Shown here: positions 1-64,000 of the stretch, one piece after another
How positions within the stretch are numbered: the first letter of the stretch is position 1
How the letters are laid out: each line of letters begins with the position of its first letter
Origin: Ancylobacter tetraedralis
GTDB lineage: Bacteria; Pseudomonadota; Alphaproteobacteria; Rhizobiales; Xanthobacteraceae
NCBI RefSeq assembly: GCF_014195655.1
Contig: NZ_JACICD010000007.1
Location: 62,001 to 126,000 of the forward strand
DNA: 64,000 bases
Direction: 5' to 3'
Made by a program: the position numbers and the translations under genes
The notes under the pieces: generated by a model
What the model was told of the DNA's origin: nothing
What the model saw: only the letters and a program-made list of their open reading frames with translations
Databases searched by the model: none

Positions 1-431
1 CGCCCATCGGCGGCATAGAGCCAGTTCTGCGGCTTGGCGAGGTCGTTATGGGCGATGCGCCGGCGATGCACTTCGCGCAGGCCCTCGCGCGCCGAGCGGA
101 AAAACGCGGCGTCGCCATAGGGGCGGGCGATCTGCAGCGGAATGCCGTCGACGAAGCCCCGCACCAGCGCGCCTTCCTCCAGCGCATAGACCGGCACGGT
201 GTGGCCGCTGCCCTCCGCCCGGCGCAGGGCGCGTGCTTCGCGGCGGGCAAAATGGCGCGCCAGTGGCTTTATCCACCATTTCACATCGCTGTAGCGCCGG
301 CGGACGGCGGGAAAGGTGTTGCCGGCCTCATCGCGCCACAGGCCGCGCTCGATGGTCGAGAAAATGTCGCGCTTGAGCACGGTGTCGAGTTCGAACGTGC
401 CGCGCGCGGCGTCGGGAAGCGCCTGGTTCAC
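1..431 (-). CDS. RIO-like serine/threonine protein kinase family protein (3' end outside window)
   Basis: Reading the minus strand from a GTG at 431 gives an open frame of 143 codons that runs off the window edge. The translation starts [16 protein letters not shown] and carries a kinase-type catalytic loop HNDLAKPQN near residues 128-136, as in RIO/LPS-kinase-like proteins of alphaproteobacteria. The preceding stretch ([17 protein letters not shown], then [16 protein letters not shown]) fits an N-lobe. The GTG overlaps the trmFO stop codon (GTGA), so the gene is probably translationally coupled to trmFO. The C-terminal part is missing, so the Mg-binding D-x-G-type motif cannot be checked. 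The family call is by motif only and the substrate is unknown. Confidence 0.6.
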
Positions 432-1861
432 GCGGCAGCCTCGCTCGAAGGATCGGCATGGAGGGTCGCCCACTGGTCGAGCTCGCGCAGCGCCCGCGCC
501 GCCATGACCTGCTTCTTGGCCACGGTCTTCTGCGTGCCGCGCAGCCGGTTGCCCTCGCCATCGCGGGTGGGGTTGGCCTCCAACGGGGGGAACAGACCGA
601 AATTGATGTTCATCGGCTGGAACGAGCGGGGGCCGGCCTCGACGGTCTCGATATGCCCGCCGGTGATGTGGTTGATCAGCGCGCCGAAGGCGGTGGTCGG
701 CGGTGGCACGGAGGGCTCGTCTCCAAGGCGCTCGGCGCTGGCGAACAGGCCGGCCATGAGGCCCATTGCCGCGCTTTCCACATAGCCCTCGCAGCCGGTG
801 ATCTGGCCGGCGAAGCGCAGCCGGGGCTCGACCTTGAGCCGCAGCGTGCCGTCCAGCAGCTTGGGCGAGTTGAGATAGGTGTTGCGGTGCAGGCCGCCGA
901 GTCGGGCGAATTCGGCGTTTTCCAGTCCGGGGATCATGCGCAGGATGCGCACCTGCTCGGAATGGCGGGTCTTGGTCTGGAAGCCGACCATGTTGAACAG
1001 CGTGCCGAGCGCGTTGTCCTGCCGCAGCTGCACCACGGCATAAGGCTTCACCGTCGGGTTGTGCGCGTTGGTCAGGCCCATTGGCTTCATCGGGCCGTGG
1101 CGCAGCGTCTCCGGCCCGCGCGCGGCCATGACCTCGATGGGCAGGCAGCCGTCGAAATAGGGCGTCGCCGCTTCGAAATCGCGGAACGGCACGGTGTCGC
1201 TGGCGATGAGCGCGGCGACGAAGGCCTCGTACTGCGCCTTGTCCATCGGGCAGTTGATATAGTCCGCGCCGGTGCCGCCCGGGCCGGCCTTGTCGTAGCG
1301 CGACTGGAACCAGCACACGTCCATGTCGATCGAATCGAAATGGACGATGGGGGCGATGGCGTCGAAGAAGGCCAGCGCCGTCTCGTCCGTGCGGGCGCGG
1401 ATGGCCTCGGCGAGGGCCGGGGAGGTGAGCGGGCCGGTGGCGATGATGACCGAATCCCATGCGTCCGGCGGCAGCCCATCGATTTCGCCGCGCTCGACGG
1501 TGATCGCGGGATGGGATTCGATGGCTGCCGTGACGGCGGCGGCGAAAGCGTCGCGGTCCACCGCCAGCGCGCCGCCGGCCGGCAGCTGGTGGCGATCGGC
1601 GCAGGCCATGATGAGCGAGCCGAGCCGGCGCATCTCGGCATGCAGCACGCCGACCGCATTGGAGGTGGCGTCGTCCGAACGGAACGAATTGGAGCAGACC
1701 AGCTCGGCCAGTGCCTGCGTCCTGTGCGCGTCGGTGGCGCGGGTGGGCCGCATCTCGTGCAGGATGACGCGTATGCCCCGGCGGGCGAGCTGCCATGCCG
1801 CCTCGGAGCCGGCGAGGCCGCCGCCGATGACGTGAACGGGGGGCTTGTCCGTGATGCTCAT
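428..1861 (-). CDS. trmFO: Methylenetetrahydrofolate-tRNA-(uracil-5-)-methyltransferase TrmFO
   Basis: A 477-aa folate- and FAD-dependent enzyme that makes 5-methyluridine at position 54 in the T-loop of tRNAs. The N-terminus ([23 protein letters not shown]) has the FAD dinucleotide-binding glycine motif at residues 13-18. Family blocks follow: [52 protein letters not shown], and the C-terminal NINFGLFPP and GCEGYVES. Full length for the family. An upstream in-frame start would add 20 basic residues that do not look like the family. The ATG at 1861 is chosen because the glycine motif then falls at the usual distance from the start. The stop overlaps the GTG of the RIO-like kinase gene downstream. 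Confidence 0.95.
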
Positions 1862-1936
1862 GACCAATCGATTACGCGCACGTGGCGCCTTCTTCTTGCC
1901 GTCGACGCGCGGCCTTAGCACGGAACGCGGGCAAAA

Positions 1937-1970
1937 AAGAACGGCCCCGGAAAATTCCGGGGCCGTTCTT
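1937..1970 (-). terminator. Rho-independent terminator of the DUF1127 gene
   Basis: Perfect 16-bp inverted repeat (arms AAGAACGGCCCCGGAA and its complement) with a 2-nt centre, so a tetraloop in practice. Read on the minus strand it is followed by six T residues (six A at 1933-1938 on plus). It sits 40 nt past the stop of the small minus-strand gene ending at 2011 and separates it from trmFO. Confidence 0.85.
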
Positions 1971-2010
1971 GTATAAGATCGGTCGGGCGCGAGGTCCGAA
2001 AACCGGTCGA

Positions 2011-2172
2011 TCAGGCGGCAGCGGCCGCGCGACGCGCAACGTTGGTGATCTCACCGCGGGCGACGTTGATGTCGGCGAGGGTGCGGTCGTCGAGCTGCGA
2101 GAGCTCGTTGATCGTGCGGCGGTACGCCTGCCAGCGGCGGATCTGCTTGGCAACAAGGCCCCAGAGCAGCAT
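2011..2172 (-). CDS. DUF1127 family small protein
   Basis: A 53-aa protein ([20 protein letters not shown]...[13 protein letters not shown]...) with the DUF1127 pattern: an aromatic/arginine-rich helix, then L-x-x-L-D-D-R-x-L-x-D-I-x-V. Such proteins are common in alphaproteobacteria and some take part in RNA turnover and phosphate or carbon responses; the role here is not known. The ATG at 2172 is favoured over an in-frame ATG at 2184 because GGAG lies 6 nt upstream of it. It is a single-gene unit with its own -10-like element upstream and a strong terminator downstream. Confidence 0.85.
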
Positions 2173-2285
2173 GTCAATCTCCATCAGGTTTAGAAGCGGG
2201 ACGCGGCCCCCGAGTGCCTCGGCAGCTGCACGTCCGTTAATCAGCTTGTTGCCTAGATAATCGACACCCTGCTCATTTGGTAGGA

Positions 2286-2291
2286 ATTATA
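2286..2291 (-). promoter_or_regulatory. Possible -10 element (TATAAT) for the DUF1127 gene
   Basis: Minus-strand TATAAT within TGCGGTATAATTCC, about 114 nt upstream of the start at 2172. No good -35 is seen at 16-18 bp (GGCATC or similar), so this is a weak call that rests on the perfect hexamer in an otherwise GC-rich region. A leader of roughly 105 nt would result. Confidence 0.35.
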
Positions 2292-2414
2292 CCGCATCCC
2301 AGCCCTGCGATGCCTGCATGGCGGGCTCACAATTCATTCACGATCGGCACGGGGCACCGGTGTGAACGGGGGCGCGCGCCCATGCGTCCTCTCCCCCTTG
2401 CATGCGCAGCGCGC

Positions 2415-3716
2415 TCAGGCGTGGCGTAGCGCCTGTTCCAGGTCGGCGATGATGTCCGCGGCATCCTCGATGCCGACCGACAGGCGCACCACGTCCGGCC
2501 CGGCGCCGGCGAGGGTCTTCTGCTCGTCGGCCAGCTGGCGATGGGTGGTGGAGGCCGGGTGGATGATCAGCGAGCGGGTGTCGCCAATATTGGCGAGGTG
2601 CGAGAACAGCTTGACGTGCGATACCAGCGCCACGCCCGCCTCATAGCCGCCCTTGAGGCCGAAGGTGAACACACCGCCCGCGCCCTTGGGCGTGTAGCGC
2701 TGGGCGAGGTTGTAATAGCGGTCGCCCGCCAGGCCGGGATAGCTGACCCATTCCACCTTGGGGTGGTCGGTCAGGAATTTCGCCACCGCGAGCGCGTTGT
2801 CGCAGTGCTTCTGGATACGCAGGGGCAGCGTCTCGATGCCGGTAAGGATGAGGAAGGCGTTGAACGGCGACAGAGCCGGGCCGAGATCGCGCAGGCCAAG
2901 CACGCGCGCGGCGATGGCGAAGGCGAAATTGCCGAAGGTCTCGCCGATGACGATTCCCTCATATTCCGGCCGCGGCTGCGACAGGAAGGGGTAGCGCCCC
3001 TCGCGCATCCAGTTGAACGAGCCGCCGTCCACGATGATGCCGCCGATGGAATTGCCGTGGCCGCCGAGGAACTTGGTGGCGGAATGGACGATGATGTCGG
3101 CGCCGTGCTCGAACGGGCGAATGAGGTAGGGTGTCGCCAGCGTGTTGTCGACGATCAGCGGCACGCCGGCGCGCCTGGCGATTTTGGCAATCGCGGCGAT
3201 GTCGGTGATGATGCCGCCGGGATTGGCGATGGATTCGACGAAGATCGCCTTGGTCTTGGGCGAAATGGCCCGCTCGAACGAGGCGACGTCGTCCGAATCC
3301 GCCCAGACCACGTTCCAGCCGAAGCTCTTGAAGGCGTGGTTGAACTGGTTGATGGAGCCGCCATAGAGCTTGCGCGCCGCCACGAACTCGTCGCCCGGCA
3401 TCAGCAGCGTCTGGAAGACCAGCAATTGGGCGGCATGGCCCGAGGCCACCGCGAGTGCGGCGGTGCCGCCCTCCAGCGCGGCGACGCGCTCCTCCAGAAC
3501 GGCATTGGTCGGGTTGCCGATGCGCGTGTAGATATTGCCGAAGGCCTTCAGGCCGAACAGCGCCGCCGCGTGGTCGACATCGTCGAACACGAAGGACGTG
3601 GTCTGGTAGATCGGCGTGGCGCGCGCCTTGGTGGTCGGGTCCGGCTGGGCGCCGGCATGCACGGAGAGCGTGGCAAAGCCGGGCGAGGCGGGATCGGAAG
3701 CGGGGGTGTCGGTCAT
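2415..3716 (-). CDS. metY: O-acetylhomoserine sulfhydrylase / aminocarboxypropyltransferase
   Basis: A 433-aa Cys/Met-metabolism PLP enzyme that converts O-acetyl-L-homoserine plus sulfide to homocysteine in direct-sulfhydrylation methionine synthesis. Visible motifs: TLSVHAG near residue 16, YTRIGNPT near 63, ALEGGTAALAVASG, IVDNTLATPYL near 188, and the PLP lysine K215 in HSATKFLGGHGN. The ATG at 3716 gives the standard N-terminus; the frame stays open upstream but into non-homologous sequence. AGGAGG lies 9 nt upstream. The 60-nt leader contains a tight hairpin just before the Shine-Dalgarno, see findings. MetY rather than MetZ is inferred from the length and the SVHAG...TTKARATPIYQTTSFVF block. 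Confidence 0.9.
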   Translation of the reverse strand: MTDTPASDPASPGFATLSVHAGAQPDPTTKARATPIYQTTSFVFDDVDHAAALFGLKAFGNIYTRIGNPTNAVLEERVAALEGGTAALAVASGHAAQLLVFQTLLMPGDEFVAARKLYGGSINQFNHAFKSFGWNVVWADSDDVASFERAISPKTKAIFVESIANPGGIITDIAAIAKIARRAGVPLIVDNTLATPYLIRPFEHGADIIVHSATKFLGGHGNSIGGIIVDGGSFNWMREGRYPFLSQPRPEYEGIVIGETFGNFAFAIAARVLGLRDLGPALSPFNAFLILTGIETLPLRIQKHCDNALAVAKFLTDHPKVEWVSYPGLAGDRYYNLAQRYTPKGAGGVFTFGLKGGYEAGVALVSHVKLFSHLANIGDTRSLIIHPASTTHRQLADEQKTLAGAGPDVVRLSVGIEDAADIIADLEQALRHA

Positions 3717-3929
3717 TTCGGGCGTCCTCCTGTTGGCACTTGGGTGCCATCGGGCGCCAGTGTTGCCCCTTCGATAAAAAACGCAATAGATCCGGGATTG
3801 GTTTCTATCAGCGAAGTGACAATGTGGTTTGGTACCTGCCGCTGCGTCAGTCTGTCGCCGCCTCTGTAAGCTGGCTGTCAGTTTCGCCTGCCATACGTCT
3901 TTGCCTAGACAGGCGTGGAGGCGTGACAA

Positions 3930-4514
3930 GTGACGGCAGGGCGTGGGCGCGTGCGGCGCTGGGTGCGGCGGGTGATGGGCCTTGGCCTGACCGGCTTCCT
4001 CATCGTCGGCAGTTATGCCGGCTGGGCCTATGGCAACGGAAATCTCCATACCGTCCTCGACGGCGAGCTTTATCGTTCCGCCACTCTGCCGCCCGAGCAA
4101 TTGCGCGAGGTGCTCGCGACACGCGGGATCCGCACCATCATCAACCTGCGCGGCCCGTCCGAGGATTCGGCCTGGTACAGGGAAGAGGCCAAGATCGCCG
4201 ACGCTGCGGGCGTGCGGCTGGTCAATCTCACATGGTCCGCGCGGCGCGAGCTGACCGACGAGCAGGTGAGGGACTATCTCGCCACGCTGGCCGATGTGCC
4301 GCGGCCGATTCTCGTGCACTGCCGCTCGGGCGCCGACCGTACCGGCCTCGCCTCCGCGCTCTATCTCGCCGTGGTCAAGAAGGCCGATGAACTGACCGCC
4401 GAATCGCAGCTTTCGCTACGCTTCGGCCATTTCAGCCTGCCGTTCATGCCCTTCTACGCCATGGACGAGACCTTCGAGCGGCTGGAGCCGCAACTCGGCT
4501 ATCCCCGCAGCTGA
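3930..4514 (+). CDS. Membrane-anchored dual-specificity/tyrosine phosphatase family protein
   Basis: A 194-aa protein with a basic N-terminus, one hydrophobic segment (residues about 16-34) and a DSP-type catalytic domain. The P-loop HCRSGADRTG puts the nucleophile at C131 and the phosphate-binding arginine at R137. The upstream block GIRTIINLRGPSEDSAWYREE, with an acidic position before the P-loop, is typical of bacterial phosphatases of the COG2365/DSPc kind. The membrane anchor suggests that the catalytic domain lies in the periplasm or at the inner membrane. Starts with GTG preceded by GGAG. It is divergent from metY and convergent with the CoA-binding gene, so it is probably monocistronic. 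The substrate (phosphotyrosine, phosphoinositide or nucleotide) cannot be told. Confidence 0.7.
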   Translation: MTAGRGRVRRWVRRVMGLGLTGFLIVGSYAGWAYGNGNLHTVLDGELYRSATLPPEQLREVLATRGIRTIINLRGPSEDSAWYREEAKIADAAGVRLVNLTWSARRELTDEQVRDYLATLADVPRPILVHCRSGADRTGLASALYLAVVKKADELTAESQLSLRFGHFSLPFMPFYAMDETFERLEPQLGYPRS

Positions 4515-4561
4515 GCCTTCCGGCCGGCCGCGCGGGGACGTGCCCGAGCCTTTCCCGAGCC

Positions 4562-5017
4562 TCACCCCACCCTGGCCAGATTCAGGCGCGGGATCTCGAT
4601 CGCCGGGCAGCGATCCATGATGACCGCGACGCCCGCCGCCTCCGCAATCGCGGCCGCTTGGTCGTCACGCACGCCAAGCTGGGTCCAGATAAGCCGGGGA
4701 TGCGGGGTGAGGGCGAGGACCTCCTCGACCAAAGCGGCAAGGTGCTCGGGCGCGCGGAACACGTCGACCATGTCGATCGGCTTGGGCAGGTCGGCGAGCG
4801 TGGCGTAGAAGCGCAGCCCGTCCACCTCGCGCCCGGCCTGACCCGGATTGACCAGAAACACCTCGTAGCCGTGCCGCGCGAGATAGCGGGCGACGCCATG
4901 GCTCGGCCGCGCGGGGTTGGGGCTGGCGCCCACCACCGCGATGGTGCGCACACGTTGCAACCAGTCCGCGACAAAAGCGTCGTCGTAATGGTCGTGGTCC
5001 CTATGGTCGTGGTCCAT
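4562..5017 (-). CDS. CoA-binding domain protein (YccU/COG1832 family)
   Basis: A 151-aa protein with a single Rossmann-type CoA-binding fold: RTIAVVGASPNPARPSHGVARYL at residues about 26-48, then VFLVNPGQ and IDMVDVFRAPEH. The C-terminal end has MDRCPAIEIPRL, typical of the family. Members bind CoA or a nucleotide; no reaction has been assigned. The N-terminus carries an unusual histidine/aspartate-rich stretch (DHDHRDHDHYDD) that could bind metal. Convergent with the phosphatase gene, with 47 nt between them. Confidence 0.8.
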   Translation of the reverse strand: MDHDHRDHDHYDDAFVADWLQRVRTIAVVGASPNPARPSHGVARYLARHGYEVFLVNPGQAGREVDGLRFYATLADLPKPIDMVDVFRAPEHLAALVEEVLALTPHPRLIWTQLGVRDDQAAAIAEAAGVAVIMDRCPAIEIPRLNLARVG

Positions 5018-5170
5018 GCCGTTCTCCTAATGACACCCCGTGGGGCGCCGGCGTGGGCCGGTGTCTGCCACGTCGATTTCGGCCAATATGGTGCGCCGGA
5101 CGCGACGCGGCTATTGGCGTGCGGTGCGGCGATGTGAAGGGCCGGAAACGCGAAGGCGCGGGAGGTGACG

Positions 5171-5650
5171 ATGAGCGGCACGGATTCGGCGGGCGCGGGT
5201 GGAAGCATGGACGCTACGCAGCTGCAGGCCTATCTCGTCGCGCAGTTTCCCCAGGCCTTCGGTCCCGGCCGGCCGCACCGCGTGGTGCGCGTCGACGCGG
5301 CCGGCGCGGGGCTGGTGCTGGAGGCGGGCACGGATCACCTGCGACCGGGCGACACGGTATCGGGGCCGGCCATGATGGGCCTCGCCGACATTGCCGCCTA
5401 TGCGGTGATCCTGTCCGCCATCGGGCCGGTGCCGCTGGCGGTGACGACCAGCTTCTCCATCAACTTCCTGCGCAAGCCACCATTGGGACTGCTGGTCGCC
5501 GATGCGCGGCTCATGAAGCTCGGAAAGCGGCTCGCCGTGTGCGAGGTGGGGCTGCGCGCGCCCCATGGCGGGGAGGGCGATCCCTTCGCCGTCACGGGCG
5601 CTGAAGAGCTGTGCGCCCATGCGGTGGCGACCTATTCCATCCCCGCTTGA
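5171..5650 (+). CDS. PaaI-type hotdog-fold thioesterase family protein
   Basis: A 159-aa protein with the hotdog core: GDTVSGPAMMGLADIAAYAVILSAIG followed by VTTSFSINFLRKP, the pattern of PaaI/YdiI-type acyl-CoA thioesterases. An aspartate (AD in GLADIAAYA) occupies the position of the catalytic acid. The ATG at 5171 is preferred over a GTG six bases upstream because GGAGG ends 5 nt before it. Hydrolysis of an acyl-CoA is the family function; the substrate is unknown. Monocistronic between the CoA-binding gene and rplM. Confidence 0.75.
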   Translation: MSGTDSAGAGGSMDATQLQAYLVAQFPQAFGPGRPHRVVRVDAAGAGLVLEAGTDHLRPGDTVSGPAMMGLADIAAYAVILSAIGPVPLAVTTSFSINFLRKPPLGLLVADARLMKLGKRLAVCEVGLRAPHGGEGDPFAVTGAEELCAHAVATYSIPA

Positions 5651-5735
5651 GCCTTTTGAGGGGGTTATCGCGAGGTAATAAAATACCTAAGTTGCAAGTC
5701 ATTGTTTTTACTTGCATTATCGCGATGTCATCACA

Positions 5736-5764
5736 TTGACGTCGTGCGCCGCTTCGGCTAGAAG
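5736..5764 (+). promoter_or_regulatory. Sigma-70-type promoter of rplM-rpsI
   Basis: TTGACG at 5736-5741, a 17-bp spacer, and TAGAAG at 5759-5764. This is the best promoter-like pair in the AT-richer gap before rplM and predicts a start near 5771, about 53 nt before the rplM ATG. Confidence 0.6.
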
Positions 5765-5823
5765 CCCGCTCCAGAGAGAAGTGCGGCCGCCAAGGCCCCA
5801 CACGCCTTGTAATGGATATCCCC

Positions 5824-6285
5824 ATGAGCACCTATTCGGCGAAACCGGCCGACGTAGAAAAGAAGTGGGTCGTGATCGACGCCTCCGGCCTTGTGGTCGG
5901 CCGTCTCGCGGTCCTCATCGCCACCCGCCTGAAGGGCAAGCACAAGCCGACCTACACCCCGCATGTCGATTGCGGCGACAATGTCGTCGTCATCAATGCC
6001 GACAAGGTCGTGCTGACCGGCAACAAGCGCAACGACAAGGTTTACTACCACCACACCGGCTTCCCGGGTGGCATCAAGGAGCGGACTGCGAAGTTCGTCC
6101 TCGAGGGTCGTTTTCCCGAGCGCGTCGTCGAGAAGGCCGTGGAGCGCATGCTCGCCCGTGGCCCGCTGGGCCGCAAGATTCTCGGCAATCTGCGCGTCTA
6201 CAAGGGCGCCAGCCACCCGCACGAAGCCCAGAAGCCGGAGACGCTCGACGTCGCCGCGCTCAACCGTAAGAATGTTGGGATCTGA
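5824..6285 (+). CDS. rplM: 50S ribosomal protein L13
   Basis: A 153-aa ribosomal protein that binds 23S rRNA early in large-subunit assembly. The sequence [22 protein letters not shown], then [22 protein letters not shown], ending in [24 protein letters not shown], is textbook alphaproteobacterial L13. The ATG at 5824 is chosen over an in-frame ATG four codons upstream because it gives the conserved MSTYSAKP start. It is two bases before rpsI, in the universal rplM-rpsI operon. Confidence 0.97.
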
Positions 6286-6287
6286 TC

Positions 6288-6767
6288 ATGGCTGAGCTCA
6301 TCCAGTCGCTCGACGGGCTCGAGGCGCTGAAGTCGCAGGCTGTCGCCGAGGCGCCCAAGCACGTCCAGAAGCTCGACCGTCAGGGTCGCGCCTATGCCAC
6401 GGGCAAGCGCAAGAACGCGGTCGCCCGCGTGTGGGTCCGTCCGGGCACCGGCAAGATCGTGGTCAATGAGCGCGCGCTCGAGACCTATTTCGCCCGTCCC
6501 GTGCTGCGCCTCATCATCCAGCAGCCCTTCACCACCGCGGCCCGCACCGGCCAGTATGACGTGGTCTGCACGGTTTCCGGCGGCGGCCTCTCCGGCCAGG
6601 CCGGCGCGCTGCGCCACGGCATTTCCCGTGCGCTCACCTATTACGAGCCCGAGCTGCGTGGCCCGCTGAAGAAGGGCGGCTTCCTGACCCGCGATTCGCG
6701 CGTGGTCGAGCGCAAGAAGTACGGCAAGGCGAAGGCCCGCCGCAGCTTCCAGTTCTCGAAGCGCTGA
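6288..6767 (+). CDS. rpsI: 30S ribosomal protein S9
   Basis: A 159-aa S9 with the alphaproteobacterial N-terminal extension (residues 1-35), then [25 protein letters not shown] and the basic C-terminal tail [17 protein letters not shown] that reaches the ribosomal P-site tRNA. Second gene of the rplM-rpsI operon, followed by a strong terminator. Confidence 0.97.
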
Positions 6768-6791
6768 TCGGACCTGCTCCGGTTCGTTTTC

Positions 6792-6822
6792 AAAGGGCAG
6801 GCCTTGCGGCCTGCCCTTTTTT
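6792..6822 (+). terminator. Rho-independent terminator after rpsI
   Basis: Twelve-bp stem (AAAGGGCAGGCC with its complement), TTGC loop, followed by a run of six T. It lies 24 nt past the rpsI stop and ends the ribosomal operon. Confidence 0.9.
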
Positions 6823-6877
6823 GTTGGTCGATACTCTGCGTGCTTTTTGGCAAGAGGCGGGTATTCCCGGCTGGGCA

Positions 6878-8074
6878 ATGGGGCTCGATCCCTGGACGCT
6901 TTGGACTGTCGTCACCCTCGTTTCCGGGCTGGTGATCGGGGCCCTGCTGCTCGCCTGGGCGGCCGGCCCGGCGGAGCGTTCGCTGGCCTATTGGGCAGCC
7001 GGCCTTGCCTGCATGGTGTTTGCCATCCTGTGCGGTTTCGCCATGGAGCATCTGCCGGCGCGGCTGGCGATCTTTCTCGGCAATGGCGCGGTGCTTGCCG
7101 GCTACGGGTTGTTCTGGGCGTCGACGCGCAGCTTTCGCGGGCGCGCCGTCCGCTGGCGTCTGGTTGCGGCGGCGCCGGCCCTGTGGGGCGCGCTCTGCCT
7201 GCTACCCTTCTTCGAAGAAACGCTGGTCGAAAGGCTGTTGATCCAGTCTGTCCTCGCGGCCGGCCTGCTCGGCCTCGCCATGCGGGAGGTGTGGCGCAGC
7301 GAGGATCCCCGGGGGATCGGCCAGCGTGGGCTGCTGGCGGTGCTGGCCTTCATGCTGCTCATGCAATTCGTACGGATCGCTGTGGTCACGCTGTTCGTCG
7401 GCGCCCGGCCGGTCATGCTGATGACGCCGGTGGGCGTGGCCTTCGGCGTGGCGGCGCTTACCAGCTTTTTCCTCGCGAGCTTCCTGCTGACCCTCGCCGT
7501 GCGTGAGCGGCGGGAGGCGCATTTCGCCAACGCGGCGCGGCGCGACGAACTGACCGGCCTGTCAAATCGCCGCGATTTTCATGAGCGCGCCGCCGATATC
7601 TGTCGGCGCGGCGGCGATATCGCGATGGTTCTACTGGATCTCGATCATTTCAAGCAGGTGAACGACAGCCACGGGCACGCCGCGGGCGATCGCGTTCTCA
7701 CCGCGTTTGCCGCGGTGCTGAAGGATGAGAGCCCGCCGGCGAGCATCATCGGCCGGCTGGGCGGCGAGGAATTCGGCGCCGTGCTGCCCGCGGCGCAATG
7801 CGACGCGGCGCGGGAACTGGCGGAGCGCTGGCGCCGCGCCTTCGCCTTTGCCAGCGCCGCGCTGGGGCTGGGGGGAGCCCATGCGCCGCTGGAGCCCACC
7901 GTCAGCATCGGCATCGCCTTCGGCCGGTTTCCGCCTGCGGCAAGCGCGGTGGAGGCCGAGGCGCGGCTGCGCCTCGCCATTGCGCAGGCGGACCTGGCGC
8001 TTTATGCCGCAAAGGCGGCGGGACGCAATCGCGTCGAGGTCGTCGAACTGACGCCGTCCAGCGATAGCCACTGA
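6878..8074 (+). CDS. Membrane-bound GGDEF diguanylate cyclase (paralogue 1)
   Basis: A 398-aa protein with about six hydrophobic segments in residues 5-205, a short basic linker (VRERREAHFANAARRDELTGLSNRR) and a C-terminal GGDEF domain. The active-site motif is GGEEF at residues 295-299, with the Mg-binding LLDLDHFKQVND block upstream, so cyclic-di-GMP synthesis is plausible. No EAL domain; an RxxD inhibitory site is not evident. The ATG at 6878 (MGLDPWTLW) is chosen because the neighbouring paralogue then starts with the same D-P-W-T-L-W residues and has GGEEF at exactly the same numbering; upstream starts fall inside the rpsI terminator. The signal it senses is unknown. Confidence 0.88.
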   Translation: MGLDPWTLWTVVTLVSGLVIGALLLAWAAGPAERSLAYWAAGLACMVFAILCGFAMEHLPARLAIFLGNGAVLAGYGLFWASTRSFRGRAVRWRLVAAAPALWGALCLLPFFEETLVERLLIQSVLAAGLLGLAMREVWRSEDPRGIGQRGLLAVLAFMLLMQFVRIAVVTLFVGARPVMLMTPVGVAFGVAALTSFFLASFLLTLAVRERREAHFANAARRDELTGLSNRRDFHERAADICRRGGDIAMVLLDLDHFKQVNDSHGHAAGDRVLTAFAAVLKDESPPASIIGRLGGEEFGAVLPAAQCDAARELAERWRRAFAFASAALGLGGAHAPLEPTVSIGIAFGRFPPAASAVEAEARLRLAIAQADLALYAAKAAGRNRVEVVELTPSSDSH

Positions 8075-8252
8075 ACACGGCGGTTCGCTCCGCGCCACGT
8101 CATCTCCTGCATGCGCTCTTTCGCGTGCGTTTTCTTGCATGCTGTTGCTTGCCTACACTCGCCATCACCTTCCGCTTTGCGCTCCGCGCATTATCGGCGC
8201 TATCGTAGGGGAATAATCGTGCCGACATGTGAGGGGCTGCGTTTCAGCCACG

Positions 8253-9449
8253 ATGTTTGATCCCTGGACGCTCTGGGTTGTGCTTATGGCCGCAGCGACC
8301 ATGCTGGCGGCGGCGATGCTGTTTGTCTGGTGGCTGACCCCCTCCGAGCCGGCGCTGGCGCATTGGGCCGCGGCGATCGAACTGCTGGTGATCGGTATCC
8401 TGTGCGTTGCGCTGCGGGACGTCATTCCCGATGCCCTGTCGATCGCCCTCGGCAATGGCGCCATGCTGGCGGGTTATGGCCTGATCTGGACCGGGCTGCG
8501 CCGGTTCGATGGTCGTCCGCCGCGCACGCAGCGCGCGCTCATCGCGCCGTTTCTGTTCGTGGCCCTTTGCCAGCTTCCCTTTTTCGCGGAGTCGACGGCC
8601 CACCGGGTGATCCTCATCTCCCTGATGATCGCCGGGCTCAATCTGCTGGCGATCGCGCAATTGCGCCGAGGGCGCCTGGTGTCGCGGCCGCGCCTTGCGC
8701 TGCTCACGCTGCTGACGGCTGTCCTCGCGTTCAACCTCGCGCGCATTCCCACCGTCACGGCGCAGGTGGACCGGCAAGACAGGGTCGCGCTGTTCTCCGA
8801 TCCGGCCATGGCGGGGTTCGGCCTGCTGGCCTTGGCGATCTTGATCTTCATCTGCTTCGCGATGGTGCTGATGGTGCGCGAGCGCCGCGAAATGCACTTT
8901 CGGAGTGCCGCGCAGCGCGACGAATTGACCGGGCTTCTGAACCGGCGTGGCTTCATGGAATCGGCGATGGGCGAGGGCGTCGCCGGCGGGACGATGGCGG
9001 TGATGCTGCTCGATCTCGACCATTTCAAGCTGATCAACGACCGGTTCGGCCATGGCGCGGGCGATCGCGTGCTGTCGATATTCGCGCGGGTGCTGCGGGA
9101 AAATCTGCGCCACGGCGACATTGTCGGGCGCATCGGTGGCGAGGAGTTCGCGGCGGTGCTTCCGGGCGCGCTGCTGTCCGATGCGCGGCTGGCGGCGGAA
9201 CGGGTGCAGCTCGGGCTACGCGAAGCGATGACTTCCATGCGTTTCGGCGACGCGGGCGAGGCCATCCAGTGCACGGTCAGCATCGGCCTCGCCGTCACCA
9301 CCCTGTCGAAGGGTGAGCCGTCGGCCTCCCACGGGATGCGGCTTCAGGCGCTGATCGCGGAGGCCGACACGGTGCTGTATCGCGCCAAATCGCAGGGGCG
9401 AAACCGCATCGAGATCGCCCCCGCCGGTCCGGTGGCGCTGGGCGCGTGA
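8253..9449 (+). CDS. Membrane-bound GGDEF diguanylate cyclase (paralogue 2)
   Basis: A 398-aa paralogue of the preceding gene: MFDPWTLWVVL start, about six membrane segments, the linker VRERREMHFRSAAQRDELTGLLNRRGF, LLDLDHFKLINDRFGHGAGDRVL, and GGEEF at residues 295-299. The two proteins are identical in length and layout but well diverged in the membrane part, so this is an old tandem duplication. An in-frame GTG at 8229 is an alternative start; neither has a strong Shine-Dalgarno. A 178-bp gap separates the paralogues, so each probably has its own promoter. Confidence 0.87.
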   Translation: MFDPWTLWVVLMAAATMLAAAMLFVWWLTPSEPALAHWAAAIELLVIGILCVALRDVIPDALSIALGNGAMLAGYGLIWTGLRRFDGRPPRTQRALIAPFLFVALCQLPFFAESTAHRVILISLMIAGLNLLAIAQLRRGRLVSRPRLALLTLLTAVLAFNLARIPTVTAQVDRQDRVALFSDPAMAGFGLLALAILIFICFAMVLMVRERREMHFRSAAQRDELTGLLNRRGFMESAMGEGVAGGTMAVMLLDLDHFKLINDRFGHGAGDRVLSIFARVLRENLRHGDIVGRIGGEEFAAVLPGALLSDARLAAERVQLGLREAMTSMRFGDAGEAIQCTVSIGLAVTTLSKGEPSASHGMRLQALIAEADTVLYRAKSQGRNRIEIAPAGPVALGA

Positions 9450-9490
9450 GGGGCGGGCGCTGCTCCGCGCCATCCGCCATGGTTCATGAA

Positions 9491-9516
9491 AAAGGGGCGC
9501 CCTGGGGCGCCCCTTT
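9491..9516 (-). terminator. Terminator of glnA, probably bidirectional
   Basis: Eleven-bp stem AAAGGGGCGCC / GGCGCCCCTTT around a CTGG loop. On the minus strand it is followed by TTTTTC, fitting termination of glnA, which ends at 9538. It also lies just past the end of the plus-strand GGDEF gene. Confidence 0.75.
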
Positions 9517-9537
9517 CCACATTCGGCGAGCGCGGGC

Positions 9538-10947
9538 TCAGACCGAATAATACATCTCGAACTCGACCGGATGCGGCGTCATCTCGAAACGCATCACCTC
9601 GGTCATCTTCAGCTCGATATAGGCGTTGATGAAGTCGTCATCGAACACGCCGCCCTTCTTCAGGAATTCGCGATCCTTGTCGAGCGAGCCGAGCGCTTCG
9701 CGCAGCGAGCCGCACACGGTCGGGATCTTCTTCAGCTCCTTCGGGGGCAGATCATAGAGATCCTTGTCCATCGCCGGGCCGGGATCGATCTTGTTCAGGA
9801 TGCCGTCGAGGCCGGCCATCAGCAGCGCGGCGAAGGCGAGGTAGGGGTTCGCGCCCGGGTCGGGGAAGCGGGTCTCGACGCGCTTGGCCTTCGGGGACGT
9901 GGTGTAAGGGATGCGGCAGGAGGCCGAGCGATTGCGCGCCGAATAGGCGAGCAGCACGGGCGCCTCATAGCCGGGCACCAGCCGCTTGTAGGAATTGGTC
10001 AGCGGGTTGGTGAAGGCGTTGAGCGACTTGGCGTGCTTGATGATGCCGCCGATATACCACAGGCATTCCTGGCTGAGGTCGGCATATTTGTTGCCGGCGA
10101 ACAGCGGCTTGCCGCCCTTCCAGATCGACTGGTGCACATGCATGCCCGAGCCATTGTCGCCGAACACGGGCTTGGGCATGAAGGTCGCGGTCTTGCCGTA
10201 GACGTTGGCGACCTGGTGGATGCAGTACTTGTAGACCTGCAGGTGGTCGGCCATCGTCACGAGCGTGTTGAACTTCAGGCCGAGCTCGTGCTGGGCGGAA
10301 GCCACCTCGTGATGGTGCTTCTCGACCTTGGCGCCCATGCGGGCCATGGCCGCGAGCATCTCGCCGCGCATGTCCTGCGCGCTGTCGAGCGGGGGAACCG
10401 GGAAGTAGCCGCCCTTGGTGCGGACGCGGTGGCCGAGATTGCCGCCTTCATACTCGGTGTCGCCATTGGTCGGCAGTTCGACCGAATCCAGCTTGAAGCC
10501 GGTATTGTACGGGTCGGCCTTGAAACGCACGTCGTCGAAGATGAAGAATTCGGCCTCGGGGCCGATATAGACGGTGTCGCCGATGCCGGTGGACTTGAGA
10601 TAGGCCTCGGCCTTCTTGGCGATGCCGCGCGGGTCGCGGCCATAGGGCTCGCCGGTGGTGGGCTCGAGCACGTCGCAGACGACGACCAGCGTGGTCTCGG
10701 CGAAGAACGGATCGATGCTCACCGACTCCAGATCAGGCTGGAGGTGCATGTCGGATTCGTTGATGGCCTTCCAGCCGGCAATCGAGGAGCCGTCAAACGC
10801 CTGGCCATCGGCGAAGAAGTCCTCATCGACCATGGTAATGTCGAAGGTTACATGCTGCCACTTGCCGCGCGGATCTGTGAAGCGCAGGTCGACGTACTTG
10901 ACGTCGTTATCCTTGATTAACTTGAGTACGTCTTTGGCCGTCGTCAT
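9538..10947 (-). CDS. glnA: Type I glutamine synthetase
   Basis: A 469-aa GSI that condenses glutamate and ammonia with ATP; full length. Visible signatures: the N-terminal [13 protein letters not shown] and [18 protein letters not shown] loop, FFIFDDVRF, the ATP-binding [16 protein letters not shown], and [18 protein letters not shown]398 in [11 protein letters not shown] matches the adenylylation-site tyrosine, so control by GlnE is expected. It follows glnB by 132 bp on the same strand, the usual alphaproteobacterial glnBA arrangement, and probably shares the sigma-54-type promoter upstream of glnB. Confidence 0.97.
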
Positions 10948-11018
10948 TACAATCGTGCCTCTTTCTTCAGCCGCCGCTCAACAGGCAGGCTGATCCCAAG
11001 CGGTTGGTCAACACAGCG

Positions 11019-11048
11019 ACGCGCCGCATCCATCACGATGCGGCGCGT
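11019..11048 (-). repeat. Perfect hairpin in the glnB-glnA intergenic region
   Basis: Two perfect 12-nt arms (ACGCGCCGCATC and its complement) around the 6-nt loop CATCAC. There is no T-run on either strand, so it is not a simple terminator. In a glnBA transcript it would sit between the two genes and could stabilise or cleave the message or cause partial termination. Confidence 0.7.
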
Positions 11049-11079
11049 GCCCTGAAACCCGACCATATTACGCTTGCTG

Positions 11080-11601
<522 letters not shown>

Positions 11602-11764
11602 TTAAAATATAGTCAGATTGGCCAGCGACTCTCGCGATAAAGGCGCGCGCAAAATAGGCAAACGGTATGAGATTGTTATTTTCAGGTCGTTTCTTCGTCG
11701 CGGCAGCCCGCCTTCGCCTAGAGTGAGGCGGATCGCCACGTTTGCGCCCGAGAGGGGGAAGCCG

Positions 11765-13255
11765 ATGGAACTGCTCACGCCGGAGGAGATGGCGCGCGCG
11801 GATGCGCTGACCATCGCGCAGGGCCTGCCGGGCATCGGGCTCATGGAGAAGGCGGGCGCGGCAGTGGCGCGCGTCGCCGCCCAGGTGACACCGGTCGGCG
11901 CCTCGGTGCTGGTTCTGTGCGGGCCGGGCAATAATGGCGGTGACGGTTTCGTGGTTGCGCGCCGGCTGGTGGAAGCCGGCTATCGGGTTCGCCTGGCGCT
12001 TCTGGGGGCGCGCCAGCAGCTGCGCGGCGATGCCGGAACCATGGCGGGTCGCTGGATCGGGCCGGTGGAGCGCGCCGAGGATGCCTCGCTCGACGGGGTC
12101 GATCTGGTCATCGATGCGCTGTTCGGTGCCGGACTGGCGCGCGATCTCGATGGCGAGGCACGGGCGCTGGTGGAGCGGGTGAATGCCCGCGGCCTGCCGG
12201 TGGTGGCGGTCGACCTGCCCTCGGGCATCGATGGCGCGAGCGGGCAGGTGCGCGGCGCGGCGATCAAGGCGCGCTGGAGCGTCACCTTCTTCCGCGCCAA
12301 GCCGGGCCACCTGCTGCTGCCCGGCCGGCTCCACGCGGGCGCGCTCACCGTGGCGGATATCGGCATTCAACCCTCAGTGATCGAGCTCATTCGCCCGCAG
12401 GCTTTCGCGAACGAGCCCTCGCTGTGGGGCGCCGCCTTTCCGCTGCCGCGCATCGAGGGGCACAAATATGCGCGCGGCCATCTCGTGGCCGTTTCGGGCC
12501 CGCCGCAGGCGACGGGGGCGATGCGGCTGGCCGCCCGCGCGGCGCTGCGGGCCGGGGCGGGGCTGGTCACGGTCGCCTGTCCGGCGGCGGCGCTGCCCAT
12601 CCATGCGGCTAACCTGTCGGCGATCATGGTGCGTCCGGTCGAGGACGCGGCGGATCTCGCCCGGCTTCTCGCCGACCGACGCCTGTCGACGCTTGTGATC
12701 GGGCCCGGCGTCGGCGTGGGGGAGGCGACCCGCGCCAAGCTCGCCACCGGGGCCGACCGGCGCCTGGTGCTGGACGCGGACCTCATCACCAGCTTCGCGG
12801 GGGCGGCGGACGATCTGGCGCGCGCCGTGGCCGCTTCCCCGGCCGCCATCGCCACCCCGCATGACGGCGAGTTCGCCCGGCTGTTCGAGGGTTGCCCCGA
12901 GGTGCTGGAGGCGCCCTCCAAGCTGGAGCGCGCGCGCGCCGGGGCGCGCCGGCTCGGCATTACCCTGCTGCTCAAGGGGGCGGACACGGTTGTGGCCGCG
13001 CCGGACGGGCGCGCGGCGATCGCCGCCAACGCGCCGCCCTGGCTGGCCACGGCGGGGGCGGGCGATGTCCTGGCCGGTATCGCCGGCGGGCTGCTGTGCC
13101 AGGGCATGCCGCCTTTCGAGGCGGCGGCGGCGGCGGTCTGGCTGCACGGTGAGGCGGCGCGGGAGGCTGGCCCCGGGCTGGTGGCCGACGACCTCATCGA
13201 CGCGCTGCGGCCGGTCTATGCGCGCCTGTTCGCGCATCTCGGGGCAAGGGGCTGA
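11765..13255 (+). CDS. nnr: Bifunctional NAD(P)H-hydrate epimerase / ADP-dependent NAD(P)H-hydrate dehydratase
   Basis: A 496-aa repair enzyme. The N-terminal half (about 1-210) is the YjeF_N/NnrE epimerase: LCGPGNNGGDGFVVARRL near 55-72 and AVDLPSGIDGASG near 150. The C-terminal half (about 225-495) is the YjeF_C/NnrD dehydratase: GHLVAVSGPPQATGAMRLAA, LVIGPGVGVGE and the nucleotide site TAGAGDVLAGIAGG. Together they restore hydrated NADH and NADPH. The ATG at 11765 is preceded by GAGGGGGAAG; the longer in-frame start adds unrelated residues. Divergent from glnB and apparently monocistronic. Confidence 0.93.
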   Translation: MELLTPEEMARADALTIAQGLPGIGLMEKAGAAVARVAAQVTPVGASVLVLCGPGNNGGDGFVVARRLVEAGYRVRLALLGARQQLRGDAGTMAGRWIGPVERAEDASLDGVDLVIDALFGAGLARDLDGEARALVERVNARGLPVVAVDLPSGIDGASGQVRGAAIKARWSVTFFRAKPGHLLLPGRLHAGALTVADIGIQPSVIELIRPQAFANEPSLWGAAFPLPRIEGHKYARGHLVAVSGPPQATGAMRLAARAALRAGAGLVTVACPAAALPIHAANLSAIMVRPVEDAADLARLLADRRLSTLVIGPGVGVGEATRAKLATGADRRLVLDADLITSFAGAADDLARAVAASPAAIATPHDGEFARLFEGCPEVLEAPSKLERARAGARRLGITLLLKGADTVVAAPDGRAAIAANAPPWLATAGAGDVLAGIAGGLLCQGMPPFEAAAAAVWLHGEAAREAGPGLVADDLIDALRPVYARLFAHLGARG

Positions 13256-13450
13256 ACGTAGCGCCGGCCGCACGCGCCGGATCGTGTGAAGGGTGCGTGA
13301 CAAAGCGCAGATGCGCGTTGCATTTTGCGCTGGCGCTGCGACATCGCCGTGTTATAAGCCCGCACCCGGCTGGCGGCACTTTTCGGGTGCACGCATCCGC
13401 ATGCCTTCGTGACATCGCGTCTCGCGGGAACGAAGGCGGCCGATGCGTCC

Positions 13451-13535
13451 GCGGGCGTGGCGGAACTGGTAGACGCGCGGGATTTAGGTTCCCGTGACGA
13501 AAGTCGTGGGGGTTCGAAACCCTCCGCCCGCACCA
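13451..13535 (+). tRNA. tRNA-Leu (UAG anticodon)
   Basis: 85 nt including an encoded CCA. Seven-bp acceptor stem GCGGGCG/CGCCCGC, D-arm with the AACTGGTAGACGC pattern, anticodon stem CGGGA/TCCCG with loop TTTAGGT (anticodon TAG), a variable arm typical of class II tRNA, and T-loop GGTTCGAAACC. It immediately precedes tig. Confidence 0.95.
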
Positions 13536-13664
13536 GTGTTTCCAGCGCCCGGAGCCTTCCGACCGATCGACTCCGACGAGGGCGATGCCGTGCGAGCGGC
13601 GATGCCCCGCACCACGATTTCAGAGCGCCGCCCCGGCGGCAAACACGACGAAGGCCGATTGAAC

Positions 13665-15017
13665 ATGCAGGTCACCGAACTCCTCGCCGAAGGTCTGAAG
13701 CGCGAATATCGCGTGGTGCTGCCGGCCGCCGAACTCGACGCCAAGGCCACCGCCCGCCTGAACGAGATGCAGGACAAGGTTCGCATCAACGGGTTCCGTC
13801 CCGGCAAGGTGCCGGTCGCCCATCTCAAGCGCCTCTACGGCAAGTCGGTTCTGGCCGAGGTGATCGACCAGGCTGTGAACGAAGCCAACTCGAAGATCAT
13901 CGACGAGAACGGCTTCCGCCTCGCGCTGCAGCCCAAGGTCGAGCTGCCGCAGGACGAGGCGGCGGTCAACGAGGTGATCGAGGGCAAGGCGGATCTCGCC
14001 TACACGGTCGGCCTCGAAGTGCTGCCGAAGATCGAGATCGGCGATCTCGCCTCCATCACGCTGGACAAGCCGGTGCTCGCGGTTTCCGACGAGGATGTCG
14101 AGGAGACGGTGAAGCGCATCGCCGAATCCAACCGCCCGTTCTCCGCCAAGGAAGGCGCCGCCGAAAACGGTGACCGCGTCACCATTTCCTTCGTCGGCTC
14201 GATCGACGGCGAGGCCTTCGAGGGCGGTTCGGGCGAGGATGTCCCGGTCGTGCTCGGCTCCAACAGCTTCATCCCCGGCTTCGAGGAGCAGCTGATCGGC
14301 ATCACGGCGGACGAGACCCGCACGGTCAGCGTCACCTTCCCGGAGGCCTACCAGGCCGCTCATCTCGCCGGCAAGGCGGCCTCCTTCGAGGTCACGGCCA
14401 AGACCATCGAGGCCCCGGGCGAACTGAGCGTGGACGACGAGTTCGCCAAGAGCCTCGGCCTCGAAAGCCTTGAGGCGATGAAGGAGCAGGTGAAGAGCCG
14501 CATCGCCCAGGAGCATGCCGCCCAGAGCCGCAACAAGGTGAAGCGCCGCCTGCTGGACGCCCTCGACGGGCTGCACCAGTTCGACGTGCCTCCCTCGCTG
14601 GCCGAGCAGGAATTCGAGGGCATCTGGAATTCCATCACCTCGGAGATGGATACCCAGAAGCGCAGCTTCGCCGACGAGGGCACCACTGAGGAGGCCGCCC
14701 GCGCCGACTATGACAAGATCGCCAAGCGCCGCGTGCGCCTCGGCCTGGTGCTCGCCGAGATCGGCGAGAAGAACAACATCCAGGTGAGCGACGACGAAGT
14801 GACCCGCGCGGTCGTGGAGCGCGCCCGCCAGTTCCCTGGGCAGGAGCAGCAGGTGTGGGAGTTCTACCGCAAGAACGCCCAGGCGCTCGCCAGCCTGCGC
14901 GCGCCAATCTTCGAGGAGAAGGTCGTCGACTACCTGCTGGAGCAGGCCAAGGTGACGGAAGTTCCCGTCACCCGCGAAGAGCTCTACGCCGAGGACGAGG
15001 CCGAAAAGGCCGCGTGA
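13665..15017 (+). CDS. tig: Trigger factor (ribosome-associated chaperone and prolyl isomerase)
   Basis: A 450-aa protein with three parts: a ribosome-binding N-terminal domain carrying the signature [17 protein letters not shown] at about 43-59; an FKBP-type PPIase domain ([37 protein letters not shown]) at about 165-245; and a helical C-terminal cradle. The ATG at 13665 ([15 protein letters not shown]) is the family start. It folds nascent chains at the exit tunnel. The order tig-clpP-clpX-lon is conserved across bacteria. Confidence 0.96.
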
Positions 15018-15072
15018 TCGCGCGAGCGTGACCGGCGGGCCTGCGGGCCCCGCGCCGGGCATCGGATTGGGG

Positions 15073-15100
15073 AAGGGGTCGGCCTTGGTCGGCCCCTTTT
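15073..15100 (+). terminator. Rho-independent terminator after tig
   Basis: AAGGGGTCGGCC...GGTCGGCCCCTT stem with two G-U pairs and a small loop, followed by TTTT. It lies 56 nt past the tig stop and implies that clpP has a separate promoter. Confidence 0.75.
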
Positions 15101-15284
15101 GCCGTTCCGCCGGGGGCACTTTCCGGCCCGCCGGACGGCGCCTTTCGGGCTGGCGGAGGCCGCGGCTGGGCGAACGGTCGCGCGCGAATTATACGCGGGC
15201 CCTAGCGGGAATGGACTTTCCGCTTATGTTGGGAGAGACGGAATCGCGGACGGCACCTGTCGCCGGCTCGCTTAGGAGCGGATT

Positions 15285-15917
15285 ATGCGTGACCCTATCG
15301 ATACCTACATGAACTATCTCGTCCCCATGGTGGTCGAGCAGACCAACCGGGGCGAGCGCTCCTACGATATCTATTCGCGCCTCCTCAAGGAGCGCATCAT
15401 CTTCCTGACCGGCCCGGTCGAGGACAACATGTCGACCCTCATGGTCGCGCAGCTGCTGTTCCTCGAAGCGGAAAACCCGAAGAAGGAAATCTCGATGTAC
15501 ATCAACTCCCCCGGCGGAGTGGTGACGTCGGGCCTCGCCATCTACGATACGATGCAGTTCATCAAGCCGGCGGTGTCGACGCTGTGCATCGGCCAGGCGG
15601 CCTCGATGGGCTCGCTGCTGCTGACCGCGGGCGAGAAGGGCATGCGCTTCGCCCTGCCGAACGCGCGAATCATGGTGCATCAGCCCTCGGGCGGCTATCA
15701 GGGTCAGGTGACCGATATCCTGATCCACGCCAAGGAAGTGGAGAGCCTGAAGCGTCGGCTGAACGAGATCTACGTGACGCACACCGGCCAGGACCTCAAA
15801 GTGGTCGAGGACGCGCTGGAGCGTGACAACTTCCTCACCGCCGAAGCGGCCAAGTCGTTTGGTCTTATCGATAATGTGATCGACAAGCGCCCCGACGAAG
15901 CCGCCGCAAAGGCCTGA
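15285..15917 (+). CDS. clpP: ATP-dependent Clp protease proteolytic subunit
   Basis: A 210-aa serine peptidase that forms the double-heptamer chamber used by ClpX and ClpA. Catalytic S107 in [13 protein letters not shown] and H132 in [14 protein letters not shown]; the aspartate lies in the ...[18 protein letters not shown] region near 181. MYINSPGG marks the substrate-binding strand. The ATG at 15285 is preceded by AGGAG at 15275. The gap to clpX is 378 bp, so the two may be separately transcribed. Confidence 0.97.
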
Positions 15918-15973
15918 GCGGTTCTATCGTGCGTGTTTCGGAAGCCACGTCGGCTTCCTATATAAACAGCTAA

Positions 15974-15996
15974 CCCGCGCTGATTTGAAGCGCGGG
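15974..15996 (+). terminator. Hairpin after clpP, possible weak terminator
   Basis: Eight-bp stem CCCGCGCT/AGCGCGGG with a 7-nt loop GATTTGA, 57 nt past the clpP stop. It is followed by CTTGCG rather than a T-run, so intrinsic termination would be weak; an mRNA 3'-end-stabilising role is equally possible. Confidence 0.45.
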
Positions 15997-16295
15997 CTTG
16001 CGTGCATCGCGGTATCGCGCTTGCATGACGTTTGGATGAAGTGTCGCCAGGAGGTGTGACAGGGGTGACGACGGGGCAGAAGCCCCTCCGGCGAAACCGG
16101 GGATGGTGCTAATGCCTTCTTGATCGTTTCGCGTCTAGCATGCTTGGCTAGGCCGAGCGGTTGGGACCTCTAGTCGCTTCTTTTTTTGACGGCCTGGGTG
16201 CCGTCGCGTTTCTCCCGACTAAGGAGGCCCGCGGCGGCCTTCGAGACTGGGGCGGGCCCGGGAATTCCCGGCTGGCCGAGCGGACGGAGAGACGC
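15997..16295. other. Gene-free clpP-clpX spacer with clustered small hairpins
   Basis: No coding frame is supported here. The stretch 16073-16107 contains two adjacent hairpins on plus, GGGGC-AGAA-GCCCC and CCGG-CGAAA-CCGG, and 16188-16205 holds GACGGC-CTGGGT-GCCGTC just after a run of seven T. Promoter elements for clpX must lie in this region, but I do not see a convincing -35/-10 pair. Confidence 0.5.
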
Positions 16296-17567
16296 ATGAG
16301 CAAGGTTGGCGGCGGCGACAGCAAGAACACCCTTTATTGCTCGTTCTGCGGCAAGAGCCAGCACGAGGTCCGCAAGCTGATTGCGGGACCTACCGTGTTC
16401 ATCTGCGATGAATGCGTCGAGCTGTGCATGGACATCATCCGCGAGGAGAACAAATCCTCGCTGGTGAAGTCGCGGGACGGCATTCCGACCCCGAAGGAGA
16501 TCTGCAAGGTCCTGGACGATTATGTGATCGGACAGTTCCATGCCAAGCGGGTTCTCTCGGTGGCGGTGCATAACCACTACAAGCGCCTGAACCACGCGAC
16601 GAAGCATGCCGGCGATGTCGAGCTGGCGAAGTCGAACATCCTGCTGATCGGGCCGACGGGCTCGGGCAAGACGCTGCTCGCGCAGACGCTCGCCCGCATC
16701 CTCGACGTGCCCTTCACCATGGCGGATGCGACGACGCTGACCGAAGCGGGCTATGTCGGCGAGGATGTGGAGAACATCATCCTCAAGCTGCTGCAGTCGG
16801 CCGACTACAATGTCGAGCGGGCGCAGCGCGGCATCGTCTATATCGACGAGATCGACAAGATCAGCCGCAAGTCGGACAACCCCTCCATCACGAGGGACGT
16901 GTCGGGCGAGGGCGTGCAGCAGGCGCTGCTGAAGATCATGGAAGGCACGGTCGCCTCCGTCCCCCCGCAGGGCGGGCGCAAGCATCCGCAGCAGGAATTC
17001 CTGCAGGTGGACACGACCAACATCCTGTTCATCTGCGGCGGCGCCTTCGCGGGCCTCGACAAGATCATCTCGTCGCGCGGCAAGGGCACCTCGATCGGCT
17101 TCGGCGCGGTCGTCTCCGCCCCGGAAGACCGTCGCCCGGGCGAGGTGTTCCGCGAGGTGGAGCCCGAGGATCTGCTCAAGTATGGGCTGATCCCGGAATT
17201 CATCGGCCGCCTGCCGGTGATCGCCACGCTGGAGGACCTCGACGAGGCCGCGCTCAAGAAGATCCTCTCGGATCCCAAGAACGCGCTGGTGAAGCAGTAT
17301 CAGCGGCTGTTCGAGATGGAGAATGTCGAGCTTACCATCCATGAGGAGGCGCTCGGCGCCATCGCCCGCAAGGCTATCGAGCGCAAGACCGGCGCGCGCG
17401 GCCTGCGCTCGATCATGGAAGGCATCCTGCTCGACACGATGTTCGATCTGCCCGGTCTCGAGGGCGTCGAGGAAGTCGTCATCTCGAAGGAGGTCGTGGA
17501 GCAGAATGCGCGTCCGCTCTACATCTATGCGGATCGGGCGGCCGGTGATGCGGGCGCAAGCGCCTGA
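16296..17567 (+). CDS. clpX: ATP-dependent Clp protease ATP-binding subunit ClpX
   Basis: A 423-aa AAA+ unfoldase. The N-terminal zinc domain has [18 protein letters not shown] and CDECVELC (four cysteines, residues about 15-43). Walker A is [15 protein letters not shown] near 118, Walker [11 protein letters not shown] near 180; pore loop GYVGEDVE and sensor-2 [15 protein letters not shown] are present. It delivers substrates to ClpP. The ATG at 16296 ([15 protein letters not shown]) is the standard start, with GGAGAGACGC upstream. Confidence 0.97.
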
Positions 17568-17625
17568 TCGCCGCTGCGTGAGGACCAAGGCCGGACGCAC
17601 GCGCCCGGCCGGCTTGGCCGTCTCC

Positions 17626-17654
17626 CTTGACGGACCGGGGGAGCGTCTCCATCT
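17626..17654 (+). promoter_or_regulatory. Candidate heat-shock (sigma-32-type) promoter of lon
   Basis: CCCTTGAC with the core CTTGAC at 17626-17631, a 16-bp spacer, then TCCATCT at 17648-17654. This resembles the alphaproteobacterial RpoH consensus CTTGAA-N16/17-CCCATNT with few mismatches. It lies 165 nt before the lon start. Heat-shock control of lon is general knowledge; the site is by eye only. Confidence 0.5.
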
Positions 17655-17818
17655 GACTTTCAACACCCGGTCCACGACCGCATCGACGTGCTTCTCGCGG
17701 CACATCCCGCTCCCGCACAACGATTACCGTTCGCGTTCCGGCCGCCTTGCGGCACGGTCCGCCGCCCCGGTTTCACCGCCGGGGAACGGCGTCGGCCGTC
17801 AACAGAAAGGATAGGGCC

Positions 17819-20263
17819 ATGACGAGCTCCAAGCCTCGCACCGCGCTCACGCCCGGCGTTCCGCAGACTTTCCCGGTGCTGCCGCTGCGCGACATCGTTG
17901 TCTTCCCGCACATGATCGTGCCGCTCTTCGTCGGCCGCGAGAAGTCGATCCGCGCCCTCGAGGAGGTGATGCGGAACGACACCTTCATCATGCTGGCGAC
18001 GCAGGAAAACGCGTCCGACGACGACCCGGCGCCCAACGCCATCTACAAGATCGGCACGCTCGCCTCCGTGCTGCAGCTGCTGAAGCTGCCGGACGGCACG
18101 GTGAAGGTGCTGGTGGAAGGCATCTCCCGCGCCCGCGTCGAGCGCTATACCGACCGCAGCGACCTCTACGAGGCGGAAGCCGTGGCGCTGGAGGAAGATC
18201 TCGGCTCCAAGGTCGAGGCCGAGGCGCTGGGCCGCTCGGTGCTCGCCGAGTTCGAATCCTACGTCAAGCTGAACAAGAAGGTCTCGCCCGAAGTCGTCGG
18301 CGTCGTCACCCAGATCGAGGACCACTCGAAGCTGGCGGACACGGTCGCCTCGCATCTCGCGGTCAAGATCCCCGAGAAGCAGGCGGTGCTGGAGATCCTC
18401 AAGGTCACCACGCGGCTGGAGAAGGTGCTCTCGCTGATGGAGAGCGAAATCTCGGTCCTTCAGGTCGAGAAACGCATCCGCACGCGCGTCAAGCGCCAGA
18501 TGGAGAAGACCCAGCGCGAGTACTACCTGAATGAGCAGATGAAGGCGATCCAGAAGGAGCTGGGCGACGGCGAAGATGGCCGTGACGAACTGGCCGAGCT
18601 GGAAGAGCGCATCAAGACCGTGAAGCTCTCCAAGGAGGCCCGCGAGAAGGCGACGCACGAGCTGAAGAAGCTCCGGCAGATGAGCCCCATGTCGGCGGAA
18701 GCCACCGTCGTGCGCAACTATCTCGACTGGCTGCTCTCGATTCCGTGGGGCAACCGCTCCAAGGTCAAGAAGGACCTCCCCTTCGCCCAGGGCGTGCTCG
18801 ATGCCGAGCATTTCGGCCTCGACAAGGTGAAGGACCGCATCGTCGAGTATCTCGCCGTGCAGAGCCGCCAGAACAAGCTGACCGGGCCGATCCTGTGCCT
18901 GGTCGGGCCGCCTGGCGTCGGCAAGACCTCGCTCGCCAAGTCCATCGCCAAGGCGACGGGCCGCGAATATGTGCGCGTTGCCTTGGGCGGCGTGCGCGAC
19001 GAGGCGGAGATCCGTGGCCACCGGCGGACCTATATCGGCTCGATGCCCGGCAAGGTCATCCAGTCCATGCGCAAGGCGAAGAAGTCCAACCCGCTCTTCC
19101 TGCTGGATGAGATCGACAAGATGGGTGCGGATTTCCGCGGCGATCCCTCGTCGGCGCTGCTGGAGGTGCTGGACCCCGAGCAGAACCACACCTTCGCGGA
19201 CCATTACCTCGAGGTCGATTATGACCTGTCGAGCGTGATGTTCGTCACCACGGCCAACACGCTGAACATCCCGCCGGCCCTGCTGGATCGCATGGAGGTG
19301 ATCCGCATCGCTGGCTATACCGAGGACGAGAAGGTCGAGATCGCCCGCCGCCACCTCATTCCTTCGACGCTGACCAAGCACGGTCTGGCCGCCAAGGAAT
19401 GGGAGATCGACGACGAGGCGCTGCTCACCCTGGTTCGCCGCTACACGCGGGAAGCCGGCGTGCGCAACCTGGAGCGTGAGATTTCCAACCTCGCCCGCAA
19501 GGCGGTGAAGGACCTGATGCTGACCAAGAAGAAGTCGGTCAAGATCACGGTGAAGCAGCTCGAGGACTATCTCGGCGCGCCGCGCTATCGCTATGGCGAG
19601 GCCGAGAGCGAGGATCAGGTGGGTGTCGTCACCGGCCTCGCCTGGACCGAGGTGGGCGGCGAGATCCTCACGATCGAAGGCGTCATGATGCCCGGCAAGG
19701 GCAAGATGACGGTCACGGGCAACCTTCGCGACGTGATGAAGGAATCGATCTCGGCGGCGGCCTCCTATGTCCGCTCGCGCGCGCTCGATTTCGGCATCGA
19801 GCCGCCGTTGTTCGACCGCCGCGACATCCACGTCCATGTTCCCGAGGGGGCGACCCCCAAGGACGGGCCGTCGGCGGGCGTGGCGATGGCGACGGTGCTC
19901 ACCTCGGTGCTCACTGGCATTCCGATCCGTCGGGATGTCGCCATGACCGGCGAAATCACCCTGCGCGGCCGGGTGCTGCCGATCGGCGGCCTCAAGGAGA
20001 AGCTGCTCGCCGCGCTCAGGGCCGGCATCAAGAAGGTGCTGATCCCGGAGGAGAATGCCAAGGATCTCGCCGAGATACCGGACAACGTGAAGAACGCCCT
20101 CGAGATCGTCCCGGTCTCGCGCATGGACGAGGTTCTGCACCACGCGCTGGTGCGCCAGCCCGAGTCCATCGTGTGGGAAGAGAAGCTCGCCCCCGCCACC
20201 CCCGCGGCGGCGGAGCCGGTGATCGGCAGCCTCGACGAGCCGAGCGGCATCGCGGCGCACTGA
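17819..20263 (+). CDS. lon: ATP-dependent protease La (Lon)
   Basis: An 814-aa AAA+ serine protease. Order: N-terminal substrate domain ([23 protein letters not shown], residues 17-39), coiled region with [15 protein letters not shown] near 235, Walker [18 protein letters not shown] near 360, Walker [11 protein letters not shown], and a proteolytic domain with the Ser-Lys dyad: S685 in [11 protein letters not shown] and a lysine in [10 protein letters not shown] near 726-728. The ATG at 17819 has AAAGGAT upstream. It degrades misfolded and regulatory proteins. A candidate heat-shock promoter is upstream and a terminator downstream. Confidence 0.97.
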
Positions 20264-20286
20264 TCGCCTCATTTCGTAGGCGAGCG

Positions 20287-20318
20287 ACGGCGGCGTCCCC
20301 TGGGGGGCGCCGCCGTTT
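20287..20318 (+). terminator. Hairpin terminator after lon
   Basis: ACGGCGGCG...CGCCGCCGT outer stem with an inner CCCC/GGGG extension, followed by TTT, 23 nt past the lon stop. The T-run is short, but stem strength and position fit a terminator. Confidence 0.65.
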
Positions 20319-20572
20319 GCATTTCTGCCGCGGGCGAGGGCGACAGGCCTCGACCCTGTCGGCGATGACCGGCTCGGGCGCCTAATTTGGGGGCGGCCGG
20401 AATGGATACGAATCGCGGTATCTTGCAACCGTCCGACAGTGCAAAATCGTGTATTTGTGCGGGTTTCACGGCCCATGCGCTTGCATTCGCCGTAATTTGG
20501 AGAAAGGGTGCCCGCCCGTCGCTGGTGCATGCAACCGGCGATTCTTGTGCAATCAAGGGAAGGACCGGTCTC

Positions 20573-20851
20573 ATGACCACGAAGAACGAACTCGTCGCCG
20601 CCGTGGCCGAGCAGGCCAAGCTGACGAAGGCCGCTGCCGCGGCTGCGGTCGACGCGACCTTCGATGCCATCGCCGCCTCGCTCAAGGCCGGTGAGGAAGT
20701 GAAGCTCATCGGCTTCGGCAGCTTCTCCGTCGTGACCCGCGCCGCGCGCGAAGGCCGCAACCCGCGCACCGGCAACCCGGTGAAGATCGAGGCTTCCAAG
20801 GCCCCGAAGTTCACGCCGGGCAAGGGCCTCAAGGAAATCGTCAACGGCTGA
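20573..20851 (+). CDS. hupB: DNA-binding protein HU
   Basis: A 92-aa HU-family histone-like protein (MTTKNELVAAVAEQAKLTKAAAAAAVDATF) with the DNA-clasping arm signature GFGSFSVVTRAAREGRNPRTGNPVKI at about 45-70 and the C-terminal APKFTPGKGLKEIVNG. It dimerises and bends DNA non-specifically. Position after lon is conserved in many proteobacteria. The ATG at 20573 gives the family length. Confidence 0.96.
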   Translation: MTTKNELVAAVAEQAKLTKAAAAAAVDATFDAIAASLKAGEEVKLIGFGSFSVVTRAAREGRNPRTGNPVKIEASKAPKFTPGKGLKEIVNG

Positions 20852-21473
20852 TTTCGAGCATTCCGGCGGCGGTCGGCGCCCCCTCGCGTTGCGGGGCGCA
20901 GGGCGAGGCGCGGCCGAGCCGGAATGTTGCCTCCTCGTCGCGGATGTCGCGTGCGGCTGCCACATGCATGCGGTGCGCCTACCCCGTGGCGAGGACGGCG
21001 CTTCGCGATTGCTACAGGGCGGTGTGGACAGACGACGCCCTCGGCGGCACATCTGGCCGAGGCGTCGTCGTTACAAGCTACGCGGCGACAGACATGGGCA
21101 ACTCGTTACTGTCGTCCTCCTGTCGGGTCGGTTCCGGGATATGTAACGGGCGAGAGCCTGTGCCGGGGTTCCGCGGGTCGATGCGCCCGCGTAACCAGCC
21201 GTAAGGCTCCCGCGCGCCACCGACTTGCCGGAGACTGGGCGAACCCCATTCCCCGCACGGTCCGCCGCCAGGTGTGCTCCAATGCCGGGATGGCCGTGCC
21301 GGCGGATCGTAGCGGCCTTTGCTCCCCCCGCGCGACGGCTATCGGCGCGAGCCTGGTTTACGGCCGCGCCGGGTCTCTGTATATGGCTGCCAGCCGTCAG
21401 GCTTGGCGCCGGTCAATGTCCCACCCGCTGGCGGCCGATCGGCGCCGGCGAGGGGGCAGGCCTGGACATGTTG
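20852..21473. other. 622-bp gene-free interval between hupB and tRNA-Val
   Basis: No frame here has protein-like composition. At 20858-20935 a long nested hairpin can be drawn: GCATTCCGGC pairs with GCCGGAATGT, with GCGCCCC/GGGGCGC inside. It has no T-run, but it may end the hupB transcript or act as a processed 3' structure. The rest is GC-rich sequence without a recognised RNA family by eye. Confidence 0.5.
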
Positions 21474-21549
21474 GGCGGTTAGCTCAGTTGGTAGAGCATC
21501 TCGTTTACACCGAGAGGGTCGGCGGTTCGAGCCCGTCACCGCCCACCAA
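21474..21549 (+). tRNA. tRNA-Val (UAC anticodon)
   Basis: 76 nt with encoded CCA. Acceptor GGGCGGT/ACCGCCC, D-arm AGCTCAGTTGGTAGAGC, anticodon stem TCTCG/CGAGA with loop TTTACAC (anticodon TAC), T-arm with GGTTCGAGCC. Followed after 56 bp by a HAD phosphatase gene. Confidence 0.96.
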
Positions 21550-21605
21550 GTTTTTCCGGCCCGCCGGCCGCACGGCGCGGCGGCAGCCCCTCGGATGATC
21601 GTTTC

Positions 21606-22286
21606 GTGAAACTCGCTTTGTTCGATTGTGACGGCACGCTGGTCGACAGCCAGCATGTGATTGTCGAGGCAATGACCCGCGCCTTTGCTCGCGGCGGCCA
21701 TGTGCTTCCTCCGCGTGGGCGCGTGCTGGGCATTGTGGGCCTGTCTCTGGTCGAAGCGATGCGCGAACTGGGCGATCACGACCCCGATTTTCCGGCCGAA
21801 GCGATGGCCGATCTCTACCGCGAGGCGTTCCGCGAAATCCGCGCCGAGCCGGGTTTTCTGGAGCCGATGTTTCCTGGCGTGCGGGCGGTGCTGGACCGGC
21901 TGGCGGCGCGTGAGGACGTGCTGATGGGCATCGCAACCGGCAAGTCGCAGCGCGGTGTCGCCGCCGTGCTGCAGCATCACGGGCTGGAAGGGCGTTTCGT
22001 TACCATTCAGACTGCCGATGACGCGCCGTCCAAGCCGCACCCGGCCATGGTGCTGCAGGCGATTGAGGCGGCCGGCGTGCGGCCGGAGGACACGGTGCTG
22101 ATCGGCGATACGAGTTTCGACATGATTATGGCACGCGCGGCTGGCGCGCGGGCGATCGGCGTGACCTGGGGTTATCATGCGGCGGAACTGCTGAACCGAT
22201 CCGGCGCCGAGCGCCTGATCGACGACGCGGACCACCTGGTGCCGGCCATGGATCAGCTGTGGGGAATTGCCCGTGAGCGAAACTGA
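21606..22286 (+). CDS. HAD-superfamily phosphatase (phosphoglycolate-phosphatase-like)
   Basis: A 226-aa HAD subfamily IA hydrolase. Motif I FDCDGTLVDSQ (nucleophile D7, second D9), motif II GIATGKSQRG near 113, a lysine in SKPHP near 140, motif III LIGDTSFDMIMARAAG near 160. Typical Gph/PgmB-like cap insertion (residues 15-85). Starts at GTG 21606. The end overlaps the ATP12 chaperone start by 14 bp, so the two are co-translated. The substrate cannot be told from sequence; in related genomes this gene commonly sits next to the ATP12 chaperone. Confidence 0.85.
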   Translation: MKLALFDCDGTLVDSQHVIVEAMTRAFARGGHVLPPRGRVLGIVGLSLVEAMRELGDHDPDFPAEAMADLYREAFREIRAEPGFLEPMFPGVRAVLDRLAAREDVLMGIATGKSQRGVAAVLQHHGLEGRFVTIQTADDAPSKPHPAMVLQAIEAAGVRPEDTVLIGDTSFDMIMARAAGARAIGVTWGYHAAELLNRSGAERLIDDADHLVPAMDQLWGIARERN

Positions 22287-23055
22287 ACCGCCGGCTGGCG
22301 AGCCCACGCGCGGGGCGCTGCCGCAGGGCTTCGGCGAGCGGGCGATGCCCAAGCGGTTCTATGCGCGTGCCGCAGCGGCTGCGACCGGAGACGGCGCCTT
22401 CCGCATAGAGCTGGACGGGAGGCCGTTGCGCACGCCCGGCAAGGCGCCGTTCATCGTGCCGGCGCGCGGGCTGGCGGAAGCGATTGCCGCGGAATGGGAC
22501 GGGCAGGGCGAGCGGATCGACCCCGTGAGCATGCCGGTGACACGGCTGGTCAATTCGGCAATCGACGGCGTGGAAGCGACGGGTGCCGAGGTGGCAGCCG
22601 AGATCGTGCGCTACGCCGGCAGCGACCTGCTGTGCTACCGCGCCGACGCTCCCGAGCGCCTTGTTGCGCTGCAGCAAGAATTGTGGGACCCGCTGCTCGA
22701 CTGGGCGCGGGCCGAATTGGGCGCTCGGTTCGTCCTCAGTGAAGGAATTGTCTTCGTCGAGCAACCTCCGCGTTCGCTTGAGTTGATCGCCAAGCATCTG
22801 CCAACCGATGCGCTGCGCCTTGCTTCGCTCAACCTGATGACGACGCTCTCCGGCTCCGCGATCCTTGCGCTGGCGGTGTGGCGAGGGGCCTTGTCGGCCG
22901 AACAGGGGTGGCGCACCGCCCATGTTGATGAGGAAGTGCAGGAGCTGCTCTGGGGCGTGGACGATGCGGCACTCGCACGTCGCGCCACGCGCTACCGCGA
23001 CTTCGCGGCGGCGGCGCTCTGCCTCACGCTACTCGATTTGCCCGCCACGGACTGA
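22273..23055 (+). CDS. ATP12-family F1-ATPase assembly chaperone
   Basis: A 260-aa protein with the ATP12 pattern: KRFYARAAAA...LDGRPLRTPGKAPFIVP near residues 28-60, then AAEWDGQGERIDPVSMPVTRLVNSAIDG and RYAGSDLLCYRADAPERL. Mitochondrial ATP12 binds the F1 alpha subunit during assembly; alphaproteobacterial homologues are inferred to do the same. Starts at GTG 22273, inside the preceding HAD gene; an in-frame TTG two codons earlier is possible. No terminator was seen after the stop. Confidence 0.88.
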   Translation: MSETEPPAGEPTRGALPQGFGERAMPKRFYARAAAAATGDGAFRIELDGRPLRTPGKAPFIVPARGLAEAIAAEWDGQGERIDPVSMPVTRLVNSAIDGVEATGAEVAAEIVRYAGSDLLCYRADAPERLVALQQELWDPLLDWARAELGARFVLSEGIVFVEQPPRSLELIAKHLPTDALRLASLNLMTTLSGSAILALAVWRGALSAEQGWRTAHVDEEVQELLWGVDDAALARRATRYRDFAAAALCLTLLDLPATD

Positions 23056-23903
23056 CCTCAAGGCGGCGTGGCACGGGGTGCGGCTCTCGGGGTGCCGCTC
23101 TCGGGTCTGCACGGACAAAAACCTGGGATTGCATACCCTTAACCCTGAGATGCGCTGGGTGCGACTCATCGCCCATTTTCGTAGCGGCACGCAGGGATGG
23201 CTTCGCCTTTCCCGCGATTCGAGTGGGTATGATAGTAGTATTACGGTTCCGGTCGTCGGCTAATGACGGTTTGATTTCATCAAGACACAAGAAAAGCCGA
23301 CGACGGCACTTCGCTCTCGCCGCTTGAACGCAATAGCCGCGGCCCGCGCCGGCATTGTTGCGGGATAGATGTCGCCAAGATCCGGATCTGGCCCGGGAAC
23401 GGGTTGGCAACGGTAACCGGTCGAGGTCGCGTCGACCGCCAGAATGCTTGGGTAGCGGGAGAAATCCGTCGTTTTCCACGCCGCGTGGTGCGTCTCGAGT
23501 GGATATGGACCGATTTCCGCCTTCCGCAATGCACCATAACCGGATGCGCAACAGATAGTTGAGCGAGGTGCGGTGCGAGCGTTGATGCGCCGTTTGTTTG
23601 CTAATGTATTCGTTTATTCGTTGAGATAAGATTGCGTTAATCATGTTTTATTTAAGTGTTTCTAAGTTGTTTTTGATGAAATCTTCGGACTGTCGGCGTA
23701 TTGCGTCCCATTGGGCGCGCAGAAAGCAGCGAGGCTGAATTGCAGGTGCTCTTAAATTGCTTCGGATTTCACACAAATTGCCGATTTAATTCAGTTTTTT
23801 TTGGTCCGACTTCTGGCAGAACTCTTGACCTGTGTGTCTTTTCCGCACTAGCGTAACAACGGTCAGCTGTTATCCCTAATGGGGCTGGGCGATAGGGGTT
23901 TGC
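23056..23903. other. 848-bp gene-poor interval, AT-rich in its second half
   Basis: No reading frame here is convincing: short frames on both strands lack family motifs and codon bias. GC content drops visibly from about 23560 to 23880, unlike the flanks. The last 80 bp carry a possible promoter for the secreted-protein gene. The interval separates housekeeping genes from the exopolysaccharide locus and may be a junction or relic. Confidence 0.5.
23825..23854 (+). promoter_or_regulatory. Possible promoter of the exopolysaccharide locus
   Basis: TTGACC at 23825-23830, 18-bp spacer, TAGCGT at 23849-23854, about 50 nt before the ATG at 23904. The -10 is poor, so confidence is low. Confidence 0.35.
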
Positions 23904-24635
23904 ATGATGGTTCGGGGGAAGCTGCGCGTGGCGGCCGTGGCGCTGATGCTCGGCGCTGGTGCGACGGGTTTCGGGTTGGTGGCTCAAGTCGTGCCCGCTG
24001 GTGCGCAGGCGGCGGCTGTCGGGAGTGAGGCGTGGGCGAAGGCTCAGATCTTGTCCGTGCTGGCGGCCAGTCAGTCCGTCCCGTTCAATGCGCCCCCGCA
24101 GGTCCCGGGGCAGATTGCGGCGTTGCTTCAGAGCAATCCGGCCGCTGCCGCGGTACTGGTCGCTCAGCTCAATGCCATTTCCAGCGGTACCGCCGGTGAC
24201 CTCTCCGTGACGAATGCGGACGGGAGCGTGACGGCGGTCAGCGTTAACCCGTCTCTGGTGAGCCAGATGGCGCAGGGTCTGGCTCAGGCCGTGGCGGTCT
24301 GGCAGTCGCAGGCGTCCACCAGCGCGTCGGCGAATGCGGCGCTGGTGGCGGTCAATACGTTCCTGGCGTCGGATGATTTCTCCCGCGGCAGCGCCTTCGG
24401 CTCCGCAGTGGAATCGGCTTTGGCTGAGGGGGGGTCTCTGGTGCCCTCGGTGTTGACCGACAGCAATAGTTCGGAACCCAACACCAACCCTCTGGCGATT
24501 TCGGTTCCCACGTTGGTCAAGGACACGTCGAACGTGGTCGTCAGTCCGAATCAGCAGTCGACCGCGATTACCATCCAGTCCAGCCAGATCGTCCCGACGG
24601 CTTCCGTTTTGACGGGCGGTTCGGACGGTAGCTAA
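23904..24635 (+). CDS. Secreted protein of unknown function at the head of the exopolysaccharide locus
   Basis: A 243-aa protein not recognised as a known family. Residues 1-36 form a signal peptide (positively charged start, hydrophobic AAVALMLGAGATGFGLVAQVV, cleavage likely after AGAQA). The mature part is rich in Ala, Ser, Val, Asn and Gln with no cysteine: first an Ala/Gln-rich, probably helical region (residues 40-165), then a Ser/Asn/Thr-rich tail (about 175-243). It looks periplasmic or extracellular and low in complexity. Upstream and co-oriented with the beta-barrel gene, 221 bp away. A matrix or export-associated role is a guess from position only. Confidence 0.7.
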   Translation: MMVRGKLRVAAVALMLGAGATGFGLVAQVVPAGAQAAAVGSEAWAKAQILSVLAASQSVPFNAPPQVPGQIAALLQSNPAAAAVLVAQLNAISSGTAGDLSVTNADGSVTAVSVNPSLVSQMAQGLAQAVAVWQSQASTSASANAALVAVNTFLASDDFSRGSAFGSAVESALAEGGSLVPSVLTDSNSSEPNTNPLAISVPTLVKDTSNVVVSPNQQSTAITIQSSQIVPTASVLTGGSDGS

Positions 24636-24856
24636 AGCTGGATGGTGCGATGCACCATCGTTCGTCGTCGCAGAGTGTTACCTCCGTTCGATGTTGCTCT
24701 TTGGCGGCTCGGTGAGCGTAACGTTTCGGAATTTCTTTCAGTGTTGTCGCTTATGCGCGGCAGCGGCTTGAGTTGAGGGTCCGTCGGGGCAGGGCGGATG
24801 TTTAACCGGGTACTCGTCGGCAGGTTGTGGCCACGGGGAATGGGTGGGGCGAGCAG

Positions 24857-26125
24857 ATGAAGCGCGTATTGGCTGCCGGGGCCGTATCCGGTCTCTTGGG
24901 TAGCGTGTTCGGTGGGCTCGCTTTTGCGTCGGATCTGCCTCCGTTGCAGCAAAAGGGGCCCTTTGACCCGGCGAAAGTCGGTGTGCTCGATCGTCCGAAG
25001 ACGAGCACCGGCATCGAGCTTGGTTCGTTTATGCTTTATCCGACCTTGTTCGGTTCGGTCGGCTATAACGACAATATCACCGCATCGGGTAGCGCCCCGA
25101 AGGGCGATACGATCTTTATCATCCGGCCGGCAGCGAAGCTGGAATCGAACTGGTCGCGCCACTACCTCTCGATCGACAGCTATTTCGAGAATGGTAGCTA
25201 CGCAAATTACAGCACGGGTGACTGGAATAACTATTCGGTCGGCGGCAATGGCCGTATCGACGTGTCGTCGGATCTGGAACTGTTCGGCTATGCGCGCTAC
25301 TCGCATCTGAACGAACTGCCGGGCGATGACGAGACCAATAATGGTCTCACCTCCCCGCTGCCCTATGATCAGACCACGGCCGGCGCCGGCCTGCGCAAGG
25401 AATTCAACCGCTTCTGGACGCGGTTGATGTTCGACTATCGCGATCGCTCCTATTCGAGCTGGCTCGACGGCGCGCCGTCGGATCAGACATACCGCGACGG
25501 TCAGGATTACACGGTCAGCGGTCGTGTCGGCTACTTCATCAGCCCTCTGACCAGCGCCTTCGTGGAAGGCAAGTATCGGTGGTCCTTCATGGAAAACACC
25601 GACTATGACGCCGAGCAGTATTGGATCACCACCGGCCTGCAGTTCGAGCCGTCGCGTCTGACGCGTGGTGAGGTCTATGTCGGCTACACCGACTGGACGA
25701 CTGACGGTACGCTGGATTCGGTGCCGCATTTCACCTACGGCGCGAACATCAACTGGTTCGCCTCGCCGCTGCTGACGATGACATTCACCGCGCTGCAGGA
25801 CGTGTTGACGTCGAACTACTCGGTCGGGACGGTGGATGGTTCGAGTATCCTCAGCTCGACTTTCGGTGTTCGTGGCGATTACGAGTTCCGGCGCAACCTG
25901 CTGATGTCAGCCTGGTTCAGCTACAACAACCAGGACTACCAGAACCTGCCGCGTAACGATGACCAGTACACGGTCGGCGGCGAGCTGCGCTACCTGATCA
26001 ACCGTCATGCCACGGCGCGCCTGACCTACAATTATCAGGACTTCACGTCGAACTATAACGGCATCGCCGGTGTCGAGAACTACACCCAGAACATCGTGTC
26101 GGCCGGTATCAGCCTCGCGTACTGA
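24857..26125 (+). CDS. Outer-membrane beta-barrel protein (putative beta-barrel porin 2 type)
   Basis: A 422-aa protein with a signal peptide (residues 1-25, ending LAFASDLP) and a mature part full of alternating aromatic/polar strands (YPTLFGSVGYNDNIT, YLSIDSYFENGSY, ARLTYNYQDF), ending in ...IVSAGISLAY, a C-terminal aromatic strand as needed for BAM insertion. The NDNI motif near the N-terminus is typical of the BBP2 proteins found in exopolysaccharide loci, thought to pass polymer through the outer membrane. The ATG at 24857 (MKRVLAAG) is set by the signal peptide. A terminator follows. Confidence 0.82.
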   Translation: MKRVLAAGAVSGLLGSVFGGLAFASDLPPLQQKGPFDPAKVGVLDRPKTSTGIELGSFMLYPTLFGSVGYNDNITASGSAPKGDTIFIIRPAAKLESNWSRHYLSIDSYFENGSYANYSTGDWNNYSVGGNGRIDVSSDLELFGYARYSHLNELPGDDETNNGLTSPLPYDQTTAGAGLRKEFNRFWTRLMFDYRDRSYSSWLDGAPSDQTYRDGQDYTVSGRVGYFISPLTSAFVEGKYRWSFMENTDYDAEQYWITTGLQFEPSRLTRGEVYVGYTDWTTDGTLDSVPHFTYGANINWFASPLLTMTFTALQDVLTSNYSVGTVDGSSILSSTFGVRGDYEFRRNLLMSAWFSYNNQDYQNLPRNDDQYTVGGELRYLINRHATARLTYNYQDFTSNYNGIAGVENYTQNIVSAGISLAY

Positions 26126-26149
26126 AGCCGCATTATCGCTGAAATTTGA

Positions 26150-26176
26150 AACTCCCCGCGATTTGCGGGGAGTTTT
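26150..26176 (+). terminator. Rho-independent terminator after the beta-barrel gene
   Basis: AACTCCCCGC, loop GATTT, GCGGGGAGTT, then TTTG; 25 nt past the stop. It separates the barrel gene from the phosphatase/ligase pair. Confidence 0.85.
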
Positions 26177-26242
26177 GATATGGGGCATGGTTGCCCAATG
26201 ACGGGCCAGAATGCCGTCGGAATGTCGAAGGCCGGATAGGTC

Positions 26243-26986
26243 ATGTTCTTTTCACGCTTTCGCGTGACGGCGCGTCCGGCGATTTATCGAATTCCGGACG
26301 GTGTGCGAGTCTACGCGGTCGGCGACATACACGGCCGCTATGATCTCATGTGCGCGCTGCTCGACAAGATCGAGCACGACCGTCGCGATGCCGTGTCGTC
26401 GCAGATCGTGTTCCTCGGCGACTATATCGACCGCGGGCCCGACAGTCGGCGGGTCATCGAGGCGCTGATCACGGGCGCGGATCGCGACAGCTGGATCTGC
26501 CTCAAGGGCAATCACGAGGCCATGTGGCTTGGCGCTCTGGACCGCAGCCAGCCATGGGATGGCTGGCTCGCCAATGGCGGGGTGGAGACCTTGTTCTCCT
26601 ACGGCATTTCGGCGCGCGGCTTCTCCATGGCCGGGCGTGAGGAAGGGCTGCGTGAAGCCGTGCTCGCGAGCGTACCGGAGGAGCACATCGCCTTCATCCG
26701 GCAGCGGCCGACCTCGCATTGGGTTGGCGGCTATTTCTTCTGTCATGCGGGCATACGCCCCGGCGTGCCCCTGAGCCAGCAGGCGCCCGATGACCTGATG
26801 TGGATCCGTGACCTGTTCGTCGATTCGCGGCTCGATCACGGTGGTCGGATCGTTCATGGCCACACTCCCGCCATCGAGCCCGAGGTGCTGGCCAACCGGA
26901 TCAATGTCGATACGGGTGCCTACCTCACCGGGCGGCTGACCTGCGTCGCGCTCGAGGGCGATCGGGTGCGGATCATCCATACATGA
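26243..26986 (+). CDS. PP-type metallophosphoesterase (serine/threonine phosphatase-like)
   Basis: A 247-aa calcineurin-like phosphoesterase with all PPP motifs: GDIHGRYD (D28, H30), GDYIDRGPDS (D60), KGNHEAMW (N90, H91), a histidine in CHAG near 172 and VHGHTP near 210. It resembles bacterial PP1-like phosphatases and Ap4A hydrolases. The stop overlaps the start of the O-antigen ligase gene (ATGA), so the two are coupled, and a Wzc-type kinase is encoded nearby. It may therefore dephosphorylate an export component or act on a nucleotide or lipid-linked intermediate; neither is shown. Confidence 0.82.
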   Translation: MFFSRFRVTARPAIYRIPDGVRVYAVGDIHGRYDLMCALLDKIEHDRRDAVSSQIVFLGDYIDRGPDSRRVIEALITGADRDSWICLKGNHEAMWLGALDRSQPWDGWLANGGVETLFSYGISARGFSMAGREEGLREAVLASVPEEHIAFIRQRPTSHWVGGYFFCHAGIRPGVPLSQQAPDDLMWIRDLFVDSRLDHGGRIVHGHTPAIEPEVLANRINVDTGAYLTGRLTCVALEGDRVRIIHT

Positions 26987-28497
26987 ACACGCGTGCGGGG
27001 CGCCGGCGGTCCGATGAATCCGCCGGCTATTCCAGGGCTCCGTTGACAGGCGGCGCTCGCTCGGGACCGTCCTTCCTGAAGCGGGGAACGCATGGCGAGA
27101 CGTTCGATGACGTCCTTCTGATCCTGTTCGCGCTTGCCGTGGCGGGGCTTCCCTTCCTGTTCGGCAGCAATGATCTCGCGACCTGGGGCCTCAACGCGGC
27201 GGTGTTCGGCTCCATCCTGTTGCTGTTCGAGGCGGGCGTCGTCGCACGCGGGGGAACGCGCCCGGTCGCAGCGAGGTACGTGGCCTGGGCTGCGGTGATC
27301 TTCGTCGGCCTGGCAGGCTGGATCGTCTTCCAGGTATCCAGCTGGGCGCCGAGCGGCTGGGACAGCGCTTTCTGGGAACCGACGCGGGAGGTTCTGGAAC
27401 GGGTGCCGGATGCCGGGCCGGTGACCGGGCGCATCTCGGCGACGCCCGACGAGGGCGTCCTTGGCCTGATGCGCCTGCTCACCTGCGCGGCGGCGTTCTA
27501 TCTGGCACTGCAACTGTGCCGCGATGCACTGCGCGCGCATCTGTTCATCGTTACCTTCGCCGTCGCTGCCGTCGGTTACGCGGTCTATGGCATCCTTCAG
27601 GTGCGGTTCTTTCCGGACGCGATGCTCTGGGTCGAGAAGCTGCATTATCGCGATGCGGTGACCTCGACCTTCATCAACCGCAACAGCTATGCGACCTATG
27701 CCGGCATGGGGCTGGTCGCCATTGTCGGGCTGCTGCTCGACGTCGCGCAGCGGGCCAGCCGGGGTCGGCATCAGCCGATCGCGTTGCGGGTCGCCGCCTT
27801 CGGCGAGGCGATGCTCCGCCGCGGGCTGGTTCTGGTCCTGGCGATGGTGGTGGTCACGGTTGCGCTGCTGGGAACGGGCTCGCGGGCCGGAATCGTGGCC
27901 AGCCTGCTCGGCGTGATGACGCTGCTGGTGGCCACCGTGGCGCTCGGGCGGCAGCGGATTGTCTCCATTGCCATCCTGTCGGTCGCGGGGGCGGTGATCG
28001 CGGCGCTGGTGCTGTCCTTCGGTAGTCTGTTCGCCGACCGGCTTGCGGAGGGCGGAGACGTTGGCGTGCGCATGAGCGTCGCGCGCCGAGCCTTCGAGGC
28101 AGCGCGCGACGCGCCGTGGACCGGGTTCGGCTATGGCAGCTTCGACCGGGTTTTCGCGGTCTATCGCGATCCCAACGACGTGATGGACAGCATTCTTTTC
28201 CATTGGGACAAGGCGCATAACAGCTATGTCGAGTTGCTGTTCGACCTCGGCCTGCCAGCCACGCTCGCCTTCGCGCTGCTGGTGGGCGGGTTGCTGGTGC
28301 AGATGATACGCAACGCGCTCGGGCGCGAGACCTTGCCGATGGTCAGCCTGATCACGCTGGCGGCGAGCGCCCTCGTTCTGGCGCACGCGACACTGGATTT
28401 CAGCCTGCAGATCCAGGCGGTGACGCTCACCTTCGCGGCCCTGCTTGGCGCGGGACTGGCGCAGAGCTGGAGCCGGCGGCTCGATACCACCCGCTAG
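26983..28497 (+). CDS. O-antigen ligase / polysaccharide polymerase family membrane protein
   Basis: A 504-aa inner-membrane protein with about 11-12 hydrophobic segments and a large loop at residues 115-155 and 360-410. The loop segment FHWDKAHNSYVELLFDLGLPAT is the H-N-x-Y/F-x-x-x-x-x-E-x-G pattern of Wzy_C/WaaL proteins, with STFINRNSYATYAGMG upstream. It would polymerise or ligate lipid-linked repeat units at the periplasmic face. Overlaps the upstream phosphatase gene by four bases. A cytoplasmic Arg/Ser-rich N-terminus of about 40 residues precedes the first membrane segment. Confidence 0.85.
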   Translation: MNTRAGRRRSDESAGYSRAPLTGGARSGPSFLKRGTHGETFDDVLLILFALAVAGLPFLFGSNDLATWGLNAAVFGSILLLFEAGVVARGGTRPVAARYVAWAAVIFVGLAGWIVFQVSSWAPSGWDSAFWEPTREVLERVPDAGPVTGRISATPDEGVLGLMRLLTCAAAFYLALQLCRDALRAHLFIVTFAVAAVGYAVYGILQVRFFPDAMLWVEKLHYRDAVTSTFINRNSYATYAGMGLVAIVGLLLDVAQRASRGRHQPIALRVAAFGEAMLRRGLVLVLAMVVVTVALLGTGSRAGIVASLLGVMTLLVATVALGRQRIVSIAILSVAGAVIAALVLSFGSLFADRLAEGGDVGVRMSVARRAFEAARDAPWTGFGYGSFDRVFAVYRDPNDVMDSILFHWDKAHNSYVELLFDLGLPATLAFALLVGGLLVQMIRNALGRETLPMVSLITLAASALVLAHATLDFSLQIQAVTLTFAALLGAGLAQSWSRRLDTTR

Positions 28498-28804
28498 TCG
28501 CTAGTCGGCCGATTCCGGTTTGCGCGAAGCGCCCGCGTGACAACGGATCGTGGCGGCCTTCCCCGGAACGGGGGCACCGTAACGGCAAACGTCGCCATCC
28601 GCGGCACCAGCGCACGCTGTTCGGCTTGGTTCGATCCGCGCATTTGTCGGCGCGGATCGAGTTGCCCGAATGCGCGCACGGCGCGGGGACGATGACGGCG
28701 ACCGGAGGGCCGCTGGCCGATGTGCCCGCGTCGCGGGCTCCTCTGCCGGGTGGCACCGCGCCGGAACCCGCCGGCTTGGTGCGCAACTCGGGGAAGGGGG
28801 AGGC
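28498..28804. other. 307-bp convergent interval without a gene
   Basis: Lies between the 3' ends of the plus-strand ligase gene and the minus-strand export lipoprotein gene. I see no gene, no clear terminator hairpin with a T-run on either strand, and no recognised repeat. Confidence 0.45.
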
Positions 28805-29416
28805 TCAGAACAGCCGTTCCGGCACCCGGATGATGTCGCCCGGATAGATCATCGTTGTCGTGGTCGAGGGATAGGAATTTTCCTGCGTCTGCCCGGCGCG
28901 ACGGATATACACCGTCTGGTCATTGGCCCGGTAGGTGAAGCCGCCGGCCACGGCCACGGCACTGAGCAGGTTCATCCCGTTCCGGTAATCGTACTCGCCC
29001 GCCTTGGTCACTTCGCCGATGATGTAGAAGGGGCGGTATTTCAGCACTTCAACATTCACGCGCGGGTCGCGCATGTAGCCGGAGGCGAGCTGGCCACGAA
29101 TGTCCTGCTCCACCTGCCGGGGCGTCTTACCGGCCGCCTTGATATTGCCGATCAGCGGAATTGAAATGACGCCGGACGCGTCGATCTCGAACTCGCCGGA
29201 CAGGCTCTCCTCGTTGAAGACGGTGACACGGATGCGGTCGCCGGTGCCGAGCACGTATTCTGGCGGGGTTTCGGAAGCTGCCGCAGGGGGGGGGGCTCCG
29301 GGCGTTCCGGCACAGCCTGCCACGGCGGTGCCGACCATCATGATGAGTAATGCCCGTCGCGTGGTGGATATCGCCTTCCGGGACGGGGCAAGCTCTCTTA
29401 CGCTCGGAAATAACAT
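28805..29416 (-). CDS. Polysaccharide export lipoprotein (Wza/GumB-like, short form)
   Basis: A 203-aa lipoprotein: signal segment ALLIMMVGTAVAGC with the lipobox cysteine at residue 35, then the Poly_export domain (YVLGTGDRIRVTVFNEESLSGEFEIDASGVISIPLIGNIKAAGKT) and one SLBB-like domain (RPFYIIGEVTKAGEYDYRNGMNLLSAVAVAGGFTYRAN). It lacks the C-terminal barrel helix of full Wza, as usual for GumB/ExoF-type proteins that pair with a separate outer-membrane barrel. Divergent from the Wzc-like kinase gene. A run of nine C residues in the coding strand (29286-29294) encodes part of the proline linker just after the lipobox, see findings. Confidence 0.9.
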   Translation of the reverse strand: MLFPSVRELAPSRKAISTTRRALLIMMVGTAVAGCAGTPGAPPPAAASETPPEYVLGTGDRIRVTVFNEESLSGEFEIDASGVISIPLIGNIKAAGKTPRQVEQDIRGQLASGYMRDPRVNVEVLKYRPFYIIGEVTKAGEYDYRNGMNLLSAVAVAGGFTYRANDQTVYIRRAGQTQENSYPSTTTTMIYPGDIIRVPERLF

Positions 29417-29668
29417 TATATTACCTTGTTAGACCAAAGCACGTTCGCGCACGGAATTACTGCCCGGCTAACAGAATCTGATCTGGATTCCTGCCCCGCG
29501 TCTCGTCAGCAATCGCCCGTGCACGAACAAAATTCTAACATCGGCGCCCATGGGCGTCTCTAGGAATCGCAGCCCTACCGAGTATAATGCAAACTGAGAG
29601 TCGACTTAAGCGTGCCATACGCGCCGCGTAGGGTCGAGTCCGATCTGTGGACGTTCAGAGAAGTCGAG

Positions 29669-31894
29669 ATGCACGGACAAATTGCGGGCGTGGCGAAGCA
29701 AGAGGACAGCGAGAATTTCGATTTTCATCATATTGTCGATTTCGCTCTTCGTCGCTGGTTGCTGATTGTCGCAATTGCTTCGACTTTCGTCATAGTTGCC
29801 GTCGCCATCAGTTATTCGTTGACGCCCCGCTTTACGAGCACGGCCCAGATTCTGCTTGATTCCTCCTCGCGCAACAATCTCGGCGTCGCGATCATGGGTG
29901 CGGAGGAGCAGCGCGATTCGACCATGGTCGATAGCCAGATCGCCATCCTCACCTCGCTCAACTTCCTCAAGCGGGTGGTCGAGCGGGAGAATCTGATCCA
30001 GGATCCCGAATTCGGCGAGCGTCCCGTCGCCCGCTCGTGGTTCGACACGATGCGCGGATGGCTCGGCTTCGAGCCGGCGACCCGCGCGTCGCTTGCCGAT
30101 TCGTCGGACGCGAATGTCGTCGCCAAGAGCGATATCTCACCCGCGATCCGCGATACGGTGGCGCGGCTCCGCGCCGCGTTGACGGTGGAGCGGGTGACGC
30201 GCACCCCCATCCTGTCGGTGGCCGTCACCTCGATCAGCCCGCAAAAAGCGTCCAATCTGGCCAACGCTATCGCCGATGCCTACATCGTCGACCAGTTGGA
30301 GAACCGCTACGAGGCCGCCCGCCGGGCATCGTCCTGGCTGTCCGATCGCCTCCAGTCGCTGCGCGAGGGGCTGCGCAAGTCGGAACAGGCGGTTCAGAAG
30401 TTCCGCAGCGACAACAATCTTGTCTCCGTCGATTCCCGCACGCTGAACGAGCAGCAGCTCTCCGAGGTCAATGCGGAGCTGGTGCAGATTCAGACCGAGG
30501 CTGCCGGGAAGCTCGCGAAATACGAGCAGGCGCGCCAGCTGATGGCCAGCGGGGGCAAGGTGGAGGCCATTCCCGATGTGATGTCGTCGGGGGTCATCAG
30601 CGACCTGCGCGGCCGGCTGGCCGCAACCTCCGCGCGCGAGGCCGACCTCGTGTCGCGCTATGGCGAGCGCCATCCGCTCGTGGTCAATGTGCGGGCGGAG
30701 CGGCGCGAGATCGAGCGGCTGATCACCGGGGAAATTTCCCGCATCGTCGCCAATCTGAAGAACGACTACGAAGTTGCCAAGAGCCGTGCCGATGCCATGT
30801 CGGCGAATGTCGCGGCGGTTTCCGGGCAGACGACGGCGGACAACGCGCTCACGGTGCACCTGCGTGAGCTTGAGCGCGACGCGGACGCGAACCGCACGCT
30901 CTATGAGACGTTCCTCGGCCAGGCCAAGCTCACCAGCGAGCAGTCCGAGGTGACGATCCAGGACGCGCGCATCATCACGCCGGCCGTTGTGAGTTCCACG
31001 CCATCCTTCCCGAACAAGAAGATTCTGGTCGCCGTTGGCGGCCTGCTGGGCGTGATGGCGGGCATCGGCATCGCCCTGCTGATGGAGATGCTCAATGCGG
31101 GCTTCAACAGCCCGCGCCAGGTGGAGGAGTCGACCGGCCTGCCGGTGCTGTCCTCGATCGAGTGGGTGGATCTATCGGGCGAGAAGGGCAAGGACAATGT
31201 GCCGGTGCTCGATTATCTCATCAGCAAGCCGCTGTCGCGCTTCAGCGAATCGGTGCGCAGCCTGCGCGCCGGCGTGCAGATGTCGGATGTCGACCATCCT
31301 CCGCAGGTGATCGAGCTGACCTCCGCCTCGCCCGGCGAGGGCAAGACGTCGCTGGCGATTGCTCTGGCCGTGTCGGCGGCCACATCGGGCAAGCGCGTGC
31401 TGCTGATCGACTGCGACCTGCGTCGCCCCTCGGTGTCGCAGCAATTTGGCCTCACCGAGCGCGCCGGCCTGGTCGAATTGCTGGCCCAGACGGCATCGTC
31501 CGAGGGCATTCTCTATCGCGACAAGTCTTCCGGTCTCTATGTACTGGGCTCCGGTGCCAAGACGCAGAGCCCCCCGGACCTGCTGGGTTCCGGGCGCATG
31601 CAGAGTCTGGTGGAGCAACTGCGCCAGAGCTTTGACCTGATCGTGCTCGACGCCCCTCCGATCGGACCGGTCGTCGACGCCGCCGTCCTGGCGCCGATAG
31701 CCGACAAGCTGGTCTTCGTCGTGCGCTGGAACGCGACCGCGCGTGAATTCGTGCGTCATTCGCTGGAGCGGCTGGCCGGCGACCGCAAGGTGTGCGGCAT
31801 CGCCTTCAACATGGTCGATCTGCGCCGCACGCCGAAATACGGCCGGTATTCCTATTACTCCTCTGCCTATTACAAGAAATACTACGTCGGATGA
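29669..31894 (+). CDS. Polysaccharide co-polymerase / bacterial tyrosine autokinase (Wzc/ExoP-like)
   Basis: A 741-aa inner-membrane protein. N-terminal Wzz domain with a membrane segment near residues 30-55, a periplasmic coiled-coil region to about 430, a second membrane segment (ILVAVGGLLGVMAGIGIALLMEM) and a cytoplasmic BY-kinase domain. The kinase has Walker A SPGEGKTSLA, Walker A-prime LLIDCDLRRP and Walker B LIVLDAPPIG, and ends in a tyrosine cluster (YGRYSYYSSAYYKKYYVG) for autophosphorylation. The ATG at 29669 is preferred; a GTG at 29612 would add 19 residues. It controls chain length and export of the exopolysaccharide with the divergent Wza-like lipoprotein. Confidence 0.92.
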   Translation: MHGQIAGVAKQEDSENFDFHHIVDFALRRWLLIVAIASTFVIVAVAISYSLTPRFTSTAQILLDSSSRNNLGVAIMGAEEQRDSTMVDSQIAILTSLNFLKRVVERENLIQDPEFGERPVARSWFDTMRGWLGFEPATRASLADSSDANVVAKSDISPAIRDTVARLRAALTVERVTRTPILSVAVTSISPQKASNLANAIADAYIVDQLENRYEAARRASSWLSDRLQSLREGLRKSEQAVQKFRSDNNLVSVDSRTLNEQQLSEVNAELVQIQTEAAGKLAKYEQARQLMASGGKVEAIPDVMSSGVISDLRGRLAATSAREADLVSRYGERHPLVVNVRAERREIERLITGEISRIVANLKNDYEVAKSRADAMSANVAAVSGQTTADNALTVHLRELERDADANRTLYETFLGQAKLTSEQSEVTIQDARIITPAVVSSTPSFPNKKILVAVGGLLGVMAGIGIALLMEMLNAGFNSPRQVEESTGLPVLSSIEWVDLSGEKGKDNVPVLDYLISKPLSRFSESVRSLRAGVQMSDVDHPPQVIELTSASPGEGKTSLAIALAVSAATSGKRVLLIDCDLRRPSVSQQFGLTERAGLVELLAQTASSEGILYRDKSSGLYVLGSGAKTQSPPDLLGSGRMQSLVEQLRQSFDLIVLDAPPIGPVVDAAVLAPIADKLVFVVRWNATAREFVRHSLERLAGDRKVCGIAFNMVDLRRTPKYGRYSYYSSAYYKKYYVG

Positions 31895-32556
31895 GCGCGC
31901 AGCCGGCTCCTGTTGCTCTGCGGCCGGCAGGGCTGTTGCTGTCGCTGTTCCTGTTCGCCGCCGGCGCCGGCCTCGTCTATGAAGGCGTGCAGCTGTTCAG
32001 GTTCAGCCAGCTGCAATATGCGGCGAGCGCGCTGCTCAGCTCCAAATATACCAGCACGCCTTATTTCACTACCTTCCCGGCCTGGCGCGCATCCCTCGCC
32101 GAGTGGCGCGACACGCCCGGGGTGCGCAATCGCGCGCGCGCGTATTACGCGCATTTCACCCGGAGCTTGTCGTTGACGGCGCCGGAGAACATGAAGGCGG
32201 CCATCGATGTGCTGAAGATCGACCCGGTCTCGGCAAATGCCTGGGAGGATGTTGCCGCCGCCGGGCTCGCCATGTCGCGGCCGGACCTCGCGCTGGCCGG
32301 TTGGGAAATGTCCAGCCTCACCGCGCCTCGCGAATACCACAAGCTGCGGTGGAGGCTCACGTTCATGCCCATTGTCTGGGACGCGGCGAGCGCGGACCAG
32401 AAGCGGCGCTATTTCTTCGAACTGGATTTCGCGACGCGGGCGGACGTGCCTCAGGGCTACCGGATGAACTGGTCCATGGTGGCGAACACGCTGAACCCGG
32501 CACAGCGCAAGCAGATCGAGGCGGAGTACAAGGCCTACCTTCACCCCTCGCAATAG
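31891..32556 (+). CDS. Single-span membrane protein of unknown function, coupled to the tyrosine autokinase gene
   Basis: A 221-aa protein, not recognised. One hydrophobic segment at residues 11-33 (PAGLLLSLFLFAAGAGLVYEGV) anchors it; the remaining about 185 residues are predicted extracytoplasmic, Ala/Tyr/Trp-rich and mostly helical. The stretch APENMKAAIDVLKIDPVSANAWEDVAAAGLAM looks TPR-like. The start codon overlaps the kinase stop (ATGA), implying co-translation and a shared role in polysaccharide assembly, perhaps as a scaffold. Confidence 0.7.
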   Translation: MSAQPAPVALRPAGLLLSLFLFAAGAGLVYEGVQLFRFSQLQYAASALLSSKYTSTPYFTTFPAWRASLAEWRDTPGVRNRARAYYAHFTRSLSLTAPENMKAAIDVLKIDPVSANAWEDVAAAGLAMSRPDLALAGWEMSSLTAPREYHKLRWRLTFMPIVWDAASADQKRRYFFELDFATRADVPQGYRMNWSMVANTLNPAQRKQIEAEYKAYLHPSQ

Positions 32557-32586
32557 GCTGCTCGGTCCGCTCCGTCCGGCACGCGT

Positions 32587-33771
32587 TCAGATCGGACGCA
32601 GCAGCTTGAGCGTGTGCAGCCCGATCATGCGCTCCTCGTCGGTCGGCAGCACGAAGATGCGCGCCCGGCTGTCGCGCGCGTGGATCTCGATGGCGTCGGC
32701 GGCATTGGCGGCCTCGTCGAGGGCGAGGCCCAGCACCGCCAGACGCGCCACGATTCGCGCGCGGATCGGCGGCGCGTGTTCGCCGATGCCGGCAGTGAAG
32801 ACCAGCGCGTCGAGCCCGCCAAGCGTGACGGATAGCCGGGCCACCGCCTGCGCCACGTGCAGCGTGAAGTAATCCACTGCGAGCGCGGCGGCGGGCTCCG
32901 GCGAGGCCAGCAATTCGCGCATGTCGCTGCTGATGCCGGAGAGGCCGCGCAGCCCGCTGTCATGATAGAGCATGTGGCCGACCTCGGCCGGGCTCATGCC
33001 CTTCTGCTCGATGAGATGCAGCACGACGCCGGCATCCAGCGCGCCGCAGCGCGTGCCCATGGGCAAGCCGTCGAGCGCGGTGAACCCCATGGTGGATTCC
33101 ATGCTGCGCCCATCCAGCAACGCGCAGGCCGAGGCGCCCGAGCCCAGATGCGCGATCACCACGCGCCCCGCGGCCGGATCTGGGGCGATGTCCCGCAGCC
33201 GGCCGGAGACATATTCGTAGGACAGGCCGTGAAAGCCATAGCGGCGCACACCGTCATCATACAGCGCGCGCGGGATGGCAAATCGGTCGGCCAGTTCGGG
33301 ATGGCCGCGGTGGAAAGCGGTGTCGAAGCAGGCGACCTGCGGCAGGTCGGGCCGGCGCGCGCGCAGGACGCGAATGGGATCGAGATTGGTGAGCTGGTGC
33401 AGCGGCGCTAGCGGGATGAAGCTCTCCAGCGTGGCCAGCACGGCGTCGTCGACCAGAACCGGGTGCGCGTAATGCGGCCCGCCATGCACCACGCGGTGTC
33501 CCACGCCGATGAGCTGGTGGTCGGCGAGGAGCGGGGCGAGCCAGTCGCCGATGGCGTGTTGGGCATCGGAGGGGCTGGCGATTTCCTCGGGCGTGAAGCC
33601 GCGCTCGACCAGCACCGCGCCGTCCGCATCCGTCGCCTTCAGCTTCGGCTGGGTGCCGATGCCGTCCAGCGCCCCGGCGATCCGCGGCGCGATGTCATCG
33701 CCGATGATACGGTAGAGCTTGAACTTGATGCTTGAACTGCCGGCATTGACGACGAAAAGCGCTTCGCTCAT
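32587..33771 (-). CDS. ackA: Acetate kinase
   Basis: A 394-aa ASKHA-fold kinase (acetate + ATP to acetyl phosphate + ADP). Signatures: VNAGSSSIKFKLY at residues 7-19, GHRVVHGGPHY near 91, HLGSGASACALLDGRSMESTMGFTALDGLPMGTR near 207-240, and FTAGIGEHAPPIR near 330. No pta gene is adjacent. The gene is downstream of, and co-oriented with, the FadR-type regulator but 208 bp away. Propionate kinase activity cannot be excluded. Confidence 0.95.
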   Translation of the reverse strand: MSEALFVVNAGSSSIKFKLYRIIGDDIAPRIAGALDGIGTQPKLKATDADGAVLVERGFTPEEIASPSDAQHAIGDWLAPLLADHQLIGVGHRVVHGGPHYAHPVLVDDAVLATLESFIPLAPLHQLTNLDPIRVLRARRPDLPQVACFDTAFHRGHPELADRFAIPRALYDDGVRRYGFHGLSYEYVSGRLRDIAPDPAAGRVVIAHLGSGASACALLDGRSMESTMGFTALDGLPMGTRCGALDAGVVLHLIEQKGMSPAEVGHMLYHDSGLRGLSGISSDMRELLASPEPAAALAVDYFTLHVAQAVARLSVTLGGLDALVFTAGIGEHAPPIRARIVARLAVLGLALDEAANAADAIEIHARDSRARIFVLPTDEERMIGLHTLKLLRPI

Positions 33772-33979
33772 CGCCTGTCCTTTCTTCTAGGCCCAGTTCA
33801 GGCCGAATGTCGGCCGGCGATGCGACGACCGTGCGACTGGCAGGGCGCCGCATGACGCGAGCACCCTGCCGCGTGAGCGGCCACCTGTCATCTCCGAGCC
33901 TTTCACGCTCCCGTTTCGCCAGCACCGTAGGGGCGCGTGGAAGGCGGCGTCGTTGCGCTGGCGCAAGCACCCGCGGATG

Positions 33980-34690
33980 TCAGCCTTCGCCGGCGGCGCG
34001 CATCTGCTTTTCCATCAGCTTGCGCTCCACCGTCATCAGGTGAGCGCGCATGGCGCTCGCCGCGCCGGCCATGTCGCGATGCTCGATGGCGTCGACGATG
34101 GCTTCGTGCTCGGCGAAGCTGTGGTGACTGGGCAGCGGGCGCACCGGCACGGAGCGCAGCCGGCCCCATGTCACCGCGCGCCGCACCGCATTGAGCGTGT
34201 CGAACAGGCCCAGGAGCAGGCTGTTCTGCGTGGCTTCGGCGATGGTGCGGTGAAGCCGCGTGTCCCAGCCCTCATATTGCCGCCAGGTCTCCGCCTGTCG
34301 CGAGCGGGCCAGGCACAGGCGCATTTCCGAGATATCGGCGGGGGTGGCCGTGAAGGCTGCCGCGCGGGTGATCTCCGGCTCCATGGCAATTCGCGCGCGC
34401 ATCACCTCGGCCGGATTGCTGCGGCGGGCGAGGGCGGCGATGTCGGCGAACGTGTCGAGCGGCCGGCTGCCCATGAAGGTGCCCTTGCCGACATGACGCC
34501 AGAGTTGGCCCTCGGCCTCCAGCACATCCAGCGCCTTGCGCAGCTCGGCGCGCGAGACGCCAAGAGCCGAGGCCAGTTCCCGCTCGGGGGGCAGGCGGCC
34601 GTCTTCCGCGAGATCGGACTGCGCGAGATAGGCGCGCAGCTGCGTGACAACGCCTTTCTCGGGATGGGTATCGCTGGGCGGCGTCAGCAT
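33980..34690 (-). CDS. FadR-subfamily GntR transcriptional regulator (FCD domain)
   Basis: A 236-aa regulator. N-terminal winged helix (GVVTQLRAYLAQSDL...RLPPERELASALGVSRAELRKALDVLEAEG), then an all-helical FCD effector domain (ARIAMEPEITRAAAF...DTRLHRTIAEATQNSLL...HEAIVDAIEHRD) with the metal/ligand histidines expected for the family. The ATG at 34690 is preferred over a TTG six codons upstream because the latter overlaps the operator-like repeats. Divergent from the ABC transporter operon; the TTGGT-type repeats between them are the likely binding sites. A role as substrate-responsive repressor of that operon is inferred. Confidence 0.85.
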   Translation of the reverse strand: MLTPPSDTHPEKGVVTQLRAYLAQSDLAEDGRLPPERELASALGVSRAELRKALDVLEAEGQLWRHVGKGTFMGSRPLDTFADIAALARRSNPAEVMRARIAMEPEITRAAAFTATPADISEMRLCLARSRQAETWRQYEGWDTRLHRTIAEATQNSLLLGLFDTLNAVRRAVTWGRLRSVPVRPLPSHHSFAEHEAIVDAIEHRDMAGAASAMRAHLMTVERKLMEKQMRAAGEG

Positions 34691-34700
34691 GGATGCGGGC

Positions 34701-34815
34701 TCAACCAAAGTTTAGATTGGTTCAATGTATGCGATGCCAGAAACGTTTGGTCAAGCGGATGTGAGCTTGACCAAACGAGAGGGCCAATATAAACCAAAGA
34801 TAAATTGGTATCCAA
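34701..34815. promoter_or_regulatory. Multi-site operator/promoter region of the NitT/TauT-type ABC operon
   Basis: At least six TTGGT-type half sites lie in 115 bp. The strongest structure is a perfect 13-bp inverted repeat, CGTTTGGTCAAGC at 34744-34756 and its complement at 34765-34777, 8-bp centre. Flanking copies: TTGGTTGA (minus, 34701-34708), TTGGTTCAA (34717-34725), a minus-strand TTTGGTTTA near 34790-34798, and TTGGTATCCAA (34805-34815). A TTGACC (34767) and TATAAA (34788) pair with a short 15-bp spacer overlaps them. This suits control by the divergent FadR-type regulator. Confidence 0.65.
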
Positions 34816-34868
34816 CCTCGCCAGTTGGGCCAGCCGTGGGAAAACCACGCGGAACCAGGGAGAATGAA

Positions 34869-35873
34869 ATGCTCAGCAACCTCACGTCCGGAATTCGCCG
34901 CCTGTCCGGTGCTGCCGCCGTGCTCGGCTTCGGCGCCGTCATCGCCTTCGCACCCTCCGCGGAGGCGAAGGTGCGGGTCGCTTATGGCGACATTGCCAGC
35001 GTGGAAAACCTGCATCTGCTCGCGGCCTTCGAACTGGCCCGGCAGAAGGGTGTCGAGATCGAGATGACCTATCTGAAGTCCGAGGACATCGCCGCGCAGG
35101 CGGTGGTGAGCGGGCAGGCGGATATCGGCGTCGGCGGTCCCTACGCGCTCATCCAGAAGGTGAAGGTGCCGGTGCGCCTCTTCCTCCAGCTCTCGACGCT
35201 GCGCTTCTACCCCGTGGTCAACGCCGCGTCCTACAAGACCTGGAAGGACCTCGACGGCCAGGAGGTGGCGGTGCATTCGCGCGGCTCGGGCACCGAGGCG
35301 ATCATGCGGCTGATGGAGGACAAGCAGGGCATCAAGTTCTTCAAGATCAGCTACATCCCCGGTTCCGAGGTGCGCGCCGGCGCGCTCATTCAGGGCAATG
35401 TGAAGGCCAGCATTGTCGATGCCGCCGGCCGCCGCCTGCTGGAGGAGAAGGCCCCCGGCAAGTTCATCGTGCTGCCGATGGATGGCGTCAACGCCACGGA
35501 CGAGGCGCTGTTCGCCCGGCAGGACTTCCTCGACAAGAATCAGAAGGAAGTCGACATCATCGTCGAATCCGTTCTCACCACGTGGCGCGAGGTGACGAAG
35601 AACCCGGCGGTCGTCGCCGAGTGGCGCGCCAAGTACAATCTGCTGCCCGACCTGCCGGCCGATCAGGCGAAGAGCATCGTGCCCTATTTCACCGAGCTCG
35701 CGGAAGGCAAGGCGTTCCCGCTCAATGGCGGCGGCGAGGCGGCGGTAAAGGATGACTTCGCCTTCTATACCCTGTCTGGCCAGCTCACCGGCCAGCCGGC
35801 GAGCCTGAAGGTCGAGGAGTTCTGGTCGCTGGAGCCGCTGAACCGCGTGCTCGGCAAGGTCGGCACGAACTGA
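34869..35873 (+). CDS. ABC transporter substrate-binding protein (NitT/TauT type)
   Basis: A 334-aa periplasmic binding protein: signal peptide residues 1-36 (AVLGFGAVIAFAPSAEA), mature start KVRVAYGDIASVENLHLLAAF. The Rossmann-like lobes carry VSGQADIGVGGPYALIQK, DLDGQEVAVHSRGSGTEAIMRL and VKASIVDAAGRRLL, as in the SsuA/TauA/ThiY-like family. The ATG at 34869 is preceded by GGGAGAATGAA. The ligand is unknown. First gene of a five-gene operon (SBP, permease, ATPase, permease, FAA hydrolase). Confidence 0.88.
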   Translation: MLSNLTSGIRRLSGAAAVLGFGAVIAFAPSAEAKVRVAYGDIASVENLHLLAAFELARQKGVEIEMTYLKSEDIAAQAVVSGQADIGVGGPYALIQKVKVPVRLFLQLSTLRFYPVVNAASYKTWKDLDGQEVAVHSRGSGTEAIMRLMEDKQGIKFFKISYIPGSEVRAGALIQGNVKASIVDAAGRRLLEEKAPGKFIVLPMDGVNATDEALFARQDFLDKNQKEVDIIVESVLTTWREVTKNPAVVAEWRAKYNLLPDLPADQAKSIVPYFTELAEGKAFPLNGGGEAAVKDDFAFYTLSGQLTGQPASLKVEEFWSLEPLNRVLGKVGTN

Positions 35874-35883
35874 GGCCGGGAGC

Positions 35884-36714
35884 ATGTCGCTGCCCCTGCA
35901 TGCGAAGGGTTCGCCCCGAGCCCTCCCCAGCACCGAGGCTTCCTTCCTCTGGAGGAAGCTCTCGGAGCATCGCACGGCGCTCTGGCGGACGGCGTCGATC
36001 GGCCTGTTCTTCCTCGTCTGGGAGATCGCCGGTCGTGTCCCGATCAGCTTCGCCTTCCCGACCTTTCTGGAGACCCTGCGCGCCTTCCTCAACATGCTGT
36101 TCAACGGCGCCTTCGTGGCTGCCTATGCGCAGACGCTGCAGCCGCTCGTCATCGGCATCGCCATCTCCGCGGTGGTCGGTGTCGGGGTGGGTATCGTGAT
36201 GGGGCTGTCGCGCTTTGCCGAATGGCTGGTGGCCCCGGTCTTCATCGTGCTGCAGGCCGCGCCCATGGCGGCGCTGATCCCGCTCATCACCTTCGTCTAC
36301 GGCATCGGACTCCTGGCGAAGACGCTGGCGGTCATCATGCTGGCGCTGCCGGTGATCGCGCTCAACGGCTACAAGGCGGTGCGCAATGCCAATCCGTCAT
36401 TGGTTTCGATGTGCGTGTCGTTCCAGGGCACGCGCTGGCAGACCATCACCAAGATCATCATTCCCGATGCCTCGCCGGTCATCTTCGCCGGCCTGCGGCT
36501 CGGGCTGGCCGCCGGTTTCATCGGTGTGATCCTCGCGGAGTTGCTGATCACCCCGACCGGCATCGGCGATCTCATCACCTATCACCGCTCGGTGGCGGAC
36601 TACCCGGAAATGTACGCGGCCGTGGTTTCCATCATCCTTGTGTCGACGCTGACCCTGGCTGCGCTGGAAGCTTTCGAGCTGCGCGTGCTGCGCCCCGAGA
36701 AGCGGAGGACCTGA
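35884..36714 (+). CDS. ABC transporter permease (NitT/TauT type), subunit A
   Basis: A 276-aa integral membrane protein with about six membrane helices and the coupling loop with an EAA-like motif (NPSLVSMCVSFQGTRWQTITKIIIPDASPVIFAGLRLGLAAG). It is 10 nt after the binding-protein gene and 3 nt before the ATPase gene. Its sequence is clearly different from the second permease in the operon, so the membrane part is probably a heterodimer. Confidence 0.9.
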   Translation: MSLPLHAKGSPRALPSTEASFLWRKLSEHRTALWRTASIGLFFLVWEIAGRVPISFAFPTFLETLRAFLNMLFNGAFVAAYAQTLQPLVIGIAISAVVGVGVGIVMGLSRFAEWLVAPVFIVLQAAPMAALIPLITFVYGIGLLAKTLAVIMLALPVIALNGYKAVRNANPSLVSMCVSFQGTRWQTITKIIIPDASPVIFAGLRLGLAAGFIGVILAELLITPTGIGDLITYHRSVADYPEMYAAVVSIILVSTLTLAALEAFELRVLRPEKRRT

Positions 36715-36717
36715 CCC

Positions 36718-37524
36718 ATGCGCAACATCACCGCCCAGGCGAGCGCCGCCGCCACCCGCCTTGCCGCCTCGGACGTCGCCGTCGAGGTGCGCGGCATCTC
36801 CAAGCTCTATAGCGAGGTCGAGGCCCTGCGCGCGATCGACCTCGATTTTCCCCGCGGCAAGCTCACCACGCTGCTCGGCCCCTCCGGCTGCGGCAAGACC
36901 ACGCTGCTCAAGATCATCGCCGGCCTCATCCCGGCGACGGCGGGCGAGATCCGCGTCAACGGCAAGGTCGTCACCGGCCCCGGCCCGGAGCGCGCCTTCG
37001 TGTTCCAGGATTTCGCGCTGATGCCCTGGGCCACGGTGATGCGCAACGTCGCCTTCGGCCTTGAGCTGAAGGGCATGGGCCGGGACGAGCGCCAGGCTAT
37101 CGCGGCGAAATACATCGCCGAGGTGGGGCTGACCGGCTTCGAGAGCAAATACCCGCACGAACTTTCGGGCGGCATGCGCCAGCGCGTGGGCCTCGCCCGC
37201 GCCTTCGCGGTGAATGCGGACGTGCTGCTGCTCGACGAGCCGTTCTCGGCAGTGGACGAGCAGAACCGGCGCAAGTTCCAGGAAGATCTCCTCAGCCTCG
37301 TCGAGAAGGAGAAGAAGACCTTCATCTTCGTCACCCACTCGATCGAGGAGGCGGTCTATTGCTCGGACCGCATCGTCATCCTCTCCCGCCGCCCCGGCCG
37401 CATCGCCCAGATCATCGAGCCGGAAATCGACCGCGCGGCATCGCCCGACGCCATCCGCCGCGACCAGTCCTATCTCGATACGGTCGAGGAGATCTGGCAG
37501 GGGCTGAAGCGCTATGTGGATTAG
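36718..37524 (+). CDS. ABC transporter ATP-binding protein (NitT/TauT type)
   Basis: A 268-aa nucleotide-binding subunit. Walker A LLGPSGCGKTTLLK near residue 56, Q-loop FVFQDFALMPW, signature LSGGMRQRVGLARAFA near 150, Walker B VLLLDEPFSAVDE, switch histidine in IFVTHSIEEAVYCSDRI. Drives uptake through the two flanking permeases; only one ATPase gene is present, so it would act as a homodimer. Confidence 0.93.
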   Translation: MRNITAQASAAATRLAASDVAVEVRGISKLYSEVEALRAIDLDFPRGKLTTLLGPSGCGKTTLLKIIAGLIPATAGEIRVNGKVVTGPGPERAFVFQDFALMPWATVMRNVAFGLELKGMGRDERQAIAAKYIAEVGLTGFESKYPHELSGGMRQRVGLARAFAVNADVLLLDEPFSAVDEQNRRKFQEDLLSLVEKEKKTFIFVTHSIEEAVYCSDRIVILSRRPGRIAQIIEPEIDRAASPDAIRRDQSYLDTVEEIWQGLKRYVD

Positions 37525-37533
37525 GAGGGCGGC

Positions 37534-38286
37534 ATGAAACTCTTCGGCTATCGCGTGCCGATGATGGCCTCGCTCATCGTCTGGTGCGCCATCTGGGAAC
37601 TGGTCGGGCGCTCGGGCGTGCTGTTCCTCATTCCCCCGCTCTCCGATGTCCTCGTGGCCGCCGTGGCTCTGGTGCAGACCGGTACCTGGCAGGCGGCGGC
37701 GATCACCACGCTGAACAGCTTCCTGGTCGGCATGGCGCTCGCCATCCTTGTCGGCGTGGCGATCGGCGTGCTGATGGGGCGCTCGGTCGCCGCCGACAAC
37801 CTGCTCGGAATCTGGGTCAACATCTTCGTTTCGGCGCCGCTTTCGGCGCTGGTGCCGGTGCTGATGATCCTGTTCGGCATGGGCGAGACGACGGTGGTCG
37901 TCACCGTGTTCCTGTTCGCGGTGTGGATCATCGTGCTGGATACGCGCGCCGGCATCCAGGGCGTGCCGCCCTCGCTGATCGAGATGGGCCGCAGCTACGG
38001 GGCCTCCCGCTTCGCCCTCTATTTCCGGATCATCCTGCTATCGGCACTGCCGGAGATCCTCGCCGGCATCCGCCTTGGCGTCATCCGTGGCGTGAAGGGC
38101 GTGGTGATCGGGCAGCTGCTGGTCTCGATCCTCGGCTATGGCGAATTGTTCGAGCTCTACTCGCGCAACTTCGACATGGAGAATTTCTGGGCCCTTACCA
38201 TCATCCTGTTCGCAGCGGCTATGCTGCTGTCGGGCCTTATCGAATCCCTAGAGAAACGCGTCGACTATTACGCTGGAGTACGCTGA
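37534..38286 (+). CDS. ABC transporter permease (NitT/TauT type), subunit B
   Basis: A 250-aa permease with about six membrane segments and the coupling-loop motif (PPSLIEMGRSYGASRFALYFRIILLSALPEILAGIRLGVIRG). It is the second, diverged permease of the operon. Its stop codon shares one base with the start of the FAA-hydrolase gene (TGATG), showing tight coupling. Confidence 0.9.
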   Translation: MKLFGYRVPMMASLIVWCAIWELVGRSGVLFLIPPLSDVLVAAVALVQTGTWQAAAITTLNSFLVGMALAILVGVAIGVLMGRSVAADNLLGIWVNIFVSAPLSALVPVLMILFGMGETTVVVTVFLFAVWIIVLDTRAGIQGVPPSLIEMGRSYGASRFALYFRIILLSALPEILAGIRLGVIRGVKGVVIGQLLVSILGYGELFELYSRNFDMENFWALTIILFAAAMLLSGLIESLEKRVDYYAGVR

Positions 38287-38987
38287 TGAACGCGCCTATC
38301 GACACCCATTACGTGATCTCGCCGCCCGGCATTCCGACGCTGCCCGTCGAGGGCTCGGACAAGCTGTTCCCCATCCATCGCATCTATTGCGTCGGCCGCA
38401 ATTATGCCGAGCACGCCATCGAGATGGGGCACGATCCCGACAAGGAGCCGCCCTTCTTCTTCCAGAAGAACCCCGACAACGTCATCACCAACGGCACCTT
38501 CCCCTATCCCGACAAGTCGAGCGACGTGCATTACGAGCTGGAAATGCTGGTCGCCATCGGCAAGGGCGGGATCAACATCCCGGTCGAGAAGGCGCTCGAT
38601 CATGTCTGGGGTTATGGAATCGGGCTCGACATGACCCGCCGCGACCTGCAGGGCGAGGCCAAGAAGCTCGGCCGTCCGTGGGAAGTGGGCAAGGCGTTCG
38701 AGGCCTCCGCCCCGTCCTCGGCGCTGGTGCCGGCCGCGAAGATCGGCCATCCCGCGAGCGGCAAGGTGTGGCTCAAGGTCAATGGCGCGCTGCGCCAGAG
38801 CGGCGACCTTAACCAGATGATCTGGAAGGTGCCGGAGATGATCTCCTACCTCTCCGGCCTGTTCGAGCTGAAGGCGGGCGACATCATCATGTCCGGCACG
38901 CCGGCAGGTGTCGGCGCCATCGTGCGCGGCGATCATCTCGAAGGCGGCGTCGACGGGGTCGGCACGCTGGACGTGAAAGTGGTCTGA
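38286..38987 (+). CDS. Fumarylacetoacetate hydrolase family protein
   Basis: A 233-aa FAH-fold enzyme: IYCVGRNYAEHAIEMGHDPDKEPPFFFQKNPD (residues 34-65), metal ligands in DVHYELEMLVAIGKGG (E82 and E84 region), GYGIGLDMTRRDLQ with an aspartate ligand, and a C-terminal SGTPAGVGAIVRGD. The family contains C-C hydrolases, decarboxylases, hydratases and fumarylpyruvate hydrolase; the short single-domain length and PFFFQKNPD block are closest to the fumarylpyruvate/acylpyruvate hydrolase type. Last gene of the ABC operon, so it probably acts on the imported compound or a product. Confidence 0.87.
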   Translation: MNAPIDTHYVISPPGIPTLPVEGSDKLFPIHRIYCVGRNYAEHAIEMGHDPDKEPPFFFQKNPDNVITNGTFPYPDKSSDVHYELEMLVAIGKGGINIPVEKALDHVWGYGIGLDMTRRDLQGEAKKLGRPWEVGKAFEASAPSSALVPAAKIGHPASGKVWLKVNGALRQSGDLNQMIWKVPEMISYLSGLFELKAGDIIMSGTPAGVGAIVRGDHLEGGVDGVGTLDVKVV

Positions 38988-39010
38988 CGCGGGTTTCCGT
39001 GCCGGACGAG

Positions 39011-39044
39011 GGATAAGGTGGCGCCCGGCGGCGCCGCCTTATCC
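39011..39044. terminator. Bidirectional-type hairpin between convergent genes
   Basis: Fifteen-bp stem GGATAAGGTGGCGCC with its complement (one T-G pair) around a CGGC loop, between the FAA-hydrolase gene (ends 38987, plus) and ridA (ends 39053, minus). There is no T-run, so Rho-independent release would be weak; the position suggests a shared 3'-end structure. Confidence 0.6.
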
Positions 39045-39052
39045 CGTTCGCG

Positions 39053-39448
39053 TCAGTCCGGCCGGCGGGCGATGAAGTCGATCTCCACCAGCGCGTCGCG
39101 GGCGAGGCCGGTGACGCCCACGCAGGTGCGGGCCGGCCGGCGGTTCTCGGGAAAATAGGAGGCGTAGGCCGCGTTCATCGCGGGATAATCGCGCTTGAAC
39201 TCGGTGAGGTACACCCGCGCCTGCACGACATGGGACAGGTCCAGCCCCAGCCCCGCCAGCACGATCACCAGATTGTCCATTACGCGGCGGGTCTGCGCCT
39301 CGGCGCCCTCGGGCAGGGGGCGGGAATCATCGTCCGGCCAGGTCGGCATCTGCCCTGTGACGAATACCCAGCCATCCGCCTCGACGGCGTGGCTGAAGGG
39401 CGCGACCGGAGTCGGTGCGCCGGGAACCATGATGAATTGCGGCGCCAT
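39053..39448 (-). CDS. RidA-family (YjgF/YER057c/UK114) protein
   Basis: A 131-aa RidA-fold protein: PFSHAVEADGWVFVTGQMP near residues 17-35, RRVMDNLVIVLAGLGLDLSHVVQARVYLTEF, and RPARTCVGVTGLARDALVEIDFIAR with the conserved arginine that binds the carboxylate in imine deaminases. The ATG at 39448 is preceded by AAGGAG at 8 nt; the longer in-frame start is less likely. It follows hutF by 11 nt on the same strand, so it belongs to the hutF transcript. Removal of reactive imine/enamine or a deiminase-like step in histidine breakdown is an inference. Confidence 0.87.
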   Translation of the reverse strand: MAPQFIMVPGAPTPVAPFSHAVEADGWVFVTGQMPTWPDDDSRPLPEGAEAQTRRVMDNLVIVLAGLGLDLSHVVQARVYLTEFKRDYPAMNAAYASYFPENRRPARTCVGVTGLARDALVEIDFIARRPD

Positions 39449-39459
39449 CGAAAACTCCT

Positions 39460-40815
39460 TCAAGCGGCGATCTTGTCGAGGGCGGCGCGGAACCGCGCGC
39501 GCACGCTCTCGCGCGCCCGATGCCTGCCGCCCGCCACCAGCTTTTCACCACGGCGCCAGACGCAGTCAACGGCATTTCCCGCTACGGCGAAGATCCAGCC
39601 GTCGAGCATAGCCGCGCCCGAACGCCCCGTGAGGGAGGGATGGGCGGCGTCGAGGCTGACAATGTCGGCGGGCGCGCCAACCGTGAGGCTGCCAGATCCC
39701 TGCAGCGCCTGCGCGCCGCCTTTGAGCGCGGCGGCGAACAGCGCCTCGCCCGTCGAGCGGCCTTCGCTCATGGCCAGCACGTTGCGCGCGCGCAGGGCGA
39801 GGCGCTGCGAATATTCCAGCAGGCGCAATTCGCCGGCGGCGTCGATCTGCACATTGGAATCCGAACCCACGCCATAGGCGCCGCCGGCCGCAACGAAGGC
39901 GGGGGCGGGGAAGATGCCGTCGCCGAGATTGGCTTCGGTGATCGGGCAGAGCCCCGCCACCGCGCCGCTTCGCGCCATGGCAAGGGTCTCCGCCTCGCTC
40001 ATGTGGGTCGCGTGGATCAGGCACCAGCGCGCGTCGACGTCGGCCGTGTCGAGCAGGTATTCGATGGGCCGCCGGCCGGCCCAGGCGAGGCAGTCCTCCA
40101 CCTCTCGGGTCTGCTCGGCGACGTGAATGTGCACCGGCCCGCCCTGCGCCAGCGGCAGGATGGCGGCGATCTCCTCGACGGTCGCGGCGCGCAGGCTGTG
40201 CGGCGCGATGCCGAGCACCGCGTCGGGCAGGCCGGAGACGGCGTGGCGGGCCGATTCCATCAGCCGGCCGAAGCTCTCGACATCGTTGATGAAGCGGCGC
40301 TGGCCGTGCGTGGGCGCCTGCCCGCCGAAGCCGCCATGCGCATAGAATACCGGAAGCAGCGTGAGGGCGATGCCGGTCGCGTCCGCCGCCGCCGCGATTC
40401 GCTGGCTCAACTCGCCGCAATCGCCATAGGCTCCGCCGTCGCGGCCATGGTGGAGATAGTGGAACTCGCCGACGCGGGTGAAGCCGGCTTCCAGCATCTC
40501 GACATAGGCCTGAGCGGCAATGGCCTCGATCTCGTCGGGATCGAGCCGGTCCACCGCCCGGTACATCGCTTCGCGCCAGGTCCAGAAACTGTCGCCGCTC
40601 GGTCCGCGCACTTCCGCCCCGCCGGCGAAAGAGCGCTGGAAGGCGTGGCTGTGCAGGTTCGGCAGGCCGGGCAGGGCGACGGCATGGCGCTCGTCCGCGG
40701 CATCGGGGGCGACATCGCGGGTGATGCCGGCCAGGCGGCCCTGCGCGATATCGAGCCTCACGTTCCTTGCCCAACCATCTGCCAGAAAAGCGTTTTCGAA
40801 CCAGAGGCGGGTCAT
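39460..40815 (-). CDS. hutF: Formimidoylglutamate deiminase
   Basis: A 451-aa amidohydrolase that converts N-formimidoyl-L-glutamate to N-formyl-L-glutamate and ammonia. Metal-binding NLHSHAFQR near residue 56; further ligands in HIHVAEQTREVEDCL near 205 and LIHATHMSEAET near 230; aspartate in GVGSDSNVQID near 312. Starts at ATG 40815 (MTRLWFENAFLADGW) with GGGAG 9 nt upstream. Divergent from hutI, with a HutC-like operator between. The presence of hutF with hutG means that the five-step histidine route to glutamate is used. Confidence 0.93.
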   Translation of the reverse strand: MTRLWFENAFLADGWARNVRLDIAQGRLAGITRDVAPDAADERHAVALPGLPNLHSHAFQRSFAGGAEVRGPSGDSFWTWREAMYRAVDRLDPDEIEAIAAQAYVEMLEAGFTRVGEFHYLHHGRDGGAYGDCGELSQRIAAAADATGIALTLLPVFYAHGGFGGQAPTHGQRRFINDVESFGRLMESARHAVSGLPDAVLGIAPHSLRAATVEEIAAILPLAQGGPVHIHVAEQTREVEDCLAWAGRRPIEYLLDTADVDARWCLIHATHMSEAETLAMARSGAVAGLCPITEANLGDGIFPAPAFVAAGGAYGVGSDSNVQIDAAGELRLLEYSQRLALRARNVLAMSEGRSTGEALFAAALKGGAQALQGSGSLTVGAPADIVSLDAAHPSLTGRSGAAMLDGWIFAVAGNAVDCVWRRGEKLVAGGRHRARESVRARFRAALDKIAA

Positions 40816-40862
40816 GGTGGCATCGCTCCCGAGGGCTATGGACAAGTTCGTCATCATGCGAT

Positions 40863-40879
40863 TATGTATAGACATTAAT
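40863..40879. promoter_or_regulatory. HutC operator between hutF and hutI
   Basis: TATGTATAGACATTAAT, with the imperfect palindrome ATGTATAGACAT at 40864-40875. The identical 17-mer occurs upstream of hutC at 47737-47753. It lies 48 bp before the hutF start and 36 bp before the hutI start, so one bound repressor could block both directions. Confidence 0.75.
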
Positions 40880-40914
40880 CGATGTCTTGTCACCATACGC
40901 CGAAGGATGGGTCC

Positions 40915-42117
40915 ATGCGCTGCGATCGTGTATGGCGGGGGGCGCGGCTGGCTACGCTGGCGCCGTCGCGCGAGGGGCTCGGCGTCATCGAGGATGGCGT
41001 CATCGCCAGCCTCGACGGGCGCATCGTTCATGTTGGCCCCGCGTCGGACGCGCCGGATTTCGCGGCGGACGAGGTGGTGGATGTCGAGGGCCGCTGGATC
41101 ACGCCCGGCCTGATCGACTGTCACACGCATCTGATCTTCGGCGGCAACCGGGCGCATGAATTCGAACTGCGGCTCGCCGGTGCCTCCTATGAGGAGATCG
41201 CCCGGGCGGGCGGGGGCATCGTCTCCACCATGGCGGCGACGCGCGCGGCGAGCGAAGAGGAACTGGTAGCCCTCGCGCTGCCCCGGCTCGATGCGCTGAT
41301 CGCCGAGGGTGTCACCACGCTTGAGGTGAAATCGGGCTATGGCCTGTCCCGAGCGGCCGAACTTGCCAGCCTGCGGGCGGCGCGGGCGCTGGGCGCGGCG
41401 CGGCCGGTCTCGGTCACGACCACCTATCTCGGCGCCCATGCCCTGCCGCCGGAGGCGAAGGGCGACAAGGACGCCTATATCGACGAGGTCATCGCCCTGC
41501 TGCCGGAGATCGCGCAAGGCAAGCTGGCCGACGCGGTGGACGCCTTCTGCGAGGGGCTGGCCTTCTCGCCCGAGCAGGTGGCGCGCGTGTTCACCGCCGC
41601 CAAGGCGCTCGGCCTGCCGGTGAAGCTGCATGCCGACCAGCTGTCGAACCTGCACGGGGCCAGGCTGGCCGCGGAGTTCGGCGCGCTCTCGGCCGATCAT
41701 GTCGAGCACACGGACGAGGAAGGCGCCGCCGCCATGGCCAAGGCCGGCACGGTGGCCGTGCTGTTGCCGGGTGCGTTCTATTTCATCCGCGAGACCAAGG
41801 TTCCGCCGATCGACCTGTTCCGCCGGCATGGCACCCATCTGGCGCTGGCCACCGACTGCAATCCCGGCACCTCGCCGCTGACCTCGCTGCTGCTCACCCT
41901 GAACATGGGCGCGACGCTGTTCCGCCTTACCGTGGACGAGTGCATCGCCGGCGTGACGCGCGAGGCTGCGCGAGCGCTGGGCCTATTGCACGAGACCGGC
42001 ACGCTGGAGGTCGGCAAGAGCTGCGACCTCGCGATCTGGGACATCGAGCGACCGGCCGAACTGGTCTACCGCATGGGATTCAACCCGCTTCACACCCGCG
42101 TCTGGAGAGGCAAATGA
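40915..42117 (+). CDS. hutI: Imidazolonepropionase
   Basis: A 400-aa amidohydrolase that opens 4-imidazolone-5-propanoate to N-formimidoyl-L-glutamate, the third step of histidine breakdown. [26 protein letters not shown] at residues about 63-88, [17 protein letters not shown] near 238, [12 protein letters not shown] near 315. The ATG at 40915 has AAGGA upstream; the longer open frame has no matching residues. The stop overlaps the hutH start (ATGA). Confidence 0.94.
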
Positions 42118-43664
42118 CCGACATCGTCCTGAATCCCGGCCATGTGTCGCTCCGCCAGTGGCGGGCGATCTACAAAGGCGCGCCCGCCAGCCTCAATCCC
42201 GCCTGCCTGCCGGGCGTGGAGCGCTCGGCGCGGGCGGTGGCGGCCATCCTCGCAAAGGGTGAGCCCGTCTACGGCATCAATACCGGCTTCGGCAAGCTGG
42301 CCACGGTGCGCATCGGCGACGCCGATCTCGCCACGCTCCAGCGCAACATCGTGCTGTCGCATGCGGCGGGCGTGGGCGAACCCATGCCGGTGCCGGTGGC
42401 GCGGCTGATGATGGCGCTCAAGCTCGCCAGCCTCGCGCAGGGCGCGTCGGGCATCCAGCCCACGACGCTGAAGCTGCTGGAAGCCATGCTCGCCAAGGGG
42501 CTGACCCCGGTGGTGCCGTGCCAGGGCTCGGTCGGCGCCTCGGGCGACCTCGCCCCGCTGGCGCACATGACCGCGACCATGATCGGCGTCGGCGAGATCT
42601 TCGTCGACGGTTCCCGGATGCCCGCCGACGTGGCGCTGCGTGACGCCGGGCTCGCCCCGGTCACGCTCGGCCCCAAGGAGGGGCTGGCGCTGCTCAACGG
42701 CACGCAATTCTCCACCGCCAATGCGCTGGCCGGCCTGTTCGAGGCGGAGAATCTCTTCCGCTCCGCGCTGGTGACCGGAGCGCTGTCGACCGATGCCGCG
42801 CGCGGCTCGGACGCGCCGTTCGACCCGCGCATCCACCACTTGCGCAAGCATCGCGGGCAGATCGAGACGGCACAGGCGCTCCGCGCGCTGATGAGCGGCT
42901 CGGCCATCCGCGCCTCGCATCTGGTGGGCGACGAGCGGGTGCAGGACCCCTATTGCCTGCGCTGCCAGCCGCAGGTGATGGGCGCCGCGCTCGACGTGCT
43001 GCGCCAGGCCGCCGCCACGCTCGCCACCGAGGCGAACGGTGTCTCCGACAATCCGCTGATCTTCGTGGACGAGAGCGGGGCGGGGGCGCACGAGGCGCTC
43101 TCGGGGGGCAATTTCCACGCCGAGCCGGTGGCCTTCGCCGCCGACATGATCGCGCTCGCGGTGTGCGAGATCGGCTCGCTGGCCGAGCGGCGCATCGCCA
43201 TGCTGGTCGATCCCGCGCTGTCCGGCATGCCGGCCTTCCTCACCCCGAAGCCCGGGCTGAATTCCGGCTTCATGATCCCGCAGGTGACGGCGGCGGCGCT
43301 GGTGTCCGAGAACAAGCAGCGCGCCTATCCCGCCAGCGTCGATTCCATCCCCACCTCCGCCAACCAGGAAGACCACGTGTCGATGGCCGCCCATGGCGCG
43401 CGCCGGCTGCTGGCGATGGTGGAGAACGCCGTCGCGGTGATCGGCATCGAATTGCTGGCGAGCGCGCAGGGCTGCGATTTCCATGCCCCGCTCGCCTCCT
43501 CGCCGGTGCTGGAGACGGTGCGGGAGAGGCTGCGGGCGGAGGTGCCCCATCTCGACGAGGACCGTCATTTCTCGCCCGACATGGAAGCGGCGAACGCGCT
43601 GGTGCGGACCGGGGTGATCGCGGGGCTGGCGGGCGACCTGCTGCCGGCGATCAGCGGGGAGTGA
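42114..43664 (+). CDS. hutH: Histidine ammonia-lyase
   Basis: A 516-aa MIO enzyme that makes trans-urocanate and ammonia from L-histidine. The MIO cofactor forms from A142-S143-G144 in [23 protein letters not shown] at 53-60 contains the catalytic tyrosine, and VSDNPLIF and QEDHVSM are present. Full length. Translationally coupled to hutI. Confidence 0.97.
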
Positions 43665-43689
43665 GGGCGATGGCGCGTCACTTCGTCAA

Positions 43690-43740
43690 CCTCTCCTCGT
43701 GGGGTAGAGGTCGGAGCGCAGCGCCGGGTGAGGGGGCACG
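43690..43740. repeat. REP-like palindromic intergenic repeat between hutH and hutG
   Basis: The minus strand reads as CCCTCACCCGGCGCTGCG...CCTCTACCCC...GAGGAGAGGTT, the familiar form of dispersed repeats in Rhizobiales intergenic spaces (CCCTCACCC ... CCTCTCCCC). It interrupts the otherwise tight hut operon (132-bp gap). The 12-mer CGCAGCGCCGGG recurs at 56514-56525 in another spacer. Confidence 0.5.
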
Positions 43741-43796
43741 CGCTGGCGGCGCCCTTGCCGCCGCTCACCCAAGGGACTCTCGCGGAAGACAGGCTC

Positions 43797-44618
43797 ATGA
43801 CTGATCACCCGTCCTTCATCACCGTCCATCGCGGCAGCGCGCCGCTGGTGCTCTCGCTGCCGCATACCGGCACGGACATTCCCGACGCGATCGCCGATGA
43901 TCTCGTCTCGCCCTGGCTCGCCCGCAAGGATTGCGACTGGTGGATCGAGACGCTGTACGACTTCGCCGCCGGGCTCGGCGCGAGCGTCGTGCGCACCTCG
44001 ATCTCGCGTACGGCGATCGACGTGAACCGCGATCCCTCCGGCGTCTCGCTCTATCCCGGGCAGGCGACCACCGAGCTGTGCCCGACCACCACCTTCGACG
44101 GCGAGCCGCTCTACCGGGAGGGCAAGGGGCCGGATGTCGCCGCCCGCCGCCAAGCCTATTTCGACCCCTACCACGCCGCGCTTTCCGCCGAGATCGAGCG
44201 GGTGCGCTCTGCGCATGGCACGGTCGTGCTGTACGACTGCCACTCGATCCGCTCGGTCATTCCCCGCCTGTTCGAGGGCACGCTGCCGAACTTCAATCTC
44301 GGCACCAATTCCGGGATGAGCTGCGCGCCGGACCTGCTTGCCACGATCGAGGCGATCTGCGACGCGACGGAGTTCTCCCGCGTCTCCAATGGCCGGTTCA
44401 AGGGTGGCTACATCACCCGTCACTATGGCGCGCCGGAACGCGGCGTGCATGCCGTGCAGATGGAACTCGCCTGCCGCACCTACATGCCCGAGACGCTGGG
44501 CCCGGTGGACCGGACCAACTGGCCGAGCGACTTCGACCCCGCCTATGCCGCGCCCGCCCGTGCGGCGCTGACCGATATTCTCACAGCGTGCCTCGTCTTC
44601 GCACGCTCGCACGCCTGA
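43797..44618 (+). CDS. hutG: N-formylglutamate amidohydrolase (deformylase)
   Basis: A 273-aa zinc enzyme that gives glutamate and formate from N-formyl-L-glutamate, the last step with Hut[14 protein letters not shown] near residue 17, [27 protein letters not shown] and [18 protein letters not shown] show the family. The ATG at 43797 ([13 protein letters not shown]) is selected over an upstream in-frame start that lies in the repeat-bearing spacer. Confidence 0.93.
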
Positions 44619-44629
44619 GGAGAGCCATC

Positions 44630-46297
44630 ATGTCCCGCATCGACAATAGCCGCGTCATCCGCGCGCCCCATGGCACCACGCTCAATGCCAAGAGCTGGCT
44701 GACCGAGGCGCCGCTGCGCATGCTGATGAACAATCTTGACCCCGATGTCGCGGAGAAGCCCGGCGAACTGGTAGTCTATGGCGGCATCGGCCGCGCCGCG
44801 CGCAACTGGGAGAGCTACGACAAGATCGTGGCTACGCTGAAGACGCTGGAGGACGACCAGACGCTCTTGGTGCAGTCCGGCAAGCCGGTGGGCGTGTTTC
44901 GCACCCACAAGGACGCGCCGCGCGTGCTGATCGCCAATTCCAATCTCGTGCCGCGCTGGGCCACCTGGGAGCATTTCAACGAGCTCGATAAGAAGGGTCT
45001 GGCCATGTACGGCCAGATGACCGCGGGTTCGTGGATCTATATCGGCGCGCAGGGCATCGTGCAGGGCACTTACGAGACCTTCGTGGAGATGGGCCAGCAG
45101 CATTTCGGCGGCTCGCTCACCGGCAAGTGGATCCTCACCGGCGGGCTCGGGGGCATGGGCGGCGCGCAGCCGCTGGCCGCCACCATGGCGGGGGCGAGTT
45201 GCCTTGCCGTCGAGTGCCGGCCGTCTTCCATCGATTTCCGCCTGCGCACCGGCTATCTCGACGTGTCGACCACCAGCCTCGACGAGGCGCTCATGATGAT
45301 CGAGACGTCCTGCGCGGAGGGCAAGCCGCTCTCCGTCGGCCTGCTCGGCAACACCGCCGAGGTGCTGCCCGAGTTGGTGCGGCGCGGCGTGAAGCCGGAC
45401 ATCGTCACCGATCAGACCTCGGCGCATGATCCGGTCAATGGCTACCTGCCCATCGGCTGGACGCTGGCCGAGTGGGAGGACCGCAAGATTAGCGATCCCG
45501 CTGGCGTCACCAAGGCGGCCAAGGCCTCGATGGCGGTGCATGTGAAGGCGATGCTCGACTTCTTCCATGCCGGCATTCCCACCGTCGATTACGGCAACAA
45601 TATCCGCCAGATGGCGCTGGAGGAGGGCGTGACCAACGCCTTCGACTTCCCCGGCTTCGTGCCCGCCTATATCCGCCCGCTGTTCTGCCGCGGCATCGGC
45701 CCGTTCCGCTGGGCGGCGCTCTCGGGCGACCCGGAGGATATTTACAAGACCGATGCCAAGGTGAAGGAACTCATCCCCGACAACGCCCACCTGCATAACT
45801 GGCTGGACATGGCGCGCGAGCGTATCCACTTCCAGGGCCTGCCGGCGCGCATCTGCTGGGTGGGCCTTGGCGATCGCCACCGGCTCGGGCTCGCCTTCAA
45901 CGAGATGGTGCGCAATGGCGAACTGAAGGCGCCCATCGTCATTGGCCGCGATCATCTGGATTCCGGCTCGGTCGCCTCGCCCAACCGCGAGACCGAGGCG
46001 ATGAAGGACGGCTCGGACGCGGTGTCCGACTGGCCGCTGCTCAACGCGCTGCTCAACACCGCTTCGGGCGCGACCTGGGTGTCGCTGCATCATGGCGGCG
46101 GCGTCGGCATGGGCTTCTCGCAGCATTCCGGCATGGTGATCTGCTGCGATGGTACCCGCGAGGCCGATGCCCGCATCGCCCGTGTGCTTTGGAACGACCC
46201 GGCGACCGGCGTGATGCGCCATGCCGATGCCGGCTACGAGATCGCGATCGAGTGTGCGAAGGAGCACCAGCTCGATCTGCCCGGCATTCTCGGCTGA
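44630..46297 (+). CDS. hutU: Urocanate hydratase
   Basis: A 555-aa NAD-dependent hydratase that turns urocanate into 4-imidazolone-5-propanoate (step two). [42 protein letters not shown] (here GQMTAGS), [18 protein letters not shown], and C-terminal [19 protein letters not shown] are diagnostic. The ATG at 44630 is preceded by GAGGAGAG, 12 nt after the hutG stop. Confidence 0.97.
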
Positions 46298-46311
46298 GGC
46301 GGGGCGGGCCG

Positions 46312-46905
46312 ATGCATATCCTGCGGGCCGCCGACCATCGTGTCATGCCGTGGAAGAATGGCGGCGGCTCGACCACCGAGATCGCCGTCTTTCCCGCGAA
46401 TGCCGGCCTCGACGCCTTTCTGTGGCGGGTCAGCATGGCGGGCGTGAGCGAGGACGGACCGTTCTCGGCCTTTCCCGCGATTGATCGCTCGCTGGCCGTG
46501 CTGGCGGGCGAGGGGATCGTGCTGGAGGTCGAGGGGCAGGCGGCGGAGCGGGTGGAGCGTGAAAGCGCGCCCGCCCGCTTCCCCGGCGATGTGCGCACGC
46601 GCGCGTCGCTGGTCGGCGGGCCGATCCTCGACCTCAACGTCATGACGCGGCGCGGCCGCTATGCGCACCGCCTGACCCGGCATGTCGCCGCCGCGCGGTG
46701 TGGGATCGTGCCGGAGGGCGAGGTGGCGCTGCTGCTGTCGCGGTCGCCCGGCCTCGATGTCGGTGGCCAGGTGCTGGGCGTGAACGATGCCGCGCGGCTG
46801 ACCGGCGGGGTGGATGTCACGCCGCAGGGGCCGTCCGAATTCTTCCTCGTCGAGCTGTGGCCGGAGACGAGCGGGCCGGAGACGAGCGGGCCGGGGCGCG
46901 GATAG
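46312..46905 (+). CDS. hutD: HutD/Ves family protein
   Basis: A 197-aa bicupin-like protein: VMPWKNGGGSTTEIAVFP (residues 12-29), FLWRVSMAGVSEDGPFSAFPAIDRSLAVLAGEG, and DLNVMTRRGR near 108. HutD in pseudomonads is reported to limit hut over-expression, probably by binding a pathway intermediate; it is not a catalytic step. Ends with a duplicated ETSGP-ETSGP caused by a 15-bp tandem repeat near 46863-46892. Convergent with hutC, 20 bp away. Confidence 0.87.
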   Translation: MHILRAADHRVMPWKNGGGSTTEIAVFPANAGLDAFLWRVSMAGVSEDGPFSAFPAIDRSLAVLAGEGIVLEVEGQAAERVERESAPARFPGDVRTRASLVGGPILDLNVMTRRGRYAHRLTRHVAAARCGIVPEGEVALLLSRSPGLDVGGQVLGVNDAARLTGGVDVTPQGPSEFFLVELWPETSGPETSGPGRG

Positions 46906-46925
46906 GCGCGCCGATCGGGTGCCGC

Positions 46926-47669
46926 TCAGCCCTGCGGCGAGAAGCGGGCGACGAGATCATAGGCGTCGCCGCGGAACAACTGGCGCACATGGGTGACGGT
47001 CTCGCCCGAGCGCCAGGTGCGGCGCTCGAGGCAGAGGCAGGCCGCGCCCTTGGCCACGCCGAGCGCTTCGGCCACGCGGGCGGTGGCGGCGCGGGCGCTG
47101 ATGCGGTGCTCGGCCTCCGTCCATGGCACATGCTGCAGCAGCCAGGAGCCCGGCGCGATGGTGGCGAAATCCACCTCCGCCGCCCCCGGCACGGTGGACA
47201 AGCTGATCAGCCGCTGCTCCAGCGCGAGCGGGCGGCCATTGGCATAGTGCAGGCAGGTGAGTTCCAGAACCTCCACGCCTTCCTCGTCCGCCAGCCCGGC
47301 CGGATCGTCCTGCCGGACCGGACGACGCTTGCGGGCGATCAGCTGGTAGCGATAGATCTCGCCGCGCGCGGCAATCTCCACCGGAAGATCGGGAATGCGC
47401 AGCACGGCCGAATGAATGCGCGGCTGGGCGACGAAGGAGCCGGCCCGGCGGCGGCGCTCGATGAGACCGGCGGCAACCAGGCCGGCAATCACCTTGTTGA
47501 CCGTCATGCGGGCGCAGCCATACTGCGCCATCAATTCGTGCTCGAATGGGATGCGGTGCCCCGGCGCCCAGTCGCCCGAGAGAATCTTTGCCTCCAGATC
47601 GGTCCGGATGCGGTGGCTCAGCGTCTGGTTCGGTTCAGCCAGGGGCGAGGGGCGGAGTGTGGCAGGCAC
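46926..47669 (-). CDS. hutC: Histidine utilisation repressor HutC (GntR family)
   Basis: A 247-aa GntR/HutC-subfamily regulator: wHTH (TLSHRIRTDLEAKILSGDWAPGHRIPFEHELMAQYGCARMTVNKVIAGLVAAGLIERRRRAGSFVAQP) and a C-terminal UTRA domain (LEQRLISLSTVPGAAEVDF...TEAEHRISARAA...CLCLERRTWRSGETVTHVRQLFRGD). Represses hut genes; urocanate is the known inducer in other species. Two identical 17-bp operator candidates are in the cluster, one 70 bp upstream of this gene (autoregulation) and one between hutF and hutI. Confidence 0.93.
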   Translation of the reverse strand: MPATLRPSPLAEPNQTLSHRIRTDLEAKILSGDWAPGHRIPFEHELMAQYGCARMTVNKVIAGLVAAGLIERRRRAGSFVAQPRIHSAVLRIPDLPVEIAARGEIYRYQLIARKRRPVRQDDPAGLADEEGVEVLELTCLHYANGRPLALEQRLISLSTVPGAAEVDFATIAPGSWLLQHVPWTEAEHRISARAATARVAEALGVAKGAACLCLERRTWRSGETVTHVRQLFRGDAYDLVARFSPQG

Positions 47670-47736
47670 GCCGGATGGCTCCTTGATCGTCCGGCCACGG
47701 GTGAGCCGGAACGAGCAACTTAGCTCAGCGGCAGAA

Positions 47737-47753
47737 TATGTATAGACATTAAT
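47737..47753. promoter_or_regulatory. HutC operator upstream of hutC
   Basis: TATGTATAGACATTAAT, identical over 17 bp to the hutF-hutI site at 40863-40879. Located 68 bp upstream of the hutC start; it implies negative autoregulation. Confidence 0.72.
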
Positions 47754-47873
47754 GCGCCGCCCACGCCGTCGGCCGCGGGCGTGTCCGCGCGCGGGTGTTC
47801 CTCGTGCGTTTTTGCTCCCGAGCGGAAATGCGGCGCCCGCGCGTGCAGGTCGGGCTCGAACTGTCGCGTGCGC

Positions 47874-48653
47874 CTACTTGGCGCCGGCGGGCAGGGAAAG
47901 GGCAGGGGCGAGCCGCAGCCCGCTATAGAGCTGGGCGAAATCGAGGGCATTCTCCGCCTCGCCGTCCCGCATGGCGCCGGACAGGCGCTCCATGGTCGGG
48001 CGGAAGCGCCGCGCCGTGAACCAGATGTCCATGGCGATGCCATTGGCGGCGCGGTCCGCGTTCCCGGCCGACATCGCCTCGATGATGCGCGCATGCACCC
48101 GCGTGCCGTTGAGGAAATGCCATTGCGCGCCGGGAATCATCCGGTAGGCGGCGCCCAGATAGGGGCCGGTGCGCAGCCACAATCCCTTGATGATCTCCAG
48201 GAGCTGCGGCATGTCCGCCGCCGCGTAGATCGCGAAATGAAAGCGCCGGTTGGCGTCCAGCACCTTCTCGCTCTCGCCCCGGTCGATCGCCTCGGCCATC
48301 AGGGCGTTGAGCTGGCGCAGGTGATCGAGCAGCGCCGGGTCGGCCCGCCGCGCGGCCCAGCGGGTCGCGAGCGATTCGATGGTCATGCGGATGCGGATCA
48401 ACTCGCGGAACGAGGGCATGGTGAACTGGGGCACCGCGACGCTGCGGTTCGAGCGCTGCTCCAGCACCTTCTCGGCCACCAGGCGCTTTAGCGCCTCGCG
48501 CACCGGCATCGCGCTGGTGCCGAGCGAGGCGGCCAGCGTGCGGATGGTCAGCGTCGCCCCGGGCGCGAAATCACCCTGCGAGATCGCCTCGCGCAGCCGA
48601 AAATAGACGCGCTCCTGCAAGGTGCTGACGTCGATCGGTGTGAGTTTTTCCAT
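47874..48653 (-). CDS. FCD-domain GntR transcriptional regulator of the sugar-like catabolic regulon
   Basis: A 259-aa regulator with an N-terminal winged helix (TLQERVYFRLREAISQGDFAPGATLTIRTLAASLGTSAMPVREALKRLVAEKVLE) and an FCD domain (RIRMTIESLATRWAARR, DANRRFHFAIYAAADMPQLLEIIKGLW, HARIIEAMSAGNADRAANG). The ATG at 48653 is preferred over a TTG four codons upstream. It is divergent from the ribose-type ABC operon; the large palindrome at 48763-48793 and the related site at 57417-57429 are its likely operators. The effector is unknown. Confidence 0.85.
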   Translation of the reverse strand: MEKLTPIDVSTLQERVYFRLREAISQGDFAPGATLTIRTLAASLGTSAMPVREALKRLVAEKVLEQRSNRSVAVPQFTMPSFRELIRIRMTIESLATRWAARRADPALLDHLRQLNALMAEAIDRGESEKVLDANRRFHFAIYAAADMPQLLEIIKGLWLRTGPYLGAAYRMIPGAQWHFLNGTRVHARIIEAMSAGNADRAANGIAMDIWFTARRFRPTMERLSGAMRDGEAENALDFAQLYSGLRLAPALSLPAGAK

Positions 48654-48762
48654 ACACGCGCTCAAGACGGGGCCTGGGAACGATCATGACGCGATTGGCT
48701 CGCGGATGTCACTGATACGGAAGGCTATTCTAGCCCTTCCGGCAGCCTCTGGAAACGGAAAG

Positions 48763-48800
48763 ATTTATCTGTGATCACGCATCACAGATAAATGTTGACA
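48763..48800 (+). promoter_or_regulatory. Palindromic operator plus -35 of the ABC-dehydrogenase-BKACE operon
   Basis: A perfect inverted repeat with 13-nt arms (ATTTATCTGTGAT at 48763-48775 and complement at 48781-48793, centre CACGC), directly followed by a consensus -35 TTGACA at 48795-48800. The expected -10 region (TCTTCT near 48818) is poor. A bound GntR-type repressor would block RNA polymerase. The core ATCTGTGATCAC recurs before the SMP-30 operon. Confidence 0.75.
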
Positions 48801-49030
48801 GGTGCATCGGTGGGCGCTCTTCTGAGGGCGCTGTTGGAGGCAGTGTGGGCAGAACGCCAAAAGGCGCGGACCCGGGGACGAAATCGGTGAAAGAGCGGGC
48901 GGTCTTCGCCCTGGCCGGCGTGCGTTTCTCGCGCGATCGGACACGTGCGCTTTCACGTCTCCCCGCTGGATAAGCGCGCCTGGCGGAACGCCCCGGCCGG
49001 TCCTGAACCGGTCAACCAAGGAGGAAAAGA

Positions 49031-50158
49031 ATGAAGCGTATCCTGAAGACGACCGTCATGCTCGCCGGGCTTGCCGCGGCGGCCATCGGCATCGCCGCGC
49101 CCGCCTCGGCCAAGGAGGGCAAGTTCAAAGTCTTCCTGAGCATGAGCTATATCGGCAATGACTGGCAGGCCGAGGCGGCGAACATGCTGAAGGCCATGGC
49201 CGTCTCGCCCGGCATGGTCGACAAGATCGACCTGCAGGTGCAGGTGGCCGGACCCAACGCGCAGAAGCAGATCCAGCAGATCAACTCGATGGTGCAGGCG
49301 GGCGCCGATGCCATCGTGGTCTACCCGATCTCGCCCACCGCGCTGAACGGGGCGGTGAAGAACGCCTGTGCCAAGGGCGTTCTGGTCATCGCCTATGACT
49401 CCATCATTACCGAGCCCTGCGCCTACAACGTGCATATCGACCAGCGCGAATGGGGCACCAAGTCGGCCGAGTGGCTGGTGAAGCAGCTGGGCGGCAAGGG
49501 CCGGATCGTCATGATCAACGGCGTGCCCGGCACCACGGTCGACGCGCTGCGCATCGAGGGCGCGAAGGAGGTGTTCGCCAAGAACCCGGGCATCCAGATC
49601 GTCGGCGAGGCCAACGGCATGTGGAGCCAGGCGGTCGGCCGCACCGAGCTGTCGAAGATCCTGGCGACGCGCAGCTGGGACCAGATCGACGGCGTGTGGA
49701 TTCAGGCCGGTTGCTACACCGCCATTTCGATGCAGCTGGAGGCGGGCATCGCCGAGAAGGACCTTCGCCCCTGCGCCGGCGAGGCCTCCAATGGCGGTCG
49801 CATCCAGATGCTTCCCGTCGGCACCGAGGTCGAGGGCGCCAACGGCACCTATCGTCCGGTCGGTGCCCGCCGCTGGTCGTCGGGTTCGCAGAACTTCACC
49901 GGCGCGCTGGCGCTCAAGCTCGCGGTCAAGAAGCTGCAGGGCGGCGATATCCCCGCCCTCACCAATGTGCCGCAGAACATCGTCACCAACGACACGATCA
50001 AGCTGTGCAAGGAAGGCACCTGGAAGGAGATGTCGGAGGGTTGCAACGTGTTCCAGCCCGCCATCATCCCGAATCCCGGTTGGTTCGCCTCCATCTACTC
50101 CCCGCTGACTCCCGAAGTCGGCCTGCAGGCGGCCCTCGTCGGCCAGCCTGAGGACTGA
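49031..50158 (+). CDS. ABC transporter sugar-binding protein (ribose/CUT2 type)
   Basis: A 375-aa periplasmic binding protein: signal peptide residues 1-27 (MLAGLAAAAIGIAAPASA), then KVFLSMSYIGNDWQAEAANMLKAMA, INSMVQAGADAIVVYPISPTALNGAVKNACAKGVLVIAYDS, and GRIVMINGVPGTTVDALRIEGAKEVFAKNPGIQIV. This is the Peripla_BP_4 fold of RbsB-like proteins. It contains several cysteines in the mature part (for example C119, C133 regions and two near the C-terminus), unusual for RbsB and possibly disulfide-bonded. First gene of the regulated operon; a Shine-Dalgarno AAGGAGGAAAAG precedes the ATG. The ligand is inferred to be a sugar or sugar-like compound. Confidence 0.88.
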   Translation: MKRILKTTVMLAGLAAAAIGIAAPASAKEGKFKVFLSMSYIGNDWQAEAANMLKAMAVSPGMVDKIDLQVQVAGPNAQKQIQQINSMVQAGADAIVVYPISPTALNGAVKNACAKGVLVIAYDSIITEPCAYNVHIDQREWGTKSAEWLVKQLGGKGRIVMINGVPGTTVDALRIEGAKEVFAKNPGIQIVGEANGMWSQAVGRTELSKILATRSWDQIDGVWIQAGCYTAISMQLEAGIAEKDLRPCAGEASNGGRIQMLPVGTEVEGANGTYRPVGARRWSSGSQNFTGALALKLAVKKLQGGDIPALTNVPQNIVTNDTIKLCKEGTWKEMSEGCNVFQPAIIPNPGWFASIYSPLTPEVGLQAALVGQPED

Positions 50159-50233
50159 TCGGTCGCCGGCCCGCCATCGTGCGGCGGGCCGGCGCCACCG
50201 CTCCGAATTCGGACCGTTTGATGGGAGGAACCG

Positions 50234-51778
50234 ATGCCGCTCGAAAAGACGGCGATCGTCGTGTCCGGCGTGCGCAAGGCCTATGGGGCGACGGTCGCGC
50301 TCGATGACATGGCCGTCGAGGTTCGCACCGGCACCGTTCACGCGCTGCTGGGCGAGAATGGCGCCGGCAAGTCGACCTTCGTGAAGATGCTGTCCGGCCT
50401 CGTGACGCCGGATGCCGGCACGCTCCGGGTGTTCGGCGAGAACGTCAGCCTGAAGACACCGCTGGCCGCGCAGCGCCATGGCATCCAGACGGCGTTCCAG
50501 GAAATGACGCTGCTGCGCAACATGAGCGTGCTCGACAACATGCTGATCCCGCGCTCGCCGCTGTCGCCGCTCGGCATGGTGCGCCGGCGACAGGCGCGGC
50601 GCGACGTGGGGCGGCACTTCGAGGAACTGGGCCTCGCCGGCTTCGACCTCGACGACGAAATCGGCGATCTCGACCTCGCCATCCGCCAGAAGATCGAGAT
50701 CGCCCGCGCGGTGTTTCGTCGGCCGAGAATCCTCCTGCTCGACGAGCCGACCTCGGCGCTGTCGGGGCCGGATGTCGACTGGATGGGCGCTGTCATCCGG
50801 CGCGAGAAGGCACGCGGCACCACGGTCATCTTCATTTCGCACCGGCTGCGGGAAGTTCGCGATTTCTGCGACGACCTGACCATTCTGCGCAGCGGCAAGC
50901 ACATCGCCTCGGGCCATGTCCGCGACTTCGCGGATGAGGACGTGGTGCGCATGATTGCCGGCCGGTCGCTGATCCACTCCTTTCCCCCGCGCGGCCAGAC
51001 CCGCCATAGGCTCGGCACGGAGGTTCTCGCGGCCCATGGCGTGGGAACCACGGGCAAGCTGCGCGATGCCAGCTTCCGTCTGCGCGAAGGCGAGATTCTG
51101 GGGGTTGCCGGCCTCCAGGGCATGGGCCAGCTCGATCTGTTCCTCGCCCTGTTTGGCGAAAGGCCGGTCAGCCGCGGGCATCTCGCCGTCGATGGGCGCA
51201 AGGTGGTGTTCACCTCGCCCGGCGATGCAATCTCCGCGCGGATCGGCATCAGCCTGGTGCCGGAGGAGCGCAAGACCGAGGGCCTGTTCCTCAAGCTCAC
51301 CGGCACGCAGAACGCCACCATCCCGGTCATCGAGCGCTTCACGCGCTTCGGCATCATCGACCGCGCCCGGGAATCGGCCGCCGTGCGCGCGGTGTTCGGC
51401 CAAGTGAACGTCGCCGAACGCGCGGAATGGATGCCGGCGGAATCCTTCTCGGGTGGCAACCAGCAGAAGATCGCCATCGCCAAATGGCTGCTGAGCGAGG
51501 CGCGCGTGCTGCTGGTCTATGACCCGACGCGCGGCATCGACGTCGGCACCAAGAACGAGATCTACCAGCTGCTGCGCGCCTATGCCGAGGCGGGCGGGGC
51601 GGTGATCTTCTACTCGACCGAGATCCCCGAACTCGTTCACCTCACCGACCGGACACTGGTGTTCTACGCCGGGCGCATCGCCGCCGAACTGGCGGGCGAC
51701 CAGCTGACCGAGGAAAACATCCTGGCTGCCGCGCTTGGTTCGGCGCCTGACAGCTCCCGCGAAAAACTGGCGGTGTGA
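50234..51778 (+). CDS. ABC transporter ATP-binding protein with two nucleotide-binding domains (RbsA/CUT2 type)
   Basis: A 514-aa duplicated ATPase. Domain 1 (about 1-240) has Walker A LGENGAGKSTFVK, Walker B ILLLDEPTSAL and a switch FISHRLREV. Its signature is degenerate (DLDLAIRQKIEIARAV), as in many RbsA proteins. Domain 2 (about 255-510) has a degenerate Walker A (GLQGMGQLDLFLALFG), the strong signature SGGNQQKIAIAKWL and Walker B VLLVYDPTRGIDVG, where a tyrosine-aspartate replaces the usual leucine-aspartate pair. Energises sugar uptake together with the fused permease downstream. Confidence 0.92.
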   Translation: MPLEKTAIVVSGVRKAYGATVALDDMAVEVRTGTVHALLGENGAGKSTFVKMLSGLVTPDAGTLRVFGENVSLKTPLAAQRHGIQTAFQEMTLLRNMSVLDNMLIPRSPLSPLGMVRRRQARRDVGRHFEELGLAGFDLDDEIGDLDLAIRQKIEIARAVFRRPRILLLDEPTSALSGPDVDWMGAVIRREKARGTTVIFISHRLREVRDFCDDLTILRSGKHIASGHVRDFADEDVVRMIAGRSLIHSFPPRGQTRHRLGTEVLAAHGVGTTGKLRDASFRLREGEILGVAGLQGMGQLDLFLALFGERPVSRGHLAVDGRKVVFTSPGDAISARIGISLVPEERKTEGLFLKLTGTQNATIPVIERFTRFGIIDRARESAAVRAVFGQVNVAERAEWMPAESFSGGNQQKIAIAKWLLSEARVLLVYDPTRGIDVGTKNEIYQLLRAYAEAGGAVIFYSTEIPELVHLTDRTLVFYAGRIAAELAGDQLTEENILAAALGSAPDSSREKLAV

Positions 51779-51779
51779 G

Positions 51780-53873
51780 ATGGCCATGCAGATGACAGAG
51801 CGACTTGAACCCGCCCTGCGCGGCGGCACGGCCGCCCGCAAATGGCGCCTCGGCCGCGATCGCGGCCTGCTGACCGCCGCCGGCGTGCTGGTGGTGCTGG
51901 CGAGCATCATCCTGAGCGTCAGCGCCACCCCGCTGAGCTATTACGACATCTCGCAGATCGTCTCCAGCGGCACGCCGCTGGCGATCGCCGGAATGGGCCA
52001 GACGATCGTCATACTGAGCGGGGGATTCGACCTCTCCGCCGCGGCGGTGATCTCGCTGGTCAATGTCAGCCTCGCCGCGCTGCCGCCCGATGCCGTGACC
52101 TCGCCGGGGATGCTGCTTCTGATCGGCATCGGCATCGGCGCGCTGGTCGGCACGGTCAACGGCGCGCTCATCGCCTTCCTGCGCCTGCAACCCATCGTGG
52201 TGACGCTGGCCACCATGTTCATCCTGCAGGGTGCCACCCTGCTGGTGATGGACAAGCCCGGCGGCATGATCGACGCCTCGCTCGGGGAGTTCATGGGGTC
52301 CGAGGTCATCCCCGGCTTCCTGCCGATGACCGGCGCGCTCATCCTGGCGTGCCTTGCCCTCTGGTACTGGCTGAAGGCGACGCCCTTCGGCATCGCGCTT
52401 TATGCGGTGGGCGGCGATGCCGAGAGCGCCCGCGCGGCCGGTATCGCCACGCGCCGCGTGCGCTTCCTGACCTATGTACTGGCCGGCGGGTTCTATGGTC
52501 TGGCGGGGGTTTGCGTATCCGGCCAGACCGGGGCGGGCGATCCGCTGGTCGGCAACCCGATGCTGCTGCAGATGTTCGCCGCGGTCGTCGTGGGCGGCAC
52601 GCTGCTCGGCGGCGGCCGCGGCGGGCTGACGGGCACGGTGATCGGCGCCTTCGTGCTGGTGCTGATGGTCAACATCCTGTTGATCCTCAACGTGTCGGCC
52701 TATTACTCCACCATCGCGGAAAGCACGATCCTGCTGCTCGCCGTGCTGATGGGCGCGCTGCATCGCCGCTCGGAACTCGCGGAAAACCTGCGCCGCGCCG
52801 GCACGCGCTTCTCCGCCTGGCGCGAGGGCGTGCTCGCCGGTCAGCGGACCACCGACGTGAAGCGCCTCGCGCTGCCCCGCCGGGTGGAGGGGGTGCCTGT
52901 CTCCGGGGAGCGGCAGGGCGCGAGCCTGCTGCAGCGGCTCGGCCGCAGCCGGCCGGCCATCCTGCTGGCGCTGCCCGCCTTCATCAGCTTCGCGGTGGTG
53001 CTGCTGGCGACCGAGTTCATGCTGGGCAACACGCTGCTGAACGGCAATTACTACAACACGCTGCTCGTGCTCTCCTGCTTCCTCGCCATCCTGGCGCTGG
53101 GGCAGGGCGCCGTGATCCTCACCGGCGGGCTGGACCTCTCCCTGCCCTGGACCATCGCGCTGGCCGGCATCCTGGTCAGCGGCATGGCGGCGGGGTCGAA
53201 TGCCGAACTGATCTATGCCGTGCCCTTCGTCCTGCTGGTCGGGGCGCTGATCGGCCTGATCAACGGCACCGGCATTGTCCTGCTCGGCCTCTCCCCGATC
53301 GTCATGACGCTGGCGACCAACGGGTTCCTGCAGGGCACCGCCCTTATCTATTCCGGCGGCACGCCGGACGGCTTCGCCGCGCCGCTGCTGCGGTCCTTCA
53401 TGACGCAGCGCGTGTTCGGCGTGACGCCGGTGGTGATCTTCCTCGGGCTGTTCGTGCTCGCCGCCGTCGTGCTCATGGGGCGCACGGCGTTCGGCCGGCG
53501 GGTCTATGCCATCGGCAACAGCGCGCGCGCCGCTGCGCTTTCCGGTGTGCCGGTGAAGCGCACGGTGGTGATGGTCTACATGCTGTCGGGCCTGTGCGCC
53601 GCGCTGGTCGGCATCCTGCTGAGCGGCCTGTCGGGGCAGGCGAGCCTGGGTATGGGCGACGAATATCTGCTGCCCTCGATTGCCGCCGTCGTGGTGGGCG
53701 GCACGCTGATCACCGGCGGGCGCGGCAATTATGCCGGCATGCTGGGCGGCGTCCTGCTGCTCACGGCGCTGCAGACGCTGCTCGCCGGCACGACCTTCCC
53801 CACATCGGTGCGCTCCATCGTCTACGGCGTCGTCATTCTCACCGCCGTGATCGCGCTGCGCGAGCGCCGCTGA
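51780..53873 (+). CDS. Fused tandem ABC sugar permease (two RbsC-like domains in one chain)
   Basis: A 697-aa membrane protein made of two complete BPD_transp_2 permease domains. Domain 1 spans about residues 25-325 (GMGQTIVILSGGFDLSAAAVISL; VGGDAESARAAGIATRRVRFLTYVLAG; VVVGGTLLGGGRGGLTGT), domain 2 about 385-695 (ALGQGAVILTGGLDLSLPWTIALAG; AIGNSARAAALSGVPVKRTVVMVYMLSG; VVVGGTLITGGRGNYAGM). A roughly 60-residue charged linker joins them. CUT2 systems normally use a homodimer of one RbsC; here the two halves are fused and different. Start at ATG 51780, one base past the ATPase stop. No frameshift is seen within the linker. Confidence 0.9.
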   Translation: MAMQMTERLEPALRGGTAARKWRLGRDRGLLTAAGVLVVLASIILSVSATPLSYYDISQIVSSGTPLAIAGMGQTIVILSGGFDLSAAAVISLVNVSLAALPPDAVTSPGMLLLIGIGIGALVGTVNGALIAFLRLQPIVVTLATMFILQGATLLVMDKPGGMIDASLGEFMGSEVIPGFLPMTGALILACLALWYWLKATPFGIALYAVGGDAESARAAGIATRRVRFLTYVLAGGFYGLAGVCVSGQTGAGDPLVGNPMLLQMFAAVVVGGTLLGGGRGGLTGTVIGAFVLVLMVNILLILNVSAYYSTIAESTILLLAVLMGALHRRSELAENLRRAGTRFSAWREGVLAGQRTTDVKRLALPRRVEGVPVSGERQGASLLQRLGRSRPAILLALPAFISFAVVLLATEFMLGNTLLNGNYYNTLLVLSCFLAILALGQGAVILTGGLDLSLPWTIALAGILVSGMAAGSNAELIYAVPFVLLVGALIGLINGTGIVLLGLSPIVMTLATNGFLQGTALIYSGGTPDGFAAPLLRSFMTQRVFGVTPVVIFLGLFVLAAVVLMGRTAFGRRVYAIGNSARAAALSGVPVKRTVVMVYMLSGLCAALVGILLSGLSGQASLGMGDEYLLPSIAAVVVGGTLITGGRGNYAGMLGGVLLLTALQTLLAGTTFPTSVRSIVYGVVILTAVIALRERR

Positions 53874-53941
53874 CCTCACCCATCCGCAAGGCCAGACAAG
53901 CGCTCGCGCCGATGCAGCGCCTGCGCCAAGGGAGACGACAT

Positions 53942-54889
53942 ATGGAAGACGTTGCCATTATCGGCACCGGGTTCATCGGCAGGGCCTGGGCCATCAGCCA
54001 CGCACGGGCGGGCAATTCCGTGCGGCTGTGGGACCAGGACGCCGCCGCCACCGGCCGTGCCAAGGACTACATCGCCGGCCTGCTGCCCGATCTCCTCAAA
54101 AATGACCTGCTGAACGGGCAGGCGCCCGACGCCGTGCTGGCCCGCATCCAGCCGGTGGAGAGCCTGGAGGCGGCGGTGGCTGGCGTCAGCTACGTGCAGG
54201 AGAACACCTTCGAGCGGCTCGACGTGAAGATCGCCATCTTCCAGCGGCTGGACAGCGCGACGCCGGCGGACGCGGTGATCGCCTCCTCGACCTCGGCGCT
54301 GTTGCCCTCCGCCTTCACCGAGGGGCTGGTCGGGCGCGCCCGCTGCCTCGTCGCCCATCCCATCAACCCGCCTTATGTCATCCCGGCCGCCGAACTCGTG
54401 CCGGCCCCCTGGACCTCGCCCGAGACGGTGGAGCGGGCCGCGCGCATCCTCACGGAGATCGGGCAGAAGCCGATCGTCATGAAGCGCGAGATCGACGGCT
54501 TCGTCATGAACCGGCTGCAGGGCGCCATTCTGGAGGAGGCGTTCCGGCTGGTCGCCGATGGCTACGCTTCGGTCGAGGATGTCGATATCGGCATTCGCGA
54601 CGGACTGGCGCTGCGCTGGTCCTTCATGGGTCCGTTCGAGACCATCGACCTGAACGCGCCGGGCGGGGTGCGCGACTATGTCGAGCGCTATCAGGGCCTG
54701 TATCGCGGCCTCTTCGCCAGCATGATGCGCCGCGTGGAATGGGACGGCCCGGTCATCGAGGAAATCGCGCGCGACCGCCGCGCGGCGCTGCCGGCCGACC
54801 AGTTGCAGCAGCGACAGGAATGGCGCGACCGCCGCCTCATGGCACTGATCGCCCACAAGAACCGCGCCGACCGCGATATCGGCGCCTGA
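53942..54889 (+). CDS. 3-hydroxyacyl-CoA dehydrogenase-fold NAD-dependent 3-hydroxyacid dehydrogenase
   Basis: A 315-aa enzyme of the L-gulonate 3-dehydrogenase / L-carnitine dehydrogenase branch. NAD site IIGTGFIGRAWA (G8-x-G10-x-x-G13) with D33-like aspartate in RLWDQD; catalytic-type block CLVAHPINPPYVIPAAELVPAP (His in AHP near 137), and IDGFVMNRLQGAILEEAFRLV. These enzymes oxidise a free 3-hydroxy acid to the 3-keto acid, unlike CoA-ester dehydrogenases. It is 68 nt after the permease and directly before a BKACE gene, which would cleave the resulting beta-keto acid. The substrate is inferred to be a sugar-derived 3-hydroxy acid; carnitine is the main alternative. Confidence 0.85.
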   Translation: MEDVAIIGTGFIGRAWAISHARAGNSVRLWDQDAAATGRAKDYIAGLLPDLLKNDLLNGQAPDAVLARIQPVESLEAAVAGVSYVQENTFERLDVKIAIFQRLDSATPADAVIASSTSALLPSAFTEGLVGRARCLVAHPINPPYVIPAAELVPAPWTSPETVERAARILTEIGQKPIVMKREIDGFVMNRLQGAILEEAFRLVADGYASVEDVDIGIRDGLALRWSFMGPFETIDLNAPGGVRDYVERYQGLYRGLFASMMRRVEWDGPVIEEIARDRRAALPADQLQQRQEWRDRRLMALIAHKNRADRDIGA

Positions 54890-54918
54890 GAACGATACCC
54901 AGCACAAGGAAACATGCC

Positions 54919-55857
54919 ATGAGCAAGCCGGGACCGCGCAAGGTCATCATCACCTGCGCCGTGACGGGCGCCATCCACACGCCCTCCATGTCGCCCTACC
55001 TGCCGATCACGCCGCAACAGATCATCGACGACGCGCTCGGCGCCGCCGAGGCTGGAGCGGCCATTCTCCACCTGCATGCCCGCAACCCCGAGACCGGCAA
55101 GCCCGACCAGACGGTCGAGGGTTTCATGCGCTTCCTGCCGCAGATCAAGCAGGCGACCAACGCCGCGCTGAACCTGACCAGCGGCGGCAGCCCCTATATG
55201 CGGGTGGAAGAGCGCGTGCTGCCGGCGCAGATGCTCAAGCCGGAAGTTGCCTCGCTGAACATGGGCTCCATCAATTTCGGCCTGTTCCACCTGCTCGACA
55301 AGTACAAGGAATTCAAGTTCGACTGGGAGCGCGAGCATCTGGAGGCGACGCGGGACCTTGTTTTCCGCAACTCGTTCAAAGACATCGAGTTCATTCTTCG
55401 CACCTGCTACGAGAACAATACGCGCTTCGAGTTCGAGTGCTACGACATCGCCCATCTCTACAATCTCGCGCATTTCGCCGAGCGGGGCCTCGTCAAGCCG
55501 CCCTTCTTCGTGCAGTCGGTATTCGGCATTCTTGGCGGCATCGGCACCCATCCCGAGGACGTGCAGCACATGAAGCGCACGGCGGACCGGCTGTTCGGCG
55601 ACGCCTATCGCTGGTCGGTGCTCGGCGCCGGCGCGAGCCAGCTGCGCATCGCGGCGCAAGCGGCGGCGCTGGGTGGCAATGTGCGCGTGGGGCTTGAGGA
55701 TTCGCTGTGGGCCGGCCGCGGCAAGCTGGCGACCTCCAGCGCCGATCAGGTGCGGCTGGTGCGCCAGATGATCGAGGGGCTGGGGCTGGAGATCGCGACG
55801 CCGGACGAGGCGCGGCAGATCCTCGAACTGAAGGGTCCGGGCGCGGTCAATTTCTGA
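54919..55857 (+). CDS. Beta-keto acid cleavage enzyme (BKACE, DUF849 family)
   Basis: A 312-aa TIM-barrel zinc enzyme. VIITCAVTGAIHTPSMSPYLPITPQQI near residues 9-35, the zinc pair H51 and H53 in LHLHARNPETG, NLTSGGSPYMRVEER, FEFECYDIAHLYNLAHF, and VQSVFGILGGIG near 195. BKACE enzymes react a 3-keto acid with acetyl-CoA to give acetoacetate and the shortened acyl-CoA. Known substrates include 3-keto-5-aminohexanoate, dehydrocarnitine and, as I recall from published work, 2-deoxy-3-keto-ribonate. Last gene of the ABC operon; it pairs with the dehydrogenase just upstream. Start ATG 54919 with AAGGAAACATGCC upstream. Confidence 0.9.
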   Translation: MSKPGPRKVIITCAVTGAIHTPSMSPYLPITPQQIIDDALGAAEAGAAILHLHARNPETGKPDQTVEGFMRFLPQIKQATNAALNLTSGGSPYMRVEERVLPAQMLKPEVASLNMGSINFGLFHLLDKYKEFKFDWEREHLEATRDLVFRNSFKDIEFILRTCYENNTRFEFECYDIAHLYNLAHFAERGLVKPPFFVQSVFGILGGIGTHPEDVQHMKRTADRLFGDAYRWSVLGAGASQLRIAAQAAALGGNVRVGLEDSLWAGRGKLATSSADQVRLVRQMIEGLGLEIATPDEARQILELKGPGAVNF

Positions 55858-55881
55858 TCGGTGTCCTTTCGGCACGAAAAA

Positions 55882-55906
55882 CCCGCCGGGCATCCGTCCC
55901 GGCGGG
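55882..55906 (-). terminator. Terminator of the GFA-family gene
   Basis: Nine-bp stem CCCGCCGGG/CCCGGCGGG with a 7-nt loop; on the minus strand it is followed by TTTTTC. It sits between convergent genes and may also help to end the BKACE transcript. Confidence 0.75.
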
Positions 55907-55992
55907 CCGTGTCTGCAAGTCTCGCCGCACGGTTGCGGGCGCGGGCGACCCGCGCGCCGCTCCGTTCTTGAGACGGCTCGCCTCGAGGCGGC

Positions 55993-56400
55993 TCATTCCT
56001 CGAAGCGGCTGGTCTCGAATCGGCTCGTGGAGTCGCGATCGCGATCGTAATGCCGGGCCAGCGGAAAGGGCGGCAGCCAGGATTCGCGCCGGACGACCCA
56101 GCTCTCATAGGTCGGCCGCAGCTGGTCGGGCGCGTCGAGCGCGCCGAGATGCACCTCGATCTCGTCGCCGTGACGCGCGAAGACCGGTGAGCCGCAGGTG
56201 GGACAGAAGAAGCGCCCGGCATAGTCGCGGGTTTCGCCTTCTACCGTCACCGCGTCCTGCGGGAAGATGGCGGCGGCATAGAACAGCGCACCGTGATGCT
56301 TGCGGCAATCGAGGCAATGGCAGATGCCGACCCGGTAGGGCCGGCCCGTCGCCACCATCCGCACCTTGCCGCACAGGCAGCCGCCCGTGACGTGTTCCAT
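55993..56400 (-). CDS. GFA/CENP-V domain zinc protein
   Basis: A 135-aa protein with the GFA cysteine pattern: C8 and C10 in GGCLCGKV, C27, C29 and C32 in GICHCLDCRKHHG, and C66 and C69 in FFCPTCGS, which build two zinc sites. The founding member was named glutathione-dependent formaldehyde-activating enzyme, but most relatives have no proven activity. The C-terminus ends in a repetitive STSRFETSRFEE, from imperfect 15-bp repeats around 55975-56030. Start ATG 56400. A separate transcript from the neighbouring catabolic genes is likely. Confidence 0.85.
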   Translation of the reverse strand: MEHVTGGCLCGKVRMVATGRPYRVGICHCLDCRKHHGALFYAAAIFPQDAVTVEGETRDYAGRFFCPTCGSPVFARHGDEIEVHLGALDAPDQLRPTYESWVVRRESWLPPFPLARHYDRDRDSTSRFETSRFEE

Positions 56401-56551
56401 GCCCCGCCTCCTCCCGCTCCGGAACGACGAGGCGCCATCTTGGCCAGATCGCGCGCCGCTGGCCAGAGCCCATGCCGCGAGGAGGGGTAGGGACGGTCCC
56501 CGTGGGAGACCGTCCGCAGCGCCGGGAGGGTTTGGCTGCCGTGCGACCCGG

Positions 56552-57301
56552 TCAGACGGGGCAATAGGCGAAGGGGCGGATCGGCGAGCCGGAACCCTCA
56601 AAGATGTTGAGCGGCGCGGCGACGAACAGGAAGCGGGGCGACACCTGTTCGAGGTTGCGCAGCATTTCGATGATCAGGATGTCATGCGGCAACCAGCTCT
56701 TCATGTGGCCGGGATTGTTCTGCGGCACGCCGTCGATGATCGCCGTCTCGGCGGCGACGGTGTCCGTCGCGACCGCTTTCACCTTGCGCTCGCGGAAGAA
56801 CTCGCAGGCGTCTTCCGACATGCCGGGCGCGTTGAGCACATACCATTGCGCGCGGGCATCCGTGCGCCAGTAGCGCTGCATCCAGCCGTAGTTGACGACG
56901 GCGATTTCGCCCTCGCCGACCGCGATGCCGGTGCGCTCCTCGACCCCGCGCAGGTCCTCGGCGGTGATGAGCTGGCCCGGCTTCAGGTCGCGGTCGCTGA
57001 AATCATAGAGCACCGCGGTGGCGATCAGGTGATCGGGCGAGAAGGTGTCGATGGTGCGGTCCATGCGATCGGGGAGCATGTGGGCGGGCGCGTCGACATG
57101 CGCGCCGGTGTGCTCGGCCATCATGATCGCCTGGCAATAATAGCCATCATGCTCATGGGTGACGGCCTTGTCGATCGTCAGATGCGGGTGGGTCGGCCAG
57201 CGCGGAATGCCGCGTTCGAGAAGAGGGGCCAGATCGACCACCCGCATCCGCTTCAGGGCCGACAGAAGCTGGTCGATAGTCGGCTTATCTACCGCGTTCA
57301 A
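56552..57301 (-). CDS. Cyclase-family (kynurenine formamidase-like) metal hydrolase
   Basis: A 249-aa protein of the cyclase superfamily with the metal site H-x-G-x-H-x-D-x-P-x-H: HTGAHVDAPAH, giving H64, H68, D70 and H74. The start is set to TTG at 57301 because GGGAGGAAGAA lies directly upstream and no ATG matches; the longer frame lacks homology. Relatives hydrolyse N-formylkynurenine, isatin or lactone-like compounds. Divergent from the SMP-30 operon and sharing its operator region, so it probably works on the same substrate class. The exact reaction is unknown. Confidence 0.83.
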   Translation of the reverse strand: MNAVDKPTIDQLLSALKRMRVVDLAPLLERGIPRWPTHPHLTIDKAVTHEHDGYYCQAIMMAEHTGAHVDAPAHMLPDRMDRTIDTFSPDHLIATAVLYDFSDRDLKPGQLITAEDLRGVEERTGIAVGEGEIAVVNYGWMQRYWRTDARAQWYVLNAPGMSEDACEFFRERKVKAVATDTVAAETAIIDGVPQNNPGHMKSWLPHDILIIEMLRNLEQVSPRFLFVAAPLNIFEGSGSPIRPFAYCPV

Positions 57302-57416
57302 TTCTTCCTCCCAGGTGTTTGTGGCGTGCCCTTTGGGCGGGCCGCTCCGGCGGCTCTTCGGAGCCGCAGCGCGAGAGAAGCATGGGGCCGGCGCGAGCGT
57401 CAATGATCAATGATTG

Positions 57417-57439
57417 ATCTGTGATCACATATCTTGACA
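57417..57439 (+). promoter_or_regulatory. GntR-type operator plus -35 of the SMP-30 operon
   Basis: ATCTGTGATCAC at 57417-57428, containing the 10-bp palindrome TGTGATCACA (57420-57429), followed 4 bp later by TTGACA (57434-57439). Core sequence, orientation and nearness to TTGACA match the site at 48763-48800 upstream of the ABC operon. It lies between the divergent cyclase gene and the SMP-30 gene and could control both. Confidence 0.7.
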
Positions 57440-57513
57440 GCCTCCGGGCTTTTGCCGAAGGTGGTGGCAACGCGGGGAAAAACCCGTGCAGTGACGTTCT
57501 GGGAGGAACGACG

Positions 57514-58416
57514 ATGGTGGATATCCGGCTTCTGGTGGATTCGAAGAACCACCTGGGCGAAGGCCCGCTCTGGGATGTCGAGGAGCAGCGCCTCTACTGG
57601 ATCGACAGTTCCGCATCCGAGATCTGGAGCGCCCGCGAGGATGGCTCCGACGTGAAACTCTACTACGTGCCGACCCATATCGGCTCCATGGCCCTGCGCG
57701 AGAAGGGTGGCGCGGTTCTGGCGCTGGCCAACGGCTTCAGCCTGTATGATTTCCGCAGCCAGCGCCTGACCCATATCGGCGACCCGGAAGCGGACGAGCC
57801 GGAGAACCGGCTCAATGACGGCAAGGTGGACCGTCGCGGCCGTTTTCTTGCCGGCTACATGTCCTATGACCATGATCGCTTCGACGCCAATCGCGGCCAG
57901 CGCCCCGTGCGCAATTCCGCGCTCTACCGGCTCGACCCGGACCTGTCGATCACCCGGCTGGAAAGCGGCATCAAATGCTCGAACGGGCCGTGCTGGAGCC
58001 CGGACGACCGCACCTTCTACTTCTGCGATTCCTACGACGACATGATGTATGCCTATGACTACGACATCGAGACGGGCAGCCTCTCCAACCGGCGCGACTT
58101 CGCCTCGAACCGGCAATATCCCGGCACGTTCGACGGCTCGACGGTCGATGCGGAAGGCTACATCTGGAACGCCCATGTCTTCGGCGGCCGCATCATCCGC
58201 TACGCGCCCGATGGCAGCATCGACCGCGAGATCGAGTTTCCGGTGCGCAACCTCACCTCCGTGATGTTCGGCGGCAAGGATCTCGACATCCTCTACGTCA
58301 CCTCGATGGGCCGGCCGATCAAGGGCGTGCCGCAGCGCGAGGCGCATGCCGGCGGGGTGTTCGCAGTGCATGGCCTCGGCGTGAAGGGCCTGCCCGAGCC
58401 GCGTTTCGGCGGCTGA
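57514..58416 (+). CDS. SMP-30/gluconolactonase-family lactonase
   Basis: A 300-aa six-bladed beta-propeller metal-dependent lactonase. Metal ligands expected in this family are visible: E16 in LGEGPLW, an asparagine in RLNDGKVD near 100, an asparagine in SNGPCWSPDD near 152 and an aspartate in FDGSTVDAEGYIWNAH near 204. Start ATG 57514 with GGGAGGAACGACG upstream. Members open sugar lactones (glucono-, arabino-, xylono-lactone). Together with the ribose-type transporter this points to an oxidised sugar as intermediate. Confidence 0.9.
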   Translation: MVDIRLLVDSKNHLGEGPLWDVEEQRLYWIDSSASEIWSAREDGSDVKLYYVPTHIGSMALREKGGAVLALANGFSLYDFRSQRLTHIGDPEADEPENRLNDGKVDRRGRFLAGYMSYDHDRFDANRGQRPVRNSALYRLDPDLSITRLESGIKCSNGPCWSPDDRTFYFCDSYDDMMYAYDYDIETGSLSNRRDFASNRQYPGTFDGSTVDAEGYIWNAHVFGGRIIRYAPDGSIDREIEFPVRNLTSVMFGGKDLDILYVTSMGRPIKGVPQREAHAGGVFAVHGLGVKGLPEPRFGG

Positions 58417-58569
58417 TGCCGGCAGGAGCGCCGCCCCGCCGCGCACGGCGCTCCTCATCGATCCCTACGATCCCAAGCGCCTCACGGTGCCGCCGGACGC
58501 AGCCGGCGTTCCCATCGTCGCGGGCGTGATCGGTTTCCCCCGCGCGCTGGCCCGGTTTCGAGGAAAAAC

Positions 58570-59607
58570 ATGTCGCATGTGCGGATCCGCACGGAAGGTC
58601 TGGCCGGGCGCATCACGCTGGCGCGGCCTGAGGCCCTGAATGCGCTGACCCATGAAATGTGCCTCGCCATCGCGGCGGCGCTGGAGGCCTGGCGCGCGGA
58701 TGATGCCGTTCGCCTCGTGATCATCGACGGGCAGGGCGAGCGGGCCTTCTGCGCCGGCGGTGATGTGGTGCGCATCTGCCGTGCCGCCGCGATGGGCGAT
58801 CCGGGTGTGGGTCATGCTTTCTGGCGCGACGAATACCGGATGAATGTCGCGCTGGCGGAATATCCCAAGCCGGTCGTCGCCTTCCTGCAGGGCATCGTGC
58901 TCGGCGGCGGGGTCGGCATCGGCTGCCATGTGTCCCATCGCATCGTCGGCGAGACGACACGGCTGGCGATGCCGGAAGTCGGCATCGGCCTCATTCCCGA
59001 TGTCGGCGGCACGCGGCTCTTGTCGCGCGCGCCGCATCGGCTGGGGGAATATCTCGGGCTCACCGGTCTGCGGATGGGGCCGGGCGATGCGATCCGCACC
59101 GGCTTTGCCGATTGTCTGGTGCCGGAGCGGGCATGGGAGGCGCTCGCCGCCGTGCTGGCGGCCACCGGCGACGTCGGGCTGATCGCCGCCGCCGCCGTGC
59201 CGGCTCTCGACAGCCCGCTCCATGAGGCGGGGGCGGAGATCGAGCAGGCGTTTGCCGGCCCGGACATACCCGCGATCCTGGCCGCGCTGCGGGCGAGCGA
59301 CGCGCGCTGGGCACGCGAAGGAGCGGAGGCGATGGGGCGCAACTCGCCGCTGGCCATGGCGTGCACCTTGGTGCTGCTGCGCAGCCTGCCGGCCATGGCG
59401 GACCTGCGTGTCGCGCTGACGCGGGAGTTCCGCGTCACCTGGCGATCCGTGCTGCCGGACCTCACCGACTTCGTCGAGGGCGTGCGCGCCCAGATCATCG
59501 ACAAGGACCGCCAGCCGAAATGGCGCCATGCCACGCCGGCCGACGTTCCCGCCATCGAGGTCGCGGCGCTGATCGCCAGCCTCGGCCACGATGAACTTCT
59601 GCTGTGA
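58570..59607 (+). CDS. Enoyl-CoA hydratase/isomerase family protein, 3-hydroxyisobutyryl-CoA hydrolase-like
   Basis: A 345-aa crotonase-fold protein. Oxyanion-hole blocks AFCAGGDVVRI (60-70) and GIVLGGGVGIG (about 108-118); the block MPEVGIGLIPDVGGTRLLSR with its glutamate is closest to 3-hydroxyisobutyryl-CoA hydrolases (IGLFPDVGG type), as is the length, which is about 80 residues longer than plain hydratases. It would hydrolyse a 3-hydroxyacyl- or 2,3-dihydroxyacyl-CoA. In the proposed pathway it releases glycerate (or similar) from the acyl-CoA made by BKACE. Preceded by GAGGAAAAAC. Confidence 0.85.
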   Translation: MSHVRIRTEGLAGRITLARPEALNALTHEMCLAIAAALEAWRADDAVRLVIIDGQGERAFCAGGDVVRICRAAAMGDPGVGHAFWRDEYRMNVALAEYPKPVVAFLQGIVLGGGVGIGCHVSHRIVGETTRLAMPEVGIGLIPDVGGTRLLSRAPHRLGEYLGLTGLRMGPGDAIRTGFADCLVPERAWEALAAVLAATGDVGLIAAAAVPALDSPLHEAGAEIEQAFAGPDIPAILAALRASDARWAREGAEAMGRNSPLAMACTLVLLRSLPAMADLRVALTREFRVTWRSVLPDLTDFVEGVRAQIIDKDRQPKWRHATPADVPAIEVAALIASLGHDELLL

Positions 59608-59671
59608 ACGAACAAGTGCCGGCTGCCGGGGGTTCCCGGCGCGCAGGCGAATAAACAAGGGAGTGGGCGAC

Positions 59672-60439
59672 ATGGATCTAGGACTGACGGGCGCCAGAGT
59701 CATCGTGACGGCGGGCGCGGCCGGTATCGGACGGGCCATCATTGACGGGTTTCTGAGGGAAGGTGCCCGGGTCGCGACCTGTGACATCGACGAGGCGGCG
59801 CTGGCCACCCTCCCGCCCGGCGTGCATGCCGAGATGGTTGACGTCGCCGACGAGGCCCGCTTCACCGCCTTCATCGACGGGGCCATCGAGGCGCTCGGCG
59901 GCCTGGACTGCCTCGTCAACAATGCGGGCATTGCCGGGCCGACCGGGCGGGTGGAGGATATTCATCCCGCCGACTGGCGCCGCACCATCGACATCGTGCT
60001 CACCAGCCAGTTCCTGGCCGTCTCCCGCTCGGTCGCGGCGCTGCGCGAAAGCGCCAACCCATCCATCGCCAACCTGTCCTCGGTGGCCGGCCGGCTCGGC
60101 TTCGGCATGCGCACCCCCTATGCCGCCGCCAAATGGGGTGTGGTGGGACTGACCCAATCGCTGGCCATCGAACTCGGCGACTATGGAATCCGCGTCAACG
60201 CCATCATGCCCGGGCTCGTGGCCGGTGACCGGCAGCGGCGCGTGCTGGAGGCCAAGGCACAGCAGAAGGGCCTGTCCTTCGGCGAGGTTGAGGCCCAGGC
60301 CTTCCAGTACACCTCGATCAAGGATTACGTGCCGCCGGAGGCCATCGCCGACCAGATCCTGTTCCTCGCCTCCGAGCATGGCCGGCTCATTTCCGGCCAG
60401 TCGCTCTCCGTCTGCGGCGGCATCCGCATGCTGGCGTGA
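59672..60439 (+). CDS. Short-chain dehydrogenase/reductase
   Basis: A 255-aa classical SDR: cofactor motif TAGAAGIG (T13 to G20), D38/D40 in ATCDIDE suggesting NAD preference, NNAG near 83, catalytic S136/S137, Y150 and K154 (YAAAKWG), C-terminal LISGQSLSVCGGIRML. Oxidises a hydroxyl group of a sugar or polyol in this context. It may be the sugar C1 dehydrogenase that makes the lactone for the SMP-30 enzyme, or an alternative 3-dehydrogenase. Start ATG 59672; 64 bp after the hydrolase gene in the same operon. Confidence 0.9.
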   Translation: MDLGLTGARVIVTAGAAGIGRAIIDGFLREGARVATCDIDEAALATLPPGVHAEMVDVADEARFTAFIDGAIEALGGLDCLVNNAGIAGPTGRVEDIHPADWRRTIDIVLTSQFLAVSRSVAALRESANPSIANLSSVAGRLGFGMRTPYAAAKWGVVGLTQSLAIELGDYGIRVNAIMPGLVAGDRQRRVLEAKAQQKGLSFGEVEAQAFQYTSIKDYVPPEAIADQILFLASEHGRLISGQSLSVCGGIRMLA

Positions 60440-60958
60440 GGCCGGGCGGGCAGGGGCGCCGCCCTGAGAGCCCCGCCCCCACACCGTGATCGCCGCGAGG
60501 ATCCCCCCGCGGTGATGCAGCCCTCTGCGCGGTCGGCATTCTCAGGCGGTGGGTACGTTATCGCTCTGGGTCGATCCGTGAGATTATTTGGCGGGATCTC
60601 GCGAGGTTTCGCGGGATATAGCGAGACGGGAGCTACCCTTCGCCCGATTGGCGGTGCCGTCGACACGATCCCGCAGGCGCTTCCAGAGGGCATAGGCGGC
60701 CGTCCGGGAGGACGTGCGCGGAGCACCGAAGAGACGCCTGCTTTCCGTAAGGATGGTGGCCATCTCGACAGGCTGAAGCGCCGGGATGAACCGCCCCGAG
60801 TTTTCGAGACGCTTTCGGCTTTAACTTTGTGCTGGCGTTCGAACTCGACGGGCGACAGCATCCCGTTCCGTGCGTGCGGATGGGGTCAAGCGGTTCGCTC
60901 TCCCCGTTTGTCAGGCCCGAGTTGCGGGCCAGAGGCGGGTAGGCTGGCATCCCGGCGT
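60440..60958. other. 519-bp spacer carrying a transposase remnant
   Basis: Beyond the IS3-type remnant listed separately, no gene is seen. Around 60590-60630 a GC-rich stretch with repeats of the GCGGGAT/GCGAG kind occurs (GGCGGGATCTCGCGAGGTTTCGCGGGATATAGCG region), containing a small palindrome ATCTCGCGAG. The spacer marks the end of the sugar-like catabolic regulon. Confidence 0.5.
60780..60890 (-). pseudogene. C-terminal remnant of an IS3-family transposase (OrfB)
   Basis: The minus-strand translation gives RNGMLSPVEFERQHKVKA followed by ESVSKTRGGSS. The R-x-G-M-L-S-P-V-E-F-E-R block is the usual extreme C-terminus of IS3-group OrfB transposases. A stop (TGA) lies immediately upstream in frame, so only about 30 codons remain. 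No inverted repeats or target duplication were found. It shows past IS activity at this junction. Confidence 0.6.
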
Positions 60959-61849
60959 TCAACTTGAAGCTTGCGCTTCCTCGAGGAGCCAATGCGCAAA
61001 AGCCTGTACTGGACCGTCACTCAGTCGGATGGGCTCCGGCAGGATGAGGCAAAAGGTCTTGGAGATCGACTGACCGTCAGGCCAAGGCGAAACCAGGCGA
61101 CCTTCTGCCAACTGGGTTTCAATATAAAGACGCGGCACCAGCGCGACCCCGAGGCCGGCGAGCGCAGCCTCGATCAGCATGGCGTGCAGATCGTATCGCG
61201 CGCCGATCGCCGGGTTGGTCAGCGTGATCCCGGTATCCTCGGCATAGAGCTGCCAGGCATCCGGGTTCTGGCGGCGATGAAGGCGCGGTAGTGCGTCGAG
61301 GGCCGTCGCCGGGTTCAGCCCCGCGATCAGCGCTGGATGGCAGACAGGAACCAGCACTTCATGCAGCAGGCGGTGCGTCCGCATTCCTGTCCAGGCGGGA
61401 TGCTCGAAATGGATGGCGGCGTCGAACCCGCTCCCGGAGAGAATGAAGGGCTCCATCCGCTCGGTTAGATGCAAGGTGATGTTTGGGTGTCGTGACTGAA
61501 ACCGCTTCAGGCGCGGGATGAGCCAGCGGGTGGCAAAGGTCGGCAGAGTGGCGATGTCGAGGCTCGCGCCGTCCTCTGGCTGGCCCATCAGATAGCGGCT
61601 GTCGTGTTCCAGACGGTCGAGCGTCTCGCGAACCTGCGCCGCATAACGCGCGCCGTTCGGCCGGAGCCGCACGCGATTGCCGATCCGCTCGAACAGTGTG
61701 ACACCGAGAAAGGCTTCCAGCCGGCCGATCTGGCGGCTGATCGCTCCTTCGGTGAGGGCGAGTTCGTCCGCTGCCCGCGCGAAGCTGCCATAACGGGCCG
61801 CCGCCTCGAATGCCATGAGCGCGGAATGACTGGGAATCTTGCGGCGCAT
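60959..61849 (-). CDS. LysR-family transcriptional regulator (GcvA-like)
   Basis: A 296-aa LTTR. wHTH at residues 1-60 (IPSHSALMAFEAAARYGSFARAADELALTEGAISRQIGRLEAFLGVTLFERIGNRVRLRPNG), then a periplasmic-binding-like effector domain (LDIATLPTFATRWLIPRLKRFQSRHPNITLHL; MLIEAALAGLGVALVPRLYIETQLAEGRLV). The GcvA-type block RWLIPRLxRFQ is visible. Divergent from the small operon at 62015-63753 and probably its activator; AT-rich sequence at 61880-61970 would hold the sites. Effector unknown. Confidence 0.92.
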   Translation of the reverse strand: MRRKIPSHSALMAFEAAARYGSFARAADELALTEGAISRQIGRLEAFLGVTLFERIGNRVRLRPNGARYAAQVRETLDRLEHDSRYLMGQPEDGASLDIATLPTFATRWLIPRLKRFQSRHPNITLHLTERMEPFILSGSGFDAAIHFEHPAWTGMRTHRLLHEVLVPVCHPALIAGLNPATALDALPRLHRRQNPDAWQLYAEDTGITLTNPAIGARYDLHAMLIEAALAGLGVALVPRLYIETQLAEGRLVSPWPDGQSISKTFCLILPEPIRLSDGPVQAFAHWLLEEAQASS

Positions 61850-62014
61850 GAGAGTCTCCCCGGCAACGACCGGAATGCGACCCCTTCATAATGATCTTTA
61901 GTCACTGAAGCATGACCCAATATCGTTATATAGCCGAACGTTGCGCGATTATCGTGATCAAACATCAATGAGAGATGAGCCGGTCGCCTCAAGCGACCGG
62001 CCAGGGATGGTCCG

Positions 62015-62560
62015 ATGATCTACACGGTGGAATGCAGCTTCGCCGACCCCGACAGCGAGGCGGAGTGGAACGACTTTTACAGCCTGGACAAGCTGCCGGC
62101 GCTCATCTCGGTGAGCGGCTTTCATACCTCGCAACGCTTCAAGGCGCTGAGCGGTGGCTGTCCGGTCTATCTCGCCCTTCATTCGATCGACGGCCTCGAC
62201 ATCCTGACGGGTGAGGAATACCGCCGGAAGGGCGGCGGCAATTTCGCACGCTGGCAACAGCACATCACCGACTGGCACCGAAACCTCTATGGCGGCGTCG
62301 AGCGCGCGCCGGCAATCGGTGAGGGTGAATTTCTGGCGTTGAGCGCCACAGGCCCCGAACCTCTGATCCGGCTGGGCCTCACCCCATCTGCGATGCAGGC
62401 GGTCGCGATGGAGAAGTTCCCGGAATACCGCTGGCTCGCCAGGGTGGAGCGCGGCACGGCGGCTGACATCGGGCAACTGCCGGACGACGTCCATGTCTAC
62501 GCGCCGATGACGGCGCAGTTGACGAGCGGCGGTGACGCCGCTGTCGGCAAGGCGCGGTAG
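62015..62560 (+). CDS. Conserved hypothetical protein, probable dimeric alpha+beta barrel
   Basis: A 181-aa soluble protein of unrecognised function. N-terminus MIYTVECSFADPDSEAEWNDFYSLDKLPALISVSGFHTSQRFKAL resembles ferredoxin-like barrel proteins (DUF4286/EthD-like: strand, W-N-x-F/W-Y, helix, G-F-x-x-x-x-R-F/Y). The second half repeats a similar strand pattern (EYRWLARVE). No signal peptide. First gene of an operon with a tautomerase and an MBL-fold hydrolase under LysR control, which suggests a small-molecule catabolic or detoxifying role. Confidence 0.6.
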   Translation: MIYTVECSFADPDSEAEWNDFYSLDKLPALISVSGFHTSQRFKALSGGCPVYLALHSIDGLDILTGEEYRRKGGGNFARWQQHITDWHRNLYGGVERAPAIGEGEFLALSATGPEPLIRLGLTPSAMQAVAMEKFPEYRWLARVERGTAADIGQLPDDVHVYAPMTAQLTSGGDAAVGKAR

Positions 62561-62566
62561 ATCCCG

Positions 62567-62893
62567 ATGCCGAATGTCACGATCTACATTCCGGCAGACG
62601 AGATGCCGTCGGACGAAGCCCTCGCAGACCTCACGGCGCAATGCACAGAACTTTGCACCGGCATTCTCCGGGCCGCATTGGCGAACGTGCATGTCATCTA
62701 TGTCGCGGTTCGGCTTGGCCGGGGGCACCCCGCTTTTGCAGAAATCCAATATCGCCTTGAGCCATTTCGGACGCCGCCAGTCATGGCGGAGTTCATGGAA
62801 GGGCTGGACGAGGCCATCAAGGGCAACACCGGCCTCACCGCGCGCATTCGATGCTTTGGCTATGAAGCGTCGAGCATTCACGCGCGAAACTGA
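62567..62893 (+). CDS. Tautomerase-superfamily protein
   Basis: A 108-aa protein beginning MPNVTIYIP, so that Pro1 after Met removal can act as the catalytic base, as in 4-oxalocrotonate tautomerase and relatives. The following beta-alpha-beta pattern (PSDEALADLTAQCTELCTGILRA; VHVIYVAVRLGRGHPAFAEIQYRL) fits the family, although it is longer than the 62-aa 4-OT and may be a fused or MSAD-like member. Six bp after the upstream gene, hence co-translated. Confidence 0.65.
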   Translation: MPNVTIYIPADEMPSDEALADLTAQCTELCTGILRAALANVHVIYVAVRLGRGHPAFAEIQYRLEPFRTPPVMAEFMEGLDEAIKGNTGLTARIRCFGYEASSIHARN

Positions 62894-62913
62894 GCGGATA
62901 TCTGGAGAAACCG

Positions 62914-63753
62914 ATGCCCAGTCCCGCATTACCCAGCCAACAGATCGGTGACTTAACAATCACCGCCGTCAGCGATGGCTACCTCCACGCCAGCCTCGAC
63001 TTCCTCGCGAATATTGACCCGGCCGATGCCTCGCGAATGCAGGAGAGTGCGGGGATAAGCGATCCCACCTCGATCCATATCAACGGCTACCTGGTGCGCA
63101 GCGGCGGTCGCACGATCCTGATCGACGCCGGAGCGGGTGGATTCAAACAGTGGGGCGGCCGGCTGAAGACCCGTCTGCTGCATGCGGGCATCCAACCTTC
63201 CGAGATCGACGCGATCCTGTTGACGCATGCCCATCCCGATCATGTCGGGGGGCTGATGGACGCGTCAGGCGAAGCCGTCTTCCCAAATGCCGAGCTTGTC
63301 GCCCACCACCTCGAAGTCGCGTTCTGGCAGGATGACGGTAATCTGAGCCGTGCGCCCGAGCGTGCACGTGGTAACTTCCTTGTGGCGCGTCAGGCGTTCG
63401 ACGGCTACCGCGACAGGCTGCGCACTTTTGCGGGCGGCGAGGTGCTGCCAGGCATCACGGCGGTGCCGCTGCCGGGACATACAGCCGGCCACACCGGCTA
63501 TCGGCTCGATTCAGGTGACAAGAGCCTGCTGGTCTGGGGCGACATCGTTCATTTCCCGCAGATTCAGGTTCCGCGCCCGGAGGTGTCGATCGCGTTCGAT
63601 CAGGATGCGCCTCTCGCAGCCGCAACACGAGCGAGACTGCTGGATATGGTTCATTCTGAACGTCTGCTGATCGCCGGAATGCACTTCGGCGAACCCGGCT
63701 TCGCGCGCATCACGCGAACGGGCGAAAGCTACGGTGTCGCGTATGAGCCATGA
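62914..63753 (+). CDS. MBL-fold metallo-hydrolase
   Basis: A 279-aa metallo-beta-lactamase-fold protein with the zinc motif THAHPDHVGG (H105, H107, D109, H110), a histidine in LPGHTAGHTGYRL near 190, aspartate in VWGDIVHF near 212 and a last histidine in GMHFGEPGF. It resembles lactonases (AHL- or sugar-lactone-type) and arylsulfatase-like MBL proteins. No signal peptide. Third gene of the LysR-linked operon, 20 bp after the tautomerase gene. The substrate is unknown; an ester or lactone is likely. Confidence 0.88.
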   Translation: MPSPALPSQQIGDLTITAVSDGYLHASLDFLANIDPADASRMQESAGISDPTSIHINGYLVRSGGRTILIDAGAGGFKQWGGRLKTRLLHAGIQPSEIDAILLTHAHPDHVGGLMDASGEAVFPNAELVAHHLEVAFWQDDGNLSRAPERARGNFLVARQAFDGYRDRLRTFAGGEVLPGITAVPLPGHTAGHTGYRLDSGDKSLLVWGDIVHFPQIQVPRPEVSIAFDQDAPLAAATRARLLDMVHSERLLIAGMHFGEPGFARITRTGESYGVAYEP

Positions 63754-64000
63754 GCGTGCGCCATGAGCGTGCGCCAGGTCCGCGCGCCGGGTCCGCGCCT
63801 CAGGTCCGTGCGCTTCCCCATCGGCGAACATTCCTCGCCGATCTCGATCTCGTTCCAACGGGAGCAAAGCCGTATCGCGGGCTGCATATCTGAATAAACG
63901 GCCCGTTGCCGCACAGGCATGGCGCGGCCCGATTGACCCGATCCAGGGTGACCATTTCGGTAAGGGGGACGCCTAACGTTCCGGCGAAATCTGTCTTGGA
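63754..64000. other. Terminal 247 bp without a supported gene
   Basis: Near 63752-63778 the 13-bp unit GAGCGTGCGCCAT is tandemly repeated. On the minus strand an open frame enters from the window edge and ends at a TGA at 63800-63802 (66 codons). Its first part (TLGVPLTEMVTLDRVNRAAP) looks protein-like and the rest does not. It may be the end of a gene lying outside the window, or chance. Confidence 0.4.

Follow-up and report, generated by a model that had tools for sequence, protein, structure and literature searches.

A putative GntR-controlled, two-promoter regulon of Ancylobacter tetraedralis that couples a sugar-type ABC importer to a predicted oxidative 2-deoxyaldonate route ending in a beta-keto acid cleavage enzyme

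The window analyzed here, a stretch of 64,000 nucleotides of contig NZ_JACICD010000007.1 from the soil bacterium Ancylobacter tetraedralis, carries between positions 47874 and 60439 two operons with a divergent regulator and a divergent hydrolase (Table 1). The list of open reading frames and the Pfam and NCBIfam profile scores confirm the gene order and families, and uphold the assignments and coordinates given in a sequence-only reading, from which the small GFA-domain gene was absent. The true start of the fused permease lies somewhat later than the ORF start at 51735, and that of the cyclase-family hydrolase probably lies inside its ORF. The usual cargo of CUT2 importers is sugars, and the AlphaFold2 model of the binding protein (SBP; mean pLDDT 87.7) has a sugar-binder fold; as a guide to the ligand this fold was discarded, identity being at most 24% among the 50 structure matches listed. 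At E <= 1e-70, the SBP finds matches in 22 of the 397 genomes of the order, its own genome counted in.

Table 1. Genes and putative operators of the regulon, in window coordinates
Feature	Position	Strand	Evidence or remark
GntR/FCD regulator	47874..48665	-	PF07729 82.6 bits, PF00392 65.4 bits; divergent from importer operon
Operator 1 (putative), 31-bp inverted repeat ATTTATCTGTGATCACGCATCACAGATAAAT	48763..48793		GntR/SBP intergenic region, just upstream of a TTGACA; exact 13-mer at 48767-48779
CUT2-type sugar-binding protein (SBP)	49031..50158	+	Peripla_BP_4 PF13407, 166.8 bits
CUT2 ATPase, sugar-type, two ABC domains	50234..51778	+	PF00005, 2 stretches
Fused permease, two BPD_transp_2 domains in one ORF	51735..53873	+	PF02653, 2 stretches
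Lambda-crystallin-type 3-hydroxyacid dehydrogenase (HAD)	53942..54889	+	NF004783 482 bits, cut-off 347
Beta-keto acid cleavage enzyme (BKACE)	54919..55857	+	PF05853 347.5 bits; NF053538 534.8 bits, cut-off 430
Small GFA-domain gene	55993-56400	-	between the two operons
Cyclase-family metal hydrolase	ORF 56552..57403	-	PF04199 108.2 bits
Operator 2 (putative) ATCTGTGATCACA	57417..57429		in the cyclase/SMP-30 gap, ahead of a TTGACA
SMP-30 family lactonase	57514..58416	+	PF08450 275.2 bits
ECH_2 / 3-hydroxyisobutyryl-CoA-hydrolase-like thioesterase	58570..59607	+	PF16113 354.8 bits; NF004127 371.2 bits, cut-off 274
SDR dehydrogenase	59672..60439	+	NCBIfam SDR models, none above its cut-off among those listed

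Across the whole 5.0-Mb assembly, the exact 13-mer ATCTGTGATCACR is confined to the two promoters of the window, and its core, GTGATCAC, has its sole two copies in the window there (48771-48778 and 57421-57428). Since at least two copies of the core also turned up in 21 of 100 shuffles, the weight rests on the 13-mer and on the conservation of TGATCA, which is found in 68 of 73 GntR/SBP intergenic regions as against 25 of 254 other gaps; the five regions that lack it include that of A. polymorphus, a member of the same genus. The core equals the palindrome reported for the GntR of the Pseudomonas simiae deoxyribonate cluster in the part of PMC6365646 drawn on here, and the AkgR motif too. The GntR/FCD protein is thus probably the regulator of both operons, and the divergent cyclase is, by virtue of sharing operator 2 with SMP-30, a predicted member of the same regulon; it is for this shared operator that we count it into the system.

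Conserved linkage was surveyed in 79 SBP loci drawn from the best 80 of 212 relatives; 18 of them are Mesorhizobium by title, and the counts are therefore not independent. The diverged L105 and the short contig L106 were left out of every count, and 12 loci duplicating a genome stretch were removed ahead of one locus count. SDR, HAD and BKACE lie beside the importer in 48 of the 55 assessable loci, joined in 47 of those 48 by one or two SMP-30s, while BKACE is missing from five of the 55. A lactonase-family gene, an SDR and a BKACE are hence co-located: in the window they share an operator type, and in most of the assessable relatives they adjoin a single importer. The sequence-only reading had assumed co-regulation of the two operons and had named, as a finding that would count against it, homologous clusters in which they never occur together; in relatives they form one operon, and this, with the putative shared operator, supports their prediction as a single regulon. 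In L113 and L114, this importer is likewise accompanied by cyclase orthologs with 82-83% identity, and the sub-type seen in the window is present in three lineages.

The BKACE aligns to positions 1-274 of the 274 of PF05853, above the curated cut-off, keeps the motifs HLHAR and VGLED intact, as befits a member of the family, and scores 444.8 bits against BKACE15 (8rio). Carnitine pathways, too, pair a BKACE with a 3HCDH dehydrogenase, and a carnitine-like amino-keto acid had been offered as an alternative substrate. This is very improbable: the HAD reaches just 195.6 and 174.8 bits on two carnitine dehydrogenase models with cut-offs of 592 and 414, and the BKACE has an Ile, in TGAIH, at what we take to be the position of Glu14 in the amino-substrate enzyme.

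The best solved relative of the HAD is lambda-crystallin (3ado, 226.9 bits; the next non-crystallin scores 101.6), which is L-gulonate 3-dehydrogenase, i.e., a sugar-acid 3-dehydrogenase. In our tree, the window SDR groups with its counterpart from the Paracoccus denitrificans BKACE15 locus, and in the deoxyribonate pathway of P. simiae, as described in the part of PMC6365646 used here, the SDR is the deoxyribonate 3-dehydrogenase. The sequence-only reading had ordered the steps otherwise: an imported aldose is oxidized at C1 by the SDR to a lactone, which SMP-30 hydrolyzes, and formation of the 3-keto acid for BKACE falls to the HAD alone. Such an order would suit the sugar-type importer and the kinship of the HAD. 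However, the four loci L147, L176, L155 and L104 hold SDR, BKACE and SMP-30 with no HAD detected in the locus stretches, and in clusters with a branched-chain-type importer the fetched stretches show SDR, HAD and BKACE but no detected SMP-30. An SDR confined to making the lactone would suit neither set, and with the role of its P. simiae counterpart this makes the earlier order rather unlikely. By these comparisons, the window SDR is more likely a 2-deoxyaldonate 3-dehydrogenase than a lactone maker, and the HAD is possibly an extra dehydrogenase for the other C3 epimer. Two dehydrogenases would also be explained by a different hydroxy-acid lactone, such as the delta-lactone of 3,5-dihydroxyhexanoate, with the SDR acting at C5, the HAD at C3 and BKACE performing the cleavage; BKACE15, from a locus with related SDR and HAD, indeed takes 3,5-dioxo- and 5-hydroxy-3-ketohexanoate among its four beta-keto acids in the portion of PMC11961710 consulted. 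We consider this improbable, given that the importer is sugar-type, that the lactonase is kin to that of a deoxyribonate cluster and that a glycerate kinase is linked in two relatives.

The kinship of the lactonases runs through a cluster on a Klebsiella plasmid. Its genes follow one another as CoA-synthetase, CoA-transferase, dehydrogenase, thiolase, MFS, lactonase, MFS and glycerate kinase, an arrangement that matches the deoxyribonate cluster of K. michiganensis as deduced from its locus numbers; the lactonases of K. michiganensis and P. simiae share 70% identity according to the part of PMC6365646 at hand. Identity to this Klebsiella lactonase is 61-70% for the SMP-30 usually present in the operon, "standard" here meaning at least 60%, a line that we set in a visible gap, with the operon copies under it beginning at 55%. 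The window SMP-30 (closest among solved structures to regucalcin 4gn7, 158.8 bits) stands at 50% and groups with second SMP-30 copies, outside the deoxyribonolactonase group, so its lactone may differ. A 61% match to the Klebsiella lactonase also occurs in the Acinetobacter record L234, yet no BKACE was detected in its 14.9 kb.

For the cyclase-family hydrolase, whose best solved relative is isatin hydrolase (65.9 bits), we predict that it is probably a second lactonase. A survey at E <= 1e-60 across 177 genomes of the class matched its own genome alone; of seven plasmid matches, the two inspected lie in CUT2 sugar-importer operons. The serious rival is a phloroglucinol-type (cyclic 1,3-diketone) catabolism, in which the SDR would reduce the ring, the cyclase hydrolyze it in a retro-Claisen reaction, the HAD form 3,5-dioxohexanoate and BKACE turn this into acetoacetyl-CoA and acetoacetate. 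The Clostridium scatologenes cluster draws on these four families, Mesorhizobium loti as well as marine alphaproteobacteria are listed as carriers (PMC10470551), and isatin hydrolase, the closest characterized relative of the window cyclase, is likewise that of the clostridial DPGC. Moreover, NF053538, which the window BKACE passes, bears the 3,5-dioxohexanoate name, but we dropped this as proof of substrate, as the close relative BKACE15 takes several (PMC11961710, in part). Among the 79 SBP loci the cyclase query matches just three, as against 48 of the 55 assessable ones that keep SDR, HAD and BKACE. The Trp20/Tyr22 pair of DPGC is not preserved in the window cyclase, which reads W-P-T, while that of another BKACE locus, L063, reads W-P-Y, with columns equated by inference. 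In view of the tightly linked SMP-30 lactonase and sugar importer, of the two plasmid cyclases that lie in sugar-importer operons and of an acyl-CoA hydrolase that would have no job, we regard phloroglucinol-type catabolism, too, as improbable.

On the product side, two plasmid copies of the operon, one from Agrobacterium and one from Rhizobium, are followed by genes for a glycerate kinase and a member of the enoyl-CoA hydratase/isomerase family. In the Rhizobium copy there are also a LarA-type racemase set and subunits of a CoA-transferase and, on its other side, genes annotated as acetoacetate decarboxylase and 3-hydroxybutyrate dehydrogenase. The linkage of glycerate kinase, hydrolase and CoA-transferase was seen only in these two related Rhizobiaceae plasmids: two glycerate-kinase queries and those for LarA, the chemoreceptor and the Rhizobiaceae hydrolase matched 0 of the 79 SBP loci, which lends no support to glycerate kinase as a general neighbor, and the CoA-transferase query matched one (L155). 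The window ECH_2, a candidate glyceryl-CoA hydrolase, found two of the 79, the near relative L112, where A. amanitiformis DSM 15561 shows an identical layout, and L170 of Tabrizicola; the latter was set aside as support, since it adjoins acyl-CoA-dehydrogenase- and 3-hydroxyisobutyrate-dehydrogenase-like genes and has, by reading, the look of a valine pathway. Orthology with the Rhizobiaceae genes likewise finds no support, at only 37-40% identity for the two compared by alignment. The one genomic match to PF13660, the type-II glycerate kinase domain and the sole kinase family searched, is unlinked on another contig (C5:351648-352331).

From the gene content, conserved linkage, shared operator and kinship of the proteins we infer that the locus is quite probably a single regulon with two promoters, controlled by the GntR protein, through which the cell takes up a compound of the 2-deoxyribonate type (2-deoxy-aldonolactone, aldonate or aldose) and degrades it oxidatively. 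Sugar or lactone would enter through the CUT2 importer, and the lactone would be opened by SMP-30 and probably by the cyclase-family hydrolase as well; the 2-deoxyaldonate would be oxidized at its C3 hydroxyl by the SDR, the HAD or both; BKACE would convert the 3-keto acid and acetyl-CoA into acetoacetate and an acyl-CoA (glyceryl-CoA if a pentonate); and the ECH_2 hydrolase might release free glycerate. Of the earlier interpretation, the pathway type, an oxidative route for a 2-deoxysugar or sugar acid that ends with BKACE, has good support from the one-operon relatives, the lactonase kinship and the operator, while its assignment of steps is not supported. More speculatively, and with doubt prevailing, the window sub-type could be a remodelled deoxyribonate route for wider or different 2-deoxyaldonolactones, in which the cyclase displaces the deoxyribonolactonase non-orthologously, the SDR and HAD are stereo-complementary C3 dehydrogenases that let one BKACE consume both C3 epimers of 2-deoxypentonates, and ECH_2 is the glyceryl-CoA hydrolase; the linkage of the ECH_2 gene in so few relatives lowers its odds.

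We found no description in the literature of a CUT2-importer variant of the deoxyribonate route. With the predicted regulon, 2-deoxyaldonate use via an ABC importer would reach many Alphaproteobacteria as well as some Betaproteobacteria, and enzymes of the cyclase family would gain a possible function akin to that of a lactonase. The GapMind authors note glyceryl-CoA hydrolase as a gap in deoxyribonate oxidation (PMC9007349), for which candidates can now be named: the ECH_2 of the window and the ECH_2-like gene that follows this operon in the Agrobacterium and Rhizobium plasmids. Likewise, the regulon suggests a physiological context for BKACE15, part of a synthetic CO2-reduction cycle, whose physiological role is called unknown in the part of PMC11961710 used.

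Among known systems, the C. scatologenes phloroglucinol cluster shares the SDR, cyclase, 3-hydroxyacyl-CoA-dehydrogenase-like and BKACE families, but has a major-facilitator-type transporter, with no lactonase mentioned in the part of PMC10470551 drawn on, and a DPGC residue pair that the window cyclase lacks. The BKACE15 locus of P. denitrificans (L220; PMC11961710, in part) encodes an SDR, HAD and BKACE with 70%, 44% and 63% identity to those of the window, and a GntR with TGATCA sites upstream, as here; it differs in a branched-chain-type ABC importer, an added HisD-like gene and no SMP-30 detected in the 20.7-kb stretch. The P. simiae oxidative deoxyribonate pathway, as far as the portion of PMC6365646 used describes it, likewise unites a GntR with a GTGATCAC operator, an SDR, a BKACE and a lactonase in one cluster, the molybdenum dehydrogenase for deoxyribose lying elsewhere in its genome. 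Where P. simiae has two MFS genes, the window has a CUT2 ABC importer; its SMP-30 belongs to another group, and it adds a lambda-crystallin-type HAD, a cyclase-family hydrolase and an ECH_2 hydrolase.

ORF and profile searches found every gene named in the sequence-only reading in place and in the family assigned to it, within a source genome of 5.03 Mb in 29 contigs.

Genes of the two operons and the interval between them
Feature	Position	Strand	Content
Operon 1	49031-55857		CUT2-type binding protein (SBP), two-domain ATPase, permease ORF with two permease domains, lambda-crystallin-type 3-hydroxyacid dehydrogenase (HAD), BKACE; GntR divergent
GFA-domain gene, small	55993-56400	-	Between operons 1 and 2
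Operon 2	57514-60439		SMP-30, 3-hydroxyisobutyryl-CoA-hydrolase-like protein (ECH_2), SDR; cyclase-family gene divergent

The layout is identical in a close relative, Ancylobacter amanitiformis (locus L112); the GFA-domain gene is common, among the clustered loci, only to L025 from that same genome. Three further BKACE matches, one weak (76.9 bits), lie elsewhere in the window's own genome (C4 and C13), and the translations at 43931-47669, read by eye, look like a histidine-utilisation group with urocanase-like, HutD-like and HutC-like ORFs.

The SBP was matched in 22 of 397 genomes of the order, its own included, and a scan of named genomes returned 212 relatives, of which we kept the best 80 (79 loci): these are mostly alphaproteobacterial (18 from Mesorhizobium), with some from Betaproteobacteria and one from a MAG titled Gammaproteobacteria. 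Leaving out 13 stretches that end too early and 11 without a full transporter, 55 of these 79 loci were assessable. The SDR, HAD and BKACE genes adjoin the importer in 48 of them, 47 with one or two SMP-30s; L147 and L176 combine SDR, BKACE and SMP-30, with HAD not found, and BKACE was not found in 5 of the 55. The same trio, HAD again undetected, is seen in L155 (stretch too short) and L104, both outside the count of 55. Since importer, SDR, HAD and BKACE thus stand together in most assessable relatives, the two window operons are a common single cluster in split form; in A. polymorphus (L146) the cluster is undivided. In L115 and L116, a window-type SBP and a window-type SMP-30 with a GntR gene adjoin a complete standard operon, as if widening its substrate range.

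The SMP-30 of a Klebsiella pneumoniae plasmid (L217) is 61–70% identical to the standard SMP-30 of CUT2–BKACE operons, and we took at least 60% identity to the Klebsiella protein as defining that copy, the operon copies showing a gap down to 55%. The annotated gene order of L217 is that implied by the locus numbers available for the K. michiganensis deoxyribonate genes; an IS3-like element separates its thiolase and MFS genes. The window SMP-30 and seven others form one group (SH-aLRT 100), which in a 37-row set joins second SMP-30 copies and not the standard one (support 100), in a quick tree with long branches meeting at that junction. These second copies always accompany a standard copy (28/28 loci, 12 duplicate stretches dropped). 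The cyclase occurs with the SBP in four loci of three lineages, duplicates dropped (the window, L112, L113 and L114), and the standard copy was found in none of them. At E <= 1e-60 it is present in one of 177 genomes of the class, its own; seven plasmid records carry relatives (53–60%), which in the two records examined, from Rhizobium and Agrobacterium, sit in CUT2 sugar operons. Given this distribution, the cyclase would replace the standard lactonase.

The serious rival is a phloroglucinol-type pathway, whose description, as far as available, features the same four enzyme families (PMC10470551). The importer type and the lactonase linkage speak against it, the window cyclase, by alignment, is missing the Tyr of the Trp/Tyr pair in the Clostridium scatologenes enzyme (DPGC), and the cyclase is nearly absent from the relatives (3/79 SBP loci, best 80 of 212). 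L063 may be a phloroglucinol-type cluster, where a cyclase with a W-P-Y motif adjoins HAD (35%) and BKACE (62%). Reading and alignment revealed a longer, distinct cyclase-family protein repeatedly adjoining BKACE in loci from the same bacterial family (L028, L030, L040, L045, L046, L047 and L055). In Tabrizicola rongguiensis (L113 and L170), a cyclase and amidohydrolase-like gene pair occurs twice, ~29 kb apart and once behind a second SBP, the pairs being similar in the parts compared. Carnitine-like substrates, the alternative raised in the sequence-only reading, are disfavoured by the carnitine model scores. Despite a confident predicted structure (mean pLDDT 87.7), the SBP is at most 24% identical to solved structures among the 50 matches listed; hence, its fold does not fix the ligand.

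Within the deoxyribonate-type reading, the HAD is closest to lambda-crystallin (226.9 bits versus 101.6 for the next family), which the accessible part of one account gives as L-gulonate 3-dehydrogenase (PMC12435205). Thus, SDR and HAD could each produce the 3-keto acid. As the SDR is kept in four loci without a detected HAD, and both occur in branched-chain-importer clusters where SMP-30 was not detected, the SDR would be the basic 3-dehydrogenase. The HAD may act on the opposite C3 configuration, because HAD-type enzymes use L-3-hydroxy acids and SDRs often D-3-hydroxy acids. An S-preference is noted for the related TfD in the portion of the source available (PMC10470551). In a FastTree phylogeny, run with a program warning of some long branches, the window SDR pairs, at a local support of 100, with that of the Paracoccus denitrificans BKACE15 locus (L220). 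Both sit in a group of 23 rows (97) drawn mostly from branched-chain-importer loci; the other main group holds 69 CUT2 SDRs, and the branch between the two groups is weak (79). The window system therefore looks like a hybrid. L220 itself lies on a plasmid; there the SDR and GntR genes diverge from those for an ABC importer of the branched-chain type, HAD and BKACE, which a HisD-like gene follows. This arrangement may be the physiological context of BKACE15.

On the product side, neighbouring genes in two Rhizobiaceae fit glyceryl-CoA, glycerate and acetoacetate as products. The Agrobacterium operon (L110) is followed by genes for a chemoreceptor, a glycerate kinase and a member of the enoyl-CoA hydratase/isomerase family. 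In the Rhizobium locus (L111) there are also CoA-transferase subunits and a set of LarA-type racemase genes, and the upstream side bears annotations for acetoacetate decarboxylase and 3-hydroxybutyrate dehydrogenase. The LarA, LarC, LarE-like and LarB genes (L111 16404-20441), between the BKACE operon and the glycerate kinase, possibly specify a nickel-dependent glycerate racemase, which hints at L-glycerate in that strain. Such linkage is rare among the relatives: in the 79 SBP loci (best 80 of 212), queries with the kinase, the racemase, the chemoreceptor and the Rhizobiaceae hydrolase matched nothing, that with the CoA-transferase matched one locus, and that with the window ECH_2 matched two (L112 and L170). 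The gene converting glyceryl-CoA to glycerate was not found by Price and colleagues, going by the available part of their report (PMC6365646), and the accessible text on GapMind lists the unknown hydrolase as a gap (PMC9007349). The window ECH_2, flanked by SMP-30 and SDR under the operator between cyclase and SMP-30 (operator 2), is a candidate for this hydrolase, no more; a second full-length match lies elsewhere in its own genome. As its identity is 37–40% with the genes of L110/L111 and 52% with a valine-like Tabrizicola copy, two separate recruitments appear likelier, on these identities, than one ancestral gene.

That the two operons form one regulon is supported by ATCTGTGATCAC, common to both upstream regions. 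Allowing at most one mismatch, the 13-mer ATCTGTGATCACR matches the window at 3 places (0.06 expected; 0/100 shuffles as high); exact copies in the whole assembly are confined to the two window promoters, and of six one-mismatch matches one is operator 2 read in reverse. As this pattern was picked after the sites were seen, conservation in relatives provides the independent test. TGTGATCAC or its reverse complement recurs at the GntR/importer promoter of both L113 (Tabrizicola) and L114 (Rhizobiaceae MAG), and also directly upstream of the cyclase in the former and at the cyclase/SMP-30 promoter in the latter. TGATCA is present in 68/73 GntR/SBP intergenic regions of the relatives versus 25/254 other intergenic gaps and 360/3515 random windows from the same loci; the five regions missing it include that of A. 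polymorphus, of the window's own genus. A CTGTGATCAC site precedes GntR in 11 (L033 to L058) of 14 branched-chain-importer loci examined; TGATCA is present instead in L220, and neither site was found in L108 and L211.

Titles and abstract openings, with few subscription papers covered, yielded no description of the CUT2 variant in literature on deoxyribonate since 2019, on glyceryl-CoA, or on combinations with lactonase, glycerate kinase, gulonate dehydrogenase, lambda-crystallin and ABC transporter. Among the closest known systems is the Pseudomonas simiae deoxyribonate route, which, in the part of its description available, comprises a lactonase, an SDR 3-dehydrogenase and BKACE, with glyceryl-CoA and acetoacetate as proposed products; the GntR protein that controls it is proposed to recognise the palindrome GTGATCAC (PMC6365646). 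The same source notes this motif for AkgR of Rhodobacter, so that by itself it is no proof of a deoxyribonate regulon; GTGATCAC is the core of the window operator, which was found independently.
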